Part shown: positions 1 through 64,000 of the stretch, in pieces
How positions within the stretch are numbered: position 1 is the first letter of the stretch
Layout: every line of letters begins with the position of its first letter
Assembly: GCF_000577275.2 (NCBI RefSeq)
Contig: NZ_HG916855.1
Span: 930,001-994,000, forward strand
DNA from: Rhizobium favelukesii
GTDB lineage: Bacteria; Pseudomonadota; Alphaproteobacteria; Rhizobiales; Rhizobiaceae
Direction of reading: 5' to 3'
Length of the DNA stretch: 64,000 nt
Made by a program: the position numbers and the translations under genes
Notes under the pieces: generated by a model
Databases searched by the model: none
What the model saw: the letters and a program-made list of their open reading frames with translations, nothing else
Told to the model about the DNA's origin: nothing

Positions 1-82
1 GCAGCGGGAACTGCTCGAACGCCTCGACGTCGGGCAAGGCGACTATGGGACGGCCGAAGCCGCCGGGGGTGGTTACAAGCAT
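1..82 (-). CDS. 5' end of an unidentified gene, cut by the window edge
   Basis: Only 27 codons are present, starting at the ATG at 82 and reading MLVTTPGGFGRPIVALPDVE and onward to the window edge. A ribosome binding site, AGGGAGGT, lies about 8 bases upstream, so the start is well supported. The early glycine-rich segment loosely recalls nucleotide-binding starts, but the piece is too short to assign a family. It lies downstream of and in the same direction as the transhydroxylase-TetR genes, with about 200 bases between that could hold its own promoter. Confidence 0.5.
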   Translation of the reverse strand, partial: MLVTTPGGFGRPIVALPDVEAFEQFPL

Positions 83-278
83 GGTGGTCTACCTCCCTAA
101 AGGTCAGCGTCGGCGCGCCTTGGCTGCAAGCCGGATGCAGCGATGCGACCGACTTCCTCAGAGCCGGCCTCCAGCGCCATAGGCATGAACTTCGCCGCGT
201 CTGATCCGTCGTCTCGCCTGGTCCTGTCGCCCGGCATCACCGGAAGGGCCGCGGAGAAACGGATGCAGACCGTCGTCG

Positions 279-926
279 TCAACATGGAAGAGCTCCATTC
301 CGGAGCGCCTCGATGCTGAATGAAATCAACTCCTCGGGCGTAATGAGCGAGCGCCTCAGATGGAACGTCTTGATGGCTTTCGGTTCCCAGAGTGCGGCAG
401 TCGACGTGCACAGGCATTCGGCGGCGCGAAGACTGTCCTGCTGGCGAAATTCCCCTTCCCGGACACCCGCCTCGACCAATTCTGCGACGATGCTTCTCAC
501 GCGCTTGACGTGTGCTTCGAAGGCGGGCCAGTGTTCGTCATCGGCGATCGTGAGCAGCTCGAAGAGCTTTTCCTCATCCCGCATGAGGGCGAGAAAACCT
601 CGATGAAGGCCGCCGAAGAACTCGCGAAGTGTTGCAGCGCTGAGCTTTCTGTCGGAGCCCGATCGCGTTGCCGGAAATGTGTCTTCGAGCACGCGCGCAA
701 CGAGCGCATCGTACAACGCCAGCTTGGACGGAAAGAACCTGTAGACATTTGCCGGCGACATGCTGAGGTAGCTCGCGATGTCGCATACGTTCGTCTTGGC
801 GGATCCGTGGATCGCGCACAAAGTCTCTGCTGCACCGAGTATGCGGGCTACGCTTGTTTCCCGGCTCTCCTGCCGTCTTCGTCGGCGAGATGTCATGCCA
901 GGGCGGCAATGATCACTCTCAAGCAT
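279..926 (-). CDS. TetR family transcriptional regulator (AefR-like)
   Basis: A 215-residue DNA-binding repressor. The N-terminal helix-turn-helix (about residues 20-65) contains KTNVCDIASYLSMSPANVYR followed by FFPSK, the recognition-helix pattern of TetR proteins; the C-terminal half is a helical ligand/dimer domain. I chose the ATG at 926 because GGAGG lies 5 bases upstream. That ATG overlaps the stop of the Fe-S subunit gene (919-921), so the two are probably translationally coupled. This suggests the regulator is made together with the molybdoenzyme and may feed back on it, although another TetR gene lies divergent at the operon's head. The truncated TetR at 39564 belongs to the same subtype. 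Confidence 0.88.
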   Translation of the reverse strand: MLESDHCRPGMTSRRRRRQESRETSVARILGAAETLCAIHGSAKTNVCDIASYLSMSPANVYRFFPSKLALYDALVARVLEDTFPATRSGSDRKLSAATLREFFGGLHRGFLALMRDEEKLFELLTIADDEHWPAFEAHVKRVRSIVAELVEAGVREGEFRQQDSLRAAECLCTSTAALWEPKAIKTFHLRRSLITPEELISFSIEALRNGALPC

Positions 927-1794
927 CGGCGCCTCCACGCGAATCCGCGGGTGAATTGCCAGTCAACCTCAGTTCGCCGAGATAGACGCTCTCCGACAGA
1001 ACGCAGTCGCGCCAGATGCCACCAAGGGCATGGGTGATGTCGATGCGATAGGTGCCGCCGTCCCCGGCGAGCTTGTTGAAGCGAAAGTCGCCGAAACCGT
1101 CGGTGACCGTCCTCGCGAGAACCGTGCCGTCCTGGGACAGGGTGACGTCGGCCGCCTCGACGCATTCCACGGTGCCGCCGACATCGGCGCTGACGCTACC
1201 GCCCACGAAGCATGTCTCCCACCTTTCCAGTCCCCGGTACCAGACGCGGGGGTTGGCTCCGAGGTTGGGCTTGAGCACCTGAAGTCCGTCTGTTTCCGCT
1301 TTTTTCTTCATCGCGGCGTCATCGACTTTCAACGCCTCGAAGACGTCCGTCGGGCAGGACTGTTGACAGCGGGGCCGGTCCCACCCCTGATCCAGTAGGT
1401 GGGCGTCGAAGAACCATGTCTCCGGCACCTGTTGCTCCTCATTCCAGACGATCGCGCCATACGGGCAGGAACGGACGATGTCCTTGCGGCCACGCGACTT
1501 CACCGGATCGATGATGACGATACCGTCATCGCGTTTGCGGATGGCGTCGCCGGCGCGGCGAATGCAGGGCGCATCGTCGCAGTGATTGCACATCACCGGC
1601 AGGTAGGTGGTCTCCACCATGGGCGCGCTTCCCTGCGTACGGCGCAGGATTCGGATGGGGCTCTCGCCGACGGCGGCGGCCGGCGCCGCGTAGCCGGGGA
1701 AGTCGTTGCCGACGTGTTCATCTCGATTGGCGATGACGCAGTTGTAGCAGTTCTCGCAACGGCCGACGTTGATGATAAGATTCCACTTGCTCAC
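919..1794 (-). CDS. Fe-S electron-transfer subunit of a pyrogallol transhydroxylase-like molybdoenzyme
   Basis: A 291-residue protein with the Cys pattern of DMSO-reductase-family beta subunits: CENCYNC near residue 15, CNHCDDAPC near 70, CPYGAIVW near 110, and CQQSC in the middle. After about residue 190 comes a beta-rich segment (VTLSQDGTVLARTVTDGFGD) resembling the transthyretin/carboxypeptidase-regulatory fold at the C-terminus of the Pelobacter transhydroxylase small subunit. I chose the GTG at 1794 over an upstream ATG in frame because AGGAGG sits 4 bases before it, inside the 11-base gap after the large-subunit stop. It has no twin-arginine signal, so the complex is probably cytoplasmic. 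Role (family knowledge): wires the Mo site; the transhydroxylase reaction itself is redox-neutral. Confidence 0.85.
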   Translation of the reverse strand: MSKWNLIINVGRCENCYNCVIANRDEHVGNDFPGYAAPAAAVGESPIRILRRTQGSAPMVETTYLPVMCNHCDDAPCIRRAGDAIRKRDDGIVIIDPVKSRGRKDIVRSCPYGAIVWNEEQQVPETWFFDAHLLDQGWDRPRCQQSCPTDVFEALKVDDAAMKKKAETDGLQVLKPNLGANPRVWYRGLERWETCFVGGSVSADVGGTVECVEAADVTLSQDGTVLARTVTDGFGDFRFNKLAGDGGTYRIDITHALGGIWRDCVLSESVYLGELRLTGNSPADSRGGADA

Positions 1795-1805
1795 AAGACT
1801 TCCTC

Positions 1806-4805
1806 CTAAGCCGCGCGCGCCATCTTGAAGGCTTCGGCGTTCCGCCACTTCTCGATCTGCACGAGGCACGAGTTGGGCGCCATGCTGCTGGTTCCGCGGC
1901 TCTGCGATCTGTCCGGCGTCAGCGTGTTCAGGCAGCCGCCGATCTCGACGGTCTCGCCTTCGACGTCGACGAGCTGAAATTCCGCGCTCGCTTCGTAGGA
2001 TTTGACGACGCCTGGGGTGACCAGGGGCGAAATGTCGGCGGCGCAGATGACGGCGCCCCGGTCGTTGAAGATTTTCACCAGGTCGCGATGGCGGATGCCC
2101 CGCGCCGCGGCGTCGGCCGTGTTGACGCGCAGCAGCCAGAAGCGATGCCCGGCAATCAGGGCGCGATGGTCATCCACCTGATTGACCGCGCTGTTCTTGC
2201 CGTCCATGCTGGTGTGGAAGCTGTAGCGGCTGTGCGTCGCGATCATCTGCAGCGGATAGCGTTCCGCCAGCTCGGCATTGCGGCCTTCCCAGGACGGAAT
2301 GTAACGGTTGACCGCCGGCCGGTCCGGATTATCCGCAGTGTGCCGCTTGAATATCTCGGGCACGAATTCCAGCTTGCCGCTCGGCGTCTGCAGGCCCATG
2401 CCGAACTGCTCGGCATACTGGGACGGCATCGGCGCAGGTTCGGGCAGGTCCTTGCGCCGACCCTTGGCGAACCAGCGCATATCGACGGGCTGGCGCAGCT
2501 CCGGCTTTTCCGGCGGCACGACGTAGTAGCCCTTGCGACAGAATTTCTTCCAGGCGACGTGATCGGGCAGATCCGACGAATCGAAGACGCGCTTGACCCA
2601 GTCGAGTTCGCTGCAGCCCTCGGTGAAGACTGCGCCCAGGCCCAGCCGGGTCAGGATGGCGGTGAATATCTCATAGTCGGACTTCGACTCTCCTAGTGGC
2701 TCTATGCATTTGTGCTGGAGGGTGACGACGCGATGGTTGACGACGTTGACGCCGTGATGGGCGTAGCCTCCGGAGTTCGCCCATTCTCCGATGTCCCAGC
2801 GCTCCAGTGACGTGCAGGCCGGCAGGATGATGTCGGCGAACTGGGCCTCGCCCTCCATCCAGATGGACTGGTTCACCACGAACTCGATGCTCTCGTGCCG
2901 GTAGGCGTCCACCCAGCGCCCGGACCGCGTCACGGTGCTGAGCGACGATCCGCCGTAGCGGTAGATCATGTGGATCGGCGAGTAGCCAGGCATCGGATAG
3001 GTGAACGGCGCGAACTGCGCCTCCTGGGCCATGCCGTCCCACAGGTAGCCGGTGGCCTCGCCGTCTATGATCGCGTCGGGCATTTGCTGGCGCGGCACCA
3101 TCTGCTTGACGGGGTTCATCGTCAGGATGTGCGGCATGCGCTGATAGTTGTTTACGGCATTGCCGGTAAAGGCGAGGTCGCCGGATATCCCCCCGTCCGC
3201 ATAGCCCGGGAAATAGAAATGCAGGTCGTGCGGGATGCCGATCTCGAGGTTGCCGAAATTGACGCCGGGCTTGCCCCAGCCCTGCATCGCCATCATCATA
3301 ATCATGCAGCGCGCCCATTGCGCACCCGTCGCGCCGCGGCCCGCGCCGCCGAAGCCGGTGCCGGTCATGCCGACGGCAAGGTAGACCTTCCTGCCGCCCC
3401 ATTTGCGGGCCAGGGCGCGCACGTCCTTGGCAGGGATTCCGGTCTCGGACTCCTGCCATTCAGGGGTCTTGGGGACTCCGTCGGTCTCGCCGAGCAGGTA
3501 GGCCTTCCATTCGTCGAAACCGGTGGTGCGGGTGGCGACGTAGTCCTTGTCATAAAGGCCTTCCGTGGCCCAGACATACATGATCGCCTGGGCGAGGGCC
3601 GCGTCGGTCTGCGGCCGGACGGGAAACCAGCGTCCGCCAAACAACTGAGCTGTCGGATTGCAATGCGGATCAATGTGAACGAACTCGATGCCGAGTTCCT
3701 TCGCCCAGAGGCGACGCGTCGTGCCCTCGAATCCTGCGTAGGCTCCGTTGGTGCTTTCGGGATCGCTGGACCAGAAGACGATCATCTCGGCTTCCTTGAG
3801 GCAATCCTCGACGCCGCCATAGCCCGCCGGCACGCCGACACGCATCGAATTGCCGAAATGGTGCATGGCGCCCCAGTACCAGCCCTCCCAACTGTCCGGA
3901 TTGGCGGCCACCCGCGTGAACCCGATCAGGTTGGCGAACCGCATCAGCGAGCTGAGATAGTAGCCGACGTTGCCCCACTGGTGGTGGGACGACATCGGGA
4001 AGGTGATGGCACCCGGCCCATGGACGCGCTTCTGCCGGTTGATCTCCTTGGCGACGATGTCCAGCGCTTCGTCCCAGGTGATCCGCACGTAGCCGGATTT
4101 GCCGCGGTTTTGGGGATTGCGTTCGCCATCGGGATCGAAGTCCACTCGCTTCATGGGATGAAGGATTCGCTTGTCCGAATAGACCAGGGATTTCATCGTC
4201 AGGGCGTGGGGCGCCACCAGCGCCCGACGGGGCGGACTGAACTTGCGGCCGCGCGCCTCGATCACCCAGGTGGATGGATCTGTCGCGTCGAACTCGAGGG
4301 GGGTGACCCGTAGAATGCGGCCATCCTTGACGTAGACGAAGAGGGGACCGCCGTTGGTGCAGGTGGTGTACCTTAGACTGCCATCGGACATTCGCGTCCC
4401 CATGGACAGACCGGCGGTATCGCTCATGTTGAGGGTCTGCGTGAACCAGACGACCAACTCGTCCGGCCCGGTGGTCACAACCTTGAAGTTCTTGGCCGCG
4501 TGGATGATCTCGCCCTGATCGCGATTGGGCAGCAGGAGTTTCAAGGCGGTCGCCACATCCTTGAAGGACATCGCCACCTCGGCCTCGGCGGCCGCAGCCG
4601 ACCGGGAGCGGAACCTGCCGTTCCGGATTTCCACGATGCGGCCAATGCTGCCGTCCTGCAGCCCGATCCATGCGACGACGTCGCGCTGCTTCAGCCGTTC
4701 CCGGAACGCGGGATTACGGGAGGCCGTGAGGTTCATCACCTTCGGCAGGGCGACAAGGATGGCCCTGAGGAGCTGCCGGTTCATCTTAGATCTTATGGCT
4801 GACAT
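1806..4805 (-). CDS. Molybdopterin oxidoreductase, pyrogallol hydroxytransferase-like large subunit with N-terminal SCP2-like domain
   Basis: A 999-residue member of the DMSO-reductase family. From about residue 140 it follows the Pelobacter acidigallici pyrogallol-phloroglucinol transhydroxylase as I remember it: NGGPLFVYVKDGRILRVTP, then SSHHQWGNVGY near 270 (active-site His) and NPDSWEGWYWG near 300 (Ser expected to bind Mo), later FADIILPACTSLERWDIGEW. No N-terminal CxxC cluster motif is present, as in that enzyme. Residues 1-125 are an extra domain with the SCP2-like pattern ISF/MSFKDVATALKLLLPN, NFKVV and a WF motif. A later Met (residue 8) is an alternative start. Pathway (inference): hydroxyl transfer between trihydroxybenzenes, in phloroglucinol-type aromatic breakdown. 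It is first in an operon with the Fe-S subunit and a TetR gene. Confidence 0.85.
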   Translation of the reverse strand: MSAIRSKMNRQLLRAILVALPKVMNLTASRNPAFRERLKQRDVVAWIGLQDGSIGRIVEIRNGRFRSRSAAAAEAEVAMSFKDVATALKLLLPNRDQGEIIHAAKNFKVVTTGPDELVVWFTQTLNMSDTAGLSMGTRMSDGSLRYTTCTNGGPLFVYVKDGRILRVTPLEFDATDPSTWVIEARGRKFSPPRRALVAPHALTMKSLVYSDKRILHPMKRVDFDPDGERNPQNRGKSGYVRITWDEALDIVAKEINRQKRVHGPGAITFPMSSHHQWGNVGYYLSSLMRFANLIGFTRVAANPDSWEGWYWGAMHHFGNSMRVGVPAGYGGVEDCLKEAEMIVFWSSDPESTNGAYAGFEGTTRRLWAKELGIEFVHIDPHCNPTAQLFGGRWFPVRPQTDAALAQAIMYVWATEGLYDKDYVATRTTGFDEWKAYLLGETDGVPKTPEWQESETGIPAKDVRALARKWGGRKVYLAVGMTGTGFGGAGRGATGAQWARCMIMMMAMQGWGKPGVNFGNLEIGIPHDLHFYFPGYADGGISGDLAFTGNAVNNYQRMPHILTMNPVKQMVPRQQMPDAIIDGEATGYLWDGMAQEAQFAPFTYPMPGYSPIHMIYRYGGSSLSTVTRSGRWVDAYRHESIEFVVNQSIWMEGEAQFADIILPACTSLERWDIGEWANSGGYAHHGVNVVNHRVVTLQHKCIEPLGESKSDYEIFTAILTRLGLGAVFTEGCSELDWVKRVFDSSDLPDHVAWKKFCRKGYYVVPPEKPELRQPVDMRWFAKGRRKDLPEPAPMPSQYAEQFGMGLQTPSGKLEFVPEIFKRHTADNPDRPAVNRYIPSWEGRNAELAERYPLQMIATHSRYSFHTSMDGKNSAVNQVDDHRALIAGHRFWLLRVNTADAAARGIRHRDLVKIFNDRGAVICAADISPLVTPGVVKSYEASAEFQLVDVEGETVEIGGCLNTLTPDRSQSRGTSSMAPNSCLVQIEKWRNAEAFKMARAA

Positions 4806-4927
4806 GTCGTGCCGGTCCTCGAGTCGTAACGTTCGATCTGGAGGCGAAGAAGGAAGAGGCCCGATCGCTCATCGCGAGGGTCCGCCGCTTCGTCGATGGT
4901 GCTCCTCCGATCCCATCTTTCAATATG

Positions 4928-4976
4928 GACCTTTATGTCATAATGACTATAAGGTCAATTTGAAAATTATTGACCT
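4928..4976. promoter_or_regulatory. Palindromic operator between the molybdoenzyme operon and the divergent tetR
   Basis: An odd-length palindrome spans 4928-4956: outer arms GACCTT/AAGGTC and inner arms GTCAT/ATGAC around one central A, with three unpaired bases on each side. The right outer arm is reused in a second inverted repeat, AGGTCAAT (4952-4959) and ATTGACCT (4969-4976). On the minus strand a TTGACC box overlaps the site, a plausible -35 element for the molybdoenzyme operon. A site of this size between divergent genes is typical of TetR binding. The rest of the 4806-5146 gap shows nothing else clear. Confidence 0.6.
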
Positions 4977-5146
4977 GTTAATCTAATGATCTGGCCGCCC
5001 GCATCGGGGCGGGCCGCAGGCATTGACGACGCGGGCGGCGCCACTAGAATCGTCCGGAGATCCGGATTCGACCGGACCATGATGGAAATTCCGCCGGGGC
5101 CGTCCTTCGGGGCAGGGCGGGTCTGATGCGCTGGCAAGGAGCGGTA

Positions 5147-5851
5147 ATGGCACGAATCAATCTTGAGCGTCGGGCGGCGATCGGCGAGGCGAAGCGCGCC
5201 CGCACGCGCGCGGCGATCCTTGAAGCCGCGCGGGCCTGCTATGCAGCCCCGGAGCCGGTCTCGGCGACGGTGGATGCCGTGACCCAGGCCGCAGGGGTGG
5301 CGAAAGGAACCTTCTATCTGCATTTTCGGGACCTTCCGGCGCTGGAGGCGGAGCTGGGCGAGACGCTGATCGCGGAATTGAGCGAGCGTCTGGAGCCGGC
5401 CCGCCTGGCGGTCGACAACCCGCTGACCCGCATGGCCACGGCCGTCACCATACTGCTTCGCGACCTGGCCGCAGCGCCAGCGCAAGCCCGTCTCGCCGCG
5501 CGCGCGGCCGTCATGCTGCCAGATGTCGCCCAGGCGGTGCAGGCTCGGCTGCGGGGGGACCTCGCCGACGCCCAGGCGGACGGCCTGCTGGCGGTCGGGT
5601 CCGTCGATCTCGCGGTCCGCATCGTTGTCGCGCTTGTCGAGCAGGCTTCATCGCTTTTCAGCACGAGCAGGATCGATGCGACGGCCATCCCGGACATCGT
5701 ACGCGCGGTCTTGCGCGCGATGGGATGCCCGCCGGGCGACGCCGCGAACCGGACAGACGAGGCGGCACTGAACGCCGATGCCTTTGCTCAACGAACATCC
5801 GCGGTCGCCGGCGCGGTTTCCAGAATTCATCAGACCAACCAAGTCGAATAA
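5147..5851 (+). CDS. TetR family transcriptional regulator
   Basis: A 234-residue repressor-type protein. The helix-turn-helix (about residues 15-60) includes VDAVTQAAGVAKGTFYLHF, the canonical TetR recognition pattern. The C-terminal part is alanine-rich and helical, as expected for the ligand/dimer domain. I chose the ATG at 5147, not the in-frame ATG at 5126, because AAGGAG lies 5 bases before it. It is divergent from the molybdoenzyme operon across a palindromic operator, so it is the most likely direct regulator of that operon and of itself. The last 30 or so residues look low-complexity and may be a non-homologous read-through tail. Confidence 0.88.
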   Translation: MARINLERRAAIGEAKRARTRAAILEAARACYAAPEPVSATVDAVTQAAGVAKGTFYLHFRDLPALEAELGETLIAELSERLEPARLAVDNPLTRMATAVTILLRDLAAAPAQARLAARAAVMLPDVAQAVQARLRGDLADAQADGLLAVGSVDLAVRIVVALVEQASSLFSTSRIDATAIPDIVRAVLRAMGCPPGDAANRTDEAALNADAFAQRTSAVAGAVSRIHQTNQVE

Positions 5852-5929
5852 GACTATGGCTAGTGAACTACGCCTTCAACGAGTACTGCGCTCTGCACGA
5901 ACTCTTCTGAAAGGCCCGCCTTGCGGAAT

Positions 5930-6145
5930 CCGCGTTCGCAGACGTATGCACGGGCTATGGCCGCCAGCCGCATGCGCGGGCTGTCGAGCTCCTTCGTCGT
6001 TTCGGCCATGCGCATCGCCAGAAGTTCGAACCCCACCGCCGAGACGGCCGCGAGCAGTTCGCGCTTGTCGGCGAAATGTTTGTACGGGGCGTTGTGAGAC
6101 GCCCGCCCGGCGGGCGAGCTCACGGGGCGAAAACAGCGAATGGCA
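5930..6145 (-). pseudogene. TetR gene relic
   Basis: Fragments matching the intact TetR at 8195-8881 are split over two frames: ELARRAGVS in one, and HNAPYKHFADKRELLAAVSA through KELDSPRMRLAAIARAYVCE in the other. The frame changes just after GVS, where the DNA has lost bases relative to the intact gene. The start and the whole C-terminal ligand domain are gone. About 200 bp align by eye at nucleotide level with 8575-8790, so this is a diverged, decayed paralogue. No recognisable gene lies between this relic and 6310. Confidence 0.75.
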
Positions 6146-6310
6146 AGTAGCCTCCGCGCAGAAGCTGGCCGTCAATGGCGCGCGGAACGGGTAGGTCGGC
6201 GCGGTAAGCAACCCCATGAACAGCTCAGGGAGGCGGCCTCAGCGCCTGTGAGGTCGCGAACCCGATCGGCTGGAGGGCAAGCCCAACGCGGGCCGCAAGC
6301 ACCACTTTGT

Positions 6311-6424
6311 TCAAAACACGCGGAAACTTGTGACGCCGCGGTTGGCTTCGATGCGCTCGAGCAGGGCAAACCCGGCAATCGTGACGACTGCGATGAGCGA
6401 GGAGGCCAATCCAAGCGCAATCAC
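6311..6424 (-). CDS. Possible 37-residue single-pass membrane protein
   Basis: A short reading frame begins with GTG at 6424 and encodes about 20 hydrophobic residues (IALGLASSLIAVVTIAGFAL) followed by a charged tail. AAGGA lies about 7 bases upstream. Its GTG overlaps the stop of the reading frame at 6421-6753 (GTGA), an arrangement typical of coupled genes, which is the main support. No family recognised. Chance occurrence is possible. Confidence 0.3.
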   Translation of the reverse strand: MIALGLASSLIAVVTIAGFALLERIEANRGVTSFRVF

Positions 6425-6753
6425 TGCTCTATCCTTCGTGATAACTTCTTACTGTTCTGGAGGGAGGAAGCGGTTAAAGGTTCATTCATAGCAGCATTGT
6501 CGAGCATGGTCTCCGCCAGCAGCCGCATCAGCTTCGTATTGGGCGACGGAACAGCTTCCTCTGCTCGTCCTGCCGGTAGCCTGGCAAATCCCACAAAAAC
6601 ACCGAGCGAACCTCCTTGAGCTGGGTGCCCGAGGACCACGTTCGTCAGCGTCGGCCAACGCGGCAGGAATTCGCCATAAGACCCAGGAACCAAGCCGACC
6701 GTTTGGCGACCGTCGTCAAGCGCGGTCCTATCTGAATTATCGCAAACTCTCAT
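6421..6753 (-). CDS. Hypothetical protein (weak)
   Basis: A 110-residue reading frame with no recognised domain. It has a Gly/Pro-rich middle (VLGHPAQGGSLGVFVGFARL) and a polar C-terminus. The ribosome binding site is only a weak AAGAGAGA. Support comes mainly from its stop overlapping the start of the small membrane protein frame at 6424. The stretch from 6754 to 7021 holds no gene that I trust. Confidence 0.3.
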   Translation of the reverse strand: MRVCDNSDRTALDDGRQTVGLVPGSYGEFLPRWPTLTNVVLGHPAQGGSLGVFVGFARLPAGRAEEAVPSPNTKLMRLLAETMLDNAAMNEPLTASSLQNSKKLSRRIEQ

Positions 6754-7021
6754 CCGAATCTCTCTTTTGCTGCACTACAGTACGAGGGCGCGATCAAGAC
6801 ATGCCACGTAGCCGTCGAGCGACAGGTCGCTTGCGGTAGCGCTGGTACCGTGAAAGTGAAGAGCCGGAACTTCAGTGAAGGCACGAGCACTGCTTCCTCA
6901 GTCCCTCGCTGGATGATCGTCCAAGGCGGGTCGGAACTTGGTAGACGTGTTACTGCAGCCGGCAAAAAAAAGATCGTGGAAGTGACTGTGACGACCGAGG
7001 GCCAGGTTTACCGTCGGCATC

Positions 7022-7420
7022 ATGAATGCGAGGCAGGAGCTGTCTCTTCCCGATGAAATGGACGTCTCGGTCTTCCATCCCGATCGCGACTCCGGACGAC
7101 CCGACGAGTTTATCGATCGGGAAGAACTCCGGACCCTGACGGAGGCGTGGATAGATTCAGTCGGCATCCGATCCCCGGCCCCCATAAGTGAAGACGCTGT
7201 GGATCGTTTGAATGAAGCGAAGGCCGCCCGAACCGTGTTGGAGGAAATCATTGCATCGGCAAGCGAGGCCGGCTGGGGGACGCGGGAAATCACGGTCGCT
7301 CTCATTGAGGCAGCGCAATCGCTCACGGATGCTAACCGGGCCGATCCAGAGCCGGCAGGCGATCCCGATGGCGAGGACGCAGTTCGGGAACAGATCGGAC
7401 ATGGCGAACAGTTCGATTAA
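7022..7420 (+). CDS. Conserved-looking rhizobial hypothetical protein
   Basis: A 132-residue acidic, soluble protein. Residues 60-105 form a predicted amphipathic helical segment (AVDRLNEAKAARTVLEEIIA, then EAGWGTREITVALIEAAQ). The EAGW-xxxE-xxxAL pattern also occurs in the small protein at 22503-22721 (MEAGWPADEATKALAAL), suggesting the two share a small helical domain found in rhizobial stress or plasmid genes. No catalytic motif is visible. The ribosome binding site is weak. Function unknown. Confidence 0.6.
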   Translation: MNARQELSLPDEMDVSVFHPDRDSGRPDEFIDREELRTLTEAWIDSVGIRSPAPISEDAVDRLNEAKAARTVLEEIIASASEAGWGTREITVALIEAAQSLTDANRADPEPAGDPDGEDAVREQIGHGEQFD

Positions 7421-7576
7421 TGTGTTTGTCCAGTCATCAGGACGGAACTGACCGACGTCCTTGAGAAGGCGCGATGATCATCCATGCTGCGGAAATCCGC
7501 CGAGGTTGTTGGCCGCCAAGTCGACTGGCGGCCGTCAGCTACACGGTCGAACGACCGGATATCGCTCATGCCTTAA

Positions 7577-8104
7577 TCACGGGACCAGGGACCTCTCGGT
7601 ATTTGCTGCTCGCTCGCCGGAAGGCGGCGGATGGTTTAACCTTTCCGCAAAAATCCTATGATCGGGTCGATAGGTGCCCGCCGCCAATTCTGCTCGGCCG
7701 GCCTCACCGAAATCCAAGAGAAAGTTCATTGCGCCGGAACGCGCGAGATCCCGCATTTCAGAAAGCGAGCGGTTAGGGGTCAGGTAGGTTTCGACGATCC
7801 TTTCCATTGCCATTTCGGCGGCATCCACGACCGGTCGCGATGAGATTAGACGCATTTGAGCGACCAGGGCGTAAAGCAGCACGAGATCTGAGACGTCGTC
7901 CTTCTGATGGCTGACCGCATCACCATAAAGCCGCGTGGCTTCGGCGATGAAATCCGAAAAGAGCTTTTCGCGCTTGGCAGCCTCGACCTCGCGTTGTTTT
8001 TCCTTCACCTGTGACCGGTGCGTCGCCCAGGCCGTAGCGAACGAAGCCAGGCCGCCGATCGCGACGCCGGCGAGGCCTACCAGGGCAGAAATGTATGCAT
8101 CCAT
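7577..8104 (-). CDS. Membrane-anchored hypothetical protein
   Basis: A 175-residue protein with one N-terminal membrane segment (ISALVGLAGVAIGGLASFAT, about residues 4-25), then a charged coiled-coil-like helix (SQVKEKQREVEAAKREKLFS) and a helical soluble domain. This layout is common in small rhizobial and enterobacterial inner-membrane proteins of unknown role. The C-terminal 30 residues are poorly structured. It lies downstream of and in the same direction as the TetR gene at 8195, about 90 bases away, so the two could share a transcript. Function unknown. Confidence 0.6.
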   Translation of the reverse strand: MDAYISALVGLAGVAIGGLASFATAWATHRSQVKEKQREVEAAKREKLFSDFIAEATRLYGDAVSHQKDDVSDLVLLYALVAQMRLISSRPVVDAAEMAMERIVETYLTPNRSLSEMRDLARSGAMNFLLDFGEAGRAELAAGTYRPDHRIFAERLNHPPPSGERAANTERSLVP

Positions 8105-8194
8105 GAGAATTCACCTTCCGGAACGAAAACACGGCGTGCACCAGGAAGATGACGGGGCCGCTCACCGACAAGCTCCGACTCGTCATCGGTACTT

Positions 8195-8881
8195 CTACCC
8201 CGCCAGCGGAGGACCTACCCAAACGCCTTCTGGCACCGCGGGGATGCTGTTCACCAATCCGTCGAGCATTCCCTGCAGGACGTTCCCGGTCAGCTCCTCC
8301 ATCTTGTCGCTAGGGCCGACGAGGCGGTCCGCCAGCAGCAAGGTGAGACCGTGCATTTGCGACCAAAAAATGAGAATGGCCCCATCGATCGTGCGGGTAT
8401 TGGCCTCGGTATCTGCAATTGGCCGCCCGAGAGCGCCGTCAGAAATCGCACCTACGATGAGTGCTTTCATGTTGTAGGCCGCGGTTCTTTCGATTGCGGG
8501 GCGCCCATCGTCCTGACCGGCGAGGTAGCCGCCGAACATCAATCTGTAGAGCGCCGGATTTTTGACGCCGCCGCAGACATATGCGCGCGCCATGGCTGTC
8601 AGCCTCTTGCGCGGACTGTCGAGTTCTTTGGTCGCTTCGGCCATGCGTTTTGACAGCAGTTCGAACCCAACCGCCGAAACGGCGGCGAGCAGTTCTCGCT
8701 TGTCGGCGAAGTGTTTGTATGGGGCGTTGTGGCTGACGCCTGCCCGACGGGCGAGTTCCCGCAGCGAAAACTCCGTGGTCTGTGATTCGCTGAGGACGTC
8801 GAGCGCTGCATCCACGATGGCCCTGTGCAGGTCGCCATGGTGGTACGGGCGTTGCTCTGTGCTGGAAATATTTTGGGTCAT
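8195..8881 (-). CDS. TetR family regulator with WHG-type C-terminal domain
   Basis: A 228-residue regulator. The N-terminus RPYHHGDLHRAIVDAAL and the helix-turn-helix FSLRELARRAGVSHNAPYKH with FADKRELL are diagnostic of the TetR subgroup with the WHG (TetR_C_33) C-terminal domain. The C-terminal half carries the usual LYRLMFGG segment after a Pro-Ala pair. The start ATG at 8881 follows a TTGACA box and an inverted repeat at 8914-8938, suggesting autoregulation. A closely similar inverted repeat lies before the RND efflux operon at 32996, so that operon may also be a target. Two decayed relatives flank it (5930-6145 and 9330-9503). Confidence 0.9.
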   Translation of the reverse strand: MTQNISSTEQRPYHHGDLHRAIVDAALDVLSESQTTEFSLRELARRAGVSHNAPYKHFADKRELLAAVSAVGFELLSKRMAEATKELDSPRKRLTAMARAYVCGGVKNPALYRLMFGGYLAGQDDGRPAIERTAAYNMKALIVGAISDGALGRPIADTEANTRTIDGAILIFWSQMHGLTLLLADRLVGPSDKMEELTGNVLQGMLDGLVNSIPAVPEGVWVGPPLAG

Positions 8882-8913
8882 ACCGGTCCAATTAGCCTCT
8901 CAAGTTGCTTCTG

Positions 8914-8938
8914 TCAACATATTTGGAGGTGATGTTGA
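8914..8938. promoter_or_regulatory. Inverted repeat upstream of tetR, probable operator
   Basis: TCAACAT (8914-8920) and ATGTTGA (8932-8938) form perfect 7-bp arms around 11 bases. The left arm is the complement of a TTGACA -35 box serving the TetR gene at 8881. The 13-base string TGTCAACATATTT starting at 8913 recurs exactly at 32842 in the RND operon promoter. The remainder of 8939-9330 shows no coherent gene. Confidence 0.5.
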
Positions 8939-9329
8939 AATTGGCCGCTCTGTTCGACAAGGTGTCGTTGTCATCATGGCCGGCTCGCTCCGCTCAATGT
9001 CACGTCACTCACACCTCAGTCTTTTACGGGCACCTAACTTCTCTTCCACCTCTCGCTCTGCGTTTACGCTGGAAGGCGGGATGCAGTCTTCGGCGGTCCT
9101 TCCCGCAGCGTGAATGTAGACACCATCGGATAGCGAGATTGAACGAGCGTATAATTGCCGCAGAGGGCTCCTCCGACTACGATGTTTTCGGTGACAAAGG
9201 AGCTCAATACTGCCGTTGTCGAGGTCGGAACGTGAATCGTTCAGTGTCGGCGGTAAATGAAGGCGGACACGATTGTGGCATTCGTCCCCTCTGACGCGGT
9301 GGAACATCTTTCTACATACACAGGGTGGG

Positions 9330-9503
9330 GCACGCCGCCAAAACTCACCCTTGTCGGCGAAGCGCTTGTGGACCGTTCCGACCGACACCCATTCGACGGG
9401 CGAGCCCCCTAAAGAGAAACTCGGCGTTCGGTCCGCCCCAAAACTTCGATTGCCTTGTCTACGATCGGCCCCGTGCAGATCGCCGCGATGGGGCGTTGCC
9501 TGA
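9330..9503 (-). pseudogene. Second TetR gene relic
   Basis: Reading leftwards, three pieces in changing frames resemble a TetR N-terminus: PHRGDLHG, then IVDKAIEVLGRTERRVSL ending in a stop codon, then VSVGTVHKRFADKGEFW. They line up in order with RPYHHGDLHRAIVDAALDVL and SHNAPYKHFADKRELL of the intact TetR at 8195. At least two frameshifts and one stop separate them and the C-terminal domain is absent. It lies just upstream of the long operon starting at 9675 and may be what remains of that operon's regulator. Confidence 0.6.
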
Positions 9504-9674
9504 CTATGTCTTCTGGTGGTTGTCCGTAGTCGTCAACCTTGGTTGGAAAGCTGCGTGGTGTCGACACACAGGAGGATCAATGTTGCTGTCGCCAACTTTT
9601 TGCCATTTTTGATGCCTAAGTGGGCGCCGTCAACTTTCGCAAGGCCGTTTGCGCAGATCAGATTGGAGTTTTCA

Positions 9675-10397
9675 ATGAATCGTGAAGAACGCAGCGTAGC
9701 AGTATCGGAATCCATCACGAGCGCCGGCGGGTGGGGCCTGCGCTACCCAGGTCTTGTCATGGGCAAGGGTAGCAAGAACGAGGTGAAGGAGTTCACCGGC
9801 ATGTGGGGACTGAAGTCCGGAGCCGACCTGGTGGCGTTCACGGACACGCTCAGCCGAGAGGTCCCTGTCTGGGGCGGGCCCGGCAAGACGTTCTCGGAGG
9901 CGACGACGATGCTCGGCTTGATCCGGACGGCGCGATGGTTCGTCGCGAGGACTCAGGACTTCGATGGTTATGCCCTGTTCTTCATCTCCCAGTTCGACGG
10001 GAGTCTCGACAAATACTTCGACGACTTCGTTCTCAATGGGAAGGAGAACCTGACGAAGATCTGGGGTCAGTGCGTAGGGTGTCCAAGCGGCCCGGATGCG
10101 ACGGCAAGCGATATCGTGGAATATATCGCACGCGGTCAGATCAAGACCCTGGCCTGTTACGATGTTTTTCCGAGCCTCAGCCTCGGCCAGATCTACAAGG
10201 CCGCTGACTGGTACGAAAAGACCCAGAAGTTTCAGCGCGCGGTCGCCAAGGGCGAGGGCAAGCTCGAGGACATGGTCACCGCGTTTTTCGGAGAGCTGGC
10301 CGAATCCTACAAGCAAGTGCCAAGCGACGCGATGATCGACACCGAGGTCGGTCACCAGTGGCAGTACGAGGATGTTGCCGAACACATCGGCAAATGA
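9675..10397 (+). CDS. Unidentified protein, first gene of the DyP/DUF4331/ADC operon
   Basis: A 240-residue soluble protein without signal peptide or membrane segment. The segment GYALFFISQFDGSLDKYFDD (about residues 95-115) resembles a beta strand and turn seen in dimeric alpha/beta-barrel and DyP-like proteins, so it may be a non-catalytic relative of the peroxidase encoded next; this is inference. CVGCPSG (near 135) could be a redox or metal-binding pair. I chose the ATG at 9675, with GGAG 6 bases upstream, over the longer frame from 9516. It leads a co-directional run that continues to 22060. Confidence 0.75.
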   Translation: MNREERSVAVSESITSAGGWGLRYPGLVMGKGSKNEVKEFTGMWGLKSGADLVAFTDTLSREVPVWGGPGKTFSEATTMLGLIRTARWFVARTQDFDGYALFFISQFDGSLDKYFDDFVLNGKENLTKIWGQCVGCPSGPDATASDIVEYIARGQIKTLACYDVFPSLSLGQIYKAADWYEKTQKFQRAVAKGEGKLEDMVTAFFGELAESYKQVPSDAMIDTEVGHQWQYEDVAEHIGK

Positions 10398-10431
10398 CGC
10401 CCGCGAACACCGTCAGCACCAACTGACCTCC

Positions 10432-10482
10432 CAGAAGATGAGGTCGGCAGTTCGCCCCCGGCTCGGGCGGCCTCATCTTCTG
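10432..10482 (+). promoter_or_regulatory. Strong hairpin between the first two operon genes
   Basis: CAGAAGATGAGG (10432-10443) and CCTCATCTTCTG (10471-10482) are perfect 12-bp inverted arms, with a further GC-rich pairing (CGCCC/GGGCG) in the loop. There is no immediate run of T, only TTTTT about 15 bases later, so it could be a partial terminator or an RNA-processing/stability element that lowers or uncouples expression of the peroxidase gene relative to the first gene. Confidence 0.6.
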
Positions 10483-10519
10483 ACGACTGCGTCGACTTTT
10501 TGAGACAAGGATTCCGACA

Positions 10520-11938
10520 ATGCCGACTCTAGGTTCTCAGCCTAGCTTAACTTCTGCTGACCTCAAGGGCAACCTGCACGACATCCAGGATAATGTCGTG
10601 ACGCCAATTCTCCTGCGATACGGCCGTCACGTTTTCCTGAGGTTCAGCGACGGGGCGAAGTCGCGAGCATGGCTGCGCAACATGTTCCAACGCGTCAATG
10701 CGCGCCAACAGGAGCGTGGCACGCGATTCACGGTCAACATCGGGTTCACCCATCATGGCCTGAAGGCGCTCGGACTTTCCCAACGGGCGCTCGGCAGCTT
10801 CCCGGAAGCGTTCCGGGTCGGCATGGGGGGACGTGCAGGGGCGGTAGGCGACGCCGGACCCCATTCGCCGGAACATTGGGAGGGCGGCCTTGGGGGGCCC
10901 GACATTGACGCAATGGCTTGGCTTCGAACCGATTCCGATCAAGGTCGCGAAGAGGCAACCCGCATCCTCCGCGAGGAGTTCGAGTCGACCGGCGGGGTCG
11001 AGATCCGGTTCGTTCAGGATACCATGGCGCTCGCGCATGAAAGCGGGATCGGGTCCGAAGGCGAACATTTTGGGTTTGCCGATCCAATCTCCCAACCGCC
11101 GATCGAAGGCGCGGATACGCCTGCCTATCCGGGCGACGGCGCGCTCGAAAACGACGGCACCTGGCGTCCGCTGAAACCGGGCGAGTTCCTGCTCGGGTAT
11201 GAAGACGAGGTCGGACCCGGCGGCACGATGATGCCCGAACCATTCGAACTGCGGGTGAACGGAACATACATGGTGTTCCGCAAGCTCTACCAGGACGTTG
11301 CAGCGTTCCGCCGATATCTGGCGACCGCCGCGCGCTCGCTCTACGGCAGCGACGATCAGGACCATCGGGACCTGGTGGCGGCCAAACTCATGGGTCGCTG
11401 GCCGAGCGGTTGCCCGCTCGACCTGTCGCCCGAGAAGGACGATCCGGCCATCGCCGCCGACCCTGACCGGCGCAACGATTTCACCTATGCCGGCGACGAC
11501 GAAGGCCTGCGGTGCCCGCTCGGATCGCACCTGCGTCGCAGCAACCCGCGTGCCACGCGCCTTAAACGGGCGACTGCCGTAAGGCGCCACCGACTGCTTC
11601 GGCGCGGCGTCGAATACGGTCCGCATCTTGAGGATGGCGCCCTTGAAGACGATGGGATCGATCGCGGCCTGATTAACCTGTTCATCCAGGCCGACATCGA
11701 ACGACAGTTCGAGTTCGTCCAGGCCGAATGGATGAAAGGTGGGGAGTTCATGGGACTCGACCCCGCCGAGCAAGACCCGATCAATGGCGTCGGTGGCGAA
11801 GGATCGCAAATGTCCGTGCCAGGCGCCAAGCGACCGTTCCTTTTCGATCTACCCACCTTCGTCACGGTCAAGGGCGGCGAATACTTGTTCGTGCCCGGGC
11901 TGAACGCGCTCGCGGGCATCATCGAACAGAAATTCTGA
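10520..11938 (+). CDS. DyP-type heme peroxidase
   Basis: A 472-residue dye-decolourising peroxidase family protein. The proximal heme-ligand motif is clear: CPLGSHLRRSNPR with His337. The distal GxxDG motif appears as HFGFADPISQP: the catalytic Asp188 is kept but the usual Gly after it is Pro. Family role: H2O2-dependent oxidation of large phenolic or dye substrates. No signal peptide or Tat motif is visible, so it is probably cytoplasmic or cargo-loaded. It is the second gene of the operon, behind a 12-bp hairpin and 22 bases ahead of the DUF4331 gene. The shuffled spacing of the heme motif agrees with the larger DyP classes (about 450-500 residues). Confidence 0.88.
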   Translation: MPTLGSQPSLTSADLKGNLHDIQDNVVTPILLRYGRHVFLRFSDGAKSRAWLRNMFQRVNARQQERGTRFTVNIGFTHHGLKALGLSQRALGSFPEAFRVGMGGRAGAVGDAGPHSPEHWEGGLGGPDIDAMAWLRTDSDQGREEATRILREEFESTGGVEIRFVQDTMALAHESGIGSEGEHFGFADPISQPPIEGADTPAYPGDGALENDGTWRPLKPGEFLLGYEDEVGPGGTMMPEPFELRVNGTYMVFRKLYQDVAAFRRYLATAARSLYGSDDQDHRDLVAAKLMGRWPSGCPLDLSPEKDDPAIAADPDRRNDFTYAGDDEGLRCPLGSHLRRSNPRATRLKRATAVRRHRLLRRGVEYGPHLEDGALEDDGIDRGLINLFIQADIERQFEFVQAEWMKGGEFMGLDPAEQDPINGVGGEGSQMSVPGAKRPFLFDLPTFVTVKGGEYLFVPGLNALAGIIEQKF

Positions 11939-11960
11939 TCCATCGAAAGAGGCGAATACA

Positions 11961-13076
11961 ATGTCAGATCATTTCAGCGGCCCGGCGGTCATGGACGACC
12001 CCGCCGTCGACATCACCGATTTCTACGCCTTTCCCAGCCCGGAACGTCCAGGCAATCTCGTCCTGATCATGAATGCGTTTCCCATGGCCACATCGCAGTC
12101 GTTTTTCAGCGATGTCGTGACCTATCGTTTCCGGCTGCGACCGCTGACCCAGTCGGGAGCCGGCTTCGTGCACGGTCCGGAAGACTATACGATCGACGTG
12201 CGTTTTAGTGATGTGCCAGACGGGACGTCGGCCCAGAAAGGTTCCATCGTCACATCGGATGGGCGCGAGACAGGATTCGTCACTGGCGAGCCTTCGGAAC
12301 TCGAGGGCATGCGGATCTACGCGGGACTGGTCAGCGACCCGTTTTTCATGGATGTCGAGGCCACCATCCGCACGGACATTTCCGGCAAGCTCTCCTTCGG
12401 AGCCAAGGGCACGAACACCGTCGAGTTTCGCGACGTCTTGACGATCGTCGTCGAGGTGCCGTTCGCTCCAATCCTTGAAGGATTGGATGGCGTTACTTTG
12501 ATTGGAGCCATTGCGGAAACGCTAGTCGCACGCAGCAAGCCCATCCGGCTCGAACGTGTCGGCCGGCCGGAAATCAAGAACGTGATGCTGTCGAACGCGA
12601 CACGCGATCCCAAGGGTGTCGAGCTACGCGACCTTTACAACAAAGAGGACGCCTTCTCCCTCTCCAGGGAATATCGGCCGCTCTACGAGTCGCGTGTCGA
12701 TGCGACGCTTGCGTTCTTCGACGGTCTCGACGGCGAGATGGCCTGGCAGTTGGCAGCGGATGGGCGGCATCCCATGCGCGATCTGCTCATGGACGACTAC
12801 CTGGTCCTGGATCTCGCTCATCCCTTCGCGACGGGCAATTTTCTCGAAATCGAACGGGCGGCGCTCGAGAACCGTCCGCACGCGAGCGCAGGCGGTCGCT
12901 GGCTCGACGATGACATCCTGGACGAGATGCTCACGCTTCTCGTGAACGGCGGGCGGGGCGAACGGCTGGGTGATGGCGTCGACGGTCCAACCAATCCGGC
13001 CGCACCAATCTTTCCTTACGTGCGTCAAGCCAACGAGCGGACGGATCTTTCCATGCCCGCATTTGTGGAGAAATGA
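11961..13076 (+). CDS. DUF4331 family protein
   Basis: A 371-residue protein with the DUF4331 signature near its start: SDHFSGPAVMDDPAVDITDF followed by YAFPSPERPGNLVLIMN. These proteins are mostly beta-rich and of unknown function, and often exported; this copy has no clear signal peptide. The middle shows repeated beta-strand-like segments and the C-terminus a conserved block (RPLYESRVDATLAFFDGLDG). Its stop overlaps the start of the decarboxylase-like gene (ATGA), so translation is coupled. AAAGAGG precedes the start. The location between a peroxidase and a decarboxylase suggests a role in handling the same oxidised substrate, which is unproven. Confidence 0.82.
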   Translation: MSDHFSGPAVMDDPAVDITDFYAFPSPERPGNLVLIMNAFPMATSQSFFSDVVTYRFRLRPLTQSGAGFVHGPEDYTIDVRFSDVPDGTSAQKGSIVTSDGRETGFVTGEPSELEGMRIYAGLVSDPFFMDVEATIRTDISGKLSFGAKGTNTVEFRDVLTIVVEVPFAPILEGLDGVTLIGAIAETLVARSKPIRLERVGRPEIKNVMLSNATRDPKGVELRDLYNKEDAFSLSREYRPLYESRVDATLAFFDGLDGEMAWQLAADGRHPMRDLLMDDYLVLDLAHPFATGNFLEIERAALENRPHASAGGRWLDDDILDEMLTLLVNGGRGERLGDGVDGPTNPAAPIFPYVRQANERTDLSMPAFVEK

Positions 13077-13870
13077 ACATGAACATCATGAAAGACAATG
13101 GCAGCGCCACCGACTGGTTCCTGGAGTACCCAGTGATGCCGACGCTGAGGCCCAGCTATCCTCGCGGGCCTTGGCACTACAAAGACATGCACCAGCTCGT
13201 CGTCACCTACGAGAGCACTGCGGAGGCCATCCGGGCGGTCGTCCCAAGACCTCTCGTACCCGCCGAGGGCAACCGCGTCACCATAGAATGGCGGCGTATG
13301 ACGGAAGTCACAGGTTTCGGACCCTACACGGAGGTCGGCCATTCCGTGGCGTGCACCTACGAGGGCGAACCGGTCATCTACGTCTTCCAAGCATATCTCG
13401 ACAGCGAAGCGCCGACGCTGGCCGGCCGGGAGATCCTGGGCTTTCCAAAGCGACACGGCGAGCCTGAACTGACGGCCGTGCGAGACGTCCTGACTGGTGC
13501 CCTGTCCTATGGCGGGACCCAGGTCGCGCTTGCGACCATGCCGTACCGCATGGTCGATCTGTCGGATCGTCTGCCCGAGATCGAGAAGGAACTGCAGACC
13601 ACCCAGCTCGTGCTGAAGCTGCTTCCCGACGTCGACGCTCGCACCCCGAAGGTCGCCCAGCTTGTCAAGGTCAATCTCTACGATGTCCGGTTGAAGGGCG
13701 CATGGGGCGGTCCCGCGGAGCTGTTCATGGTCCCGCATGTCGGCTGCCCGGTCGCGGCGCTTCCGGTCGTGCGCGTTCTCGAAGGGCGCCAGCACCTCTG
13801 GGACATGACGCTCAACGACGGTGAAGTCGTCTACGACTACCTTGAGGCCGGCGCCGCTAGAGCGCGCTGA
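13073..13870 (+). CDS. Acetoacetate decarboxylase (ADC) family protein
   Basis: A 265-residue ADC-fold protein. The key segment is GREILGFPKRHGEPEL: Lys126 matches the Schiff-base lysine of acetoacetate decarboxylase and the following pKa-tuning lysine is replaced by Arg. Family members either decarboxylate beta-keto acids or act as aldolase/dehydratase-like enzymes on larger substrates, so the reaction cannot be fixed here. It overlaps the DUF4331 stop by four bases. Downstream are a nitroreductase of the RutE type and an SDR, consistent with a short pathway for a keto/semialdehyde compound. Confidence 0.82.
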   Translation: MNMNIMKDNGSATDWFLEYPVMPTLRPSYPRGPWHYKDMHQLVVTYESTAEAIRAVVPRPLVPAEGNRVTIEWRRMTEVTGFGPYTEVGHSVACTYEGEPVIYVFQAYLDSEAPTLAGREILGFPKRHGEPELTAVRDVLTGALSYGGTQVALATMPYRMVDLSDRLPEIEKELQTTQLVLKLLPDVDARTPKVAQLVKVNLYDVRLKGAWGGPAELFMVPHVGCPVAALPVVRVLEGRQHLWDMTLNDGEVVYDYLEAGAARAR

Positions 13871-13949
13871 AGGTGGCGCGGAGAGCGACTGCCCAGGCAG
13901 CGCTCGTCGTCCGCTTCCCTCAAATACTCCAATAGCAAAAGGAAACCAA

Positions 13950-14573
13950 ATGATTGCCAATGTTGACCGCAACAGCCTTCGTCGTGGCGAACCACTCGGC
14001 GCCGATGCCGTGGCCCAGCTCTTTACCGAGGCGCGGACCCACAATGCCTTCCACGAGCTTCCCGTTCCTGACGCGCTTCTGCGTGACGCGCTCGACCTCG
14101 CCAAGATGGGGCCGACCTCGGCCAACCAGCAGCCTCTGCGCGTGCTTTTCCTGACCTCGACGGTAGCCAAGGAGCGGCTGCGTCCGGCGCTCATGTCCGG
14201 CAATCTCGAAAAGACCATGGGCGCACCGGTCGTCGCCATCACGGGCTATGATCTGGAGTTTTACGAACACCTGCCGTTTCTACTCCCGCACGCCGATGCG
14301 AAGAGCAGGTTCGCCGACAACCCGGACCTCGCTGCCCGCAGTGCCGCTCAAAACGGCACCCTTCAGGTCGCGTACTTCATTCTTGCGCTGCGCGCCGTGG
14401 GCTTGGATGCGGGGCCGATCACGGGCTTTGACCCAGCCAAGGTCGAGCGGGAGTTCTTTCCCGACGGCAACATCAAGGCAAACGTCATTATCAACATCGG
14501 CTACGGCAACGACGCCAAGCTGTTCCCTCGCAGCCCGCGGCTCTCGTTCCACGAGATGGCGACGATCCTCTGA
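13950..14573 (+). CDS. Nitroreductase family protein, RutE-like (malonic semialdehyde reductase type)
   Basis: A 207-residue flavoprotein of the nitroreductase superfamily. Motifs typical of RutE are present: the LFTEARTHNAF start, MGPTSANQQPLRVLFL (FMN binding, about residues 50-65) and GPITGFDPAKVEREFFPDG (about 150). RutE reduces malonic semialdehyde to 3-hydroxypropionate in E. coli; here no other rut genes are present, so the substrate is probably a different small aldehyde or enone. The start ATG at 13950 follows AAAGGAAAC. It sits 79 bases after the ADC-like gene in the operon. Confidence 0.82.
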   Translation: MIANVDRNSLRRGEPLGADAVAQLFTEARTHNAFHELPVPDALLRDALDLAKMGPTSANQQPLRVLFLTSTVAKERLRPALMSGNLEKTMGAPVVAITGYDLEFYEHLPFLLPHADAKSRFADNPDLAARSAAQNGTLQVAYFILALRAVGLDAGPITGFDPAKVEREFFPDGNIKANVIINIGYGNDAKLFPRSPRLSFHEMATIL

Positions 14574-14617
14574 AGCTTGCAACCCAAAGGGAGTCCGGAC
14601 GTAGGATCCGATCCCTA

Positions 14618-14635
14618 TGTGGAAACCATTCCACA
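14618..14635. promoter_or_regulatory. Short perfect inverted repeat before the SDR gene
   Basis: TGTGGAA and TTCCACA pair perfectly around ACCA, 19 bases before the SDR start and just ahead of its AAGGAG ribosome binding site. It could be an internal operator or a weak mRNA hairpin; the sequence alone does not decide. Confidence 0.4.
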
Positions 14636-14653
14636 GATCAAGGAGAAGTAAAT

Positions 14654-15439
14654 ATGGACATGTTGAAGGGCAAGGGCGCCGTCGTGACCGGCGCCGCATC
14701 CGGTATCGGCAAGGCCATCGCGACGGCATTTATCGAAGCGGGCGCGAGCGTGGTGCTTTGCGATCTCAATGCAAAGGCGCTCGATGAGGCGACCCGTGAG
14801 CTTGGCGACCGCGCCATCGGCCGGGTCGTCGACGTTTCGGACGAGGATCAGGTCGAAGGCGCGCTGCGGGCGGCGCACGATAGGTTCGGGTCGCTCGATG
14901 TCGTGGTCAATTGCGCCGGCTTTGGTGCGATCATTCCGCTTACCGAACTCTCCGCCGACAAGTGGAGAGCAGTTCATGCCGTGACGCTCGGCGGGGTCTT
15001 CTTCGGCGTCAAGCATGGGGCCCGGATCATGATCGAGCAGGGACGACCGGGTGTCATCATCAACATCTCCTCGGTGAACGCACGCCAACCCGGCGAGGGT
15101 CAGGCGGCCTACTGCGCCGCGAAGGCCGGGGTGGACATGATCACCCGGTGCGGCGCGCTGGAACTCGGTGGCCGAGGCATCCGCGTCGTTGGCATTGCGC
15201 CCGGTCTCGTGGAAACGCCATTGACTAGGAAGGAACTCGAGGATCCCGCCATGCGCGACCTGTTCCTGAGCGTCATCCCGATGAACCGCGCCGTGGAAGC
15301 GGAAGAAATCGCCGCGGCTGCCGTGTTCCTTGCATCCGCCAAAGCGAGATCGATCAATGGCGACACGATTGCGATCGACGGAGGCTCCCTGACGCGGGGC
15401 TATCCTGCGCTGCTGACCGGCCTCAAGGTTGCCTCCTGA
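14654..15439 (+). CDS. Short-chain dehydrogenase/reductase (SDR)
   Basis: A 261-residue classical SDR. Visible motifs: VTGAASGIGKA (NAD(P) binding, residues 11-20), NCAGFG in the NAG position, ISSVNA with the catalytic Ser, and YCAAKAG with the catalytic Tyr and Lys. The Asp in VVLCDLN (near 37) favours NAD over NADP. IDGGSL near the C-terminus is standard. The ribosome binding site AAGGAG lies before the ATG. Its stop overlaps the start of the TPR gene. Probable role: oxidation or reduction of an alcohol/ketone intermediate made by the neighbouring peroxidase, decarboxylase-like and nitroreductase enzymes. Confidence 0.88.
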   Translation: MDMLKGKGAVVTGAASGIGKAIATAFIEAGASVVLCDLNAKALDEATRELGDRAIGRVVDVSDEDQVEGALRAAHDRFGSLDVVVNCAGFGAIIPLTELSADKWRAVHAVTLGGVFFGVKHGARIMIEQGRPGVIINISSVNARQPGEGQAAYCAAKAGVDMITRCGALELGGRGIRVVGIAPGLVETPLTRKELEDPAMRDLFLSVIPMNRAVEAEEIAAAAVFLASAKARSINGDTIAIDGGSLTRGYPALLTGLKVAS

Positions 15440-16476
15440 TGATGATCCAGCCCCATCGCTATACAAGCGGGCGGATTGCTCTCGCCAACCTGTCGACATC
15501 GATCGACAGGTTGGAGCGGGAGCGTGCTGCGGGTGGGAGTTCCGAAAGCTTGCTCACGCTCGCGAAGCTCCTCTTTCTCCGCGGTGACGTGCTCGGCAGA
15601 ATCGAGGACCATGACCGGGGCGAGTCCATCGCCACTGAGGCGATCGACATGTCGTCCAACTGCGCAAGAGCGGTCTATGTGCGTGCGCAGATGGCGGGAC
15701 GCTTCCACTGTTTCGCGAAAGCCAAAGCGCTTCTCGCTCAAGCGTTGGTGGCTGGATATTCGAGACAGGAAATTGAAGCAGCGCGCGCGGCTCTGCTTCA
15801 GGCGACGGGATACTATAACGAAGCGCTGGTCCTGCGTGAAAGACTCGCGAAGCGCAATCCTCGGATTGATACGCTTGCAAGCCTCGCGACGCTGCTGGCG
15901 GAAATGGATCAATGGGGCAGGGCGGAGACCTACTATGCTGCCGCGCTCGACGCCGACGATGGTGCGTCCCCTTTCCCCTGCGGACAACTGCTCTTCGAAT
16001 GGGGAGTGAGTTCGATGCGCCGAGGCGATCTGGATCACGCGGAGGCGGTCTTCGCAGCGCTCGACGCGGTATTGCCTGCACACGTTCCGGGACGCGGGCA
16101 TCGTGCCGAGGTGGCGTTCGCCCGCGGGAAACTGGACCTGGCAGAATCTCTCGTCGCCCCCCTGTTGGAAGCCTCCGATGATCCGGAGTACCGCGCGCTC
16201 TATGCGGAAATTCTCGCCGCGCGCGGCGACGGCAGGTCCGCGAGACACGCCGAACTTGCAGGCGAAGCATATGAGCGGCTGCTGGCGCGTCGGCCCGAAG
16301 CCTATGCGGACCATGCGGCGGCTTTCTTCATGGGGATCGGCAATCGGCCAAAGCGAGCGGTCGAGCTTGCCTTGGCCAATTTAAGAGTCCGCGACACGCC
16401 GAGGTCGCGCAAGCTGCTTTCCAAGGCGAGTGCTTCGGAACAAGCCACCACCCTGGCCCGCGAGTTCACCGTATGA
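15439..16476 (+). CDS. TPR-repeat protein
   Basis: A 345-residue helical protein made of degenerate tetratricopeptide-like repeats; for example GDVLGRIEDHDRGESIATEA, LLAEMDQWGRAETYYAAALD and MRRGDLDHAEAVFAALDAV follow the small-large-small TPR spacing. No signal peptide or catalytic motif. TPR proteins normally act as protein-protein scaffolds. The gene overlaps the SDR stop (TGATG) and its own stop overlaps the next flavoprotein start (ATGA), so the three products are probably made in fixed ratio and could form a complex. Partner unknown. Confidence 0.75.
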   Translation: MMIQPHRYTSGRIALANLSTSIDRLERERAAGGSSESLLTLAKLLFLRGDVLGRIEDHDRGESIATEAIDMSSNCARAVYVRAQMAGRFHCFAKAKALLAQALVAGYSRQEIEAARAALLQATGYYNEALVLRERLAKRNPRIDTLASLATLLAEMDQWGRAETYYAAALDADDGASPFPCGQLLFEWGVSSMRRGDLDHAEAVFAALDAVLPAHVPGRGHRAEVAFARGKLDLAESLVAPLLEASDDPEYRALYAEILAARGDGRSARHAELAGEAYERLLARRPEAYADHAAAFFMGIGNRPKRAVELALANLRVRDTPRSRKLLSKASASEQATTLAREFTV

Positions 16477-17834
16477 ACGCTCGCCTCACCGTCGCGACAA
16501 ACCAGACATCGCGGGTCAAGATCGTTGTCATCGGCGCAGGTTTCGCCGGCCTGGCAGCCGTACGCGCCCTGCGCAACAGCAATGCCGATATCACGCTCGT
16601 CGACCGCAACAATCACCACCTGTTTCAACCTTTTCTCTTCCAGGTCGCCACCTCGATCCTGGAGCCGGCGGAAATCGCGACGCCGATCCGATCGCTTCTG
16701 CAGGAGATGCCCAACGTCCGGGTGGAAATGCGCGAGGCGACGCGCATCGACCTGTCCCGCCGGGTTGTCGTCATGAACGAAGGCGGCAATCTGGCCTATG
16801 ACATCCTGGTGGTCGCGACGGGAGCGCAGACGAGTTATTTTGGTCGCGAGGCGGAATGGGCGCCACACGCGCTCGGACTGAAGTCGCTCGGCGACGCCAT
16901 CACCGCCCGCAATCGACTTTTGAAGGCGTTCGAGCGAGCCGAGTTGGAGCCTGACCGTCGGAAACAGGCGCGCGATATGACGGTGGTCGTCGTCGGCGGT
17001 GGGCCGACAGGCGTGGCGATCACAGGCACGATTAGCGAGTTTATTCGAAGGACGCTCGCATCCGACTTTCGAAATATCGACCTCGGCAAGGCGCGCGTCG
17101 TTCTGGTCCAGTCGGGATCAAAATTGCTGCCGGCATTCAGCGAGCAACACTCGGCCTATGCGGCCCGCGCGCTGGAAGACCAAGGGGTCGAGGTGAAGCT
17201 GGGCGTTCCCGTAACTCACGTGGACGCGACGGGTGTTGTCGTCGGCGACGAGCATATCGCGGCCGCGACCGTGTTGTGGTGCACAGGCGTCCAGGGAGTG
17301 GCGCTAGCCCGCACGCTCGGCGCGCATGTCAAACCCGACGGAACGGTTGCGGTCCTGAATGATCTTTCAGTGCCGGGGCATCCCGAGTGCTTTGTAATCG
17401 GCGATGCGGCCCATGTTATCGGCCCCGACGGTCGCCCGATGCCGGGCCTGGCGTCGGTTGCGCAGGATCAGGGCCGATACGTCGGCAGGCTCATCGCCGC
17501 CCGGCTTGCAAACACCGCCCATTCCAAGCCTTACGAGTCCTTCACGCCGAGCAAGCTGGCGACCATCTCCCGCCACGTCGGCGTTGCGGAATTTCGCGGC
17601 CGTTCGATCATCGGCTTTCCAGCGTGGTTGTTGTGGGGACTGCTGCATCTTCGAATCCTGTCTGGCGGCGGTCATGCAAGGCTGTCGATCCTGGGGAACT
17701 GGGTGCGCCTTCTAACCACCTACCGCCGCAGCGGACGGCTGATCGTAGAGCCGTCCGAGCTGGGAGCCGGTCGGGGAGGGTACGCGCCTGCAATCAACGA
17801 AATCGCCGAAGACACTGCCATCTGGAGAAGATAG
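16473..17834 (+). CDS. NAD(P)/FAD-dependent oxidoreductase, type-II NADH dehydrogenase family (copy 1)
   Basis: A 453-residue flavoprotein with two Rossmann motifs: IVVIGAGFAGLAAVRALR (FAD, about residues 17-34) and VVVVGGGPTGVAITGTI (NAD(P)H, about 170-186). CFVIGDAAH (near 310) is the second FAD contact. The C-terminal FPAWLLWGLLHLRIL segment (near 390) matches the amphipathic membrane-association region of NDH-2 enzymes. Family role: NADH:quinone oxidoreduction without proton pumping. It overlaps the TPR gene and is followed directly by a second paralogue. Sulfide:quinone reductase is a less likely alternative because its redox-cysteine pattern is not evident. Confidence 0.85.
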   Translation: MNARLTVATNQTSRVKIVVIGAGFAGLAAVRALRNSNADITLVDRNNHHLFQPFLFQVATSILEPAEIATPIRSLLQEMPNVRVEMREATRIDLSRRVVVMNEGGNLAYDILVVATGAQTSYFGREAEWAPHALGLKSLGDAITARNRLLKAFERAELEPDRRKQARDMTVVVVGGGPTGVAITGTISEFIRRTLASDFRNIDLGKARVVLVQSGSKLLPAFSEQHSAYAARALEDQGVEVKLGVPVTHVDATGVVVGDEHIAAATVLWCTGVQGVALARTLGAHVKPDGTVAVLNDLSVPGHPECFVIGDAAHVIGPDGRPMPGLASVAQDQGRYVGRLIAARLANTAHSKPYESFTPSKLATISRHVGVAEFRGRSIIGFPAWLLWGLLHLRILSGGGHARLSILGNWVRLLTTYRRSGRLIVEPSELGAGRGGYAPAINEIAEDTAIWRR

Positions 17835-19190
17835 ATGTCGAATCCATCCACACCGTCCGACAAGCTGCAGCGACACGACCCTGACCAAGGTGTCAGGCCT
17901 TCGAGGCCCCACCAGATCGTCGTCGTCGGCGGCGGAATCGCCGGACTTGAAATTGCCTCGAAACTGCCGGGAAGCATACGCAACGCCTCGATCGCCGTGA
18001 CGCTGGTCGACAGGGAGCCTGCCTATGTATGGAAGCCGATGCTGCATACGATCGCCGCCGGAACCACCGACGTCTCCCAGCAGGAAACCTCCTACATCTC
18101 CCAAGCCCGCAACCGACGTTTCGTGTTCGAGACGGGAGAACTCAAGGGCATCGACCGGAAAGAGCGGAAGCTTCATCTGAAGCCCTTGGAAATCGAGGGT
18201 CGCTCCATCTTGCCGGAGCGCGCGATTTCCTATGATACGCTGATCCTCGCGACGGGCAGCGAGGCGAACGACTTCGGAACGCCAGGCGTGCGCGATCACT
18301 GCCTCACGATCGATAGCCGTTCCCAGGCGATGAAATTCAATCGCGAGGTGATGGCTCACATGCTCGAAGCGCTGGCCGCCAAGAGCAGCTTGCACATCGC
18401 GGTGGTCGGCGGCGGCGCCACAGGAGTCGAACTCGCAGCAGAGCTTGTCCAGCTCGCCGATACCTCTGCCTACTACGGCGCAGCAGGCCTGCTCGACCAG
18501 GTCAAGGTGACGCTGATCGAGAGCGGGCCGAATCTGTTGGGTGCGTTTCCCGATCGGGTGGCGATCGCCGCCCGCGAGCGTATCGAAAAACTCGGCGTCA
18601 CCGTCCTGACAGGCGCGCGCGTCGTCGCTGCCGAAGCCGGTTGCCTTCGACTGGCGGACGGAACACAGATCAACGCCGGGCTGAAGGTATGGGCGGCCGG
18701 TGTGAAGGCTTCGGACGCCTGTGCCTCGTTCGACGGGCTCGAGGTGACGAGCAACAACCAGATCGTGGTGCGACCTACGCTGCAGACGACGCAGGATCCC
18801 CGGATCTTTGCCGTCGGGGACTGTTCCAGTCTTTCCGTGGGAGATCCCGGCAGGCCACTACCGCCGGCGGCACAGGTCGCGCATCAGCAGGCTTCGCATT
18901 TGATCCGCCATCTTCCTGGCTGGCTGGAAGGGAAAGAACTGCCCTCATTCTCCTACAGGGACTTCGGTTCGATCGTATCGCTAGGCGGCTATGGCGCCTA
19001 TGGCTCGCTTGGACAATTCGGACTGTTCACGGGCGGCTTCCTACGTGGGCGCGTGGCACAACTCGGTCACGTTCTCCTCTACCGCAGCCATCAGTCGCGG
19101 CTGCACGGATTCTGGCGTGGCGGGCTGATATGGCTCGCGGACATGATCAACTCCCATGTCCGAGCGCGCATTCGATTGCCCGACCGATGA
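17835..19190 (+). CDS. NAD(P)/FAD-dependent oxidoreductase, type-II NADH dehydrogenase family (copy 2)
   Basis: A 451-residue relative of the preceding gene. IVVVGGGIAGLEIASKLPG (about 29-47) binds FAD, IAVVGGGATGVELAAELVQ (about 190-208) binds NAD(P)H, and FAVGDCSSL (about 320) is the distal FAD motif. The C-terminus has the hydrophobic patch FTGGFLRGRVAQLGHVLLY expected for membrane contact. The start codon follows the previous stop with no gap. The two copies differ clearly in sequence, so they are not a recent duplication; they may form a heterodimer or serve different donors. The stop overlaps the next small ORF. Confidence 0.85.
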   Translation: MSNPSTPSDKLQRHDPDQGVRPSRPHQIVVVGGGIAGLEIASKLPGSIRNASIAVTLVDREPAYVWKPMLHTIAAGTTDVSQQETSYISQARNRRFVFETGELKGIDRKERKLHLKPLEIEGRSILPERAISYDTLILATGSEANDFGTPGVRDHCLTIDSRSQAMKFNREVMAHMLEALAAKSSLHIAVVGGGATGVELAAELVQLADTSAYYGAAGLLDQVKVTLIESGPNLLGAFPDRVAIAARERIEKLGVTVLTGARVVAAEAGCLRLADGTQINAGLKVWAAGVKASDACASFDGLEVTSNNQIVVRPTLQTTQDPRIFAVGDCSSLSVGDPGRPLPPAAQVAHQQASHLIRHLPGWLEGKELPSFSYRDFGSIVSLGGYGAYGSLGQFGLFTGGFLRGRVAQLGHVLLYRSHQSRLHGFWRGGLIWLADMINSHVRARIRLPDR

Positions 19191-19282
19191 TGGGCGCCGT
19201 GGCCGGACAACTGCTCCGTGCCACGTTGGTCGCGCTCCCTGACCGCTATGCGAATTGGATCGCCCGAGAGGCTACGACATGA
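19187..19282 (+). CDS. 31-residue coupling ORF
   Basis: An ATG-start frame overlaps the stop of the upstream flavoprotein by four bases, and its own stop overlaps the start of the permease gene by four bases (both ATGA). It encodes a short amphipathic peptide beginning MMGAVAGQLLRATLVALPDR. It fills exactly the gap between two genes that would otherwise be 88 bases apart, so it may be a translated linker that keeps ribosomes moving, or a small protein. No family recognised. Confidence 0.45.
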   Translation: MMGAVAGQLLRATLVALPDRYANWIAREATT

Positions 19283-19916
19283 CCCCCTTCTTTCTGACGA
19301 CCCTTCTGGCCTCCGGGCTCCTCGCAGGCTTTGTTCACGTGGTCTCCGGGCCCGATCACCTTGCAGCCATCGCGCCCTATGCCGTCGACGCCAAAGCTCG
19401 TGCATGGCGCACGGGATCCGATGGGGGGTCGGGCACAGCGCCGGCGTCATCGGCGTTGGGCTGCTCGCGCTTGTGTTGCGGGGCGCTCTGTCCATTGACG
19501 TCGTCTCCGCCTGGGGCGAACGTTTCGTGGGAGTCATGCTCTGCGGCATCGGCATCTGGGGACTACGGACAGCATTTGCCGACCAGGCTGAAACTCATTC
19601 CGACGGGTATTATCCGCACGGTCGCCGGCACAAGCATCCGGCCTTCGCTGTCGGTACGGTGCACGGACTGGCCGGCAGTTCTCACTTGCTAGGTATCGTG
19701 CCGGCGCTGGCATTGCCCACGAATACCGAAGCGGCGGCCTATCTCCTCGTCTTCGGTCTTGGCACGATCGCAGCGATGGCGACCTTTTCAACCTTCATCG
19801 GCTGGTTCGCAAGTCGGCCCGGCGCCCGACGTGCCAGAGTGCAAAGCGGCCTCATGTCCACGTTCTCGATGCTCGCGATCATCGTCGGAGGCGTGTGGTT
19901 TTGCCAAGGCATTTGA
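19279..19916 (+). pseudogene. NicO/UreH-like metal permease, frameshifted
   Basis: A polytopic membrane protein read in two frames. The first frame starts at 19279 and has the metal-binding signature FVHVVSGPDHLAAIAPYA in its first helix; it ends its homology at RAWRTG. The second frame continues with IRWGVGHSAGVIGVGLLALV and runs through further helices (VGTVHGLAGSSHLLGIVPAL, a second His-rich motif) to the stop at 19914-19916. Inserting one base in ACGGGATCC (19411-19419) would restore a protein of about 212 residues. Family role: nickel/cobalt or other small-ion transport. Either a real inactivating deletion or a sequencing error. Confidence 0.75.
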
Positions 19917-20029
19917 GCATCCCATTCCTTGGGCGCCGAACGCTCAAGCGCGTGGAAAACGTCTGCTGGCGGGAACCTTCGTTGGGCCTGCCTGCCATCA
20001 ATGAATCTTCAATCAAAGAGGAAATGAAC

Positions 20030-20927
20030 ATGAAAGTTTGCAATGGCTCGAACCGAATCCTATTGAAAGGCCTGCGCTGTTCGGTCGCGGCGGACCCAAC
20101 TGTCGATGGCGCAAGCGGGGGAGGTTTGAATGCGATACTTCGAAATGCCGTCCAAGCCGTCGCGCTCGTCGTGTGCGTAGGATTCGCCGCGCTGCCGACA
20201 GCCCGCGCAGATGAGTCGGAACCTCCGTTCAAGCCGGCGATCAGCGACGAGGCCGAGACCGCCGTTTCACAGATGGGAAAGACGCTACTCGCAAGGGACC
20301 TGTCGATCACTGCGAGAACGATCCGCGTTTATTTGGATCAGTCCGGACAACCGCTTCACATTTTTCACACAATGAAAATCGCCGTGCGCCGGCCTGACCG
20401 GATCGTCGTCGAATTTACCGGCGATGACGGAAAGCACAATCTGTTCTACGACGGCAAGGCGGCCTCGCTCTTTTATCCCGACAGTAAAAAATACGTGACG
20501 ACCCCCGCGTCGGGCGACATACCGTCCGCGCTTGAGGTGGTCGCAGACAAGCTCGACTTCGATTTTCCGCTGGGCGCACTTTTTGGAGCTTCTCCGGATA
20601 AAAATCCTGTTGGGCGATGCCATGGCCGCCTGGCAGGTTGGGACGGCCGAGGTCGACGGCATCGAGTGCAGGCATCTGTTTTTCTCTCAGAAGTCCGGTA
20701 TCGATCTGGAACTGTGGGTCGAGAAGAACACCGCGGCGACGCCACATCGCCTGATCGTCACCTATCCGTTGCTGCAGGGCCAACCCCGGTTCATCGCAGA
20801 ATTCACGAGCTGGAAGACCCAGCCTCCTTTGTCTGACTCCGAGTTCACCTTTGACCCTCCCGCCGGGGTGAAAGAGGTCGACTCGACACCCGCCGTCGCG
20901 TCGGGAAAGGAAGGCGGCAAGCGATGA
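20030..20927 (+). pseudogene. DUF2092 family periplasmic protein, frameshifted
   Basis: An exported protein: a signal segment (AVALVVCVGFAALPTARA) ends near residue 60. The first frame has IRVYLDQSGQPLHIFHTMKI and RPDRIVVEFTGDDGKHNLFY, then KKYVTTPASGDIPSALEVVA, typical of DUF2092 proteins. Homology jumps frame within the A run at 20600-20604 and continues as ILLGDAMAAWQVGTAEVDGI to FTFDPPAG. Removing one A would join them into about 298 residues. I prefer the ATG at 20030 because AGAGG lies 8 bases upstream; 20024 is also possible. Its stop overlaps the next gene. DUF2092 resembles LolA/LolB-like lipid-binding folds (family knowledge); role unknown. Confidence 0.75.
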
Positions 20928-22060
20928 ATCGTCTGAAGTGCACCAGCCTTGCTTTTGTCGCTTTAACGGCCATTACGTCGGACGTGGCCTTCGGTCAGTT
21001 TGCGCCACCGCCCGGCGGTCCGCCGAGTCTGCCAATGGGCGGGCCACCGCGTTTCCCGTCAGGAGGGATGCCGCACCTGCCATCGGGAGGGCCTGGCGGG
21101 TCGCCGCGTCCGCAGGTGGGTCGGACACCGCGTCCGCCGATGGCGAGCCACGGTCGGCCGCCGATAAGCGCGCAGAACCGTCCTACAGTGAAGCCAAGAA
21201 GTCGTATGCCAGGTGTCGGCGGCGCAAAGGGGCGACTGGCGGAGGGCCCCGGCCGCGAAGGGAGCAATGTGTCCGGAAATATCCGCAACACGCTGAACTC
21301 GGGCGGCAACGTCGTCGGGAACCGCGCCTTCATGAACTCCGGGGGCAATATCGTCGCGAAGGACTCAGGCAACCTCACCGTCAACAACTCAGGCGATCTC
21401 AAGGTCTCGGGCAACGGCAACGGATACTTTGGCCGTGGATACTATGGTGGTGGAGACCGCGGCGTCGGCGACTACGGTTACGGAGAGTATAGCGGCGGAG
21501 ACTACGGGCGCGGATACTATCGCCGCGGAGCCTACGTTCTGGGCGGGTATGCGGCAGGCCTCGTTACCGGTGCGGCAGCCGCCTCGAGCACGGGCGGAAC
21601 GACGTATTCTTCCTATGGAGATCAGTCGGGATCCGCTACGGGTTCCTCCGGCGCGGCGTATTCGAATTCGTCCCACGGCAGCGCAGGCTCCGCTAACGCG
21701 GCGTCGTCGGGTTCGTCCGGGGGTTCTTCGAGTTCGTCTCACGCCAGGTCTTCGGGCCCTTCTGGCGAGGTATCTCCGACCTCTTCCGATCAAATCCGCT
21801 CGGCTCCGTCCGATGGCGGCGGAGGCGGGGGGACGAACCAGGGCGGCGGCAACAGCAGCTCCTCCTCTTTGAGTCCTTTGATCGTAGGCCTGTTTGAGAG
21901 TTTACCGCCGGAGGGAACGGCATGGACCTCGGAGGATGCCGTCGGTTGGCTTCAGGCTGCGGCTGCCAATTTGCGGATAGTCTATAGGATCCAGGGAAAT
22001 ATCTCGGTCACGGGCGACATCCAACCATCTGATTACAATCGCGCGCCTCGCGGGAACTAG
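20924..22060 (+). CDS. Exported Pro/Gly/Ser-rich low-complexity protein
   Basis: A 378-residue protein with an N-terminal signal (TSLAFVALTAITSDVAFGQ). It has blocks in order: Pro/Gly repeats built on GGPP and PSGG (residues 27-85), an Asn/Gly segment NSGGNVVGN/NSGGNIVAKDSGN (120-150), a Tyr/Gly region (GYFGRGYYGGGDRG, 160-200) with a short hydrophobic stretch, a Ser/Gly linker (220-320) and a folded-looking C-terminus (LFESLPPEGTAWTSEDAVGW). It is translated from an ATG overlapping the DUF2092 stop; the pair looks like a secreted unit at the end of the operon. A 70-bp piece of a similar gene survives at 39945-40021. Possibly an envelope-structural or adhesive protein. Confidence 0.7.
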   Translation: MNRLKCTSLAFVALTAITSDVAFGQFAPPPGGPPSLPMGGPPRFPSGGMPHLPSGGPGGSPRPQVGRTPRPPMASHGRPPISAQNRPTVKPRSRMPGVGGAKGRLAEGPGREGSNVSGNIRNTLNSGGNVVGNRAFMNSGGNIVAKDSGNLTVNNSGDLKVSGNGNGYFGRGYYGGGDRGVGDYGYGEYSGGDYGRGYYRRGAYVLGGYAAGLVTGAAAASSTGGTTYSSYGDQSGSATGSSGAAYSNSSHGSAGSANAASSGSSGGSSSSSHARSSGPSGEVSPTSSDQIRSAPSDGGGGGGTNQGGGNSSSSSLSPLIVGLFESLPPEGTAWTSEDAVGWLQAAAANLRIVYRIQGNISVTGDIQPSDYNRAPRGN

Positions 22061-22087
22061 AACCAACCTAGCACGGGGAAGGTTACA

Positions 22088-22116
22088 GGCCGGACGGTCG
22101 CACGTCTCGTCCGGCC
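22088..22116 (+). terminator. Hairpin at the end of the long operon
   Basis: GGCCGGACG (22088-22096) and CGTCCGGCC (22108-22116) pair perfectly over 9 bp with an 11-base loop, 28 bases after the last stop codon. No T run follows, so termination may be imperfect or Rho-assisted. Confidence 0.55.
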
Positions 22117-22132
22117 GTTGCCCGCATTGAAA

Positions 22133-22258
22133 ACTGTATTCCCTGGCAGCAACGACGGTGTCGATATGCTCAAACTCACCGCCGAGGAGGTCGATAACTT
22201 GGTCGATCCGCTAAACGGCAACCAAGCGAGCCTTTGGGGCTTTGCCGGATCGTTTTAG
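22133..22258 (+). pseudogene. Relic of a small rhizobial protein (LTAEEA-LN family)
   Basis: An open stretch ending in TAG at 22256 reads SNDGVDMLKLTAEEVDNLVD then PLNG. This matches the C-termini of two small proteins elsewhere in the window: FVLDMLTAEEAEELAGALN at 43262 and VPLDCLTADEAKDLVDLMN at 47769. The N-terminal part and a convincing start are missing. The stretch 22259-22502 shows no gene. Confidence 0.45.
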
Positions 22259-22502
22259 AAGGAACACGGCTGCCGCGTAGATACGGCGAAGCTGGCGCCG
22301 GAACGCGGCATCTCCGTCGGAGCACCGATCTGGAATGGAGTTGGTTTGCAAGGCGGGAACATCGTTGTGATGTTCCAATCGAACCCTCGAATCCTTGGCG
22401 ACGCCGAACGCCGGCGAAATTGTTCGTCGTCTCCGCAAAGGAAACTTTGCGACGCCTTCCATCTCGTTCTTTGTTCTTGGGCTGAGGTCGATATGCTGGA
22501 CC

Positions 22503-22721
22503 TCAATTCTCTCGGCCGAGTATATTGAGGGCGTCTTGCAATCTAAGGGCAGCCAGCGCCTTCGTTGCCTCATCGGCGGGCCATCCGGCCTCCATCGCCG
22601 CCGACAGCAGGGTGGCCTCGGTGTGAAGCTCCAGTCTCTCATAGAGGGGCTCAAGCGCCTCTCGGGCGGTGACAACATGCTCGTCTGGAGGCGTGATAGG
22701 AGTCGGAGATACCGTCGGCAT
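22503..22721 (-). CDS. Small hypothetical rhizobial protein
   Basis: A 72-residue soluble protein with a good ribosome binding site (GGAAGGG, 7 bases before the ATG). The C-terminal half, LLSAAMEAGWPADEATKALA followed by ALRLQDAL, is helical and shares the EAGW-xxxE pattern with the protein at 7022-7420. No known function. Confidence 0.6.
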   Translation of the reverse strand: MPTVSPTPITPPDEHVVTAREALEPLYERLELHTEATLLSAAMEAGWPADEATKALAALRLQDALNILGREN

Positions 22722-24040
22722 TCTGCGTCCCTTCCTAACGGTTTTGGAACCTGATTAGCCGTGGTTCCAACGTGTGCTGAATGGCTGCCGACGCCGGTGC
22801 GAACATGATCAATTTGGGGAGCCAGCACTCATGAGCAAAAGGTAAAGCAAAGTTCGTAGGTCCGCCATGATACTTGTGTATGCGCAAATTATACGGAGGC
22901 AGCACACGGGCGGGCTGCCACGGAGTTATGGCCGGCTCAGCCACTCGTTTCGAAGCGTCCCTACGTCTCGCGGCGGCGCGCTCAAGGCGTCCAAGGAAAC
23001 GCGGCAACGCAGTTCGGGACGAGGGTTTCCATCTGGTCGATGTCATCGGCCGTGGGAACAGGAGGGCCGAAGGCGCCTCATCGCGCGGGAGCGGATGGCG
23101 GTCTGATTTCTGCCAGTGGGCCTCGATGAAGGACTACTAAACCCCCGTATAAGCCGTCTCCTCCTCTTCGCTACCCGATCCTTCCTCAAGATCAATAGCA
23201 GGTCGAGCCGCGTCCTGTTACGGTCAGGATACTTTCTCCCGCGCGGCAATGTCATCTAGCTCACGAAGGCGCTCATCACGCCGATGCCTGCATCAAGAAC
23301 AGACTTGAGGCGGTTCACCAGCGATGCGTGGCCGGCGAGCCGATGGGTCGGACTGTTTGCCTATTCGTTGCTCCGCGTTCCTCCAAGGATTGAGACCATG
23401 ACACACGAACTCCATCGCATCCAAATCGAGCTGGTCCCATTGACGCTGTTTCCCAGCGCATATGGGGAAGCTGGGCCTTGCGCTCCGGGCTCTCCGCTCC
23501 ACACGCCGCCAGATATTTCATCATGGCCGACTACGGACTTGGAGGCTCATTTGATGATGTTCTCCGTCATGCCACGCGAAACGATCAAGTCTCCCTGGGG
23601 ACAAGCTTTGCAAGCCTGGCGATCTGCCTTCACCCTATACGTTGCTGGGACCCGGTTCGGTCTCTTGTGCCACTCCGTCGAGCTTCTCCGTCTTTTAGAC
23701 GATTTCGGGGATCTCCGCCCTCTAGTGATTTCCGCGACCATGCATTGAGCCGAAGTCGCGTCCTGGGTCCGGAATTGAGGGCCATCGAGCTTGGTGCTCA
23801 GCACTTTTAGCCGATGTAGACAGGTTGACGCTCTCCACCGCTTCGCCCAGTTTTCGCAAGCGCGATTGCGCACCGTGATCGATGCGTTTGTTACTTCCGC
23901 CACTGCCGCCTGTCGGCCCGAGCGTGACGGTGGAACCAGTTCGGGGCACCCCGTTGTCTCGCGATGGAAGAGAGGACCTTCCGAAGGCCTTCACGCTTCG
24001 CGGAGACCTGCCTGGCTCGAGAGCTTCAGCCAGTTCTTGG
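22722..24040. other. 1.3-kb stretch without a recognised gene
   Basis: Several open frames exist (for example 23284-23748 on plus, 154 codons, and 23547-23903 on minus), but their translations show no family motif, low hydrophobic periodicity and no clear ribosome binding site. Part of it may be decayed coding DNA; I cannot identify it. Confidence 0.5.
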
Positions 24041-27000
24041 TCATACGCAGTCTCTCAACATTGCGGTTTGGTCGGCAGGCTTTGCGCCAGTGGTTTCGTC
24101 TGGTTCGAGAGGCAGGGTGAACAGAAACATTGCCCCACCAGATCCACTAGCGGTGGCCCACATCCGGCCCCCGTGAGCCTCGATGATCGAGCGGCAAATC
24201 GCCAGGCCCATACCCATGCCGCTGGATTTGGTTGTGTAGAAAGCCTCGAAAAGACGATCCGCTGTCTGCGGGTCAAGACCTGGACCCTTGTCGCGCACCC
24301 CGACGACAACGGTTCCTGAGGCCTCTGCCTCGGTGCTGATCAAAAGTTCGCGCTCTTCCTCATTGATGCCGCTCATCGCCTCGATTGCGTTCATGATCAG
24401 GTTTAGGATCACCTGTTGTAGCTGGACGCGATCCCCTTCGACCAAGGGCAGGCCCGTCGCGAATTCTGTCTGCAGCGCGACGCCTTGTCGGAGGACTTCA
24501 CTGCCGGTCAGGGCGATCACGTGACGAATGGCTTCATTGAGGTCGAACCGCTCCTTGCGGGGCGGCTCCTTCTTGATCAAGGCACGGATCCGGCCGATGA
24601 CATCGCTGGCGCGCTTGGCGTTCTCGACGATCCGGTCCAGCGCCTGCGTCACCTCCTCCAGATTGGGCGGATGGGTGCCGAGCCAGCGCAACGCCGCCTG
24701 AGCGTTGGTGAGCGATGCGGCGAGCGGCTGGTTGACTTCATGGGCGATGGAGGCTGTGAGCTGGCCCATTGTGGCGACGCGATTTGCATGGGCCAGTTGC
24801 CCCTGCGCCTGGCGCAGGGCTTCCTCGCTCTTCCGTAATCCCTCTTCGGCCTGTCGCCGCTCCGTCAGATCGAGGACGAAAGAGACACCTTCGTTGCTGC
24901 TTTCTTCTAGCAATGCACCGCCGATCAGCACGGGCAGACGGGTGCCATCTTTCCGAAAGTACTCCTTCTCGAACGGTTGGACCGCCCCCATCATCTTCAG
25001 CTCCGCGACGGTCCGTGCGTCGCGGTCGCGCCATTCGTCCGGCGTCAGGTCCGTCCAGGATAGCCGACCCGAGGCAAGCTCCTCTCTGTCGTATCCCACC
25101 ATGCGGAGGAACGCGTCATTGGCTTCAAGAATACGACCTTCGATATCCCAGATGACGATGCCGATGATGTTGGCCTTGACGAGGCGACTGATCTTGGCTT
25201 CGCGTTCGGCGAGATCGCGGTACAACCGGGTATTCTCCAGTGAGATTGCTGCCTGCGAGGCGAGCAGCTTCAGCACCGCGATCCGGGCTGGCGCGAAGAC
25301 TCGAGGGGCGAGGGTGTTTTCAAGGTAGAGTACCCCGGTCAGTTGGCCCTGATTGAGCAACGGCGCACAGACAATTGAACGAGCATGGTGCTGACAAACA
25401 TATGGGTCCGCAGCAAATGGATTCTGAACCGCTGCGTCGTCGAGGACCACGGTTTCGTTCGTGCGCAACACGTAACGAAGGAGTGATTGTGGCAGCGTGA
25501 ACTCCGTGACGATCTCGTCGAGCATCTGCACTGCGACCTTTTCACCGCAAGTCGTGGCGGCCGCCGCGATCCGTGACTCGCCGCCACGCGGCAGGATCAA
25601 AAGGCCGCGCTCGGCGCCCGCCTGCTCAACGGCGGTGCGCAAGACCGTGTCGATCAGCTTTTGAAGGACAATCTCGCCCGACACGGCCTGCGAGATTTTG
25701 ATTACGGTCGCCAGATCGAGTTGCTCGACCGGCGCGCCCATGGTGCTTGTTGGAGCGGGCGGGCGTTCTTCCCCTCTGAGGTCAGGATAGAGCTGGTCGA
25801 GTTGCCTCACCTTGCCGTCGGCACCCCAGCGTAGATAGCAGCCTCGCGCGTTGCGGAGATAGAGACGAGCGAAGTCGTCGAAGCCTCCCTGCGCATAAAA
25901 CCGGGCGGCGAGTTCATATGCGAGGGCTTCCTGATGAAGGAAACCGTTGGCGCGCGCTGAGCGGATCGCTTGTTCGTATAGGCGCACGGCGTCGATTTCG
26001 CGGCCTTCGAGACGTGCTATCTCCGCGCCGACAAGTGCGGCGCGGTTCTCGAAGTTCTCCGGGCAATTCTCCGCGTAGATCTGAAGCTGTCGGTGGTGGA
26101 AAACCAGGGCCTCCTTATGCCGCGCCCGCTGGTCCTCCCCCTCATAGCCGCAGCACGCGGCGCGAGCCAGGGCGCCGTAGAAATGATGCTCCGGCGTTTC
26201 TTCGAAATGCGCCACCGATGTCCAGGGCAGCCGCTGGGCCCTCAACGACGCATCGACGGCCGCCTCATAGTCGCCCGCGAAGTATCGGGCCTGGAGTTTT
26301 CTGACGAAGTAGCAGGTTTCCGCAAGATTCGGATTTTCGAGAAACCGGCGTTCGATCTCAAGTTCGTCAAATCCGTCGTCGTCAAAGGACCCAAATTTCC
26401 GGGTCAACCCGCGCAATGTCCGGACGAGCCATAGCTGCGCGCTGGCGAGATCTACGACGAACTGGAACCGCACCTTCTGCGCAAATGCGAGCCCAGTCTC
26501 CGCCTGGCGTTGCACTTCCAAAAGTGGATCTCCCGCCGCCAGCATGTTCGAATTCAAACTGACATAGCTGTATCCTGCAAAGGTGAGGTCGCCGCTCTGG
26601 TTGGCAATTTCAAGCGCTCGCCGCAAGATGTCCCGACCGGTCCGGACATGTCTTCTCCACGGCAGGACGTGAGCCCCGAAATCTTTGTAAGTCCTCGCCT
26701 GAAAACGCTTCAGGTCGTGTGTTTCAACCATCTGGCAGCCTAGCTGACCGAAGCGGAACCCGGCCTCGTAGTCCCCGAACCGCGGCCCGGCAATATAGCC
26801 GAGCGATACATAATGGTAGCATGAGCCGTCGCTGTTGCCTCGCTCCAGGCTCAGGTTCACGGCCAGGCATATTGCCATGCATGCCAAATTCGCATCCGTA
26901 TGCCATACCGCCCCGACGAGCCGCGTGAGAATATCCAATGTCGCGGAGGACGCCGGGTCGCTCATCAGTGGGAGTTCGATGAGCGTGTCGATCGCGCGAC

Positions 27001-29582
27001 TCCCAAGCTGCGACCAGATCCGGTCGTATTCTCGATGCACCTCCGCGTCGTCCGGATGCGGCGACCAGTCGACGCCGAGATACTGCCTCAGGTAGTCGAG
27101 ACCGACGTCTGCGGAGCGGCTGGTCTGCCCGAGCGCAGCATAGAGATCGATGCGCAGGCAGGCGACAGCAGCCTGGTCGTCGGAACAGACAGCACGACTG
27201 GAAAGCTGGGCTAACCGGCCCTCCGCATCCGGCAGCGCGCCAAGGAGGAACTCGCATTCGGCCCGGTTCAGCTCAAGCGCGAACGCCAGTTGGTGCTGTC
27301 GCTCCCAGCGGTCTCCCGAAAGCATCATGGTGCCAGCAACGAAATAGTTCAGAGCGGAAGCGTATGCCGTCGAGGCCTTGGCGCGCTTGCCGGCCAGCAG
27401 ATTGAACTCTGCCAGTTGCTCGCGCTCCTCAGCCGAGGTGATCAGTGCGGCTCCGCGATTGAGCTGGCTGACAATCTCGAAGACATGATCGTCAATCCGC
27501 TCCCGCGTAGTGTTCGCCGCAAGCAGCCTCCCTATGCGAAGGTGCAACTCGCCGCGTCGGTCCTCCTGAATTAGCGAATAGGCGGCTTCTTGAACGCGAT
27601 CGTGGACGAAGCGGTACGCGCCTGGCAGACGCTCGAGCAGTTCGTGATCGACGGCAGGCCATAAGGCCCCGGCGACCTGCTTCTCCGGAATCCCGAGCAC
27701 GAGTGAAAGCACCCTGGTATCTGCGATGTTTCCAAGACAGGCGAACTGCTGCAACGCCTCCCGCGTATCGGGCGGCTGGCGCGCAAGCTTGCCGACCATG
27801 AGGTGCGCGACGTTGTCGGTGTATCCCTTGGCGTGAATGCGCTCGAGATTCCAGGACCAGCATGCCGCGTCATGGTCGAACGCGAGCATTCCCTCGTCGG
27901 CGAGCGAAAATAGGAACTGACGGACGAAGAACGGATTGCCGCCGGTCTTGTCGTGCATCATTCGTGCGAGCGGGGCTGCTCGATCGAGCTGACATTGGAA
28001 CGCATCCGCAACCAACTGCTGGAGACAGTCCTTCGTGAGCGGCGCAAGCGTGATCTCCGCGACCTTGCCGCCCGCGGTCTTGATCACGTCAAGCGTCCGC
28101 ATCAGCGGATGGGCGGCCGGGACTTCATTGTCGCGATAGGCGCCGATCAGCACGAGCTGCTGCAGATCCGACCGGGTCAGCAGATCTTCAAGCAGATCGA
28201 GCGTCGCAGCATCGAGCCATTGGAGATCGTCGAGGAACAGCGCCAGTGGATGTTCGGGCCGGGCAAAGACACTGATGAACCGCCGGAATACCAGTTGGAA
28301 CCGTCGTTGCGCGTCCAGTGGTGGAAGTTCCGGGACCGGCGGCTGGTCGCCGATGAGGAGCTTCAATTCGGGGACGAGATCGACCATCAGCTTTGCGTTC
28401 GGTCCCAGCGTCGCGCTCAGCGCCGCGCGCCACGGTGCCAAGTCCGCCTCGCTCTTCGCCAGGAGTCCCTTGAGCAGGCCCTGAAAGGCCTGTGCCAAGG
28501 TCGCATAGGGGATGTCCTGTTTGTACTGGTCGAATTTGCCGGACGCAAACAGCCCGCGCGGGGGCACCAGTACCTTGTGGAGTTCGTTGACCACCGCCGA
28601 CTTTCCGATGCCGGAATAGCCTGAGACCAAAACCAACTCCGGGGCCCCGCCCAACACCACGCGGTCGAAGGCTGCGAGCAAGGTCTCGACCTCGTGCTCC
28701 CGCCCATATAGCTTTTCGGGGATCAGCAGCCGGTCTGCGATATCGCGCTCGCCGAGCGGGAATGCCTCAATCCGTGATTCCCTTTCCCATTGACGGAGGC
28801 AGCGTCTCAGATCGTGCTCGACGCCGCCCGCCGTCTGGTATCGTTCCTCGGCCGTCTTGGCCAGCAGCTTCATGACGATGGCCGAGACTGTCTGCGATAC
28901 ATCCGCCGCCCGCTGACTGGGCGGCATCGGCTGTCGTGCAATGTGGCAATGCACCCATTCCATCGGGTCGGAAGCGGCAAAGGGCAGGCTGCCGGTCAGC
29001 ATTTCGTAAAGTGTCACGCCGAGCGCATAAAGGTCGCTGCGGGAGTCGATCGAGCGGTTCATGCGCCCGGTCTGCTCAGGGGCCATGTAGGCAAGCGTTC
29101 CCGCGACCACTTCGGGGGTCGAGCGCCTGCCGCTCGCGGGAGAGACGTGAGGCGATGCCGAAGCCGGTCAGCCGCACCTCGGCGCCCTTGTCCTTCACCA
29201 GGATGTTGGCGGGTTTGATGTCCTTGTGGACCAGGCCGCGCTGGTGGACGCTGCCGAGCGCAGCGGCGATGCCGATCGCAAGGCGCAAGAAAAGTCCCGT
29301 TTCCATTGCCGTTCCGAGCCGACGGGCGAGCGGCTCGCTGCCCGGATCTTCAAGCACCAGCATAGTCCGGCTTCCGTCGCGCACCAACTCAAGCGGTCGC
29401 ACCGCCCACGCGCTATCGAGCTCATCCTTCAATCCGTATTCATGGTCGAGGCGACCGAGGCTTGAAGGTGTCGGGTACTCAAGGGCCGAAAGCACGACCA
29501 GTACCGGGTTCCACTTGCCGTCGGCACCTCGGCGCCGTTGCCGGTGGAACACGCGATCACCGTCCTCCCAAAGAACCTCCAA
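24041..29582 (-). pseudogene. Giant Ser/Thr kinase - AAA ATPase - GAF - PAS - histidine kinase, frameshifted near its start
   Basis: About 1840 residues in two frames. The first (29582 to about 29115) is the kinase N-lobe and catalytic loop: GLVHKDIKPANILV and LTGFGIASRL (GFG in place of DFG). The second continues VAGTLAYMAPEQTGRMNRSI, then the ATPase Walker A GYSGIGKSAVVNEL and Walker B ALFLDDLQWLD, a long helical region, GAF (VSGEIVLQKLIDTVLRTAVE), PAS (GIVIWDIEGRILEANDAFLR), HisKA (LTASIAHEVNQPLAASLTNA) and HATPase (RDKGPGLDPQT). One missing C in the G run at 29114-29118 (plus strand) would restore ALDPPEVVAGT. The start is unclear: no ATG precedes the homology, TTG at 29582 being the only candidate. 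Role: hybrid stress sensor, probably paired with the regulator at 30158. Confidence 0.85.
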
Positions 29583-30157
29583 ACCCTCATCTCCACCAAG
29601 ACCGAAAGAGGATGTGCTTACCTATCGACTAGGTCATCATCGCCACTTCGTTTCCGAGATCCGCCAATCAATTTGGCCAAAGCGAGCACATATTTCAGAC
29701 CGTGACGACGGCTCTTCCTTCTTACCACATCTGGCCTGTTCCTCACAGCAACCGAGCGGCCATCACCCGCCCGTCGAATGATCTCCTGACGACGACCGCC
29801 CAGCGGCGGCTGGGCGGTCGAGGGGTCTCGGACCCGCAGAGCTTCGGTGGGAGGGGTGCCGAAGCTTGTTGGTAGCAAGGAGGAATTCGCTACCTGCCTG
29901 TCTCGAGGCAACGAGGATAGAGTAGCGGTGGAAGCAGCGGCGGGAAATTATACGGTGGTTTCTTCTTGCCATACTTTCGAATACAGGGACCGACACCCCA
30001 GCGACGAACTTCTGCTCAGCCAGCGTCCCGTTGATGGATCGACATACAAACGTCTCGAGGAGGAGAAGGAAAGGAGCTAGCTTCTGAGAGAAGGGTCTCG
30101 GGGCGATTGGCTCTGGCGCGGGAGCGGTTCGCAATGAGAAGGGGATTAGTCAAGACC
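29583..30157. other. Gap between kinase and response regulator; no gene seen
   Basis: Two open frames (29763-30134 minus, 29847-30080 plus) overlap each other and have no recognisable motifs or convincing ribosome binding sites. The gap is unusually long for a kinase-regulator pair on the same strand and may hold a promoter for the kinase. Confidence 0.45.
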
Positions 30158-30796
30158 TTATGAGCCGGTTTGCGCCTTTCCGGGCGCGAGCATCAGCTTG
30201 TCGGCCATACGCGCGAGTTCGGGCAAGGATCTGGTCCCCATCTTCTGCATAACTTGGCTGCGGTGAACCTTCACGGTGATCTCGCTCACACCTAGCGCGC
30301 TGGCAATCTGCTTGTTGAGCCGTCCTGTCACCACCAAAGCCATCACCTCGCGCTCCCGTGGGGTCAGGCTAGCGAAACGAGCCCGCACCGTCGCCATCGC
30401 CTTTTCGTTTTCAAGCCATTCGCGGTCGCGCGCCAAGCCGATGTGAACGGCGTCGAGCAAGTCCTGGTCTCGGAACGGTTTCGTCAGGAACTCGACGGCG
30501 CCCCCTTTCATCGCCTTGACAGACATTGGAATGTCGCCGTGCCCGGTGATGAAGACAATCGGCAACTGAATATTTTCTCGCGACAGCTCGAGCTGAAGAT
30601 CAAGACCGCTTTGTCCCGGAAGCCGGACATCGAGCACGAGACAGGTCGGTCCATCGGGTCGCCCGGACCTGAGGAAGTCGCCCACCGAAGCGAGGAGATT
30701 GACGGCAAAGCCGACGGAACGCAGCAGACTGCCAAGCGCTTCCCGGACTTCGGGGTCATCATCGATGACAATGATGGTCGCTTGCGCCTCGGTCAA
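30158..30796 (-). CDS. FixJ/NarL-type two-component response regulator
   Basis: A 212-residue protein: receiver domain (residues 5-120) with the acidic pair IVIDDDPEV, phospho-acceptor Asp in CLVLDVRLPGQSG, the Thr/Lys switch FITGH and FLTKPF; then a LuxR-type helix-turn-helix (SLTPREREVMALVVTGRLNK, VSEITVKVHRSQVMQKMG). The best start is TTG at 30796, since AGGGG lies 8 bases upstream; a longer frame runs to 31003 without support. Likely phosphorylated by the histidine-kinase module of the downstream kinase (29582-24041), on the same strand. It activates or represses target promoters not identifiable here. Confidence 0.88.
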   Translation of the reverse strand: MTEAQATIIVIDDDPEVREALGSLLRSVGFAVNLLASVGDFLRSGRPDGPTCLVLDVRLPGQSGLDLQLELSRENIQLPIVFITGHGDIPMSVKAMKGGAVEFLTKPFRDQDLLDAVHIGLARDREWLENEKAMATVRARFASLTPREREVMALVVTGRLNKQIASALGVSEITVKVHRSQVMQKMGTRSLPELARMADKLMLAPGKAQTGS

Positions 30797-30825
30797 CGTC
30801 AGAACCCCTAATGTAAATCCACGTT

Positions 30826-31084
30826 GGGATAGTACACTATCTACCCCTACAGTGGCAGCCCGCGAGACCGGCTGGCTGCGCCAGCCAAGCGATGAGAACA
30901 CTAATGCCGAAAGGGGGTTTCCTTTCGCACGCCACGATGCGCGATAATTACCCCGGCCACAAGGCTGGATGCGGGCCGGCCGCCAAGGGCGTTTGCTGTC
31001 CATGAGCCTGCCAGCCGGCGAACGGCGCGTATAGATCCCCGGTTCGTCGCAGCAAGTTTAGATAGTGTATACGATCGTATAACT
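30826..31084. promoter_or_regulatory. Palindromes between the two divergent response-regulator genes
   Basis: The 388-base gap between divergent regulators contains TATACGATCGTATA, a perfect 14-bp palindrome at 31068-31081, preceded by GATAGTG. Near the other gene, GATAGTACACTATC is a near-perfect palindrome at about 30829-30842. The shared GATAGT-type half-site suggests binding of a common regulator, perhaps the FixJ-type protein itself. No gene lies in this gap. Confidence 0.4.
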
Positions 31085-31184
31085 TGCAATGCCTTTGTCG
31101 CCGCCCGATAATTAAGTCGATCCAGCAATCGCGCCAATAACGCCGATTTGGCGCGACGCCAATCGACGAAGTCGGGAGGCGACA

Positions 31185-31580
31185 GTGCCAACCAAGAAAC
31201 CTCTGATTGCGATCGTCGACGACGACGAGCCGATGCGGGCGGCTATCAAGGGGCTCATGAGGTCGATGGGTTTTGACGCCGAGACCTTTTCGTCCGCGGA
31301 TGATTTCTTAAAATCCCCTCACATTCGCCGCACGGGATGCCTCGTAACGGACATCAACATGCCCGGAATGAGTGGGCTTGATCTGCACCGCAGGCTGGTA
31401 GCGTCGGGCGAGAGCATTCCGACTGTTTTCATCACCGCTTTTCCGGAAAAGAACGTGCGCCCGACTGCATTGGGCGGGGACATTGTCGGCTTCCTTACAA
31501 AACCATTTGGCGAACAGGTTTTGCTTGATTGCATCCTTTCTGCGCTGAGTCTCGGCGGCCAGGGCAAAAGCGGATCATAG
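31185..31580 (+). CDS. Single-domain response regulator receiver (FixJ receiver type)
   Basis: A 131-residue stand-alone receiver. IAIVDDDEPMRAAIKGLMRS carries the acidic pocket, CLVTDINMPGMSGLDL the phospho-Asp, VFITAFPEK the switch Thr, and FLTKPFGEQ the invariant Lys. There is no output domain, so it probably acts as a phosphate sink or relay for the hybrid kinase at 24041-29582. It is divergent from the FixJ-type regulator. It is followed by a terminator. Confidence 0.88.
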   Translation: MPTKKPLIAIVDDDEPMRAAIKGLMRSMGFDAETFSSADDFLKSPHIRRTGCLVTDINMPGMSGLDLHRRLVASGESIPTVFITAFPEKNVRPTALGGDIVGFLTKPFGEQVLLDCILSALSLGGQGKSGS

Positions 31581-31589
31581 GGTGGTACG

Positions 31590-31642
31590 ACCTCCGGAGG
31601 CCTCGCCCCGTTCTGAGATGGGGTGAAGTGGAGGTTTTTTTT
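31590..31642 (+). terminator. Probable Rho-independent terminator after the receiver gene
   Basis: Outer arms ACCTCC (31590-31595) and GGAGGT (31630-31635), with an inner CCCC/GGGG stem, are followed by eight T residues (31635-31642). It lies 10 bases after the stop codon. From 31643 to 32103 I see no gene. Confidence 0.55.
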
Positions 31643-32103
31643 GAGCGGCGGCGATCCGCTGACTATACGCCTCGATTGTTCACCGCAGATTGGCATTGTC
31701 TCACGCCGTACTAGAACGATCTCGTACAAGCGCATCGCGTTTGCGGACGCGGAGGTCTTGGACGCCTCCTCGTGTTGTATTCAGACGCTTGATGGTCTGT
31801 CCGTCGCCTCCGTCACAGCCGCAAGACCCCCTCAACGGACCACCCCACCGGCGTTAACGTAGCCTGCCTTTTGGGGCGTAATCCGGCGCAGCCAAGGGGC
31901 TCAGTCGATGGGCGGAACCACATGCGGGCCGCCAGGAGTTTGAGTTCGGTAGACTTCGACAATCTGGTACTAAACCAAAGGAGGAGATGAGGATACCTAG
32001 AATTCAGAAACTCTTCCCTCAGTCCAATAGACTGAGATAACGCTGGGAACTACCCTTGAAGGTGCAAAGTGAAGAGGGATACCGCACCCAAAGGAAGTAC
32101 AAT

Positions 32104-32328
32104 ATGACTGACCCACTGGAGCACGATGATCCTGCCATAGAGGAAATGTTCGCAGACGCAGTAGCTTGTTTCCTGCTGGACAGGTTCGAAGTCGAGGATC
32201 GGTTGAAGGCAGCCGTCCAGAAGATCGCCCTGGAACTGGTTGCTGAAGAGCTCGCAGCGCTGAGGGACAAGGCCGCGAAGATCAAGTTGTCGTATGTCCA
32301 GGTCGATGATGTGCTGACCGCGGCTTAG
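32104..32328 (+). CDS. Small acidic hypothetical protein
   Basis: A 74-residue, mostly helical, acidic protein (EHDDPAIEEMFADAVACFLL at the start, ELVAEELAALRDKAAKIKLS in the middle). The ATG at 32104 has AAGGAAG 7 bases upstream; an earlier in-frame start at 32056 lacks this. No recognised family; the pattern fits small conserved rhizobial proteins. Confidence 0.55.
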   Translation: MTDPLEHDDPAIEEMFADAVACFLLDRFEVEDRLKAAVQKIALELVAEELAALRDKAAKIKLSYVQVDDVLTAA

Positions 32329-32446
32329 GCTAAAATTTTGGACGAATTCGGCTATCCGAATTTTGAGTTGGATACGTATCCCCTTCGCCGAAAGCCTTCA
32401 GCCGCCCTTGATTCCAACCGTGCGCCATGCCGCGCGATACTGATCT

Positions 32447-32833
32447 CTACTTCCAACGCACTGGCGTCGGGCCTGGAAGGCGAGATTGGCGACGGGGATT
32501 GCCTTCCCCAGACCGCGTGTACGTCGATGTCGGCAAGGCGGGCTCGTTGGGAGAGCATAGCGAATGGAAATCGTCCTCGCCCTCTAGTTCTCGAGGCGGT
32601 TGATAGAGCGGTTCGTACCGATCGATCTCGGCGTCTTTCCTTGTTCGACGACGATGACCCGAGCGGTGCTTTCGCGCCAACGAGATCGCTCGGTCGAGGA
32701 CGGCGGCCAGCATCTCGCGCACCAGTCCCGGTGACGCCTCCTTCGCCATGCATTGCTTCACCAGTGCAACTAACGATCTCGAGCGCGGGACCTCACATCG
32801 CACCGTAATGGACGCGCGTCCCCAACGCCGCAT
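32447..32833 (-). pseudogene. Possible decayed gene of unknown family
   Basis: The frame contains a helical, basic stretch that reads like protein: LVALVKQCMAKEASPGLVRE, LDRAISLARKHRSGHRRR and DRYEPLYQPPRELEGEDD. The flanking parts look random and there is no ribosome binding site. It may be the remnant of a gene or a small basic protein. I do not recognise the family. Confidence 0.25.
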
Positions 32834-32841
32834 CTCGCGTG

Positions 32842-32873
32842 TGTCAACATATTTTCATCTCTCAATGTTGACA
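32842..32873. promoter_or_regulatory. Operator/promoter of the RND efflux operon
   Basis: TGTCAACAT (32842-32850) and ATGTTGACA (32865-32873) are perfect 9-bp inverted arms with a 14-base spacer. Each arm contains a TTGACA -35 box, one on each strand. The left part, TGTCAACATATTT, is identical to the sequence before the TetR gene at 8881. The site is about 120 bases before the first adaptor gene. Confidence 0.6.
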
Positions 32874-32995
32874 TTGCCCACAACACTCTCTAAGTGGGCG
32901 TTGACAACATCGGGCGACGACCCGCAGATCATAGTTTGTGAGCCGCCGTGCAAGACGCCGGCTTCCGATGATCGGAAACCCTATCGGAGCAAAAC

Positions 32996-34060
32996 ATGCA
33001 GTCCTTTCGATTGCTGGGAATTGGTCTCGCCTGCGCAGTTCTGGCTGGCTGCGACGAGAAAGCCGCGGTGGCCCCGCCGCCGCAGCAGGTCCGCGTCGTT
33101 GCGGCGTCGGCGGCTCAGTATCAACCGGGTGCGGAAATCACCGGCGAGGTGAAGGCACGGGTTCAGACTGAACTCTCCTTTCGCGTCAGCGGTCGAGTTC
33201 TCGAGAGAAAGGTCGACGTCGGATCGCACGTCCACGCCGGCGACGTGCTTGCAAGGCTCAACGACACGGAACAGCAGGCGGACGTCAGCGTCGCCCGTGC
33301 CGCGCTGGCGTCGGCGCAGGCCGTCGTTGCTCAGAAGACGCTCGCCTTCGACCGGGCGAAGTCGCTCCTGCAGTCGCAGGCGGTTCCTCGGGCGATCTTT
33401 GACGATGCGCAGAAGGAGCTGCTGAGCGCGCAGGCTTCCCTCGAGGCCGCGGAGGCCGCGCTCGCGACGGCCGAGGACGCGCTGTCCTACACCGAGCTGA
33501 AGGCCGCCGCGGACGGCATCATCACGTCGCGCGGCATTGAGGCAGGGCAGGTGGTTTCAGCGGCGCAGTCTGCCTTCACGCTCGCCCACGACGGTCCGAG
33601 AGATGCGGTGTTCGATGTCTTCGAGGCGTTCTTCCTGGATGGCCGGCCGTTGAAGGACGTCGAGGTTGCACCGGTGTCGGACCCCTCCCGCGACGTCCAT
33701 GCCAACATACGCGAGGTCTCGCCCGTCATAGACGGGAAGGGTGGCACGATCCGGATCAAGGTGGGGCTCCAGGAAGCCGCGCAATGGCTGCTCGGGACGC
33801 CCGTGGTGGGCAAGCTGCGGGCCTCGCCGCGCGACGGAATTGTGCTGCCCTACACCGCGATCGCATCAGCCCAAGGTGAACCCGCCGTGTGGCTGGTCAA
33901 TACCCAAAACCATTCGGTTTCGCTCCGCAAGATATCGGTCGACCGATACCGCCAGAGCGATTTCGTCGTCACCGGCGGCGTGGCCCCGCATGACCTGATC
34001 GTCACCGAAGGTGGAAAGTTCCTTAGGGAAGGTCAGGCAGTCGCCTGGGAAGGCAAGTGA
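32996..34060 (+). CDS. RND efflux periplasmic adaptor lipoprotein (first of two)
   Basis: A 354-residue membrane-fusion protein of the HlyD/AcrA type. The lipobox is LAGC (Cys about residue 18), so it should be tethered to the inner membrane. The barrel/lipoyl part shows GRVLERKVDVGSHVHAGDVL with the matching C-terminal lipoyl half GIITSRGIEAGQVVSAAQ, and a coiled-coil hairpin between them (LASAQAVVAQKTLAFDRAKS). It links the pump at 35156 to an outer-membrane channel not encoded here. One base separates it from the second adaptor gene. Confidence 0.9.
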   Translation: MQSFRLLGIGLACAVLAGCDEKAAVAPPPQQVRVVAASAAQYQPGAEITGEVKARVQTELSFRVSGRVLERKVDVGSHVHAGDVLARLNDTEQQADVSVARAALASAQAVVAQKTLAFDRAKSLLQSQAVPRAIFDDAQKELLSAQASLEAAEAALATAEDALSYTELKAAADGIITSRGIEAGQVVSAAQSAFTLAHDGPRDAVFDVFEAFFLDGRPLKDVEVAPVSDPSRDVHANIREVSPVIDGKGGTIRIKVGLQEAAQWLLGTPVVGKLRASPRDGIVLPYTAIASAQGEPAVWLVNTQNHSVSLRKISVDRYRQSDFVVTGGVAPHDLIVTEGGKFLREGQAVAWEGK

Positions 34061-34061
34061 G

Positions 34062-35159
34062 ATGACCCTGAACCGTATTTATGCCTCTCTTCCATTTCTT
34101 CTATCGATCTCCCTGCTTGTCGGCTGTGATCAAAACTCCGCCGCGGGACAGCAGGCGGCTCCCCGTCCTGTTAAAGTCGTCATAGCCGCGGCCGAACAGG
34201 ACAAAATGCCAAGCTTGCCCGGCGTCGTGCGAGCCCGCATCGAGACCGACCTGGCGTTCCGGACTCTTGGGCGGATGGTGTCTCGCAAGGTCGACGTCGG
34301 CGACCTCGTCCACAAGGGGGACGTCCTTGCGCAGCTTGATCCTCTCACTTTGCAGTTCGCGGTCAAGAGCGCCGAAGCCGATCTGCGCAACGCCCAGGCG
34401 CAGTTGGAGAACGCCGCGACGACCGAAACGCGCAAGCGAAGGCTCGTCCAGAGCAATGCGGCAAGCATTGCCGATCACGATCTTGCCGAACAGCAGCTCA
34501 AGTCGGCCGCCGCCAATGCTGCGAAAGCGACGGCGAGCCTTGCCAAGGCGCATGAGCAGCTAGGCTACTCCGAGCTGAGGGCCGAGTTCGATGGCGTCGT
34601 GACCGCCACGTCCGCGGAAATGGGCCAGACCGTCTCGGCCGGCCAGCCTGTCCTGAAACTGGCACGCCTCGAACAGCGCGACGTGGTCGTCGATGTTCCC
34701 GAGGCGCAGTTCAGTAACATTCGCCTGGACGACCGCTTTAATGTCGCCCTTCAACTCGACAGCAGGATTCAAGCCATTGGCGTCGTCCGCGAGATCGCGC
34801 CTCAGGCCGATCCCAACACCCGCACCTATCGGCTGAAGATCGCAATCGATCAGGCGCCCGACATCTTCCGCCTCGGCGCCGTGGTCACCGCGACGCCGCT
34901 TGTCGAAGTAAGGAAGCAGGCGATCGCGCTGCCGCTCTCCGCCGTCCGCTATGAAGGCGGCGCCAGCCAGGTATGGGTGGTGGATCGCTCCACAGCCCAA
35001 GTCGCCCTGAGGGCGGTTGAGCTCGATAGCCCGGCGTCCGACGCCCGTTCCGTCCTGGTTCTATCGGGCCTGCGGGAAGGGGAAGAGATCGTCATCGCCG
35101 GTGTCGATGAACTCGTCGATGGACAGAAGGTGAAACTCGGACAGGAGCCACGCCCGTGA
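34062..35159 (+). CDS. RND efflux periplasmic adaptor lipoprotein (second of two)
   Basis: A 365-residue adaptor related to but distinct from the previous one. Lipobox LVGC near residue 19; lipoyl halves RMVSRKVDVGDLVHKGDVLA and VVTATSAEMGQTVSAGQPVL flank a coiled-coil hairpin. The ATG at 34062 was chosen over 34011 because it sits right after the previous stop. Its stop overlaps the start of the pump gene (GTGAATAA region). Two adaptors per pump recall systems where heteromeric adaptors contact one pump, as in some rhizobial loci. Confidence 0.9.
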   Translation: MTLNRIYASLPFLLSISLLVGCDQNSAAGQQAAPRPVKVVIAAAEQDKMPSLPGVVRARIETDLAFRTLGRMVSRKVDVGDLVHKGDVLAQLDPLTLQFAVKSAEADLRNAQAQLENAATTETRKRRLVQSNAASIADHDLAEQQLKSAAANAAKATASLAKAHEQLGYSELRAEFDGVVTATSAEMGQTVSAGQPVLKLARLEQRDVVVDVPEAQFSNIRLDDRFNVALQLDSRIQAIGVVREIAPQADPNTRTYRLKIAIDQAPDIFRLGAVVTATPLVEVRKQAIALPLSAVRYEGGASQVWVVDRSTAQVALRAVELDSPASDARSVLVLSGLREGEEIVIAGVDELVDGQKVKLGQEPRP

Positions 35160-38100
35160 ATAAATTCAACCTTTCTGACTGGGCGCTCGAGCATCGCTCT
35201 CTCGTCTGGTATTTCATGATAATGTTCGCGGCGGCAGGCGCCTTTGCCTACCTCGGGCTCGGCCGCGAGGAGGATCCATCCTTCACCATCAAGACGATGG
35301 TGATCCAGGCCCAGTGGCCCGGCGCTTCTGCCGAGGAGGTGACACAGCAGGTTACCGACCGTATCGAAAAGAAGCTGCAGGAACTCGACAACCTCGAACA
35401 CACGCGCAGCATCACGACCGCCGGTCAGACGACCGTCTTCGTCGACCTGCTGCCGGATACGAACGCGCGGGACGTGAAGCCCACCTGGTCGCGGGTCCGC
35501 AACCTGGTCGACGACATCAAGCACGAATTTCCCCACGGCGTGGTTGGTCCCTTCTTCGACGACCAATTCGGCGACGTCTATGGCAATATCTTTGCCTTTA
35601 CGGGCGACAGCGGACTTAGCCAGAGGGAACTGCGTGATTTCGCGGAGAACGCCCGAACGCAGATCCTCAAGATCCCCGACGTCGGCAAGGTCGACATCGT
35701 CGGTGCGCAGGATGAGGTGATCTACCTCGAATTCTCCACCCGCAAGATCGCCGCCCTCGGCATCGACCGCGCCGACATTATTGCCACGCTGCAGGCGCAG
35801 AACGCCGTCACCCAGTCCGGCTTTGTGGAAACCGGGCCGGAACGCGTCGCTTTGCGGGTCGGCGGGCGCTTCATCTCCGAAGACACCTTGCGTGGGATCA
35901 ATCTTCGGGTCAACGACCGCTTCTTCCCGCTGACGGACGTCGCCACCATCACCCGCGGCTACGTCGATCCGCCAACGTCGCTCTTTCGCTTCAACGGAAA
36001 GCCAGCCATTGGGCTCGCCATCGGCATGAAGACAGGCGGCAATCTGCTCGCCTTCGGAGAAACGCTCGAAAAGACGATGGGTAACATCGTCCAGGAGCTT
36101 CCGGTCGGCGTCTCCGTCGAAAAGGTCTCCGACCAGCCGAAGGTGGTCGAGGAGGCGGTTGGGGGCTTCACAAAGGCCCTGTTCGAGGCGGTCGCGATCG
36201 TACTCGCGATCAGCTTCATCAGCCTCGGGATGAGGGCCGGCCTGGTGGTGGCAATCGCGATCCCGTTGGTGCTCGCCATCACCTTCCTGGTGATGCTCTA
36301 CACGGGCATCTCGCTGCAGCGCATCTCGCTCGGAGCGCTGATCATCGCGCTTGGCCTCCTCGTCGACGACGCCATGATCGCCGTCGAGATGATGGTCGCG
36401 CGGCTGGAAGCAGGTGACAGTCTCACGAAAGCCGCCACCTACGTCTATACTTCGACGGCCTTCCCGATGCTGACCGGCACGCTGGTCACTGTCGCAGGCT
36501 TCATCCCCGTCGCTTTCAACAAGAGCAGCGCGGGTGAGTTCACCTTCACCCTTTTCGTCGTCATTGCGGTTTCACTCGTCGTTTCGTGGGTGGTCGCCGT
36601 CGTGTTCACGCCGCTGATCGGCGTGACCATTCTACCGAAGACGATGAAGAAGCACGCCGAGCACAAGGGTCGCTTTGCCAAGGTTTTTTCCAGCCTTCTG
36701 CAGTTCTGCCTGCGCTGGCGCTGGATGACGATCGTCGCAACGGTCCTTCTCTTCGCTGGATCGATCGTCGGCCTGTCGATGGTGCAACAGCAGTTCTTCC
36801 CGAGCTCCGACCGTCCCGAGCTGATCGTCGACTGGAACCTGCCGCAGAACAGCTCGATCGCCGAAACGAGCCGCCAGATGGCCCAGTTCGAGCATGAGAT
36901 GCTGGCCGGCAACCCTGGCGTCGAACATTGGTCGACATACGTTGGCAGGGGTGCGCCGCGCTTCGTTCTTTCCTTCGACGTGCAGCCGGCCGACGTGTCC
37001 ATCGGCCAGACGATCATCGTCACCAAGGGGCTCGATGTCCGGGACAAGCTGAAGCAGCAGATGGAAGCCTACCTTCAGAAGACGTTTCCGGGAACGGACG
37101 CCTACGTGAAGCTACTGGACATTGGCCCTCCGGTTGGCAAGCCGATCCAGTACCGTGTGTCCGGTGAAAATCTGCAGACGGTGCGCGACCTGGCACAGAA
37201 GCTGGGCTCGATCGTCGGCACCCATCCCTCCCTTACGAACCTTGCCTTCAATTGGAACGAGCCGGCCCGCGTCATGAAGATAGACGTGCTGCAGGACAAG
37301 GCCAGACAGCTCGGCGTCTCGTCCCAGGACATCGCAATGGCGCTCAACACCGTCGTCCAAGGAAATGCCGTAACGCAGGTCCGGGATGACATCTATCTGG
37401 TCGATGTCATCGGCCGTGCCGCGGAAAAGGAGCGCGGCTCGATCGACACGCTGCTTGACCTGCAACTGCAGAGCAGTAGTGGTCAATCCGTCCCGCTGTC
37501 ATCGGTCGCGACCTTCCATTATGAGCTCGAACAGCCGACGATCTGGCGGCGCGACAGGGTTCCGACCATCACGATCAAGGCCGGGATCGGCGATGCGACG
37601 CAGCCGGCGACCGTCGTAAAGGCGCTCTCCGACAAGGTTTCGGCCTTCGAAAAGACGCTTCCGGCGGGGTATTCCGTCAAGGTCGGCGGCGCGGTCGAGG
37701 AGAGCGCCAAGTCGCAGGGTCCGATCGCCAAGGTGGCGCCGGCGATGTTCGTCATCATGGCGACGCTGCTGATGATCCAGCTGCAGAGCTTCCACAGGCT
37801 GTTACTGGTCTTCTCCGTGGCGCCGCTGGCCCTCATCGGCGTCGTCGTGGCGCTGCTTGTCAGCAACTCGCCATTGGGGTTCGTCGCACTCCTAGGCGTC
37901 CTCGCGCTGGTCGGAATCCTCATCCGCAACTCCGTGATCCTGATCGTCCAGATCGAGGAACTGCGTGCAGAGGGAATGTCGGCATGGAACGCGGTGGTAG
38001 AGGCGACCGAACATCGAATGCGGCCGATCATGCTCACGGCCGCGGCCGCAACGCTCGCCCTGATCCCGATCTCGCATGAGATTTTCTGGGGTCCCATGGC

Positions 38101-38209
38101 CTACGCGATGATGGGTGGGATCGTCGTGGGAACGGCGCTCACACTTCTCTTCCTGCCGGCGCTCTACGTCGCCTGGTTCCGGATCCCTCGCGAAGTCGAG
38201 CAGAACTGA
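35156..38209 (+). CDS. RND family efflux pump (AcrB-like inner-membrane transporter)
   Basis: A 1017-residue pump with 12 predicted membrane helices and two large periplasmic loops. TM4 carries the proton-relay acid pair in GLLVDDAMIAVEMMVARLEA. Other RND marks are the first helix LVWYFMIMFAAAGAFAYLGL, QWPGASAEEVTQQVTDRIEK in the porter domain, and GILIRNSVILIVQIEELRAE near TM11. It starts with GTG/ATG overlapping the second adaptor gene. Likely substrates: drugs, dyes or aromatic compounds, as in hydrophobic-amphiphile efflux pumps; not determinable from sequence. Confidence 0.92.
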   Translation: MNKFNLSDWALEHRSLVWYFMIMFAAAGAFAYLGLGREEDPSFTIKTMVIQAQWPGASAEEVTQQVTDRIEKKLQELDNLEHTRSITTAGQTTVFVDLLPDTNARDVKPTWSRVRNLVDDIKHEFPHGVVGPFFDDQFGDVYGNIFAFTGDSGLSQRELRDFAENARTQILKIPDVGKVDIVGAQDEVIYLEFSTRKIAALGIDRADIIATLQAQNAVTQSGFVETGPERVALRVGGRFISEDTLRGINLRVNDRFFPLTDVATITRGYVDPPTSLFRFNGKPAIGLAIGMKTGGNLLAFGETLEKTMGNIVQELPVGVSVEKVSDQPKVVEEAVGGFTKALFEAVAIVLAISFISLGMRAGLVVAIAIPLVLAITFLVMLYTGISLQRISLGALIIALGLLVDDAMIAVEMMVARLEAGDSLTKAATYVYTSTAFPMLTGTLVTVAGFIPVAFNKSSAGEFTFTLFVVIAVSLVVSWVVAVVFTPLIGVTILPKTMKKHAEHKGRFAKVFSSLLQFCLRWRWMTIVATVLLFAGSIVGLSMVQQQFFPSSDRPELIVDWNLPQNSSIAETSRQMAQFEHEMLAGNPGVEHWSTYVGRGAPRFVLSFDVQPADVSIGQTIIVTKGLDVRDKLKQQMEAYLQKTFPGTDAYVKLLDIGPPVGKPIQYRVSGENLQTVRDLAQKLGSIVGTHPSLTNLAFNWNEPARVMKIDVLQDKARQLGVSSQDIAMALNTVVQGNAVTQVRDDIYLVDVIGRAAEKERGSIDTLLDLQLQSSSGQSVPLSSVATFHYELEQPTIWRRDRVPTITIKAGIGDATQPATVVKALSDKVSAFEKTLPAGYSVKVGGAVEESAKSQGPIAKVAPAMFVIMATLLMIQLQSFHRLLLVFSVAPLALIGVVVALLVSNSPLGFVALLGVLALVGILIRNSVILIVQIEELRAEGMSAWNAVVEATEHRMRPIMLTAAAATLALIPISHEIFWGPMAYAMMGGIVVGTALTLLFLPALYVAWFRIPREVEQN

Positions 38210-38210
38210 G

Positions 38211-39500
38211 ATGACGACATCGCTCTCGATCCCTGGGCGCATTGCCCAGGGTCTCACCGGATACAGCCTCACTGCGACGATCGCCGCCATTCATTGCGCG
38301 TGCAGAACCGTCTCAGTCCTCGTGGCCCTGTCTCTCATTACATCGGGTTGCGCCAATCGGGCGCAGAACGTCCTTCAGCCTCTCGCCGTGGCCCCGACCG
38401 GCACGAGCCGGGTCACCATGCTCGTCGCCACGACACGTAAGCCTACGGAGGATCCCGGCAAACTCTTTTCCGGCGACCGCGGGACGGCGATTTCCCTCAA
38501 TAGCGTCGATGTGTCCGTCCCGCCCGACCGGAACCGCAAGATCGGAGAGGTGCAGTGGCCGTCCCGCATGCCGCCCAACCCGCAAAAGGAGTTTGCGGTC
38601 ACGCAGGTTGCCAAGGTGCAATCCGAGGGCCAGGCTTTCGACTGGTACCGGAAGAATCGAAACACGAAGCATCAGGTCATCATTTTCGTGCATGGCTTCA
38701 ACAACACCTACGCCGACGCTGTCTTCCGCTTCGCGCAGATCGTCCATGACTCGGGAACCGACGCCGCACCGATCCTCTTCACTTGGCCATCAAGGGGCCG
38801 TGTCTTCGACTACCTCTACGACAAGGAGAGCGCAAACTATTCGCGCAGGGCTTTGGAGGATCTGATCCTCCAGGCGGTCAAAAGTCCCGACGTCTCCGAT
38901 GTGACGATCCTCGCTCACTCCATGGGCGGCTGGCTCGCGGCCGAGGCCCTGCGCGGCGTCGCTATGCGCGAGAAATCAATCCCGGCGAAGGTCAAGAACG
39001 TCGTTCTCGCATCGCCGGACATCGACATCGACGTGTTTCGCCGTCAGTTCACCGAGATGGGGCCGAAGCGGCCGCACTTTGTGATCTTGACGTCGACGCG
39101 CGACAAGGCGCTGGAGATGTCGAGCTGGCTATCTGGTGGCGTCAGCCGCGTCGGCGGGTCCGATCTCAGACCGTATGCGCCTCTTCTCGACGAACTCGGC
39201 GTTTCCGTCATCGACACCAGCGCCATCGCGACGAACGATCCGCTCGGCCACAATGCCTTCGCCGACAGTCCCGAGATCGTGCGCCTGCTCGGGCGGCGGC
39301 TGGCCGGGCAGAGCCTGGAGGGCGGAAAGACCAGCGTTGCCGATCAGATCGGGGTGACTGCGGCCAATTTCGCCGGCTCGGCTGCGCGTCTTGCCGTGGC
39401 GGCGCCAGTCGCGGTCATCAGCCCTGAAGCACGAGAAATCCTGAAGGAGGAGCTCTCCTCCGACGGCGGAACGATCAAGGATGGGCAGATTTCGTACTGA
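38211..39500 (+). CDS. Lipoprotein alpha/beta hydrolase (DUF900-like)
   Basis: A 429-residue protein with an N-terminal hydrophobic segment ending in a lipobox (SLITSGC, Cys about residue 46). The hydrolase core has VIIFVHGFNNTYADAVFRFA (oxyanion region) and ILAHSMGGWLAAEALRG with the nucleophile Ser. ASPDIDIDVFRRQF follows, typical of DUF900 proteins. It starts one base after the pump stop, so it is part of the efflux operon; hydrolases of this family often accompany rhizobial export operons. Substrate unknown. Confidence 0.85.
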   Translation: MTTSLSIPGRIAQGLTGYSLTATIAAIHCACRTVSVLVALSLITSGCANRAQNVLQPLAVAPTGTSRVTMLVATTRKPTEDPGKLFSGDRGTAISLNSVDVSVPPDRNRKIGEVQWPSRMPPNPQKEFAVTQVAKVQSEGQAFDWYRKNRNTKHQVIIFVHGFNNTYADAVFRFAQIVHDSGTDAAPILFTWPSRGRVFDYLYDKESANYSRRALEDLILQAVKSPDVSDVTILAHSMGGWLAAEALRGVAMREKSIPAKVKNVVLASPDIDIDVFRRQFTEMGPKRPHFVILTSTRDKALEMSSWLSGGVSRVGGSDLRPYAPLLDELGVSVIDTSAIATNDPLGHNAFADSPEIVRLLGRRLAGQSLEGGKTSVADQIGVTAANFAGSAARLAVAAPVAVISPEAREILKEELSSDGGTIKDGQISY

Positions 39501-39563
39501 ACCTTCAAGCGGCTTAGCCCGAAGTCTGAAACCCCGTCCAGCTAGGACTCGATAGATTGGCAA

Positions 39564-39935
39564 ATGGAAGTTGGAACGATTGTAAGACACCCGCCGCGAG
39601 CTGAATACGCATCCCGGATCATCGAAGCCGGCACGGAAGCGTGCCGGCTGTACGGGCCGTCGAAGACAAACGTCGCCGACATCGCCCGGCTTCTTGGGAA
39701 GTCCCCAGCCAGCGTCTACAAAATCTTCCCCTCCAAAGCTACGATATGGAATGCCGTCGCGGAAAATTTCTTCCAAACCGATGTGCGCTTCCCCGCCGTA
39801 TCTACCGATAGCCTCAATGCCGCGGACCGCCTCCAAGAACACGTGCTCGGGCAACACCACTCGATGCTGAAGGCATGTCACGGCGACCGCCAAATGTTCA
39901 ACCTCGTTGTTCTCGCTGCAGAGTTGGACGTCGGA
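39564..39935 (+). pseudogene. Truncated TetR regulator downstream of the RND operon
   Basis: The N-terminal 120 or so residues are a normal TetR of the AefR subtype: YGPSKTNVADIARLLGKSPA, then SVYKIFPSKATIWNAV, and the start of the ligand domain (LKACHGDRQMFNLVVLAAEL). After about 39935 the frame runs into unrelated DNA, so the second half of the ligand domain is missing. The reading frame stays open to 40073 by chance. This gene lies where the RND operon's local repressor would be expected, and it is probably non-functional. Confidence 0.75.
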
Positions 39936-39944
39936 ACGCTGCCT

Positions 39945-40021
39945 TCGGTCAGTTTGCACCGCCGCCCGGCGGTCCACCGCCCCTGCCGTCTGGAGGCCCA
40001 CCACATCTCCCGTCGGGAGGG
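39945..40021 (+). pseudogene. Fragment of a Pro-rich exported-protein gene
   Basis: About 70 bp read AFGQFAPPPGGPPPLPSGGP and match the start of the mature part of the protein at 20924-22060 (AFGQFAPPPGGPPSLPMGGP). The match is visible at DNA level too (CTTCGGTCAGTTTGC in both). It joins a truncated TetR gene on the left and a PPK2 fragment on the right. Confidence 0.65.
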
Positions 40022-40022
40022 C

Positions 40023-40265
40023 GATGGATCTCGAGAGCTATCATCGCTGGTGGGATTACACCAAGGCCTATGACGAGATGATCCGCGCGACCGACTCGCT
40101 ACACGCGCCCTGGTGGATCGTGAACTCGAACGACAGGAAGTCGGCGCGCATCAACTGCATCACTCACCTTCTGAAGTCGATCCCCTACGAGCGGGTGAAG
40201 TTCGATGAGCCGAAGCTCGGGAAACGGCAGAAGCGCCCTGACGACCACCTCGGACACCACCGCCC
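40023..40265 (+). pseudogene. C-terminal fragment of polyphosphate kinase 2 (PPK2)
   Basis: The frame MDLESYHRWWDYTKAYDEMI, then SLHAPWWIVNSNDRKSARIN and CITHLLKSIPYE, corresponds to the conserved C-terminal region of PPK2-family nucleotide/polyphosphate kinases. The N-terminal two thirds with the Walker motifs are absent. The fragment begins exactly at the junction with the Pro-rich gene piece. After KRPDDH the homology ends. Confidence 0.7.
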
Positions 40266-40481
40266 GAAACACCGTGCCAAGTGTGTTCTGGATGGGCGTG
40301 GCTTGGTGCATGGATCGTTCAGCGGTCTGAGCTAGTAAGCCGCACGTCGACCTGCTCTCGCTTCGCGAAGAGTAATCGAAACCCGGCATGTCCAGGAGCG
40401 GCAATCCATGCAGCCGAAGCGAAGTATTTCATCGTAATTCCAGTTCCACGCTCTATTTCTATCTTTAGAAGGAGTATTAAC

Positions 40482-40730
40482 TTGGAAAATCTAAGAGAAT
40501 TTGCGTCCAGCACAAATGGTGATCGGTGGTTTCTAGGCATCGACAATGTATCCAACAAAGAAGTTGTTGTTCACCGGGGCAACCCATCGTCGGGCGGTCA
40601 TGAAACCACAACTGCGGTGACCTCATTTTTGAACCAGCGGCCGTTCGGCCCGGAACATAGGGCTTTGGATTCGTTGCTCGCCAATCGAAGGGCCACCGAG
40701 AGCGAACAGACGCCCACGAAACCGGTCTAA
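40482..40730 (+). CDS. Small rhizobial hypothetical protein
   Basis: An 82-residue protein starting at TTG 40482, where AAGGAG lies 7 bases upstream. The sequence LENLREFASSTNGDRWFLG and the C-terminal FLNQRPFGPEHRALDSLL follow a pattern I recognise as common in small rhizobial proteins of unknown function. The longer frame from 40281 lacks a ribosome binding site. The following 40731-41052 contains no gene that I can support. Confidence 0.65.
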   Translation: MENLREFASSTNGDRWFLGIDNVSNKEVVVHRGNPSSGGHETTTAVTSFLNQRPFGPEHRALDSLLANRRATESEQTPTKPV

Positions 40731-41052
40731 CGTGGCATAGAATACCAGGGGAAACGGCTGCGCCCCCGACATCAGAAGCGCTGGATCCGCAAGCAACCAG
40801 CGCCGGCGGTCAAGCCGGGAGGGTAGCCCCGGCACCAATTCGAGCAAGCGCGGCGGCATTGCGGCTGCGACATTCGTGGTAGGCGACGGCCGCCGAAGAT
40901 AGCCGTGGTCGGTTAAGGGTGGCGCAAAGACCTTGTGAGAGCCCCGCCTTCGGGTCCGTAGGGCAACAATCGGAAGCTTCGCTTTCCCGAACAAGACCAG
41001 AGGAACTTTTCAACGCCACAAAGCTTTGACCTCCAGAAAAGGAGATCAAACG

Positions 41053-41445
41053 ATGGGTATGAACTCACCAAAAGCCGGCGCACCTGGCACAACTGATCAG
41101 TCGCCACGCTGGGAAGGCCCCAAGAAGAACCGGCCACGCGGTTACCTTCCTGCAAAAGATGATCCGGATGTCGATCGAGACGCTGTGGGCGAAAACAACC
41201 AGGATCCGGAACTACGCCGGCCGTCTGACGCCCTCAAGACTAAAGAGGACGCGAAGGGCCAGTTTGCAAAATCGCGCGCCGACGGGGAAAGCAGTGGGGA
41301 AAGCAGTGGAGTCGCGAGTGCGAAGCCTACTGTGATCACCGGGTCCGAAGATGTCACCGGCAACCGCACTCCGCCCGGAACTGAGGGGCCAGAAAAGGAT
41401 TGGGATGTCAATTTTGACGAGACCGAACCGGACCGTTCTCGCTAG
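41053..41445 (+). CDS. Hydrophilic, probably disordered protein
   Basis: A 130-residue, very polar protein rich in Pro, Asp, Glu, Lys and Ser, with no hydrophobic core: KKNRPRGYLPAKDDPDVDRD, SGESSGVASAKPTVITGSED. AAGGAG sits 8 bases before the ATG at 41053. The composition resembles stress-induced hydrophilic proteins of soil bacteria (inference). It ends at a bidirectional terminator shared with the convergent gene at 41512. Confidence 0.6.
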   Translation: MGMNSPKAGAPGTTDQSPRWEGPKKNRPRGYLPAKDDPDVDRDAVGENNQDPELRRPSDALKTKEDAKGQFAKSRADGESSGESSGVASAKPTVITGSEDVTGNRTPPGTEGPEKDWDVNFDETEPDRSR

Positions 41446-41476
41446 GTTCTCAATCGCAATTCGATAGGCTTCTAAC

Positions 41477-41510
41477 CCGCCGCCTTAGCGGGTCGGCGGG
41501 CTTTCTTTGC
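41477..41510. terminator. Terminator between convergent genes
   Basis: CCCGCCG (41477-41483) and CGGCGGG (41495-41501) form a GC-rich stem, followed on plus by CTTTCTTT. It lies between convergent genes 41053-41445 and 41512-41736 and can serve both. Confidence 0.65.
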
Positions 41511-41511
41511 C

Positions 41512-41736
41512 TCAGGCTCGCCCTGGTGGGGCGACAGCGGCATTTGTCGTCAGCCGTCGTATGACTTCCGCAGCCAGCTCCGTCACATCGTAGACAATCG
41601 ACGCTCCGTGGGCGCTGGTTGCCGTCGTGACGATCTGCGTTCGGTCCGGAAGCGCCACCAACGACACCACCTGATCCGGGTTTATGAAGACAGGCATCGC
41701 CGCCTGCCCAATCAAGGTCAATTGCACAAGCCTCAT
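41512..41736 (-). CDS. Small hypothetical protein
   Basis: A 74-residue protein with beta-strand-rich N-terminus (LVQLTLIGQAAMPVFINPDQ, VVSLVALPDRTQIVTT) and a helical C-terminus (VTELAAEVIRRLT). GGAGGAA lies a few bases before the ATG. It resembles short rhizobial proteins with one small folded domain; function unknown. Confidence 0.6.
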   Translation of the reverse strand: MRLVQLTLIGQAAMPVFINPDQVVSLVALPDRTQIVTTATSAHGASIVYDVTELAAEVIRRLTTNAAVAPPGRA

Positions 41737-41867
41737 GTCATTCCTCCGGGACGAAAAACGCTCTTCGCGCTTTAAAACGCAGGAGGTTTGGAAGGGTTCA
41801 AGAGGTACGGCGGTCCTGTGGGTTCAGCAGCTACCAGAGAAAACTCTTGGCAGAACTTTAACCCCGC

Positions 41868-42041
41868 TTAGCGATCGCCGTGCCGGATCCGATCTCGGTA
41901 GAGCTTGCGCTCCTCTTCCGTGGCGCTGGTATCGACGTCCTGGCTGAGCACGCGGGGAGAGGTGGGCGTCGCCCACGGTTTAGAGTGGTTCTCGCGCTCC
42001 CATACAGATTTGGCGAGCCGTTCTATCTCGTCGTCGTTCAT
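41868..42041 (-). CDS. Small hydrophilic hypothetical protein
   Basis: A 57-residue protein, MNDDEIERLAKSVWERENHS to the basic end LYRDRIRHGDR. Two ATG codons lie in tandem; the second, at 42041, has GGAGG at 5 bases and is preferred. The KSVWERE-N/G-P pattern is one I associate with small DUF2934-like proteins of rhizobia (IxxxAxxxWExEGxP), which supports a real gene. Function unknown. Confidence 0.6.
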   Translation of the reverse strand: MNDDEIERLAKSVWERENHSKPWATPTSPRVLSQDVDTSATEEERKLYRDRIRHGDR

Positions 42042-42199
42042 CATTTCCTCCGCTGTCGGCTTGGCGATCGGGGCACTGCACCGAGGAGATACTGCTCTCA
42101 AAGACAGTGCGGCGATAGTTCTTGCCGTCTGCCGGTCCTATCAGCCCCGGGACAGGGATCAGATGCGAAACAATCCGGCCCGTTGCGCATTTATCACCT

Positions 42200-42406
42200 T
42201 ATCGCGGCGTGGCTGTGGTCACAGCGAACATATGGCTCGGGTTAGCAGAATGGCTGGCTCATACGTTCATCGACGAGGCGAAGGTGCGCGGAAGGACAAA
42301 TTTCGCCCAGGATCAGGCGCTGCATATCGCCTGCAAAATCGTCTGGCTCGCCTACCTCGCCCTGTCCGGAACGCTGCTGCATGGGCCGTCTATCTCGCCT
42401 TGGTAG
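42200..42406 (+). pseudogene. C-terminal relic of a DUF3307-type membrane protein
   Basis: The frame reads VVTANIWLGLAEWLAHTFID, then EAKVRGRTNFAQDQALHIAC and a hydrophobic end to a stop at 42404. The HxxID-K...DQALH pattern is that of DUF3307 membrane proteins. The N-terminal helices are missing and no start is evident, so this is a truncated remnant. The rest of 42042-42557 shows nothing else. Confidence 0.5.
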
Positions 42407-42557
42407 CGGTAACGTTCGGTCTGGCATCGTTGCAAATAGGATGGCTGCGGTAAGACTGGGTGGCCGCTCTGCCCAGCTGCCAGTCATCCCAGCCGCCGGG
42501 ATAAGGGATATGGTGGGCGCTCCCTGGGGCAGGCGTTTGACCGTCGCCTGCCCGGGT

Positions 42558-42677
42558 TCACTTCTTAACGGTGTCCTTGACCTGAGAACCCAATGTGGGT
42601 GAGGCGCTTTTTGTAGCGGCCTTGTCCTTCTTAGGTTTCCTGGCTTCCTTGTTGCCGCGTACCTGACCTTTGGCCAT
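42558..42677 (-). CDS. 39-residue lysine-rich protein
   Basis: A short gene beginning MAKGQVRGNKEARKPKKDKA and ending VKDTVKK: highly basic and probably disordered. Proteins starting MAKGQxRGNxExKKPK are frequent in rhizobia, so I consider it real (family memory, no search). AGGAG lies 9 bases before the ATG at 42677, but it is buried in a 13-bp hairpin, so translation is probably controlled. Divergent from the gene at 42827. Confidence 0.7.
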   Translation of the reverse strand: MAKGQVRGNKEARKPKKDKAATKSASPTLGSQVKDTVKK

Positions 42678-42678
42678 T

Positions 42679-42710
42679 TGCTAGCTCTCCTAGTGAAAGG
42701 AGAGCTAGCA
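42679..42710 (-). promoter_or_regulatory. Hairpin sequestering the ribosome binding site of the 39-residue gene
   Basis: In the minus-strand RNA, TGCTAGCTCTCCT and AGGAGAGCTAGCA pair over 13 perfect base pairs with a 6-base loop. The 3' arm begins with the AGGAG ribosome binding site, and the hairpin ends one base before the start codon. There is no T run, so a terminator is unlikely. Probable RNA thermometer, or a target for a protein or small RNA that frees the site. Confidence 0.65.
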
Positions 42711-42826
42711 GTCATTAGTCGCTGAATAGCAAGCAAAATCTGGGTTTCTGACCACCACAGGTTCTCCGAGGCGGGTCTTCTGGTATCCGAGCCCGGCGGC
42801 ATCCGGACCAACAAAGGAGAAGACGC

Positions 42827-43078
42827 ATGAGCGTACAGGCAATGTTCTATGTGAACGAAATCAACCATCGCGCAACCAACTCCCCAGCCGACGTCAACGT
42901 CGAAGTGAAGATGAACGCTGCTTTCGGCGACTATCTACAGGATCTGCCCGAGGGCAATGGCGACTGGTCGAAGTGGACGCCGCAAGGCGAGCTTTCCATG
43001 ACCATTACCAACCGGGCAGCAATCGACGAGTTCGAGATCGGAGGCGTCTATCGCCCGACTTTCGAAAAAGCCGACTGA
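42827..43078 (+). CDS. Small hypothetical protein
   Basis: An 83-residue protein with beta-rich pattern: VQAMFYVNEINHRATNSPAD, NVEVKMNAAFGD, and GELSMTITNRAAIDEFEIG. AAAGGAG lies before the ATG. The composition (few charged clusters, alternating strands) suggests a compact folded domain. I do not recognise the family; it resembles small proteins found repeatedly in rhizobial genomes. Function unknown. Confidence 0.6.
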   Translation: MSVQAMFYVNEINHRATNSPADVNVEVKMNAAFGDYLQDLPEGNGDWSKWTPQGELSMTITNRAAIDEFEIGGVYRPTFEKAD

Positions 43079-43261
43079 CGGATCAACCGTGCGGGAACAT
43101 TTGAGGTCAAAAACTCAAATGTCCTCGCTGTTATGCGGCCGCCTCGGTAAGGTCGACGAAAAACTGGGAAAGAACGTCATGCCAGTCGGTTAAACGGCAG
43201 GGGAAAGCCCAGGGAGGCTGCCACCCTTCTGGGCCGATTATGGCGCGCCCGTTTCGTCACT

Positions 43262-43429
43262 TCAGGCGACCAATAGAAACGCTTGCTCTTCATCTCGGTT
43301 CAACGCGCCGGCCAATTCCTCGGCCTCTTCGGCAGTGAGCATGTCCAAGACAAATCCGTTGACCACGGCTTCCCGCCCGGTGGCTTCCTCTTTGAGGTTC
43401 TTGTGAACGCTATATGTCTGGGTTTCCAT
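43262..43429 (-). CDS. 55-residue protein of the LTAEEA-LN family
   Basis: Starts at ATG 43429 with AAGGAG 6 bases upstream. The sequence ends FVLDMLTAEEAEELAGALNR with a short hydrophobic tail. The same C-terminal pattern occurs in the protein at 47769-47981 and the relic at 22133-22258, so this is a small repeated family in this genome. No known function. Confidence 0.6.
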   Translation of the reverse strand: METQTYSVHKNLKEEATGREAVVNGFVLDMLTAEEAEELAGALNRDEEQAFLLVA

Positions 43430-44365
43430 GGGAAACTCCTTTTTTAGGCGCTTATAGAAAAGCACTGCCGCACCAGAAAGTGAATCGTGCGTGAGAATAT
43501 TCGCACTATCCTTTTGGATAGTTTCGGAAGGGGCTTCGCTTCGAAGACGCAAACGCTTCGTGGATTTCACGGTCAGGCCCAACTCCGACAGCTTGCGGCC
43601 GCCCCCGGGTGAGCCGCAGCCCAGATTTCGGCAAGTTCCACCATTCGCGCGGTAAGCGACGGATAGCCCCCGACAATTTCCTCGGTACTTGCACCCTGCG
43701 CCGTGTCGGTACTTGCACCCTGCGCCTTGATCGCCCCAATCACCCTCACGGGAACGCCCGTAAACTGGCTCGCCGCCCATGATTCCCTCGACGCTCTGGA
43801 TCATCTCTGTTCAGGTTCTCGAAGCGTTTCCGCGCGCGGCCAATTGTTAACGGCGCGCGCAACATCCACGATCGGGTCGTCGTCCGCACTGACCGTATCT
43901 GCTTCTGGGTTCTGATCGATGGTATCGAACAGGCGCTTGGGGCGTTCGGCAGATAGGATTGATGGCGGCGGAAGGGAAGCTTAGGTGTTGCCTCCAGAGA
44001 GCCCTAGGCTTCCCTCCCTCTGGCATTCGAGATTTCGTCCCATACAGGATGCTCGGTCCCCGCTGCGCCCTGTTAAGTCGCACCGTTCGGCTGCCATGGG
44101 CGGCATATTAGCCAACCAAAAAAAGTTTGGAACTAATAATCTGAGTACCCAGCAAAAAGAAAGGGGGCCTTTTGCGGCGCTTGCCTCCTCGGGTGGAGGA
44201 GGTGCTCAAGCTCACAAAGAGCGGCGTCGTGCTTGAGGGAATGCATGGCGAGGGCGAACAACGGGTCATCGGGGGCCTCGCAAATTCCGCCGCAAGCGCA
44301 CGGTTATGGGAATGCTCGTGTGACAGGAGACGGCCGTTTCCCCCGACGCCGGACGTCTGGCGGCA
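43430..44365. other. 0.9-kb stretch without a recognised gene
   Basis: Open frames here (for example 43506-43739 minus) have no recognisable domain. The stretch contains a 24-bp tandem repeat (43682-43729) and AT-richer DNA around 44100-44160 that might be a promoter region or a junction. Probably decayed DNA. Confidence 0.45.
43682..43729. repeat. 24-bp tandem duplication
   Basis: TCGGTACTTGCACCCTGCGCC occurs at 43682-43702 and again at 43706-43726, with spacers GTG and TTG, giving two 24-bp units. The period is a multiple of three, so it would not break a frame. Confidence 0.8.
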
Positions 44366-44765
44366 TCAGGTATTTGCTGGAATACGGGCGACGACCTTTA
44401 TCTCGAAGTCGAAGCCGGCGAGCCAATTTACCCCGAGTGCAGTCCAATTGGGGTAGGGCGGCTTGCTGAAAATCTGTTGCTTGACAGCCATAATGGTTTC
44501 GAACTGGTTTTCAGGATCAGTGTGGAAGGTGGTCACGTCCACGATATCGTCCATCGTGCAGCCGGCTGCGCTCAGCGTCGACTTGAGGTTTTCGAATGCC
44601 AGCCGAACCTGGCGCTCGAAATCGGGTTCTGGCGTTCCGTCGGCACGAGCTGCCGACCTGCCCGGACACGAACAGAAGATCACCGGATCGGATCGCTGCA
44701 GAATAGCCATGCTCCTCATAAAGTGCGTGCCTGTCTGCAGGAAAGATTGCTTCGCGCTGGGTCAT
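44366..44765 (-). pseudogene. RidA/YjgF-family protein, frameshifted
   Basis: The first frame (from ATG 44765) reads YSAAIRSGDLLFVSGQVGS, the start of a Rid-type enamine/imine deaminase. The second frame continues RADGTPEPDFERQVRLAFEN and ends NWLAGFDFEIKVVARIPA. Removing one base near 44649-44651 would restore a protein of about 132 residues. The distal conserved Arg/Glu region of active RidA is altered (VNWLAGFDFEIKVVA), placing it in a Rid subgroup with unknown activity. It is divergent from the TetR gene at 44918, across two operator-like palindromes. Confidence 0.75.
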
Positions 44766-44830
44766 TCTGATTTCCTTCTTAGAATCTGGAACCGATGAGC
44801 GCGGGGCGATGCTTCACAAGCCTGCGCTGC

Positions 44831-44898
44831 ATTTAGTATACGGTATGTATGTTAAATATTCACATACGAGCCGTATGTCAAGTTAATATACGCCGCGT
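44831..44898. promoter_or_regulatory. TetR operator repeats in the ridA-tetR intergenic region
   Basis: Two similar palindromes: CATACG-AGC-CGTATG (44861-44875) and ATACG-CCG-CGTAT (44886-44898). A third, degenerate element GTATACGGTATGTATG lies at about 44834-44849. The common ATACGnnnCGTAT core is repeated about every 25 bases, good evidence for a TetR dimer site array controlling both genes. Confidence 0.7.
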
Positions 44899-44917
44899 AT
44901 GTGAACTAGGAGATGAA

Positions 44918-45511
44918 ATGGCGAAACGACGCAGCGAAACAAAGGAAGAAAACCGAGGCAAGTTGATCGCGGCGGCAAGAAAAGCCTTCGCCGAAAAGGG
45001 ATATTCTGCGGCTTCCATGGACGAGTTGACCGCCGAAGCCGGTCTGACACGCGGTGCGCTTTACCACAACTTCGGAGACAAGCAGGGGCTGCTTGCGGCG
45101 GTTGTCGAGCAAATCGACTCGGAAATGGCGTCGCGCGCGCAGGAGATCGGCGCCCGTACCGGCAGCGACTGGCTAGGGCTGTTGGCCGAGGGCGCCGCCT
45201 ATATTGAGATGGCGCTTGACCCCGAAGTCCAACGCATTGTTCTGCTTGATGGACCTGCGGTGTTGGGTGATCCTTCGAAATGGCCTAGCCAGAACAGTTG
45301 CCTGCAAGTCACCAAGAGAGCGGTGGAGCGGCTGATTGCACAGGACATCCTCAAGCCGCTTGACGCGGAGGTCGTTGCCCGCCTTCTCAGCGGTGCGGCG
45401 CTAAATGCCGCTCTCTGGGTCGCCGCAAGCGAAAACGCGCAGGATGTGCTGCCGAAGGCCGTGGAGGCTTTCCGTTCCCTGGCAACGGGGCTGCTTTCGA
45501 AGCCATTGTAA
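44918..45511 (+). CDS. TetR family transcriptional regulator
   Basis: A 197-residue regulator. The helix-turn-helix AAARKAFAEKGYSAASMDEL, TAEAGLTRGALYHNFGDKQG is textbook TetR. The C-terminal domain includes RIVLLDGPAVLGDPSKW, seen in a TetR subgroup (TetR_C_13-like). The ATG at 44918 was chosen because TAGGAG lies just upstream; the frame's earlier ATG at 44849 lies inside the operator. Probably represses itself and the divergent Rid gene. Confidence 0.9.
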   Translation: MAKRRSETKEENRGKLIAAARKAFAEKGYSAASMDELTAEAGLTRGALYHNFGDKQGLLAAVVEQIDSEMASRAQEIGARTGSDWLGLLAEGAAYIEMALDPEVQRIVLLDGPAVLGDPSKWPSQNSCLQVTKRAVERLIAQDILKPLDAEVVARLLSGAALNAALWVAASENAQDVLPKAVEAFRSLATGLLSKPL

Positions 45512-45623
45512 CCCGCCGGTAGCTGAAATCGAGCTGTCAGGTCGCGACGTTGGGACCGCGACCACAGGGGCTTCAGCAGCTTCCGCTTGGGTGCAAAGCC
45601 GTCATTCCATAAGCAAGTCGACC

Positions 45624-46529
45624 TTAACTAGGTGCGACCTCTTGCAGATAGCGCGTCGGCGCCACTCCGACAAAGCGCGTGAACGCGACGCTGAAGGCAC
45701 TGGCCGAACCATAGCCGACGCGATCGGCGATTTCCTTCATGCCACCTTCGTTTCGCCGTAGAAGGTTCTTGGCCAGCGCCATCCGCCACGAGAGCAGGTA
45801 CTCCATGGGGGCGACGCCCATGGCGCGGCGAAATCGCTCGAAAAAGGCCGAGCGAGAAAGCGCGGCCCCTTTCGCCAGTTGCTCGACGGTCCAGTCTCTC
45901 GTGGGATTTTCGTGCATAAGGCGAATTGCAGCAGCTAGCCGCGTGTCTGCCAGCCCGCGCAAGAGACCGGGCGGGGCCTTGGTGCCAGCCGTCGAGCGGA
46001 GAGCCTCGACGAGCAGGACCTCCATCAAATGTGCGAGGATCATATCCCGCGCGGGCCGTAATGCACGCGCTTCGTCGCCGACCAGTTGAACGATGGTGGC
46101 GAACCTCGCCTCGCCGTGAACATGAATGAACTGCGGAAGCAGCGATACCAGTAAGGGCGCATCCGGCGAGCCGAATGCGAAATGGCCGACCAATAACCGG
46201 GCATTGGGCGGCCCGTCGGGATTGCCATGCCTTACTTCACCGGCCATTTGCCTAACGCCGAATGGATCGATGCCGCCCGATGTCTCCGGTTCAAGGCTCG
46301 ACATGGTGAAACCATAGGCCGCCGGGATGAGGACAAAATCGCTCTCGCGAAGCTCGATCGGCTCCTGTCCCTCGATAGTGAGACGAGAAGACCCTTCCAG
46401 TACCATGCAGTAGAACGGCTGACCCGATTCCAAACGATGGACGCGCCAGGCACCCGCGCCGCTGACGAGCTTCGACAGCGGCGCGCTCGGCTGCAGCAGT
46501 GTCACTACTTCTGCGAGAGGATCGGTCAT
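45624..46529 (-). CDS. AraC family transcriptional regulator with cupin_6 domain
   Basis: A 301-residue regulator. The N-terminal half is a cupin-type sensor (CMVLEGSSRLTIEGQEPIEL, ESDFVLIPAAYGF) of the cupin_6 (AraC N-terminal) family. The C-terminal half has two helix-turn-helix units: LAKGAALSRSAFFERFRRAM and IADRVGYGSASAFSVAFTRF, ending with VAPTRYL. It is divergent from the SDR at 46628, about 100 bases away, and probably activates it, as is common for this AraC subgroup. Confidence 0.9.
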   Translation of the reverse strand: MTDPLAEVVTLLQPSAPLSKLVSGAGAWRVHRLESGQPFYCMVLEGSSRLTIEGQEPIELRESDFVLIPAAYGFTMSSLEPETSGGIDPFGVRQMAGEVRHGNPDGPPNARLLVGHFAFGSPDAPLLVSLLPQFIHVHGEARFATIVQLVGDEARALRPARDMILAHLMEVLLVEALRSTAGTKAPPGLLRGLADTRLAAAIRLMHENPTRDWTVEQLAKGAALSRSAFFERFRRAMGVAPMEYLLSWRMALAKNLLRRNEGGMKEIADRVGYGSASAFSVAFTRFVGVAPTRYLQEVAPS

Positions 46530-46556
46530 TTCCGGACTCTTGAAAACGATAACTGG

Positions 46557-46575
46557 ACTTTCAATTATAGAAAGT
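46557..46575. promoter_or_regulatory. Inverted repeat between AraC and SDR genes
   Basis: ACTTTC and GAAAGT pair around AATTATA in the divergent promoter region. Small and AT-rich; a plausible regulator site or extended -10 region. Confidence 0.35.
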
Positions 46576-46627
46576 ACGGCGGGCGCGGTCTAGTTTCCGG
46601 GGAGACAAAAAACAGAAAGGACACTCC

Positions 46628-47377
46628 ATGAAAACTGTTCTCATCACCGGTTGCTCGTCCGGATTCGGCCTGGAAATCGCCAGATGCTTTCTCGATCGCG
46701 CTTGGAAGGTTATCGCGACCATGCGCACGCCGCGCGAGGACATCTTGCCTTCCTCCGAGAACCTGAGGATACTGGCTCTCGACGTTACCGAACCCGAAAG
46801 CATTCGCCGCGCCATCGAAGATGCCGGCCCAATCGACATGCTGGTCAACAATGCGGGGATCGGCTGGCTGAATGCCCTCGAAGGCACCTCAATGGATACC
46901 CTGCGCCACATCTTCGAGACGAACACACTCGGCACGATGGCGATGACGCAAGCGGTACTGCCCCAGTTCCGGCAGCGCAAGGGCGGCATCATCGTGAACG
47001 TGACATCGAGCGTGACCTTGAAGCCGCTTCCGTTGCTCTCCGTTTACACCGCCAGCAAGGCGGCCGTGAACGCCTTCACCGAAGTGCTCGCACTGGAACT
47101 CGCCGCCTTCGATATACGCGCGCACCTCGTGATACCGGGACGGGCTCCTGAGACTCGCTTCAGCGAGACTGCGCGGTCGAGTGTCCATAGCCGGGGCGGC
47201 TTCCCCGAGGCATATTCTGGCCTGGTGCAGAGCGTTTTTGCAGGATGGGAGCAGCAGCGATCATCCGCCGCCACGCGGCCCTTGGACGTCGCCGAAGCCG
47301 TATGGCGCGCCGCGACCGAGCCGTTCAGCCCGCTGCGCATTCCCGCGGGCGCTGATGCAGTGGCATTGGCGGGTTAG
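46628..47377 (+). CDS. Short-chain dehydrogenase/reductase (SDR)
   Basis: A 249-residue SDR. VLITGCSSGFGLEIARCFLD is the cofactor-binding loop (TGxxxGxG variant), VNNAGIGW the NAG motif, VTSSVTLKPLPLLSVYTASK carries catalytic Ser, Tyr and Lys. The first strand followed by RTPRE suggests NADP preference. AAAGGA precedes the ATG. It is divergent from an AraC-type regulator, a standard arrangement for inducible oxidoreductases. Substrate unknown. The following 47378-47768 shows no gene that I can support. Confidence 0.88.
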   Translation: MKTVLITGCSSGFGLEIARCFLDRAWKVIATMRTPREDILPSSENLRILALDVTEPESIRRAIEDAGPIDMLVNNAGIGWLNALEGTSMDTLRHIFETNTLGTMAMTQAVLPQFRQRKGGIIVNVTSSVTLKPLPLLSVYTASKAAVNAFTEVLALELAAFDIRAHLVIPGRAPETRFSETARSSVHSRGGFPEAYSGLVQSVFAGWEQQRSSAATRPLDVAEAVWRAATEPFSPLRIPAGADAVALAG

Positions 47378-47768
47378 ATCCTGTCTGTTGCCGACGCACA
47401 GTCCAGGACCATTTCTCCACACGTCCAGTATGGGGGGCAGCGCACGATCCTCGTTTGGGTGCAGCCGAGATTGATTGCTGAGATCGCGCTTGGACGAACG
47501 GCGCGAAGCTTCCGGCAAGGGATTGCGTCAGGTGCAAGACAACGTTGCTGGTTTTGAGGCAGCTAAATTAGCACCTCGGACTTTGGTCCGACTAGCCATC
47601 CTCTATGGAGAGCGTAATCTTTAAGGCGAGGGGACCAAAGGGAGACTTCCGACCACGCGGGCTGCGTTGCAAGCCAAGACCCGCCGGAAGCTTCCCCGGC
47701 AGGAGACCTCCAAGCGTGCCGTCGGACGGCGCTTGGGGTCTCCAGCTCGGACGTGGGGAGGCGACGTG

Positions 47769-47981
47769 ATGATGCCTTGCGAGAGAACCCACCTGAGGTA
47801 TCAGGTTGAGGAAAGTCTGGTCTACGACGGGAAATGGTCCGTCATAGATACCTTCACCGGTTGTCCTGAAATTGTCGAAGGCGTTCCCTTGGACTGTTTG
47901 ACCGCTGATGAGGCCAAAGACTTGGTCGACCTCATGAACGGCCGAGAGTTGAGAGCCAAGGGCTGTCGAGTTAGCCCATGA
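47769..47981 (+). CDS. 70-residue protein of the LTAEEA-LN family
   Basis: Starts at tandem ATGs (47769) after GGGGAGG. The sequence contains YDGKWSVIDTFTGCPEIVEG then VPLDCLTADEAKDLVDLMNG. Its C-terminus matches the protein at 43262 and the relic at 22133. The N-terminal half looks beta-rich. Conserved-looking but of unknown function. Confidence 0.6.
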   Translation: MMPCERTHLRYQVEESLVYDGKWSVIDTFTGCPEIVEGVPLDCLTADEAKDLVDLMNGRELRAKGCRVSP

Positions 47982-48349
47982 AAGGCAGACGGATAGATGA
48001 GAGGGCTCGCAAGACCACGATTGTGCTGTTTTACAGGTGTATGATCTTGCTCGCGACCTTTGGACTTCGCTGGGAATTTCTTGGATCGCATGTCGAGGCG
48101 CAGTTGTAGGCCGAGGCGAGGATCGCGAGTGCAATGTGGACTCTGGAAGAAATGCCTGATGGAATGAGGGGATGATAAAAGCTCCTCGGAAGACTCCAAA
48201 ACCTCTCCTCAGCGAAGCCGATGCGCCCCTCCGTTCCCGTGCATGAAAACCGCGTGACCCTTCCTAGCCGAAACTCCCCGTTGATCCGATGCCGGCTCGC
48301 ATAGAGCCTTGTCTTGCGCCGCCCGTAAAATATGAGGGCCGGCGGAAGA

Positions 48350-48883
48350 ACCTCGACGACGGCGCCGGATTTGCCGCTCGTGCCAGGCGTCCATTCGACC
48401 TTTGCGCGCGATTTTGAGTATAGACGGCATGGCACGCTCAGCCTGTTGGCTGGAATTGACCTGCTGACAGGCAAGGTCCACGCGCTCGTCAAGCACCGCC
48501 ACCGCAGCCGCGAGTTCATCGAATTCCTCAGGCTGCTCGATGCCGCCTATCCGGCCGGCACCGCCATCAAGTTGATCCTCGATAATCATTCCGCACACAT
48601 CTCGAAAGAAACCAGAGCCTGGCTCGATAAACGACCGGCAGGCCGCTTCGAATTTACCTTCACGCCCAAACACGGCTCCTGGCTCAACCTGATCGAGGGC
48701 TTTTTCTCCAAGTTCGCCCGCTCCGTCCCGCGTCACATCCGGGTGACCTCAAAACATGAGCTCAAGGAACGCATTATGGCCGGTATCGAAGACGTCAATC
48801 GCCATCCCGTCATTCCTGGTCATACAAGCTCGCCGAGGCCGCTTGATATGATTCGAACCACGAAAACGCTAAAACTAGTCTAG
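48350..48883 (+). mobile_element. IS630-family transposase relic (3' half)
   Basis: The frame carries the DDE-type core of IS630/Tc1 transposases: TLSLLAGIDLLTGKVHALVK, IKLILDNHSAHISKE (second Asp) and FTPKHGSWLNLIEGFFSKFA (catalytic Glu region). The N-terminal helix-turn-helix half is missing. Near the end, a one-base shift after DVNRHPV would restore the usual HSWSYKLAEAA end with a stop at 48844. I could not find clean terminal inverted repeats. The stretch 47982-48349 has no identifiable gene and may be remaining IS or target DNA. Confidence 0.75.
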
Positions 48884-48959
48884 CCCGACAAATTATTCGG
48901 TATACCCTTTTATCGACCTACGCTCTCACCACCTCCCCGCTGAGGGATCGCCTTGGGAG

Positions 48960-48985
48960 AGCCTCCGCGTTTGCATGCGGAGGCT
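48960..48985 (-). terminator. Hairpin downstream of the porin gene
   Basis: AGCCTCCGC and GCGGAGGCT pair perfectly over 9 bp with an 8-base loop, 10 bases beyond the porin stop. No T run follows on the minus strand. Confidence 0.55.
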
Positions 48986-48995
48986 GGGAAAGCTG

Positions 48996-49739
48996 TCAGA
49001 ACTTTTTGCGGAAGCCTAACGTAACGGAGTTACTGGTGAAATCCGTGCTTGATGAGGTGCCATCGCGAGCAGTGAAGTCGAAATCGTCAGCCGCCGTGTA
49101 GCGATAGCCGACTTCGAAGGTGGTGTTCTGGAATAGTGACGTGTTGGTGAATAGTCCCAGCCCCTGGATGTCGATGCCGACACCGGCGTCGAGATGATAG
49201 GCAAATGCCGTGTCGCTGTCGTCCATCAACGTGGCTACACCCGCGACACCCTGCTTGCGGAGTTCCAGATTCATGAAGCCGACGCCGCCGCCGACAAATG
49301 GCTTGATGGCGCTTGTCAACGGGACATCAATGTAGCCGTTGACGTAGCCTTGGAATTGTCGCGCGTCACCAAAAGAGTCGATGGACGCGATGCTGCCGAT
49401 ACCTGCAACGCTATGTTCGTCGACCGACGCGGTCCCATAACCGAGTTCGAGTTCGAGCCGTGGAGACACCCAGCCGGCCGCGCCGAAATCATAGCCGGCG
49501 CGAAGCGAGGTGTAGAAACCAGCATCGTAGTCGGTCGACACTCGGACGCCGAACACGTCGAAGCCGGTGTCGTCGAGGAAGTTCACCGAGCTCGTGGAGC
49601 CGATATAAAACCCCGACGTCGACGGCAGAACTACCGGGTTGATCGGCTGTTCGGTTGGGGCAACCAGATCGGCGGCCTGCGCCGCGGTGAAGGACACGGT
49701 GGACAGAAGAGCGACCAGTAGAAGATGAGTGCGACGCAT
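48996..49739 (-). CDS. Outer-membrane beta-barrel protein (Omp25/Omp31-like)
   Basis: A 247-residue protein with a clear signal peptide (LLLVALLSTVSFTAAQA, cleavage before ADLV). The mature part shows alternating beta strands such as GFYTSLRAGYDFGAAGWVSP and AIKPFVGGGVGFMNLELRKQ, and ends with Phe after SNSVTLGFRKKF, the outer-membrane sorting signal. This fits the small porin family of Rhizobiales. It lies alone, with a terminator hairpin downstream. The upstream 49740-50072 holds its promoter region and no other gene that I can see. Confidence 0.85.
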   Translation of the reverse strand: MRRTHLLLVALLSTVSFTAAQAADLVAPTEQPINPVVLPSTSGFYIGSTSSVNFLDDTGFDVFGVRVSTDYDAGFYTSLRAGYDFGAAGWVSPRLELELGYGTASVDEHSVAGIGSIASIDSFGDARQFQGYVNGYIDVPLTSAIKPFVGGGVGFMNLELRKQGVAGVATLMDDSDTAFAYHLDAGVGIDIQGLGLFTNTSLFQNTTFEVGYRYTAADDFDFTARDGTSSSTDFTSNSVTLGFRKKF

Positions 49740-50072
49740 GTACGGTTTCCTCGTAGAAAGAGAGCCAGTCGAACGAACTTAGGACTCTGACGCTCGCCGA
49801 ACACGCGAATTCGACCACAAAGACATTCGATGTGGCTTATATTAGAAACCGCGTTGCATAGTTGTCACAACCTCAGCGATCTTCGCGACCACCAACAAGC
49901 GCGCCGGACACTGAACCGGCAACCTGGAGATTACTGCATGCTGACCTACTTCCGATCAGCAACTAATTCGTCCGCCGCAGTAGGGACCCTCGACAGGACA
50001 TTCTTAGCGATTTGTTCTGAGATATCATGGCCCCCGGCGTGACAGCAGGCGCACCGCAGTGCGTACAAATCT

Positions 50073-50411
50073 TCAGCGGTTAGAAATCGTGACGACGAAG
50101 GGATCACCCTTCGTTTCTTCCATGACGGTGCTGAGCTCAGACATCCGCGGTATCTGTTCTTCTGTGCGGTCCGACAGCCGAAGGAGGCTCAAGAGCTCTA
50201 GTCTCGCCTCTTTTGCCTCCTGATTCCCATGTACGAGAATGTCAAAAGTAAAGCCGGGTTCAACCCATTGTCTTGCCCAGGTGACGTAGCGCTTCTCCCC
50301 GTTCCCGTCTGCCTTCGAGCAAATGTCCGGAAGCGTTAAAGCGAGCATCAGAGCCGCATACCAATTTTCCGTGGCGACGGATTGCTCCGTTGCGTCAAGC
50401 AAATGTCTCAT
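50073..50411 (-). CDS. Hypothetical protein, second of a coupled pair
   Basis: A 112-residue soluble, helical protein: ENWYAALMLALTLPDICSKA and EARLELLSLLRLSDRTEEQI. Its start overlaps the stop of the gene at 50408-50668, showing translational coupling. No known domain is recognised; the WxAALxLALxLPDIC pattern looks conserved-like. Function unknown. Confidence 0.6.
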   Translation of the reverse strand: MRHLLDATEQSVATENWYAALMLALTLPDICSKADGNGEKRYVTWARQWVEPGFTFDILVHGNQEAKEARLELLSLLRLSDRTEEQIPRMSELSTVMEETKGDPFVVTISNR

Positions 50412-50668
50412 GTGTGCAGCCTGTTGTGGGCCGTCAGCCGATCATAATAGTCCTCGGCCATGCGCGAGGCTTCCCGAGCGGTAGGCTCGAATCCTTGCTG
50501 CGGTAGCAACCGCTCTTTCACCTTCGGCCCGTGACCGCTCCATTGCCATGTCTCCCTCATCGAGCCTGCGGCTTCGTACCTAATTCGGCCGATTGACGTC
50601 TCTCCACATTTGTATTTCGGTTCGTATTGACTTTCGGTCATTTCAAATTGACTCTTTGTTGCAAGCAT
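50408..50668 (-). CDS. Hypothetical protein, first of a coupled pair
   Basis: An 86-residue polar protein (MTESQYEPKYKCGETSIGRI, AREASRMAEDYYDRLTAHNR). The start could be 50668 or the internal Met ten codons later; neither has a strong ribosome binding site. Its stop overlaps the start of the gene at 50073-50411. No family recognised. Confidence 0.55.
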   Translation of the reverse strand: MLATKSQFEMTESQYEPKYKCGETSIGRIRYEAAGSMRETWQWSGHGPKVKERLLPQQGFEPTAREASRMAEDYYDRLTAHNRLHT

Positions 50669-50783
50669 GTGCCGGCTGCAATCGCGGATTGCCCTACGTT
50701 TTGGCCTTCAACGCAAGTCGAATGGGCTTCGTGAAATCGCGACCCTTGTAGTTTGCTGATAGTTGTCGATCGGTGATCACTTC

Positions 50784-50818
50784 AACGGCAAACGGCAAAC
50801 GGCAAACGGCAAACGGCA
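50784..50818. repeat. Heptanucleotide tandem repeat (5 copies)
   Basis: Five perfect copies of AACGGCA in a row, 32 bases before the start of the methyltransferase gene at 50850. Seven bases is not a multiple of three or of the DNA helical turn, so copy-number change would shift promoter or leader spacing. Confidence 0.9.
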
Positions 50819-50849
50819 ACCTGGGACGTAAGGTAGAGGGGACGTTCTA

Positions 50850-51470
50850 ATGGATGCGCCGAGTACAAAAAAACCATTCTCTCAGAAAAGACGCATCGGC
50901 GGGCTTTGGCTCACAGCGACGGCCTTTTTTGTACTCGTATCCCTTTCTCGTCCGCTTTATGCAGGAACAGCGTTGCATGAACTGTTTGAGAACATTGGCG
51001 TGGTTCTCGTCATCGCGGGTGTATTGGGCCGCCTGTGGTCAACCCTGTATATCGGCCATCGTAAGAACCGACACCTGATAACCACCGGTCCGTATTCGAT
51101 AACCAGGAATCCGCTTTACGTGTCGTCAATGCTGGCGATCCTGGGCGTGGGATTGATGATCGGTTCCGCATTGATCACAGCCATTTTTGTGCCAATTTTC
51201 TTTTTATTGTTCGCCTACACAGCGCGGCGCGAAAGCGAATATCTGAGCTCAAAATTCGGCTCTGCCTATGATGACTATGCAGCACGAACTCCATTCTTCG
51301 TGCCGAATCCGCTATTGATGAAGATCGACGCAGAAGTCACATTCCGCACTTCCGCTTTGTATACCGCGTTCCGTGACGCACTCTTCTTGGTAGCACTGAT
51401 CCCGCTATGTGAGCTGCTGGAGTACCTGCACAACGAGAGATACCTCCGAGCGGTTTTCTATATTCCGTGA
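50850..51470 (+). CDS. Isoprenylcysteine carboxyl methyltransferase-like membrane methyltransferase
   Basis: A 206-residue integral membrane protein with about four to five helices. The signature of the ICMT/PEMT family is present: HRKNRHLITTGPYSITRNPL followed by YVSS, and later RRESEYLSSKFGSAYDDYAA, which bind S-adenosylmethionine. Bacterial members methylate lipids or small molecules rather than prenylated proteins. It lies directly behind a heptanucleotide repeat, suggesting variable expression. No operon partner is evident; the gap 51471-51715 to the convergent GST is empty. Confidence 0.82.
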   Translation: MDAPSTKKPFSQKRRIGGLWLTATAFFVLVSLSRPLYAGTALHELFENIGVVLVIAGVLGRLWSTLYIGHRKNRHLITTGPYSITRNPLYVSSMLAILGVGLMIGSALITAIFVPIFFLLFAYTARRESEYLSSKFGSAYDDYAARTPFFVPNPLLMKIDAEVTFRTSALYTAFRDALFLVALIPLCELLEYLHNERYLRAVFYIP

Positions 51471-51715
51471 GGTACAGTCGCGATTTGGGTAGCAACGGAC
51501 GGATCACGCGCCTCGAAGTCGGTCAGGTCATATCGGCTCATGTCCAGCCCGAATCAGAACTCGGCGCAATATGAATGCCGCCTGTCGGTAAACGATCCAA
51601 TCGTCGCCGTTTTTATCTTGCCGACGTTGACGTCAAAAGCGGTCAAGCTGGAAGCGCCGAGCATTGGTCAAATGCCCGGCCGCATGCTGACTTCAAACCT
51701 GCTATCGGCTCAGCT

Positions 51716-52373
51716 TTACGAGCCAATGCAGCTGGTTGATGCGGCGTTGATCGCAAATTGCGCGGCGAAAGCCCGGATATAAGCGGGCCGAGCTTCCCCC
51801 CGAGCGACATAGGCAGCCAAGTTTTGATATTCGTCCAAAATGCCTGACATTCTTAGTCGCAGCAGCACTGATACCATCAATAGATCGCCCGCGCTGAACG
51901 CATCATCGAGCCAGTCTGCGACGCCTAAGTGAGCCGAGAGTTTGTCCAGCCGAGCGCGAACACGGTCCTTTACCAATGGCAAGCGCTCCTTGCTCCAAGA
52001 CCTGTCACCTTCGAATATCATTGCCGTCGTTAATTCGAGGACCGGCGGCTCGACGGTGTTAAGTGCGGCAAACATCCACGTGATCGCGCGCTCTGGCATC
52101 GCGATCCTTCGGCAGCAGGCCCGCGTGCTGCTCAGCAAGATGAAAGACGATCGAGCCGGTCTCGAACAGCGAGAGAGAACCTTCCTCATAGGTGGGGATC
52201 TGGCCGAAGGGATGGATGGCCAGATGGTCAGGCGCCTTCATCTCTGCGAAGGAAACAAGACGAACCTGATAAGGCTGCCCCACTTCTTCGAGCGCCCAGC
52301 GAACGCGCGTATCGCGCGCCAGTCCCTTGCCGCCGTCGGGCGATCGCTCAAATGCTGTGATAGTGATTGTCAT
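51716..52373 (-). pseudogene. Glutathione S-transferase, frameshifted
   Basis: The N-terminal frame (52373 on) is a thioredoxin-like GST domain: VRWALEEVGQPYQVRLVSFA, FGQIPTYEEGSLSLFETGSI (the cis-Pro and ES/ET glutathione contacts). After AEQHAGLLPKDRDARAR the frame breaks and continues in another frame as AITWMFAALNTVEPPVLEL and FSAGDLLMVSVLLRLR, the helical C-terminal domain. Two bases appear lost in the GC-repeat at about 52083-52090. Restored length is about 218 residues. No partner genes. Confidence 0.75.
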
Positions 52374-52759
52374 CGCATCCGTTTCCTTGCTTGGGCGATT
52401 TTCTTCGGCTTCCTATCGTGACGACGAATGAGCCTCGCGGAAACCGACATCAGTCTTGAACTACTTTCATGGCTGGGCGCAGATCGCGAACGCCCGCTTC
52501 TTGATCAAAGGTCGTGATAGCACGGTGGCCAATTTCGCAAGGCCGTGCGTAGGGGCTGCCCTGTTTCATTGTCTGCTTTTGCGAGCTTGCGCCCTGAAAG
52601 TAGACCGAGGGCCTTCACAAGCGCCAGGTTGCCGAGCCGGAATGTCCGTCCCATATGGCGGTCCTGCCGCTAATTGCCTAACGGCAACCAGAGCCGATTT
52701 CGTCTTGAGCTGCATTGTTCTAAGCTGTCGTCTGAACACTATCGTCAAGCCGGTGTACC
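52374..52759. other. Gap upstream of the SARP-hydrolase gene; no gene seen
   Basis: The divergent promoter region for the GST and the fusion gene. No reading frame with recognisable protein character and no strong palindrome was found. Confidence 0.45.
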
Positions 52760-54346
52760 ATGGTCGGCCAGCTAACAATTCAGGTATTGGGCGAACTCAA
52801 CGTCAGGCAGAATGGACAGCTTCTGCCACTGCCGCAGTCGAAGAAGACGCGCGCTCTTCTTGGCTATTTGGCCGTCATCGGAAGACCCCAGCGTCGCGAT
52901 CATCTTTGCAAGATGTTCTGGGAAATTCCAGACGACCCTCGGGCTTCATTAAGGTGGAGCCTCCACAAACTCAGGCCAATCGTGAATACCGAAGGTCATG
53001 AGTGTCTGCATGCGGACCACCATTCCGTTTTCCTCACGCCCCAGGCGGTTGATTTGGACTTCAGAGGCATGGCCTCCCTTCGACCCGCTGATCTCCACGT
53101 CTTGGATACGGAGGCATTGGAGTCGCTTGCGACGACATTTCGCGGTGAATTTCTCGAAGGCCTCTGCCTGCCGCACTGCCCAAGCTTTGAAGCGTGGCGG
53201 CTATATCACCGAGATATAGCGCTTCGGCTGCACATGGCAATTCTGCGCGCCCTCATCCGCCGCCTTCGAGACAGTCCCGAGCAAGTGCACGTTCATTGCC
53301 TGGTGCTCAACAGACTTACCGAAGAGATTGCCGACGTCGATGTGCCCGAGCAGTGGTCGGAGCCTTCAATCTCCGGGACCGAGCCGATCCCGTTTTCTGG
53401 CGCCGCTCCGAACCAGTCACATCGGCTTTCCCGGCCAGGATCGGGTCTCGTCTCCCGGATTTTTGAATCGGATTTCCCAACGCCACCGTTGACGTCCAGC
53501 AAGAGATCGCAGGAAATTCGCTTCTGCAAGACCGCCGACCGGGTAACGATTGCTTACGCGGTGTGTGGACACGGATCACCGATCGTGCGAGCCGCACATT
53601 GGATGTCGCATCTCCAGTATGATTGGGAAAGTCCGGTGTGGAGGCATTGGATCGACGCCCTTTCGGAAAAAACGATGCTCATACGCTATGACGAACGTGG
53701 CACCGGTCTTTCGGACTGGGTTGCCGAGGATATCTCGTTTACGGCGATGATTGCAGACTTGGAGAGCGTCGTCGATGCGGCGGGACTCGACCGGTTCACA
53801 CTTCTGGGTGTATCGCAAAGCTGCGCCGTCTCTGTTGCCTATGCCGTCCGACATCCTGAACGGGTCTCAGGGCTTATCCTTTACGGAGGATTTGTAAAAG
53901 GCTGGCGGAAGCGAAGCGACAGCCATGAGGTAGCCACCCATGAGGCAATGACCGCACTGATCCGGGAAGGATGGGGCCAGAACAATCCGGTTTTTCGGCA
54001 TCTGTTCACAGCAATGTTTATTCCAGGGGGCGACCAGGTGCAGATGCATTGGTTTGACGAACTGCAGCGCATTTCGGTGTCGCCTGGCAACGCCGGTCGC
54101 CTGCACGAGGCATTCGGGGAAATCGACGTTTCGGACGTCCTGTCGCAGGTGACGGTTCCGACACTGGTCTTGCACGCAAGAAAAGACGCTGCCGTTCCCT
54201 TTCAGTGCGGAAGGGAGTTTGCAACCGGCATCCATGGGGCTCGATTTGTCGATCTCGATAGCGCCAACCACGTCCTCCTTAGCAACGAACCCGCCTTTGA
54301 CCAGTTTGTTCGTGAAGTAAGGCGGTTCGTCGCCGAAACAACGTAG
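52760..54346 (+). CDS. SARP-type DNA-binding domain fused to an alpha/beta hydrolase
   Basis: A 528-residue two-part protein. Residues 1-100 match the winged-helix of SARP/OmpR-like activators (LTIQVLGELNVRQNGQLLPL, KKTRALLGYLAVIGRPQRRD, WSLHKLRPIVNTEG). Part of the bacterial transcriptional activator domain follows (HLCKMFWEIP, LCLPHCPSFEAWRLYHRDIA). From about residue 255 an alpha/beta hydrolase begins: LIRYDERGTGLSDW, LLGVSQSCAVSVAYAVRHPE (nucleophile Ser), VPTLVLHARKDAAVPF (acid Asp) and NHVLLSNEP (His). The hydrolase may act as ligand sensor. It is followed by a separate hydrolase gene on the same strand. Confidence 0.85.
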   Translation: MVGQLTIQVLGELNVRQNGQLLPLPQSKKTRALLGYLAVIGRPQRRDHLCKMFWEIPDDPRASLRWSLHKLRPIVNTEGHECLHADHHSVFLTPQAVDLDFRGMASLRPADLHVLDTEALESLATTFRGEFLEGLCLPHCPSFEAWRLYHRDIALRLHMAILRALIRRLRDSPEQVHVHCLVLNRLTEEIADVDVPEQWSEPSISGTEPIPFSGAAPNQSHRLSRPGSGLVSRIFESDFPTPPLTSSKRSQEIRFCKTADRVTIAYAVCGHGSPIVRAAHWMSHLQYDWESPVWRHWIDALSEKTMLIRYDERGTGLSDWVAEDISFTAMIADLESVVDAAGLDRFTLLGVSQSCAVSVAYAVRHPERVSGLILYGGFVKGWRKRSDSHEVATHEAMTALIREGWGQNNPVFRHLFTAMFIPGGDQVQMHWFDELQRISVSPGNAGRLHEAFGEIDVSDVLSQVTVPTLVLHARKDAAVPFQCGREFATGIHGARFVDLDSANHVLLSNEPAFDQFVREVRRFVAETT

Positions 54347-54558
54347 CCGCAGGTTGTTGCGCCTTGACGTGCACCTGATTGCCTCCGAGCCGCTATCTGC
54401 TGAGCAAGATGTCCGCGCCTCTCGTTGAAGCGCTATCGCACCTCGGCTGCGGCGCTCTTTCAACGATTAGCCCCGCATTTTCAACGGTTCCTCCCACGCT
54501 CTTTCTCACGCGCGCGTAATAGCATGCTTCCTACTGTATTCGACGCTCACAGGGAGGC

Positions 54559-55440
54559 ATGACGATGAAGGTTCACCATGTAACCGGCGGTGGAGGATTG
54601 CGACTGCACGTTCGCGAGTGGGGAAACGAAGATGCGCCGTCGATCTTCTTCATCCACGGGTGGTCGCAGAACCATCTGTGCTGGAAAAACCAGTATGAAA
54701 GCACGCTTGCGGACGACTTTCGCCTCGTAGCTCTGGACCTGCGCGGTCACGGCATGTCGGACGCCCCCCTTGAAGCGGAACATTATACTGAACCGCAGCT
54801 TTGGGCAGACGATATCGCCGCTGTCATAGATCAACTTGATCTCAGGAGTCCGGTCCTTGTGGGCTGGTCCTATGCCGGCTTCATCATCTGCGACTATCTC
54901 CGCGCCTATGGAATCGCTCATGTTGCGGCCATCAACTTCGTGGGCGGGGCGATCACGCTGAATAAGGCGGCGTTCGGCACCATGATCGGCTCGGGTTTCC
55001 TCGATCATGTCATTGGTGCCACGAGCGACGACTTGCCTAGCAACATCGAAGCAATCCGCAATTTCGTGCGCGGGTGCACATATTCGCAACTGCCTTCCGA
55101 GGTATTCGAGATGGCAATTTGCTGGAATATGGCCGTGCCAGCGAAGATCCGGGCTGCTCTGCTGGCCCGCGAGATCGATTCCGACGAGGTACTGACCACA
55201 CTTGCAGTGCCGGTCCTTATGACCCAGGGCCAAGAGGACACTGTAGTCCTGCCGGCGATGGGGCGGCGCCTTTTGGCATTATGTCCTGGCGCCACAGCAT
55301 CGTGGTATTCCGCGACGGGCCACGCACCTTTTCTGGAAAACCCCATTAGGTTCAACAACGAGCTGTACCATTTTGCACGTGACGCCCATTCCGGTGTGGC
55401 CGCACCCGCAAGGGCATATTTCAGTCGACACGAGAAGTAG
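54559..55440 (+). CDS. Alpha/beta hydrolase (haloperoxidase/esterase-like)
   Basis: A 293-residue alpha/beta-fold hydrolase. Motifs: SIFFIHGWSQNHLCWKNQ (oxyanion HGW), LDLRGHGMSD, VLVGWSYAGFIICDYLRAYG (GWSYAG with the nucleophile Ser), VLMTQGQEDTVV (acid) and SATGHAPFLENP (catalytic His). This resembles non-heme chloroperoxidase-type esterases. AGGGAGG precedes the ATG. About 210 bases after the SARP-hydrolase fusion on the same strand, so it is a possible target of that regulator. Confidence 0.88.
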   Translation: MTMKVHHVTGGGGLRLHVREWGNEDAPSIFFIHGWSQNHLCWKNQYESTLADDFRLVALDLRGHGMSDAPLEAEHYTEPQLWADDIAAVIDQLDLRSPVLVGWSYAGFIICDYLRAYGIAHVAAINFVGGAITLNKAAFGTMIGSGFLDHVIGATSDDLPSNIEAIRNFVRGCTYSQLPSEVFEMAICWNMAVPAKIRAALLAREIDSDEVLTTLAVPVLMTQGQEDTVVLPAMGRRLLALCPGATASWYSATGHAPFLENPIRFNNELYHFARDAHSGVAAPARAYFSRHEK

Positions 55441-55576
55441 GCAGCGCTGTTCGGCAGCGAAATCGATTGTTGAAGGTCACCCTTGGGCCATGGCACGACC
55501 CAAGGGTTAGTCTCAAATGCCACAAGCGAAGCCGGTGGCAGTCGCGGAATAGCGGGCTTCTTCAGCTTGCTTCCCT

Positions 55577-56308
55577 TTATGATAGGCCGTGCGAACTTAC
55601 CTGGCCGCCAGCCTGCCTAGGATGCGCACTCGCGGCCTCGGCGCCGTCGTAGAATGCGCCCGCCGCCATCTCGAGTCCGCGCCGATCGCGAACTTCGATC
55701 TCCAACCGACGGGACCGGATTAGACCATCTCCTTCCAGCGCGTGAAGCGCCACGGTCACTCCAGGTCGCCGGCTGCCCAAGGCCTCCGCCAGAACCCGGT
55801 GGGAAATCCTAAAGACGTCGCCAACGCGGTCTTGGCACATCAGGATCCAGCGAGCCAGTCTCTGCTCGATGGAACCATGACCGTTGGCGACTGCAGTAGA
55901 CGCAATCACGTCCTGCATCGTGGCAGCGATTGCAAGCAGGGACTTCTGAAGAGCCTGGCTGCTCTCGGCAAGCTCCCGGAACGGTTCCATTTCGATCTGG
56001 TGGCCGCTTCCCGGCGTCAGTGCGACGACGTCGAAACGCGGTCTTGTGTCCAGCACGACCGCGGCCGCGTCGAGCATGCCCTCCTTGCCGACGGCGCCGA
56101 CCGCGAGGCTCTTGACGCCCGCGCGAGCAAAAAGAGCGAGAATGCCGTTGTCCGGTAGAAACACGACGTCGGTTGTTTGCCCTGCACGGAATATGACGTC
56201 CCCGTCACTCCACTTCCAAGAAATCAGGTTCGGAGAGAGCACGTTTAACTCGCGTTCCGGAAGAGAGCGCAGGACACGGTTTTGAAACCCATCATGCATC
56301 ATTGACAT
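55577..56308 (-). CDS. Crp/Fnr family transcriptional regulator
   Basis: A 243-residue regulator. The N-terminal cyclic-nucleotide-like domain has GDVIFRAGQTTDVVFLPDNG and a long helix (QALQKSLLAIAATMQDVIAS); the C-terminal helix-turn-helix region (RISHRVLAEALGSRRPGVTV) is the DNA-binding part. No Cys cluster for O2 sensing is present. I chose ATG 56308, but TTG at 56323 is in frame. Subgroup like rhizobial regulators with unknown ligand. Divergent from the small genes at 56422. Confidence 0.85.
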   Translation of the reverse strand: MSMMHDGFQNRVLRSLPERELNVLSPNLISWKWSDGDVIFRAGQTTDVVFLPDNGILALFARAGVKSLAVGAVGKEGMLDAAAVVLDTRPRFDVVALTPGSGHQIEMEPFRELAESSQALQKSLLAIAATMQDVIASTAVANGHGSIEQRLARWILMCQDRVGDVFRISHRVLAEALGSRRPGVTVALHALEGDGLIRSRRLEIEVRDRRGLEMAAGAFYDGAEAASAHPRQAGGQVSSHGLS

Positions 56309-56421
56309 CTCGAGTTCTCGCAAGAGCAGACAAAAGGTAACGCTTCTTTAACCGGAAGGTTTCGCGTCCCAGGAAACAGCCAGCCGATCCGGAGGTTCGT
56401 CCAATGCTAGGGGTTTTCGGG

Positions 56422-56606
56422 ATGCGCTTCTTCTTTCGATATGGGAGCGCTGGAGGCGAGGTCATCGACGACCCCGAGGGACGCGGGTGGCCGTGGCGCG
56501 GAAAGGGCGGGATATACTCCGGCACACCATGGCCATCCTCGATGACGCCGGCAATCTCGTGCGCGAAGTGGCATTTGCGAGCGTGCTGCGCGATCCGGAC
56601 GGTTGA
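56422..56606 (+). pseudogene. DUF6894-like small protein, broken
   Basis: The start MRFFFRYGSAGGEVIDDPEG matches the strand-rich N-terminus of DUF6894 proteins. The end, in another frame, is MAILDDAGNLVREVAFASVL then RDPDG and a stop at 56604, as expected for the C-terminus. The central helix is missing and the frames differ, so this is a deleted relic. Confidence 0.5.
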
Positions 56607-56733
56607 GGCTTGCCGCCATGGAAGGTCAAGAGAGCTTGAGATTGGAAACTAGGGCCTTCTCGTTGACCGGAAAGGCGAACGTCACCATTATGACGCCACT
56701 GAAGCAGGAATGCTCCTGCCCAAGAACGAGTCG

Positions 56734-57051
56734 ATGCGCCTACTGATCAACGTCCTTGTCGCGACCATGATGCTGCTGGGTTCGCTTGCCGCACCCTGCA
56801 TCGCGGCATCTGTCGATCGTGCCCACGCCGACCCGGTTGTCGTCAGTGTCAGTTCGACCTCCGACGGACACCATCGCGGTGACGGCCGATCTGTTTCGGG
56901 ATCGCACTGCCAGCAGGACGGCATCGTCGCAGAAGCTCCCGAAGTCCTTTATTCGCAGCCCGATGCCGTTGCGTTTCCCGGTATCGCTTCCGTTGCGTTT
57001 GCCGGCGCTCTCGAACCTGTCGAGCAGCGTCCCCCCATCGCTTCCGACTGA
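56734..57051 (+). CDS. Small exported hypothetical protein
   Basis: A 105-residue protein from Met at 56734 (113 if from 56710). It has a signal sequence (LLINVLVATMMLLGSLAAP), then a polar mature part with His/Asp/Ser (SVSSTSDGHHRGDGRSVSGS, one Cys in SHCQQDG). The His-rich segment might bind metal, but there is no firm motif. It ends 37 bases before the L,D-transpeptidase gene on the same strand. Unknown function. Confidence 0.55.
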   Translation: MRLLINVLVATMMLLGSLAAPCIAASVDRAHADPVVVSVSSTSDGHHRGDGRSVSGSHCQQDGIVAEAPEVLYSQPDAVAFPGIASVAFAGALEPVEQRPPIASD

Positions 57052-57088
57052 TCTCCGTTCGCTCGAATTTCAGACTAAAGGGAAGGGC

Positions 57089-58165
57089 ATGACTTTGCGC
57101 GTGTCGATGTTTGCAAACCGCGTCAGTGGTTTATCTTCGTTGCTGAATACCTTGAATCAAATCGACCGGGTCCGGCGTCGCCTTCGCCGGGTGGCGCTGG
57201 CCGTCGTCGCCATGGTCTTGAGCGGGTGCGTGCAGTCGCTCAACGATCTCGGCATGGCTTCTCACGACATACCGTCGAAGCTGGTGGCCAGCATGCGGGC
57301 CAAAGGCATGAAGCCGGAAAGTCCTGTCCTCGTTCGCATTTTCAAGATGGAAAGCGAACTGGAGGTCTGGAAAGTCGACGGCAGTGGCAAGTACGCGTTG
57401 CTCAAGGTCTATCCGATGTGCCGCTGGTCCGGCAAGCTCGGCCCGAAGACGAAGACCGGCGACCGACAGGCCCCCGAAGGATTCTATAGCGTTTCCATCG
57501 GAGGCCTCAATCCGAAGTCTCAGTTCTATCTCTCCTTCAATCTCGGCTATCCGAACCGTCTGGAGGCCGCGCTTGGCTATTCCGGCGAAGCCCTGATGGT
57601 GCATGGCGCCTGCTCGTCGTCGGGCTGCTTTGCGGTGACCGATCAGGGCGTCGGTGAAATCTACGCCGTGGCTGAGAAGGCCTTGAAAGGCGGACGGCAG
57701 GCGTTCCAGGTCCAGGCCTATCCGTTTCGCATGACGCCGCAGAACCTGGCAACACATCGCGACGACCCGAATTTCGCCTTCTGGAAGACCCTCAAGCAAG
57801 GCTACGACATCTTCGAAGTTCGGCGACACGAGCCCAAGGTTGCCGCCTGTGGCAGGAAGTACGTCTTCGACGCCGAATTCAAGGACGGCGACGCTGGCGA
57901 TCCGCTCGCAGCATGTCCGGAACGCATCGATCAATCCGACCCCGCAGTCGTCGCGAAGGCATCCGCCGACGATCGGAAATACCAGGAACTTGCCGCCAAA
58001 AGCTTCACGCCGCTCGCCTACCAGGATGGAGGCATGCATCCGAGCTTCCGTGCACTTCTCACGGAAAACGGCGACGTCAAGCTCGCGGAGAAGGTCTCCG
58101 TCATCAAGTATCCGATCAGTCGCCCGGTGGCGGCGCTGGCCGACCCGTTCGACGGAAGGCAGTGA
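57089..58165 (+). CDS. L,D-transpeptidase (YafK-like) lipoprotein
   Basis: A 358-residue cell-envelope enzyme. The hydrophobic signal VALAVVAMVLSGCVQSLN ends in a lipobox (LSGC). The YkuD-type catalytic motif is MVHGACSSSGCFAV with nucleophile Cys180; the strand VLVRIFKMESELEVWK and FYSVSIGGLNPKSQFYLSFN precede it, as in the YafK/ErfK branch. Family role: forms or edits 3-3 cross-links or attaches proteins to peptidoglycan. Start ATG 57089 has GGAAGGG before it; a longer overlapping frame from 56786 is a shadow of the upstream gene. Confidence 0.85.
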   Translation: MTLRVSMFANRVSGLSSLLNTLNQIDRVRRRLRRVALAVVAMVLSGCVQSLNDLGMASHDIPSKLVASMRAKGMKPESPVLVRIFKMESELEVWKVDGSGKYALLKVYPMCRWSGKLGPKTKTGDRQAPEGFYSVSIGGLNPKSQFYLSFNLGYPNRLEAALGYSGEALMVHGACSSSGCFAVTDQGVGEIYAVAEKALKGGRQAFQVQAYPFRMTPQNLATHRDDPNFAFWKTLKQGYDIFEVRRHEPKVAACGRKYVFDAEFKDGDAGDPLAACPERIDQSDPAVVAKASADDRKYQELAAKSFTPLAYQDGGMHPSFRALLTENGDVKLAEKVSVIKYPISRPVAALADPFDGRQ

Positions 58166-58227
58166 CGAATCCTGTCCGGATCGTGGACGCTGCCGCGTTC
58201 CACGACGCACATGAAAGCGAGGATGCC

Positions 58228-58545
58228 ATGCAAATGACACTTGTCGTGATCGTGACGGCGTTTGCCACTGCCGTCCACGCCCATAAAGCGCCGTCTGGCT
58301 TCACCTGCGAGCTGTTCTGTTGCAACGGAGACGGTGACAGCGGTGATTGCCAGCGGATTTCGTCGAAGCTGTCCGCCCCGCGAGGAAGTATACGAAGTGA
58401 CGCTTCTGCCGGGCGACCATAAGCTGGCGCGCCGGACGGCGCCTATCACCCCTGTCTGTTTCCCAATGCCGTGTCTTTCCAGAAAGGGATCGCTACAACT
58501 TAATTCTTTGCAGTCGTCCGGAACCTGCAGCGTCAAGGGACATTA
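58228..58545 (+). pseudogene. Small exported Cys-containing protein, frameshifted
   Basis: Starts at ATG 58228 with GAGG 5 bases upstream: a signal peptide (TLVVIVTAFATAVHAHKA) and CELFCCNGDGDSGDCQRISS, typical of a small rhizobial periplasmic family with a CC...DC motif. After ISSK the frame breaks near 58368; the continuation EEVYEVTLLPGDHK lies in another frame, and a further shift gives YHPCLFPN. The product would be a small secreted protein of about 100 residues. Decayed or mis-assembled. Confidence 0.55.
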
Positions 58546-58658
58546 ACTGCTCAAGGTGATGAGGTTCGCCTTTACTGCGATTCTGCTGGATGACTCCTAC
58601 GACAGAGAAGCGAGCAGGTGAAACGCTCGGCCCTGTGTGTCCGCGAATGGAGGAAGTT

Positions 58659-59441
58659 ATGGCCTACAGAGATATCGTTGTCTATTTGGACGCGGGAGCA
58701 GATTCCTCGGCCCGTGTGCGCACCGCCATCAATATCGCCGCCAAGCACCAAGCCAGGCTGATCGGCGTCGACGTCAGCACGAAAGAAGCACTGAAGGGGG
58801 AGAGCCGCGATCAGGCGCTCGCGATCGAAGATGAATTCAAGGCCGCGGTTCAGAAGGCTGGCCTTGGCTTCCAATATCACGCGGCACGGCCGGAGGCTCA
58901 TAGCGCAGAGCAGCTTTTTTCCCATTGCGCGGACCTTCTGGTAACGACACAGCCGCATCCGGACCACCGCCATCTGTCCAATTCAGCAATCCCCAAAGAA
59001 ATTTTGATGACAGCCGGGGTTCCCATGTTGGTCCTTCCAACGGGCTGGACAGGAGAAGACGCCATCGGCGAGCAGGTGGTCATCGCCTGGAATTTCAGCC
59101 GCGAGTCAACCAGGGCCGTTCACGACGCAATGCCGATTCTCAGGGCCGCGCGCAAAGTCTTTCTGTTCGTGTTTGCGAGCAACTACAGCGACAAAAATGC
59201 TGACGTCCAGGAGATAAAGGGTCATCTCGAACAGCATGGAGTTGGGGTAGCCCTGGCAGGATGGCGGAACACGGGGGACAACGATTTCACCAGCGCGTTA
59301 TTTGCCGGCCTCGACCGTGAGAACGCAGATCTTATCGTCTGCGGCGCCTATGGCCACTCGCCGCTTTTCGAAGATATGTTCGGCGGTGCGACGCGTGATC
59401 TGCTGAATAACATTTCAATGCCGGTCCTGATGTCGCACTAA
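58659..59441 (+). CDS. Universal stress protein (tandem UspA domains)
   Basis: A 260-residue protein with two UspA-type units. The first (MAYRDIVVYLDAGADSSARV) ends near residue 130; the second begins EQVVIAWNFSRESTRAVHDA and carries the signature LIVCGAYGHSPLFEDMFGGA, then TRDLLNNISMPVLMSH. The G-x2-G-x9-G nucleotide-binding loop is near complete in the second unit only. GGAGGAAG precedes ATG 58659. Family role: nucleotide-binding stress protection. It ends at a strong terminator hairpin. Confidence 0.9.
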   Translation: MAYRDIVVYLDAGADSSARVRTAINIAAKHQARLIGVDVSTKEALKGESRDQALAIEDEFKAAVQKAGLGFQYHAARPEAHSAEQLFSHCADLLVTTQPHPDHRHLSNSAIPKEILMTAGVPMLVLPTGWTGEDAIGEQVVIAWNFSRESTRAVHDAMPILRAARKVFLFVFASNYSDKNADVQEIKGHLEQHGVGVALAGWRNTGDNDFTSALFAGLDRENADLIVCGAYGHSPLFEDMFGGATRDLLNNISMPVLMSH

Positions 59442-59451
59442 ATCGGCCCGG

Positions 59452-59483
59452 ACACTTGCTCGATGAGGCCTTCGAGCAAGTGT
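59452..59483 (+). terminator. Hairpin after the universal stress protein gene
   Basis: ACACTTGCTCGA (59452-59463) and TCGAGCAAGTGT (59472-59483) pair perfectly over 12 bp around an 8-base loop, 10 bases after the stop. No T run follows. Confidence 0.6.
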
Positions 59484-59689
59484 GACGCCGATACGCAGCA
59501 CAGCCATCCGCTAGTTCGTCGAGGATGGGATTCGGCAAAATGCCTGCATCGCACCACTATTTCAGGCAACTCGGACTTGGCGGTCACGTTAAACGTGGAA
59601 TGATGTTCAACTTGGCCAATCTTCTTCCGGTTAGAACTCGAAGGTCGCTTCGCTCTCTTGTTGCGCGAAACTGTTGAGGTAGCGGCACC

Positions 59690-60840
59690 ATGGCCAAACC
59701 AACCCTCGCTCTCTCCGACTCCCCCGCATTCAGGTTCGTGCTGATCATGGGCGCCGTCAATCTTTTCAGCGACACGACCTACGAGGGTGGGGCAAGCATC
59801 AACGGTACGTTCATGGGCACAGTCGGTGCCAGCGCCGCCATCATCAGCATCGTCGCGGGCGTGGGGGAGTTCCTCGGTTACAGCCTGCGGTCCGTCGCGG
59901 GCTATGTTGCGGACAAGACCGGCAGGTATTGGCTTGTCACCTTCATCGGCTACGCCATCAACCTGCTCGCCGTCCCGGCAATGGCGCTGGCGGGAAACTG
60001 GCAGAGTGCGGCTGCACTTGTCATTGCTGAGCGCGTCGGACGGGCGACGCGAAAGCCGACAGTCGAAGCAACGCTTTCCTACACGACAGCCAAGCATGGC
60101 AAAGGATGGGTATACGGAGTGAACACGGCGCTCGATGAAATCGGCGCCACCATCGGCCCCCTCTCCATTGCGCTCGTGCTTTTCCTGAAGGGGAACTACC
60201 AGACCGCATATGCGCTGCTGGCAATTTCTGCTGTGATGGCGCTTGCCGCTCTGACCGTTGCGCGGGTGAGTTTCCCACTCCCGTCCCGTCTCGAGGAAGG
60301 CCAAACGGCGCCGACGACGGGGTTCACGTCGTCCTACTGCTCTACATGCTTGCCGGTTCCTTCTTCGCCGCCGGCTTGATGAGTTTTGAACTCATCTCAT
60401 ATCACCTGTCGAGCACTGGGATCGTCACGCAGCATTGGATCCCCGTGTTCTCGCATTCTCAACAGTGTGTGGTGTGGTAACAAGCCTGATTGCCGGCAGG
60501 CTATACGGTCAGATCGGACTGCCCGTGGTCCTTGTCGCAGTGTTTCTCTCTTCTATGTTTGCACCCTTCGTCTTCCTGGGAAATTTTTTCGTGGCGCTTG
60601 GCGGCATGGTGCTGTGGGGAGTCGGGTATGCGACGCAGGATACGTTGCTTAAAGTACTCATTGCCAGTGTTCTGCCTGAAGGAAGACGCAACTTTGCATT
60701 CGGGCTTTTCTACATTGGATACGGTGTAGGATGGTTGGTTGGGTGTCGCCCTCGTTGTATTTGCCGCAGTTGTGCAGCTCGTGTCCCTGCCGGTCTTCGT
60801 AATGGCGCGACGACGGAGCCATAGTGGAGTTTCCACATGA
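59690..60840 (+). pseudogene. MFS transporter, multiply frameshifted
   Basis: A 12-helix MFS permease broken in at least three places. Frame 1 (59690 to about 60310) has MGAVNLFSDTTYEGGASING and RVGRATRKPTVEATLS. Frame 2 continues LLYMLAGSFFAAGLMSFELI. Frame 3 takes over near 60450 with FSTVCGVVTSLIAGRLYGQI and PEGRRNFAFGLFYIGYGVGW. A deletion of about 15 codons plus a shift near 60740 leads to VALVVFAAVVQLVSLPVFVM and the stop at 60838. That stop overlaps the next start (ATGA), showing the original gene end. Clearly inactive if the sequence is right. Confidence 0.85.
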
Positions 60841-61178
60841 CGATCAGGTCTGTTTTTGCAACAGTCTTCATATCAATAGCCAGCGCCGCAAGTGGTGCCG
60901 ATACAGTGGTGGGAACCTGGAAAACGGAAAACGGCGAGACGTCGGCGATTCACCATTGCGGACCGAATTATTGCATCGTGGCGAAGAGCGGGCGATATGC
61001 GGGACAGCAGATCGGTTTTTTCTCAGGTACGGGCGATACATATACCGGCCGGCTCACAGATCCGAGGACAAAGACAATCTATAGCGGCAGGCTCGTCTTG
61101 TCGGGAAATAGCCTCAAACTTCGGGGCTGCGCAACGAGAGTATTGTGCAAGACACAGACTTGGATCCGCCTGAACTGA
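60837..61178 (+). CDS. DUF2147-like exported protein
   Basis: A 113-residue protein with signal peptide (FATVFISIASAASGA) and a lipocalin-like mature part: VVGTWKTENGETSAIHHCGP, YTGRLTDPRTKTIYSGRLVL and LKLRGCATRVLCKTQTWIRL. Two Cys pairs may be disulfide-bonded. These features match the DUF2147 family (small periplasmic beta-barrels of unknown role). The start overlaps the stop of the broken MFS gene, so they were once co-translated. Confidence 0.75.
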   Translation: MTIRSVFATVFISIASAASGADTVVGTWKTENGETSAIHHCGPNYCIVAKSGRYAGQQIGFFSGTGDTYTGRLTDPRTKTIYSGRLVLSGNSLKLRGCATRVLCKTQTWIRLN

Positions 61179-61390
61179 GATGGCCAGGCGCGGCTGTCCC
61201 GCTCGTGACCCGCGCGAGATCCCGACGGCGGAGTCTGCGCCATCCCGTATCGGGTCATCCCACGCGGCTTGTACACCGGCGGCGTTCACGAACACTAGGC
61301 ATTAGGTTGAGCAAAGCGACGCGAAAACCGATTCGGCGGAGCTTGGACTGTCGCACGAGAGTAGTATAGTCCATGAAAGGAGGACGCTTT

Positions 61391-61516
61391 ATGAGGTTAG
61401 CTCTGATCGCTACATCAGTTGCGGTCATCCTGCTGGCCGTCGCTGCCGCCTACATTCTGCCGCGCGTCAAGGCCTCCGATGAGCCGCAACCCCATCCCTT
61501 CACTTTAGCAAAGTGA
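61391..61516 (+). CDS. 41-residue single-pass membrane protein
   Basis: Begins with an excellent ribosome binding site (AAAGGAGG, 7 bases before ATG 61391). The sequence is one hydrophobic helix (LIATSVAVILLAVAAAYILP) with a short polar tail ending TLAK. This is probably a real small membrane protein. No family recognised. The bases 61517-61709 show no further gene. Confidence 0.6.
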   Translation: MRLALIATSVAVILLAVAAAYILPRVKASDEPQPHPFTLAK

Positions 61517-61709
61517 AGACTGCACTGTCGCCGGCGAGCGCCAGCGCCTACGGCTCGACCGCGCCGTTGTCCGAGATCCTCGCCGCACGGTGCGAAGTGA
61601 TCGGAAGATATGAAGCTTGTGAAAACCGCTGAACTGGCTCGACCGGCGCACGGAGGGGCGAAGCACTTGTCGGCGTGGAACCTTAAAGCGTTTTCCGTGT
61701 TTTGCGCGC

Positions 61710-62789
61710 ATGAACCAGGTCCTCGACAAACACCTCATCGACGCAGCGGGAGAGGAAGTGAAACTCTGCACCGGCTTGGTGTACATGCCGTCGCTGGAGC
61801 GCGGCATCACCCGCAAGCAAGGCAAGCGGGGCTTCCTCTACTACATGCCGGATGGACGTCGGATCACCGACAAGAACGAAGTCGCACGCCTAAACGCGCT
61901 TGCAATCCCGCCAGCCTATCGCGACGTGGTTATCTCTACCAATCCTCTGTCGCATCTGCAGGCGGTGGGTATCGATGCGCGTGATCGCAAACAATACCGC
62001 TATCATACCGACTGGCATGCCGAACGCGGACGCGCCAAGTTTGAGTGTCTCGCCGACTTCGGCTCGCGGCTACCCGATATTCGCGAGCGCGTCGATATCG
62101 ATCTGCGAGCGCGGGGGCTGACAATGGACAAAGCGCTGGCCACCATCGTTTGGATGCTAGACAACTTGTACATCCGCATCGGCAACGCCAACTATGCGGA
62201 TACCAACGGTTCCTACGGCCTGACGACGCTCCGCAATCGCCACGTCAAGATCGACGGCCCCAGCGTAAGGTTTCGGTTCAGGGGCAAATCCGGAAAAGAG
62301 TGGAATCTCGTGCATTCCGACCGTCGTATCGCCAACGTCGTGCGTAAGCTTCAGGAACTGCCAGGCCAGAAGCTCTTCAAATATATTTGCGACGACGGCG
62401 GTTGTCGGCAGATTTCCTCACAAGACGTGAACGCCTACATTCGCGACGTTGCAGGTGACGATTTCAGCTCATGCCAATTTCGGACATGGGGTGCCACCTG
62501 TATGGCAGCATCGGCGCTCGCTCTGCTCGACGTTGCAACGTCAGAACGTGCCATCGCGCGCCAGCTCAACGAAGTGATCGATACTGTCGCGGCCAAGCTT
62601 GTTAACACGAGATCCGTCTGCAGAACATCCTACATTCATCCGGCGGTTTTCGATGACTATCGGGCCGGTCGTCTCGGCGATATTCTCAAAATGAGGAAAA
62701 CCACGAGCGAGCGTCTGTTGCGCTGGATGGACGACGAGGAGATCAGGACATTGCGCTGGCTCAAATCCCGTCCTGTCGGGGGCGCCTGA
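61710..62789 (+). CDS. DNA topoisomerase IB
   Basis: A 359-residue bacterial type IB topoisomerase. The active site is visible: FRTWGATCM (catalytic Arg region), and SVCRTSYIHPAVFDDY with nucleophile Tyr308. Earlier conserved blocks are IPPAYRDVVIS, RKQYRYHTDWHAERGRAKFE and RIGNANYADTNGSYGLTTLR. The enzyme relaxes supercoils by transient 3'-phosphotyrosine bonds. Bacterial copies are common in rhizobia. Its stop overlaps the start of the cysteine-hydrolase gene (TGATG), so they form a two-gene unit. Confidence 0.92.
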   Translation: MNQVLDKHLIDAAGEEVKLCTGLVYMPSLERGITRKQGKRGFLYYMPDGRRITDKNEVARLNALAIPPAYRDVVISTNPLSHLQAVGIDARDRKQYRYHTDWHAERGRAKFECLADFGSRLPDIRERVDIDLRARGLTMDKALATIVWMLDNLYIRIGNANYADTNGSYGLTTLRNRHVKIDGPSVRFRFRGKSGKEWNLVHSDRRIANVVRKLQELPGQKLFKYICDDGGCRQISSQDVNAYIRDVAGDDFSSCQFRTWGATCMAASALALLDVATSERAIARQLNEVIDTVAAKLVNTRSVCRTSYIHPAVFDDYRAGRLGDILKMRKTTSERLLRWMDDEEIRTLRWLKSRPVGGA

Positions 62790-63397
62790 TGCGCGTGGGA
62801 AATTGGATCCACCTCTGCGTCGACATGCAGCGGATGTTCGCGGAGAACACCCCGTGGCATGTACCTTGGATGGCAGAAGTGTCACCTCAGATCATCGAGC
62901 TGTCATCTCGCTTTCCCGAACGGACGATCTTTACGAGGTTCATCCCGCCTGCGTCGGCAGATGCGATGCCGGGGATGTGGAAGACCTATTACGAGAAATG
63001 GAAGGTAATGACGAGCGAATATCTGCCCCCGGAACTCGTAGATATCGTGCCTTCTTTGCGAAAGCTGGTTCCACCCGCCCGTGTCTTCGACAAGCGCACG
63101 TATTCACCATGGATCGACGGGCGCCTTAAGGCGGCGCTTTCGGGCGACAACGTCGGATCTGTTGTCATCTCCGGAGGAGAGACCGATGTTTGCGTTCTCG
63201 CCGCCGCGCTCGGAGCCGTCGATTTCGGCTATCGTGTCATCCTGCTGAAAGATGCCGTCTGCAGCAGTGCCGACCAGACGCATGACGCCTCCTTGGAACT
63301 GCTCGGAGATCGCTTTTCGGTGCAGGTCCAGATCATGGAAACGGAGAAGTGGCTGAGCGAAGCAGGTCAATCGGAATACCGTTCCCGGCGTCGTTGA
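62789..63397 (+). CDS. Isochorismatase-like cysteine hydrolase
   Basis: A 202-residue member of the isochorismatase/nicotinamidase superfamily. The Asp-Lys-Cys triad is visible: Asp12 in LCVDMQRMFA, Lys102 in RVFDKRTYSPW, and Cys135 in GGETDVCVLAAALGAVD. The cis-peptide and metal-site details cannot be judged. It hydrolyses an amide or ether bond in an unknown small molecule. The overlap with the topoisomerase gene is unusual and gives no direct clue to substrate. Confidence 0.88.
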   Translation: MRVGNWIHLCVDMQRMFAENTPWHVPWMAEVSPQIIELSSRFPERTIFTRFIPPASADAMPGMWKTYYEKWKVMTSEYLPPELVDIVPSLRKLVPPARVFDKRTYSPWIDGRLKAALSGDNVGSVVISGGETDVCVLAAALGAVDFGYRVILLKDAVCSSADQTHDASLELLGDRFSVQVQIMETEKWLSEAGQSEYRSRRR

Positions 63398-63767
63398 TGG
63401 TACGAGAAAAGCCCGCTTCGGCGGCGAGCATTTTGATTGCTGTTCGTTGGCTTTGCTGACCGGCCTTTTCGTGCTGCTCGTGAGAGCCGCCCCGGGTTCC
63501 TCACTGTTGGATGTCTCGTTATCGCTGGGCGACGCTTGACGCGTACCGGAATTTTTGTGGCTTACTTTCAGGCCCCGACACGCAGCGAAGGTCTTCTGCA
63601 TTGCGACCCGCGACATCCAAACTCGAAATACAGGACCATCGGTGATCTATCCAAGCCGATTGGACGAGACCACATTTGATGCCCTGCCGTGCGCCTCGAT
63701 AGGCGCAAACCACTGCAAACTTTTCGGGCCGATCAGAGTTCTACCTTCTCAAACCAAGGAGGATTAC
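63398..63767. other. Intergenic stretch without a recognised gene
   Basis: A short stem with a TTCG loop (CCGC-TTCG-GCGG near 63417-63428), followed by a T-rich segment, may be a weak terminator for the topoisomerase unit. A frame at 63437-63679 has no protein character. Confidence 0.4.
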
Positions 63768-64000
63768 ATGTCACCGAAACACACTGCCCAGAAACAGCGA
63801 GAGATCCAGAAGGAAGTTGAACAGGCCGACAAGAAGGGAAAATCAAAACCGTCCGGCGCCATGCAAGCCGGAGCCCGGCGCTATCCGGAGCCGCCATTTC
63901 CGAAGATCCATCAAGCCAAACCAGGCTCGGAAGCCGATCTTCCACTGGCTCCGATGTACGACGCGCCCTTCTATAAGGGATCGGAAAAGCTGAAGGACAA
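63768..64000 (+). CDS. SDR family oxidoreductase, N-terminal part (cut by window end)
   Basis: The first 77 codons start at ATG 63768 with AAGGAGG 5 bases upstream. The sequence has a charged N-terminal extension (HTAQKQREIQKEVEQADKKG) and then EADLPLAPMYDAPFYKGSEK, which precedes the Rossmann core in the long-N-terminus SDRs of the YghA/general-stress type. The catalytic part lies beyond the window. Confidence 0.75.
   Translation, partial: MSPKHTAQKQREIQKEVEQADKKGKSKPSGAMQAGARRYPEPPFPKIHQAKPGSEADLPLAPMYDAPFYKGSEKLKD

Follow-up and report, generated by a model that had tools for sequence, protein, structure and literature searches.

What single process could call for a DyP-type heme peroxidase, a DUF4331 protein, a TPR protein, a decarboxylase-fold enzyme, two reductases and two flavoproteins encoded side by side? 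The combination occurs in a 64,000-nucleotide stretch of Rhizobium favelukesii DNA, referred to here as the window; no paper on it was found in a literature search. An initial annotation had proposed a coordinated unit of thirteen genes, many overlapping by four bases, with peroxidation, the handling of keto or aldehyde products, and the return of electrons to quinone as its core. The reading we favor, at somewhat short of an even chance, is a redox operon under TetR control that uses peroxide and is combined with a DUF4331-TPR-permease module. Its fixed core would be orf1, a DyP of the GXXDP type, DUF4331 and TPR, often with a HupE/NicO-like permease, and its accessory enzymes would be exchangeable.

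Layout, control region and flanks

Nine intact genes, all on the forward strand, occupy positions 9675-19190, downstream of a divergent TetR gene. In order, they encode orf1 (9675..10397), DyP (10520..11938), DUF4331 (11961..13076), an acetoacetate-decarboxylase-fold protein (ADC; 13073..13870), a RutE-type nitroreductase-fold protein of the malonic semialdehyde reductase family (13950..14573), a short-chain dehydrogenase/reductase (SDR; 14654..15439), a TPR protein (15439..16476), and NDH-2-like flavoproteins a (16473..17834) and b (17835..19190). Profile scores and PDB matches bore out the families first assigned to DyP, DUF4331, ADC, the RutE-type protein, SDR, TPR and the two NDH-2-like proteins. 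The gene count and the overlaps had been overstated: the span contains 12 genes, and the successive gaps along the nine (122, 22, -4, 79, 80, -1, -4 and 0 bases) include just two overlaps of 4 bases, a single overlap of 1 base and one pair that abuts. Because the same arrangement of genes is found in distant taxa (below) and dN/dS lies between 0.08 and 0.26 across the nine genes and the TetR gene, a sign of purifying selection, the operon is beyond chance, and we regard its nine genes as very probably one functional unit.

Downstream, a HupE/NicO-like permease gene (about 19255-19916, forward strand) is interrupted, with profile matches in two frames. Strain T136, which is near-identical (99.99% over 25 kb), has the same split; the gene is open in four other loci (L016, L017, L022 and L042). 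In T136, an IS element also disrupts DyP near its start. With the permease broken in the window strain and DyP interrupted in T136, the operon can evidently be lost. A secreted DUF2092/Pro-rich pair had been counted as part of the operon. Its DUF2092-like gene is split in the window and a single frame in T136, and the Pro/Gly-rich gene is open in the window and interrupted in T136. Both genes recur in only 2 of 23 other clustered stretches (downstream in L022, upstream in L018), a count to be read with the knowledge that several of those stretches end too early to show them. We set the pair aside as members; they are probably neighbors.

The TetR-family regulator (8195..8881, reverse strand; TetR_N 40.6 bits against a cut-off of 24) has a dN/dS of 0.085-0.138. 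Its gene adjoins orf1 in the window, L016, L018, L022 and L042, and is partial at a contig edge in L017; the regulator would control the operon. The presumed operator/promoter region (9560..9674, forward strand) has candidate TGTCAAC/GTTGACA-type repeats in relatives and a degenerate version in the window. These repeats come from comparison by eye of the intergenic DNA of the same five loci, and a palindrome scan flagged L016 and L018 only. Sigma-70-like sites numbered 6 where 3.1 (sd 1.8) would be expected, with the site nearest to hand, close to orf1, on the minus strand, and intrinsic terminators showed no excess (10 found, 12.9 expected from shuffles). Beyond the regulator lies a gene for a small protein of 175 aa (7577..8104, reverse strand; hydrophobic N-terminus by eye, LapA_dom below cut-off), whose family is present in 8 stretches, adjoining TetR or after the permease. 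Neither this gene nor the TetR gene had appeared in the initial annotation.

A conserved core with optional enzymes

Together, orf1, DyP and DUF4331 were found at 17 loci, so the coordinated unit proposed earlier, which a lack of neighborhood conservation outside this strain would have refuted, extends well beyond it. The hosts are Rhizobium, Ensifer/Sinorhizobium, Mesorhizobium, two more families of the order, two genomes of the phylum Acidobacteriota, and a Streptomyces plasmid. All 17 show the order orf1-DyP-DUF4331, and 15 (all but L048 and L049) have a TPR gene downstream in the same direction; the loci came from searches with orf1, DyP or DUF4331, and thus presence of these genes was selected whereas their order and the TPR gene were not. 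A decayed copy (L026) and a locus pairing DUF4331 with TPR, with no DyP in its stretch (L081), were excluded. The operon is rare: a strong orf1 match occurred in 5 of 148 genomes of the genus and in 1 of 385 genomes of the class, namely its own. Among 11 loci, identities correlate moderately between core genes (0.46-0.67), and the orf1 of L022, a Rhizobium copy, resembles those of L023-L025 more closely than it does other Rhizobium copies; the core is on these grounds a mosaic and not strictly co-inherited. One of the loci, L023, is an Acidobacteriota MAG contig that could be misbinned; the more distant L080, from the sample of that phylum, has the identical gene order.

The enzymes beside the core are well-defined members of their families. 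ADC (PF06314, NF002614) scores 195.6 bits against a cut-off of 29.8 and matches PDB 3bgt at 5.2e-52; its K126, within GFPKR, aligns with the PKK of 3bgt, 3c8w and 3bh2, at the position of the Schiff-base lysine. The RutE-type protein, for which the frame is open from 13941 and the first Met is at 13950, reaches 268.6 bits against 152 for equivalog NF003768, and the SDR scores 211 bits for PF13561. Both flavoproteins are Pyr_redox_2 proteins (PF07992) whose closest PDB relatives are type II NADH dehydrogenases (a, 9mqy, 2.5e-80; b, 9pxk, 6e-39), and they are called NDH-2-like by these nearest solved relatives; what sets them apart from type II NADH dehydrogenases is that two dissimilar copies stand in tandem within a DyP operon. 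At two Mesorhizobium loci (L021 and L025), a cytochrome/quinol-oxidase-like cluster is found close to the NDH-2 relative.

All of these enzymes, like the permease, are optional members. Of the 17 loci, ADC occurs in 9, SDR in 11 and RutE in 4; in six (L024, L043, L044, L048, L049 and L080), all three are missing next to the core. The flavoprotein link is supported: an NDH-2-like protein follows TPR in 9 loci, and another flavoprotein does so in 4. With its enzymes optional, the route from peroxidation through keto or aldehyde products to quinone is not supported as the core that had been proposed. A catabolic operon, in which DyP oxidizes an aromatic or lipid-like compound, ADC, SDR and RutE process the resulting carbonyl products, and NDH-2 passes electrons to quinone, nonetheless has points in its favor. 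The regulator is a divergent TetR, carbonyl-active enzymes are present in many loci, and the cluster on Sinorhizobium chiapasense pSchITTGS70a, which shares the orf1-like gene, DyP, DUF4331, TPR and HupE/UreJ with the window, has an SRPBCC (Polyketide_cyc2)-DUF4331 fusion with Mo enzymes, cytochrome c and FeS proteins adjoining the module. That cluster also contains NIPSNAP, a second orf1-like gene and hemA, but it lacks the ADC, SDR and NDH-2 of the window operon. Given that the enzymes are optional and replaced, and that the Pfam matches of the nine window genes included no ring-cleavage or lipid-pathway family, we consider catabolism unlikely. Under the redox reading that we prefer, the SDR, ADC, RutE and NDH-2-like proteins would instead fit the module to a local substrate and deliver electrons to quinone.

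The peroxidase and orf1, its probable partner

The DyP protein (472 aa) scores just above the cut-off of TIGR01413 (103.8 against 100.5 bits) and below it for both Pfam DyP domains (25.2 against 27.5 and 13.2 against 20). Alignment to 2d3q and 8re3 showed that the catalytic residues are kept: D188 (distal Asp), H337 (proximal His) and R361 (distal Arg). They align with D171, H308 and R329 of BadDyP, its catalytic Asp, His and Arg. The closest solved sequences are 8re2 (5.2e-85) and 8re3 (7.4e-84), identified from their sequences and the accompanying paper as probably DrDyP of Deinococcus radiodurans (DR_A0145) and its M190G form (PMC10820274). Catalytic Asp, His and Arg are common to DrDyP (D189, H324 and R348) and the window protein. 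The GXXDG fingerprint is incomplete in the latter, reading GFADP, and GF[AV]DP in the 11 other loci of the clade that were read. DrDyP departs at the same last position, with Met where the window protein has Pro, and still counts as a DyP; on this account the window protein is called a variant of the DyP-type heme peroxidases, with heme binding and peroxidase activity predicted. DrDyP was described as inactive at neutral pH, and the main text of that paper makes no mention of an operon or genome context (PMC10820274).

By its structure model, orf1 (240 aa) is close to ABM/NIPSNAP/OAC-type barrels and is probably a dimeric alpha+beta (ferredoxin-like) barrel. Searched against solved sequences, it returned a single row at E 1.1, and hhalign found no match to the DyP profile. 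The idea that orf1 is a DyP duplicate was not borne out; what links the two is fold type and fusion. In two genomes, an orf1-like domain is N-terminal to DyP in a single reading frame (L053, 998 aa; L054, 953 aa). The probable barrel fold and the fusions together back the earlier suggestion of orf1 as a DyP partner, and a complex of the two is somewhat more likely than not. In such a complex, orf1 would present or receive the DyP substrate. No signal peptide was seen by eye on orf1, DyP, DUF4331 or TPR of the window, which would place the putative consumption of H2O2 or an organic peroxide by DyP in the cytoplasm.

Two settings familiar for DyP proteins were considered. The genome as assembled has no match to the encapsulin family PF04454, in a search that was positive in 3 of 14 control genomes, and the EfeB model TIGR01412 gives 22 bits against 428. 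The operon is neither of the encapsulin nor of the EfeUOB type, and an iron system of either kind is extremely improbable. An oxidative-stress operon is a better candidate, though we still think it improbable: DyP would clear peroxide, the NDH-2-like proteins and reductases would clear quinones and reactive carbonyls, and DUF4331-TPR would be a stress-induced structural pair. It agrees with L050, where the companions of an orf1-like gene and DyP encode 5-aminolevulinate synthase and a catalase-fold protein, and with the hemA genes that flank the Sinorhizobium copy. However, no EcfG-type general-stress promoter pattern was found upstream of the window operon or of 8 other loci scanned, the adjoining regulators are TetR or LysR genes, and the distribution is very patchy.

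DUF4331, its module and a candidate metal site

DUF4331 (PF14224, 99.9 bits against 27) denotes an uncharacterized domain family that runs to thousands of proteins; we counted at least 7998 matches, all 7998 candidates scored having matched. No paper naming it was found among open-licence PubMed Central papers. The structure model is of low confidence (pLDDT 60.9), and the best 50 Foldseek rows were nearly all antibody fragments (E above 0.008, TM about 0.1), which we treated as noise. Neighborhoods and the N-terminal pattern, by comparison, supply a biochemical idea, the first found for this family.

Elsewhere, DUF4331 occurs in an exported form in a DUF4331-TPR-HupE/UreJ cluster with an ECF sigma and an RskA-type anti-sigma factor, for which no name was found. 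A TPR gene lies downstream of DUF4331 in 10 of 11 stretches of an Acidobacteriota-side sample (L080-L090; 9 of 11 with a profile built before that sample) and in 11 of 16 stretches of a phylum-wide sample (L114-L129). In the latter, a HupE-type permease follows TPR in 10 and ECF/anti-sigma genes adjoin in 11; these phylum-wide counts are subject to profile circularity, and the operon's own TPR-family profile matched TPR in just 4 of the 16. Pfam confirmed HupE_UreJ_2, RskA_C, Sigma70 and TPR on representatives. By hhalign (E 3.8e-35), the window TPR (TPR_19) is of one family with the TPR encoded next to exported DUF4331. The permease families show only a remote likeness (hhalign 80%, E 1.3e-5); the window permease has an H-x5-D-H motif resembling that of HupE proteins. 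Families of DUF4331 and TPR, their order, and the permease after TPR are thus shared with the window; the cluster differs in that its proteins have signal peptides, a small extra gene often separates DUF4331 from TPR, and DyP and orf1 are absent from all 16 phylum-wide stretches, which reach up to about 7 kb on each side. Being more widespread, the DUF4331-TPR pairing is probably older than the DyP link. That TPR, DUF4331 and the permease belong together is supported, and the metal-permease-like member of the initial annotation has its place in that company, but its gene is split in the window strain. TPR would be a scaffold working with DUF4331.

The predicted N-terminus of DUF4331, following either Met or a signal-peptidase-like site, is [S/A]-X-His in all 42 readable proteins. 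Among the matches listed, it is MSDH, as in the window protein, in 120 of 120 of the best of cytosolic type, and SSH in 120 of 120 of exported type, 112 of which have a strict cleavage-like site there. Such an end is a predicted ATCUN-type (copper/nickel) site, and DUF4331 could carry Cu(II) or Ni(II) through its amino-terminal Ser-Asp-His; metal binding is plausible, though we put it at clearly below an even chance, and the conserved His may be kept for structural reasons. At L048 and L049, a signal peptide is present on the DyP-linked DUF4331 and apparently absent from DyP, and the two would accordingly lie in different compartments there.

A bolder and rather doubtful extension is that DUF4331 forms a large, unrecognized class of N-terminal Cu/Ni-binding proteins with a dedicated TPR and HupE/UreJ-type permease. 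In one lineage, the initiator Met would have exactly replaced a lost signal peptide, keeping the free Ser-Asp-His, and the metal module would have been united with a DyP of the GXXDP type and the barrel protein that accompanies it. That would make the operon a cytoplasmic redox system based on metal plus peroxide, in which the NDH-2-like proteins might reduce metal or quinone; Cu(II)-reductase activity has been described for E. coli NDH-2 (PMC3817396). Our confidence in the whole mechanistic chain, from regulator to quinone, is lower than in metal binding itself. If the metal reading is true, a role is found for a cluster that recurs across several groups of bacteria. One member of the DUF4331-TPR-HupE/UreJ cluster shares 94% identity with a Shewanella protein.

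Layout and conservation of the operon

The genome carrying the window comprises 7.57 Mb, and the window lies on its contig C62. Nine intact genes run in the same direction on the forward strand (9675-19190): orf1, DyP, DUF4331, ADC, a RutE-type gene, SDR, TPR, and two genes for NDH-2-like flavoproteins. The intergenic gaps from orf1 through the second NDH-2-like gene were 122, 22, -4, 79, 80, -1, -4, and 0 bases, with the RutE gene starting at its first Met. Downstream are a permease-like gene split between two frames, a DUF2092-like gene that is also split, and a gene for a Pro/Gly-rich protein. Upstream, TetR is encoded divergently at 8195-8881, and a further gene at 7577-8104 encodes a product of 175 aa. 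Values of dN/dS were 0.08-0.26 across the nine intact genes and TetR (scripted Nei-Gojobori calculation; pairs among the window and the homologous stretches L016 and L042, or, for RutE, among the window, L020, and L025). The window DyP had a single match in its own genome, as did DUF4331.

Over window bases 1-24,978, identity to pT136a, a plasmid of Rhizobium sp. T136, was 99.99%, except for one insertion in T136 (L041, NZ_CP088009.1). This 1414-base element, which we take to be IS701-like, contains a transposase-like frame and has a target repeat of 4 bases; it sits at the window equivalent of 10529-10532, within the first DyP codons, is absent from the window, and is a natural interruption of the operon. 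The split in the permease gene is common to both.

An orf1-alignment scan of named genomes yielded 11 loci; with plasmid records and further genome stretches, orf1, DyP, and DUF4331 were found together at 17 distinct loci (the window, L016-L025, L042, L043, L044, L048, L049, and L080), T136 being excluded as the same lineage as the window. Loci were located via one of these three genes, so their presence was selected; their order was not, and it was orf1, DyP, DUF4331 in 17/17; DyP is separated from DUF4331 by two additional genes in L044 and by one in L025. A same-strand TPR gene lay downstream in 15 of the 17 (exceptions L048 and L049). Counts of the optional genes are lower bounds because some stretches stop short of these positions: a permease-like gene occurred in at least nine loci (the window copy is broken), and TPR was followed by an NDH-2-like gene in at least nine or by another kind of flavoprotein, one bearing a dimerisation domain, in at least four (L020, L021, L024, L025). 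The initial annotation had proposed one coordinated operon for peroxidative oxidation, handling of a keto or aldehyde product, and return of electrons to quinone. The unit is real; the enzyme pathway is not supported as its core, with SDR in at least 11, ADC in at least nine, and RutE in at least four of the 17 loci, and the operon core is smaller than that pathway.

Two further loci were left out of the count: L026 from Rhizobium mesoamericanum (also L055) is a decayed copy in which orf1 and DyP survive as fragments beside an intact DUF4331 gene, and L081 has DUF4331-TPR with no DyP within its 19-kb stretch. The orf1-DyP-DUF4331 system is rare among the genomes sampled. Strong orf1 matches (E <= 1e-100) occurred in 5/148 genus genomes (8/148 at E <= 0.001); at E <= 1e-20, orf1 was found in 1/385 class genomes, the window's own, and the DUF4331 subfamily at E <= 1e-10 in 3/397 order genomes. 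The protein database held 627 orf1 proteins.

TetR was divergent to orf1 at five loci and, as a partial gene, at one more. By eye, the spacer between them holds candidate TGTCAAC/GTTGACA repeats in L016, L018, L022, and L042 and a degenerate form of them in the window; a palindrome scan of these spacers flagged only L016 and L018. Upstream in Mesorhizobium loci L020, L021, and L025 are a gene of the LysR family and an NDH-2 relative in divergent orientation, together with four cytochrome/quinol-oxidase-type genes in L021 (by Pfam scan) and L025 (by shared cluster). A fragment on the reverse strand of the window (5863-6171) matches the operon TetR profile (E 1e-30), which suggests a trace of an old upstream duplication or rearrangement. 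Also on the reverse strand are genes for a molybdopterin enzyme whose first domain resembles pyrogallol hydroxytransferase (1806-4805), an iron-sulphur protein (919-1869), and a TetR protein (279-938), and, at 24041-29110, a giant 1689-aa kinase-AAA-GAF-PAS-histidine kinase whose kinase domain start appears truncated.

DUF4331 and TPR beyond the peroxidase

A phylum-wide sample was drawn independently of DyP by a PF14224 search of 299 genomes. Matches were found in 17, the window's own genome counted, and 17 stretches were taken from the remaining 16; DUF4331 was confirmed by profile in 16 of these (exception L130, a second place below the cut-off). Neither DyP nor orf1 was detected by profile search in any of the 16. 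In 11/16, TPR came after DUF4331 either directly or beyond a single small gene (L127 stops just past DUF4331, its downstream side unseen), and a HupE-type permease followed TPR in 10/16, counts that are partly circular in that the wider TPR and permease profiles were seeded with six and five members, respectively, of the same stretches. Independent Pfam scans of representatives found TPR in L115, L117, and L128 and HupE_UreJ_2 at 132-164 bits in L114, L115, L117, and L120; non-seed stretches L114, L118, L121, L122, and L125 matched the wider TPR profile at E 1e-35 to 1e-128. The profile of the operon's own kind of TPR matched only 4/16 (L116, L117, L123, L128). By hhalign, window-type and wider families aligned at E 3.8e-35 for TPR, E 5.4e-25 for DUF4331, and 80%, E 1.3e-5 for the permease. 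Genes for an ECF sigma factor and an RskA-type anti-sigma factor adjoined the cluster in 11/16 (Pfam scan of L115: RskA_C 72.6, also Sigma70_r2).

In the phylum of the Acidobacteriota MAG, DUF4331 occurred in 11/396 genomes at E <= 1e-10. Among 11 stretches (L080-L090) from 10 of the matching genomes, TPR adjoined DUF4331 in 10 (nine with the first profile), and a permease domain and DyP each appeared in one. The DUF4331-TPR part is more widespread than the proposed enzyme pathway and, since the pairing is commoner than its link to DyP, it is probably older than that link. Two new leads stand out as the most useful: the N-terminus of DUF4331, taken with the protein's TPR and permease partners, and the pairing of orf1 with DyP.

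The N-terminus of DUF4331

Putatively exported DUF4331 proteins have a signal-peptidase-like site immediately before [S/A]-X-His; putatively cytosolic ones have Met in that place. Of 43 proteins from a subset of fetched loci, 42 were readable (the L129 frame lacks a start): Met directly preceded the motif in 14/42 and an AXA-like site in 28/42 under a loose rule that accepts A, S, or G at -1 and any of A, V, S, T, G, I, L, or C at -3. The motif was picked by pattern, and the residues before it were not selected. For L080, L081, L091, and L044 we infer the start, as the frame is open further 5' or holds an earlier Met; the deposited L044 gene begins at the Met before the motif. MSDH began 120/120 of the best listed matches of the window DUF4331, and SSH was present in 120/120 listed matches of one exported DUF4331. 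A strict rule, requiring A at -1 and one of A, V, S, and T at -3, put the site directly before SSH in 112/120 listed, and each of the other offsets tested between -8 and +8 gave 24 or fewer. The loose rule was satisfied before SSH in 118/120 listed, but also in 120/120 two residues further in, within the motif. These 240 sequences are closely related within each set and so are not independent; the 42-protein set is more diverse.

A Met at the start of a protein can normally be removed when the next residue is Ser or Ala, and a free X-X-His N-terminus is an ATCUN copper/nickel site. HupE/UreJ permeases have a link with nickel through the hydrogenase and urease systems. The E. coli NDH-2 has Cu(II) reductase activity (PMC3817396, PMC7558416). 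Set beside the N-terminal motif and the nickel tie of the permeases, this activity makes metal binding by DUF4331, via a predicted ATCUN-type N-terminus, a coherent hypothesis. Counting against it, DUF4331 is exported in L048 and L049 and the DyP there apparently is not; the N-terminal His could instead be kept for a structural role.

A variant DyP fingerprint

The window DyP scored above the cut-off of the NCBIfam superfamily model and below both Pfam domain cut-offs. Its nearest solved structures were 8re2 and 8re3, taken to be DrDyP, the Deinococcus radiodurans enzyme, and its M190G form. Residues D188, H337, and R361 align with the catalytic residues of DrDyP and of 2d3q. At the GXXDG fingerprint position the window protein reads GFADP, and we class it as a GXXDP-type DyP variant, a putative peroxidase. 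The form GF[AV]DP recurred in the 11 other clade loci read (L016-L025, L042) and in one L049 copy; GXXDG was retained in L043 and L044, and L048 and the second L049 copy gave no match to the pattern used. DrDyP has Met at the last fingerprint position, whereas the window DyP has Pro. Wild-type DrDyP was reported to be inactive at pH 7.5, and its authors found that the Met was not the cause (PMC10820274).

Single frames join orf1-like and DyP domains in L053 (genome G001, 998 aa) and L054 (G039, 953 aa), and the N-terminal part of these fusion proteins bears hydrophobic stretches (by eye, L040). In L050 (G024), orf1-like and DyP genes adjoin those for 5-aminolevulinate synthase and for a protein of 346 aa with a catalase fold. 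Near the orf1-DyP-DUF4331 module, three loci encode class III adenylate/guanylate cyclase-TPR proteins: L048 and L049, where the gene is divergent from the module, and L018, where it lies about 6 kb upstream.
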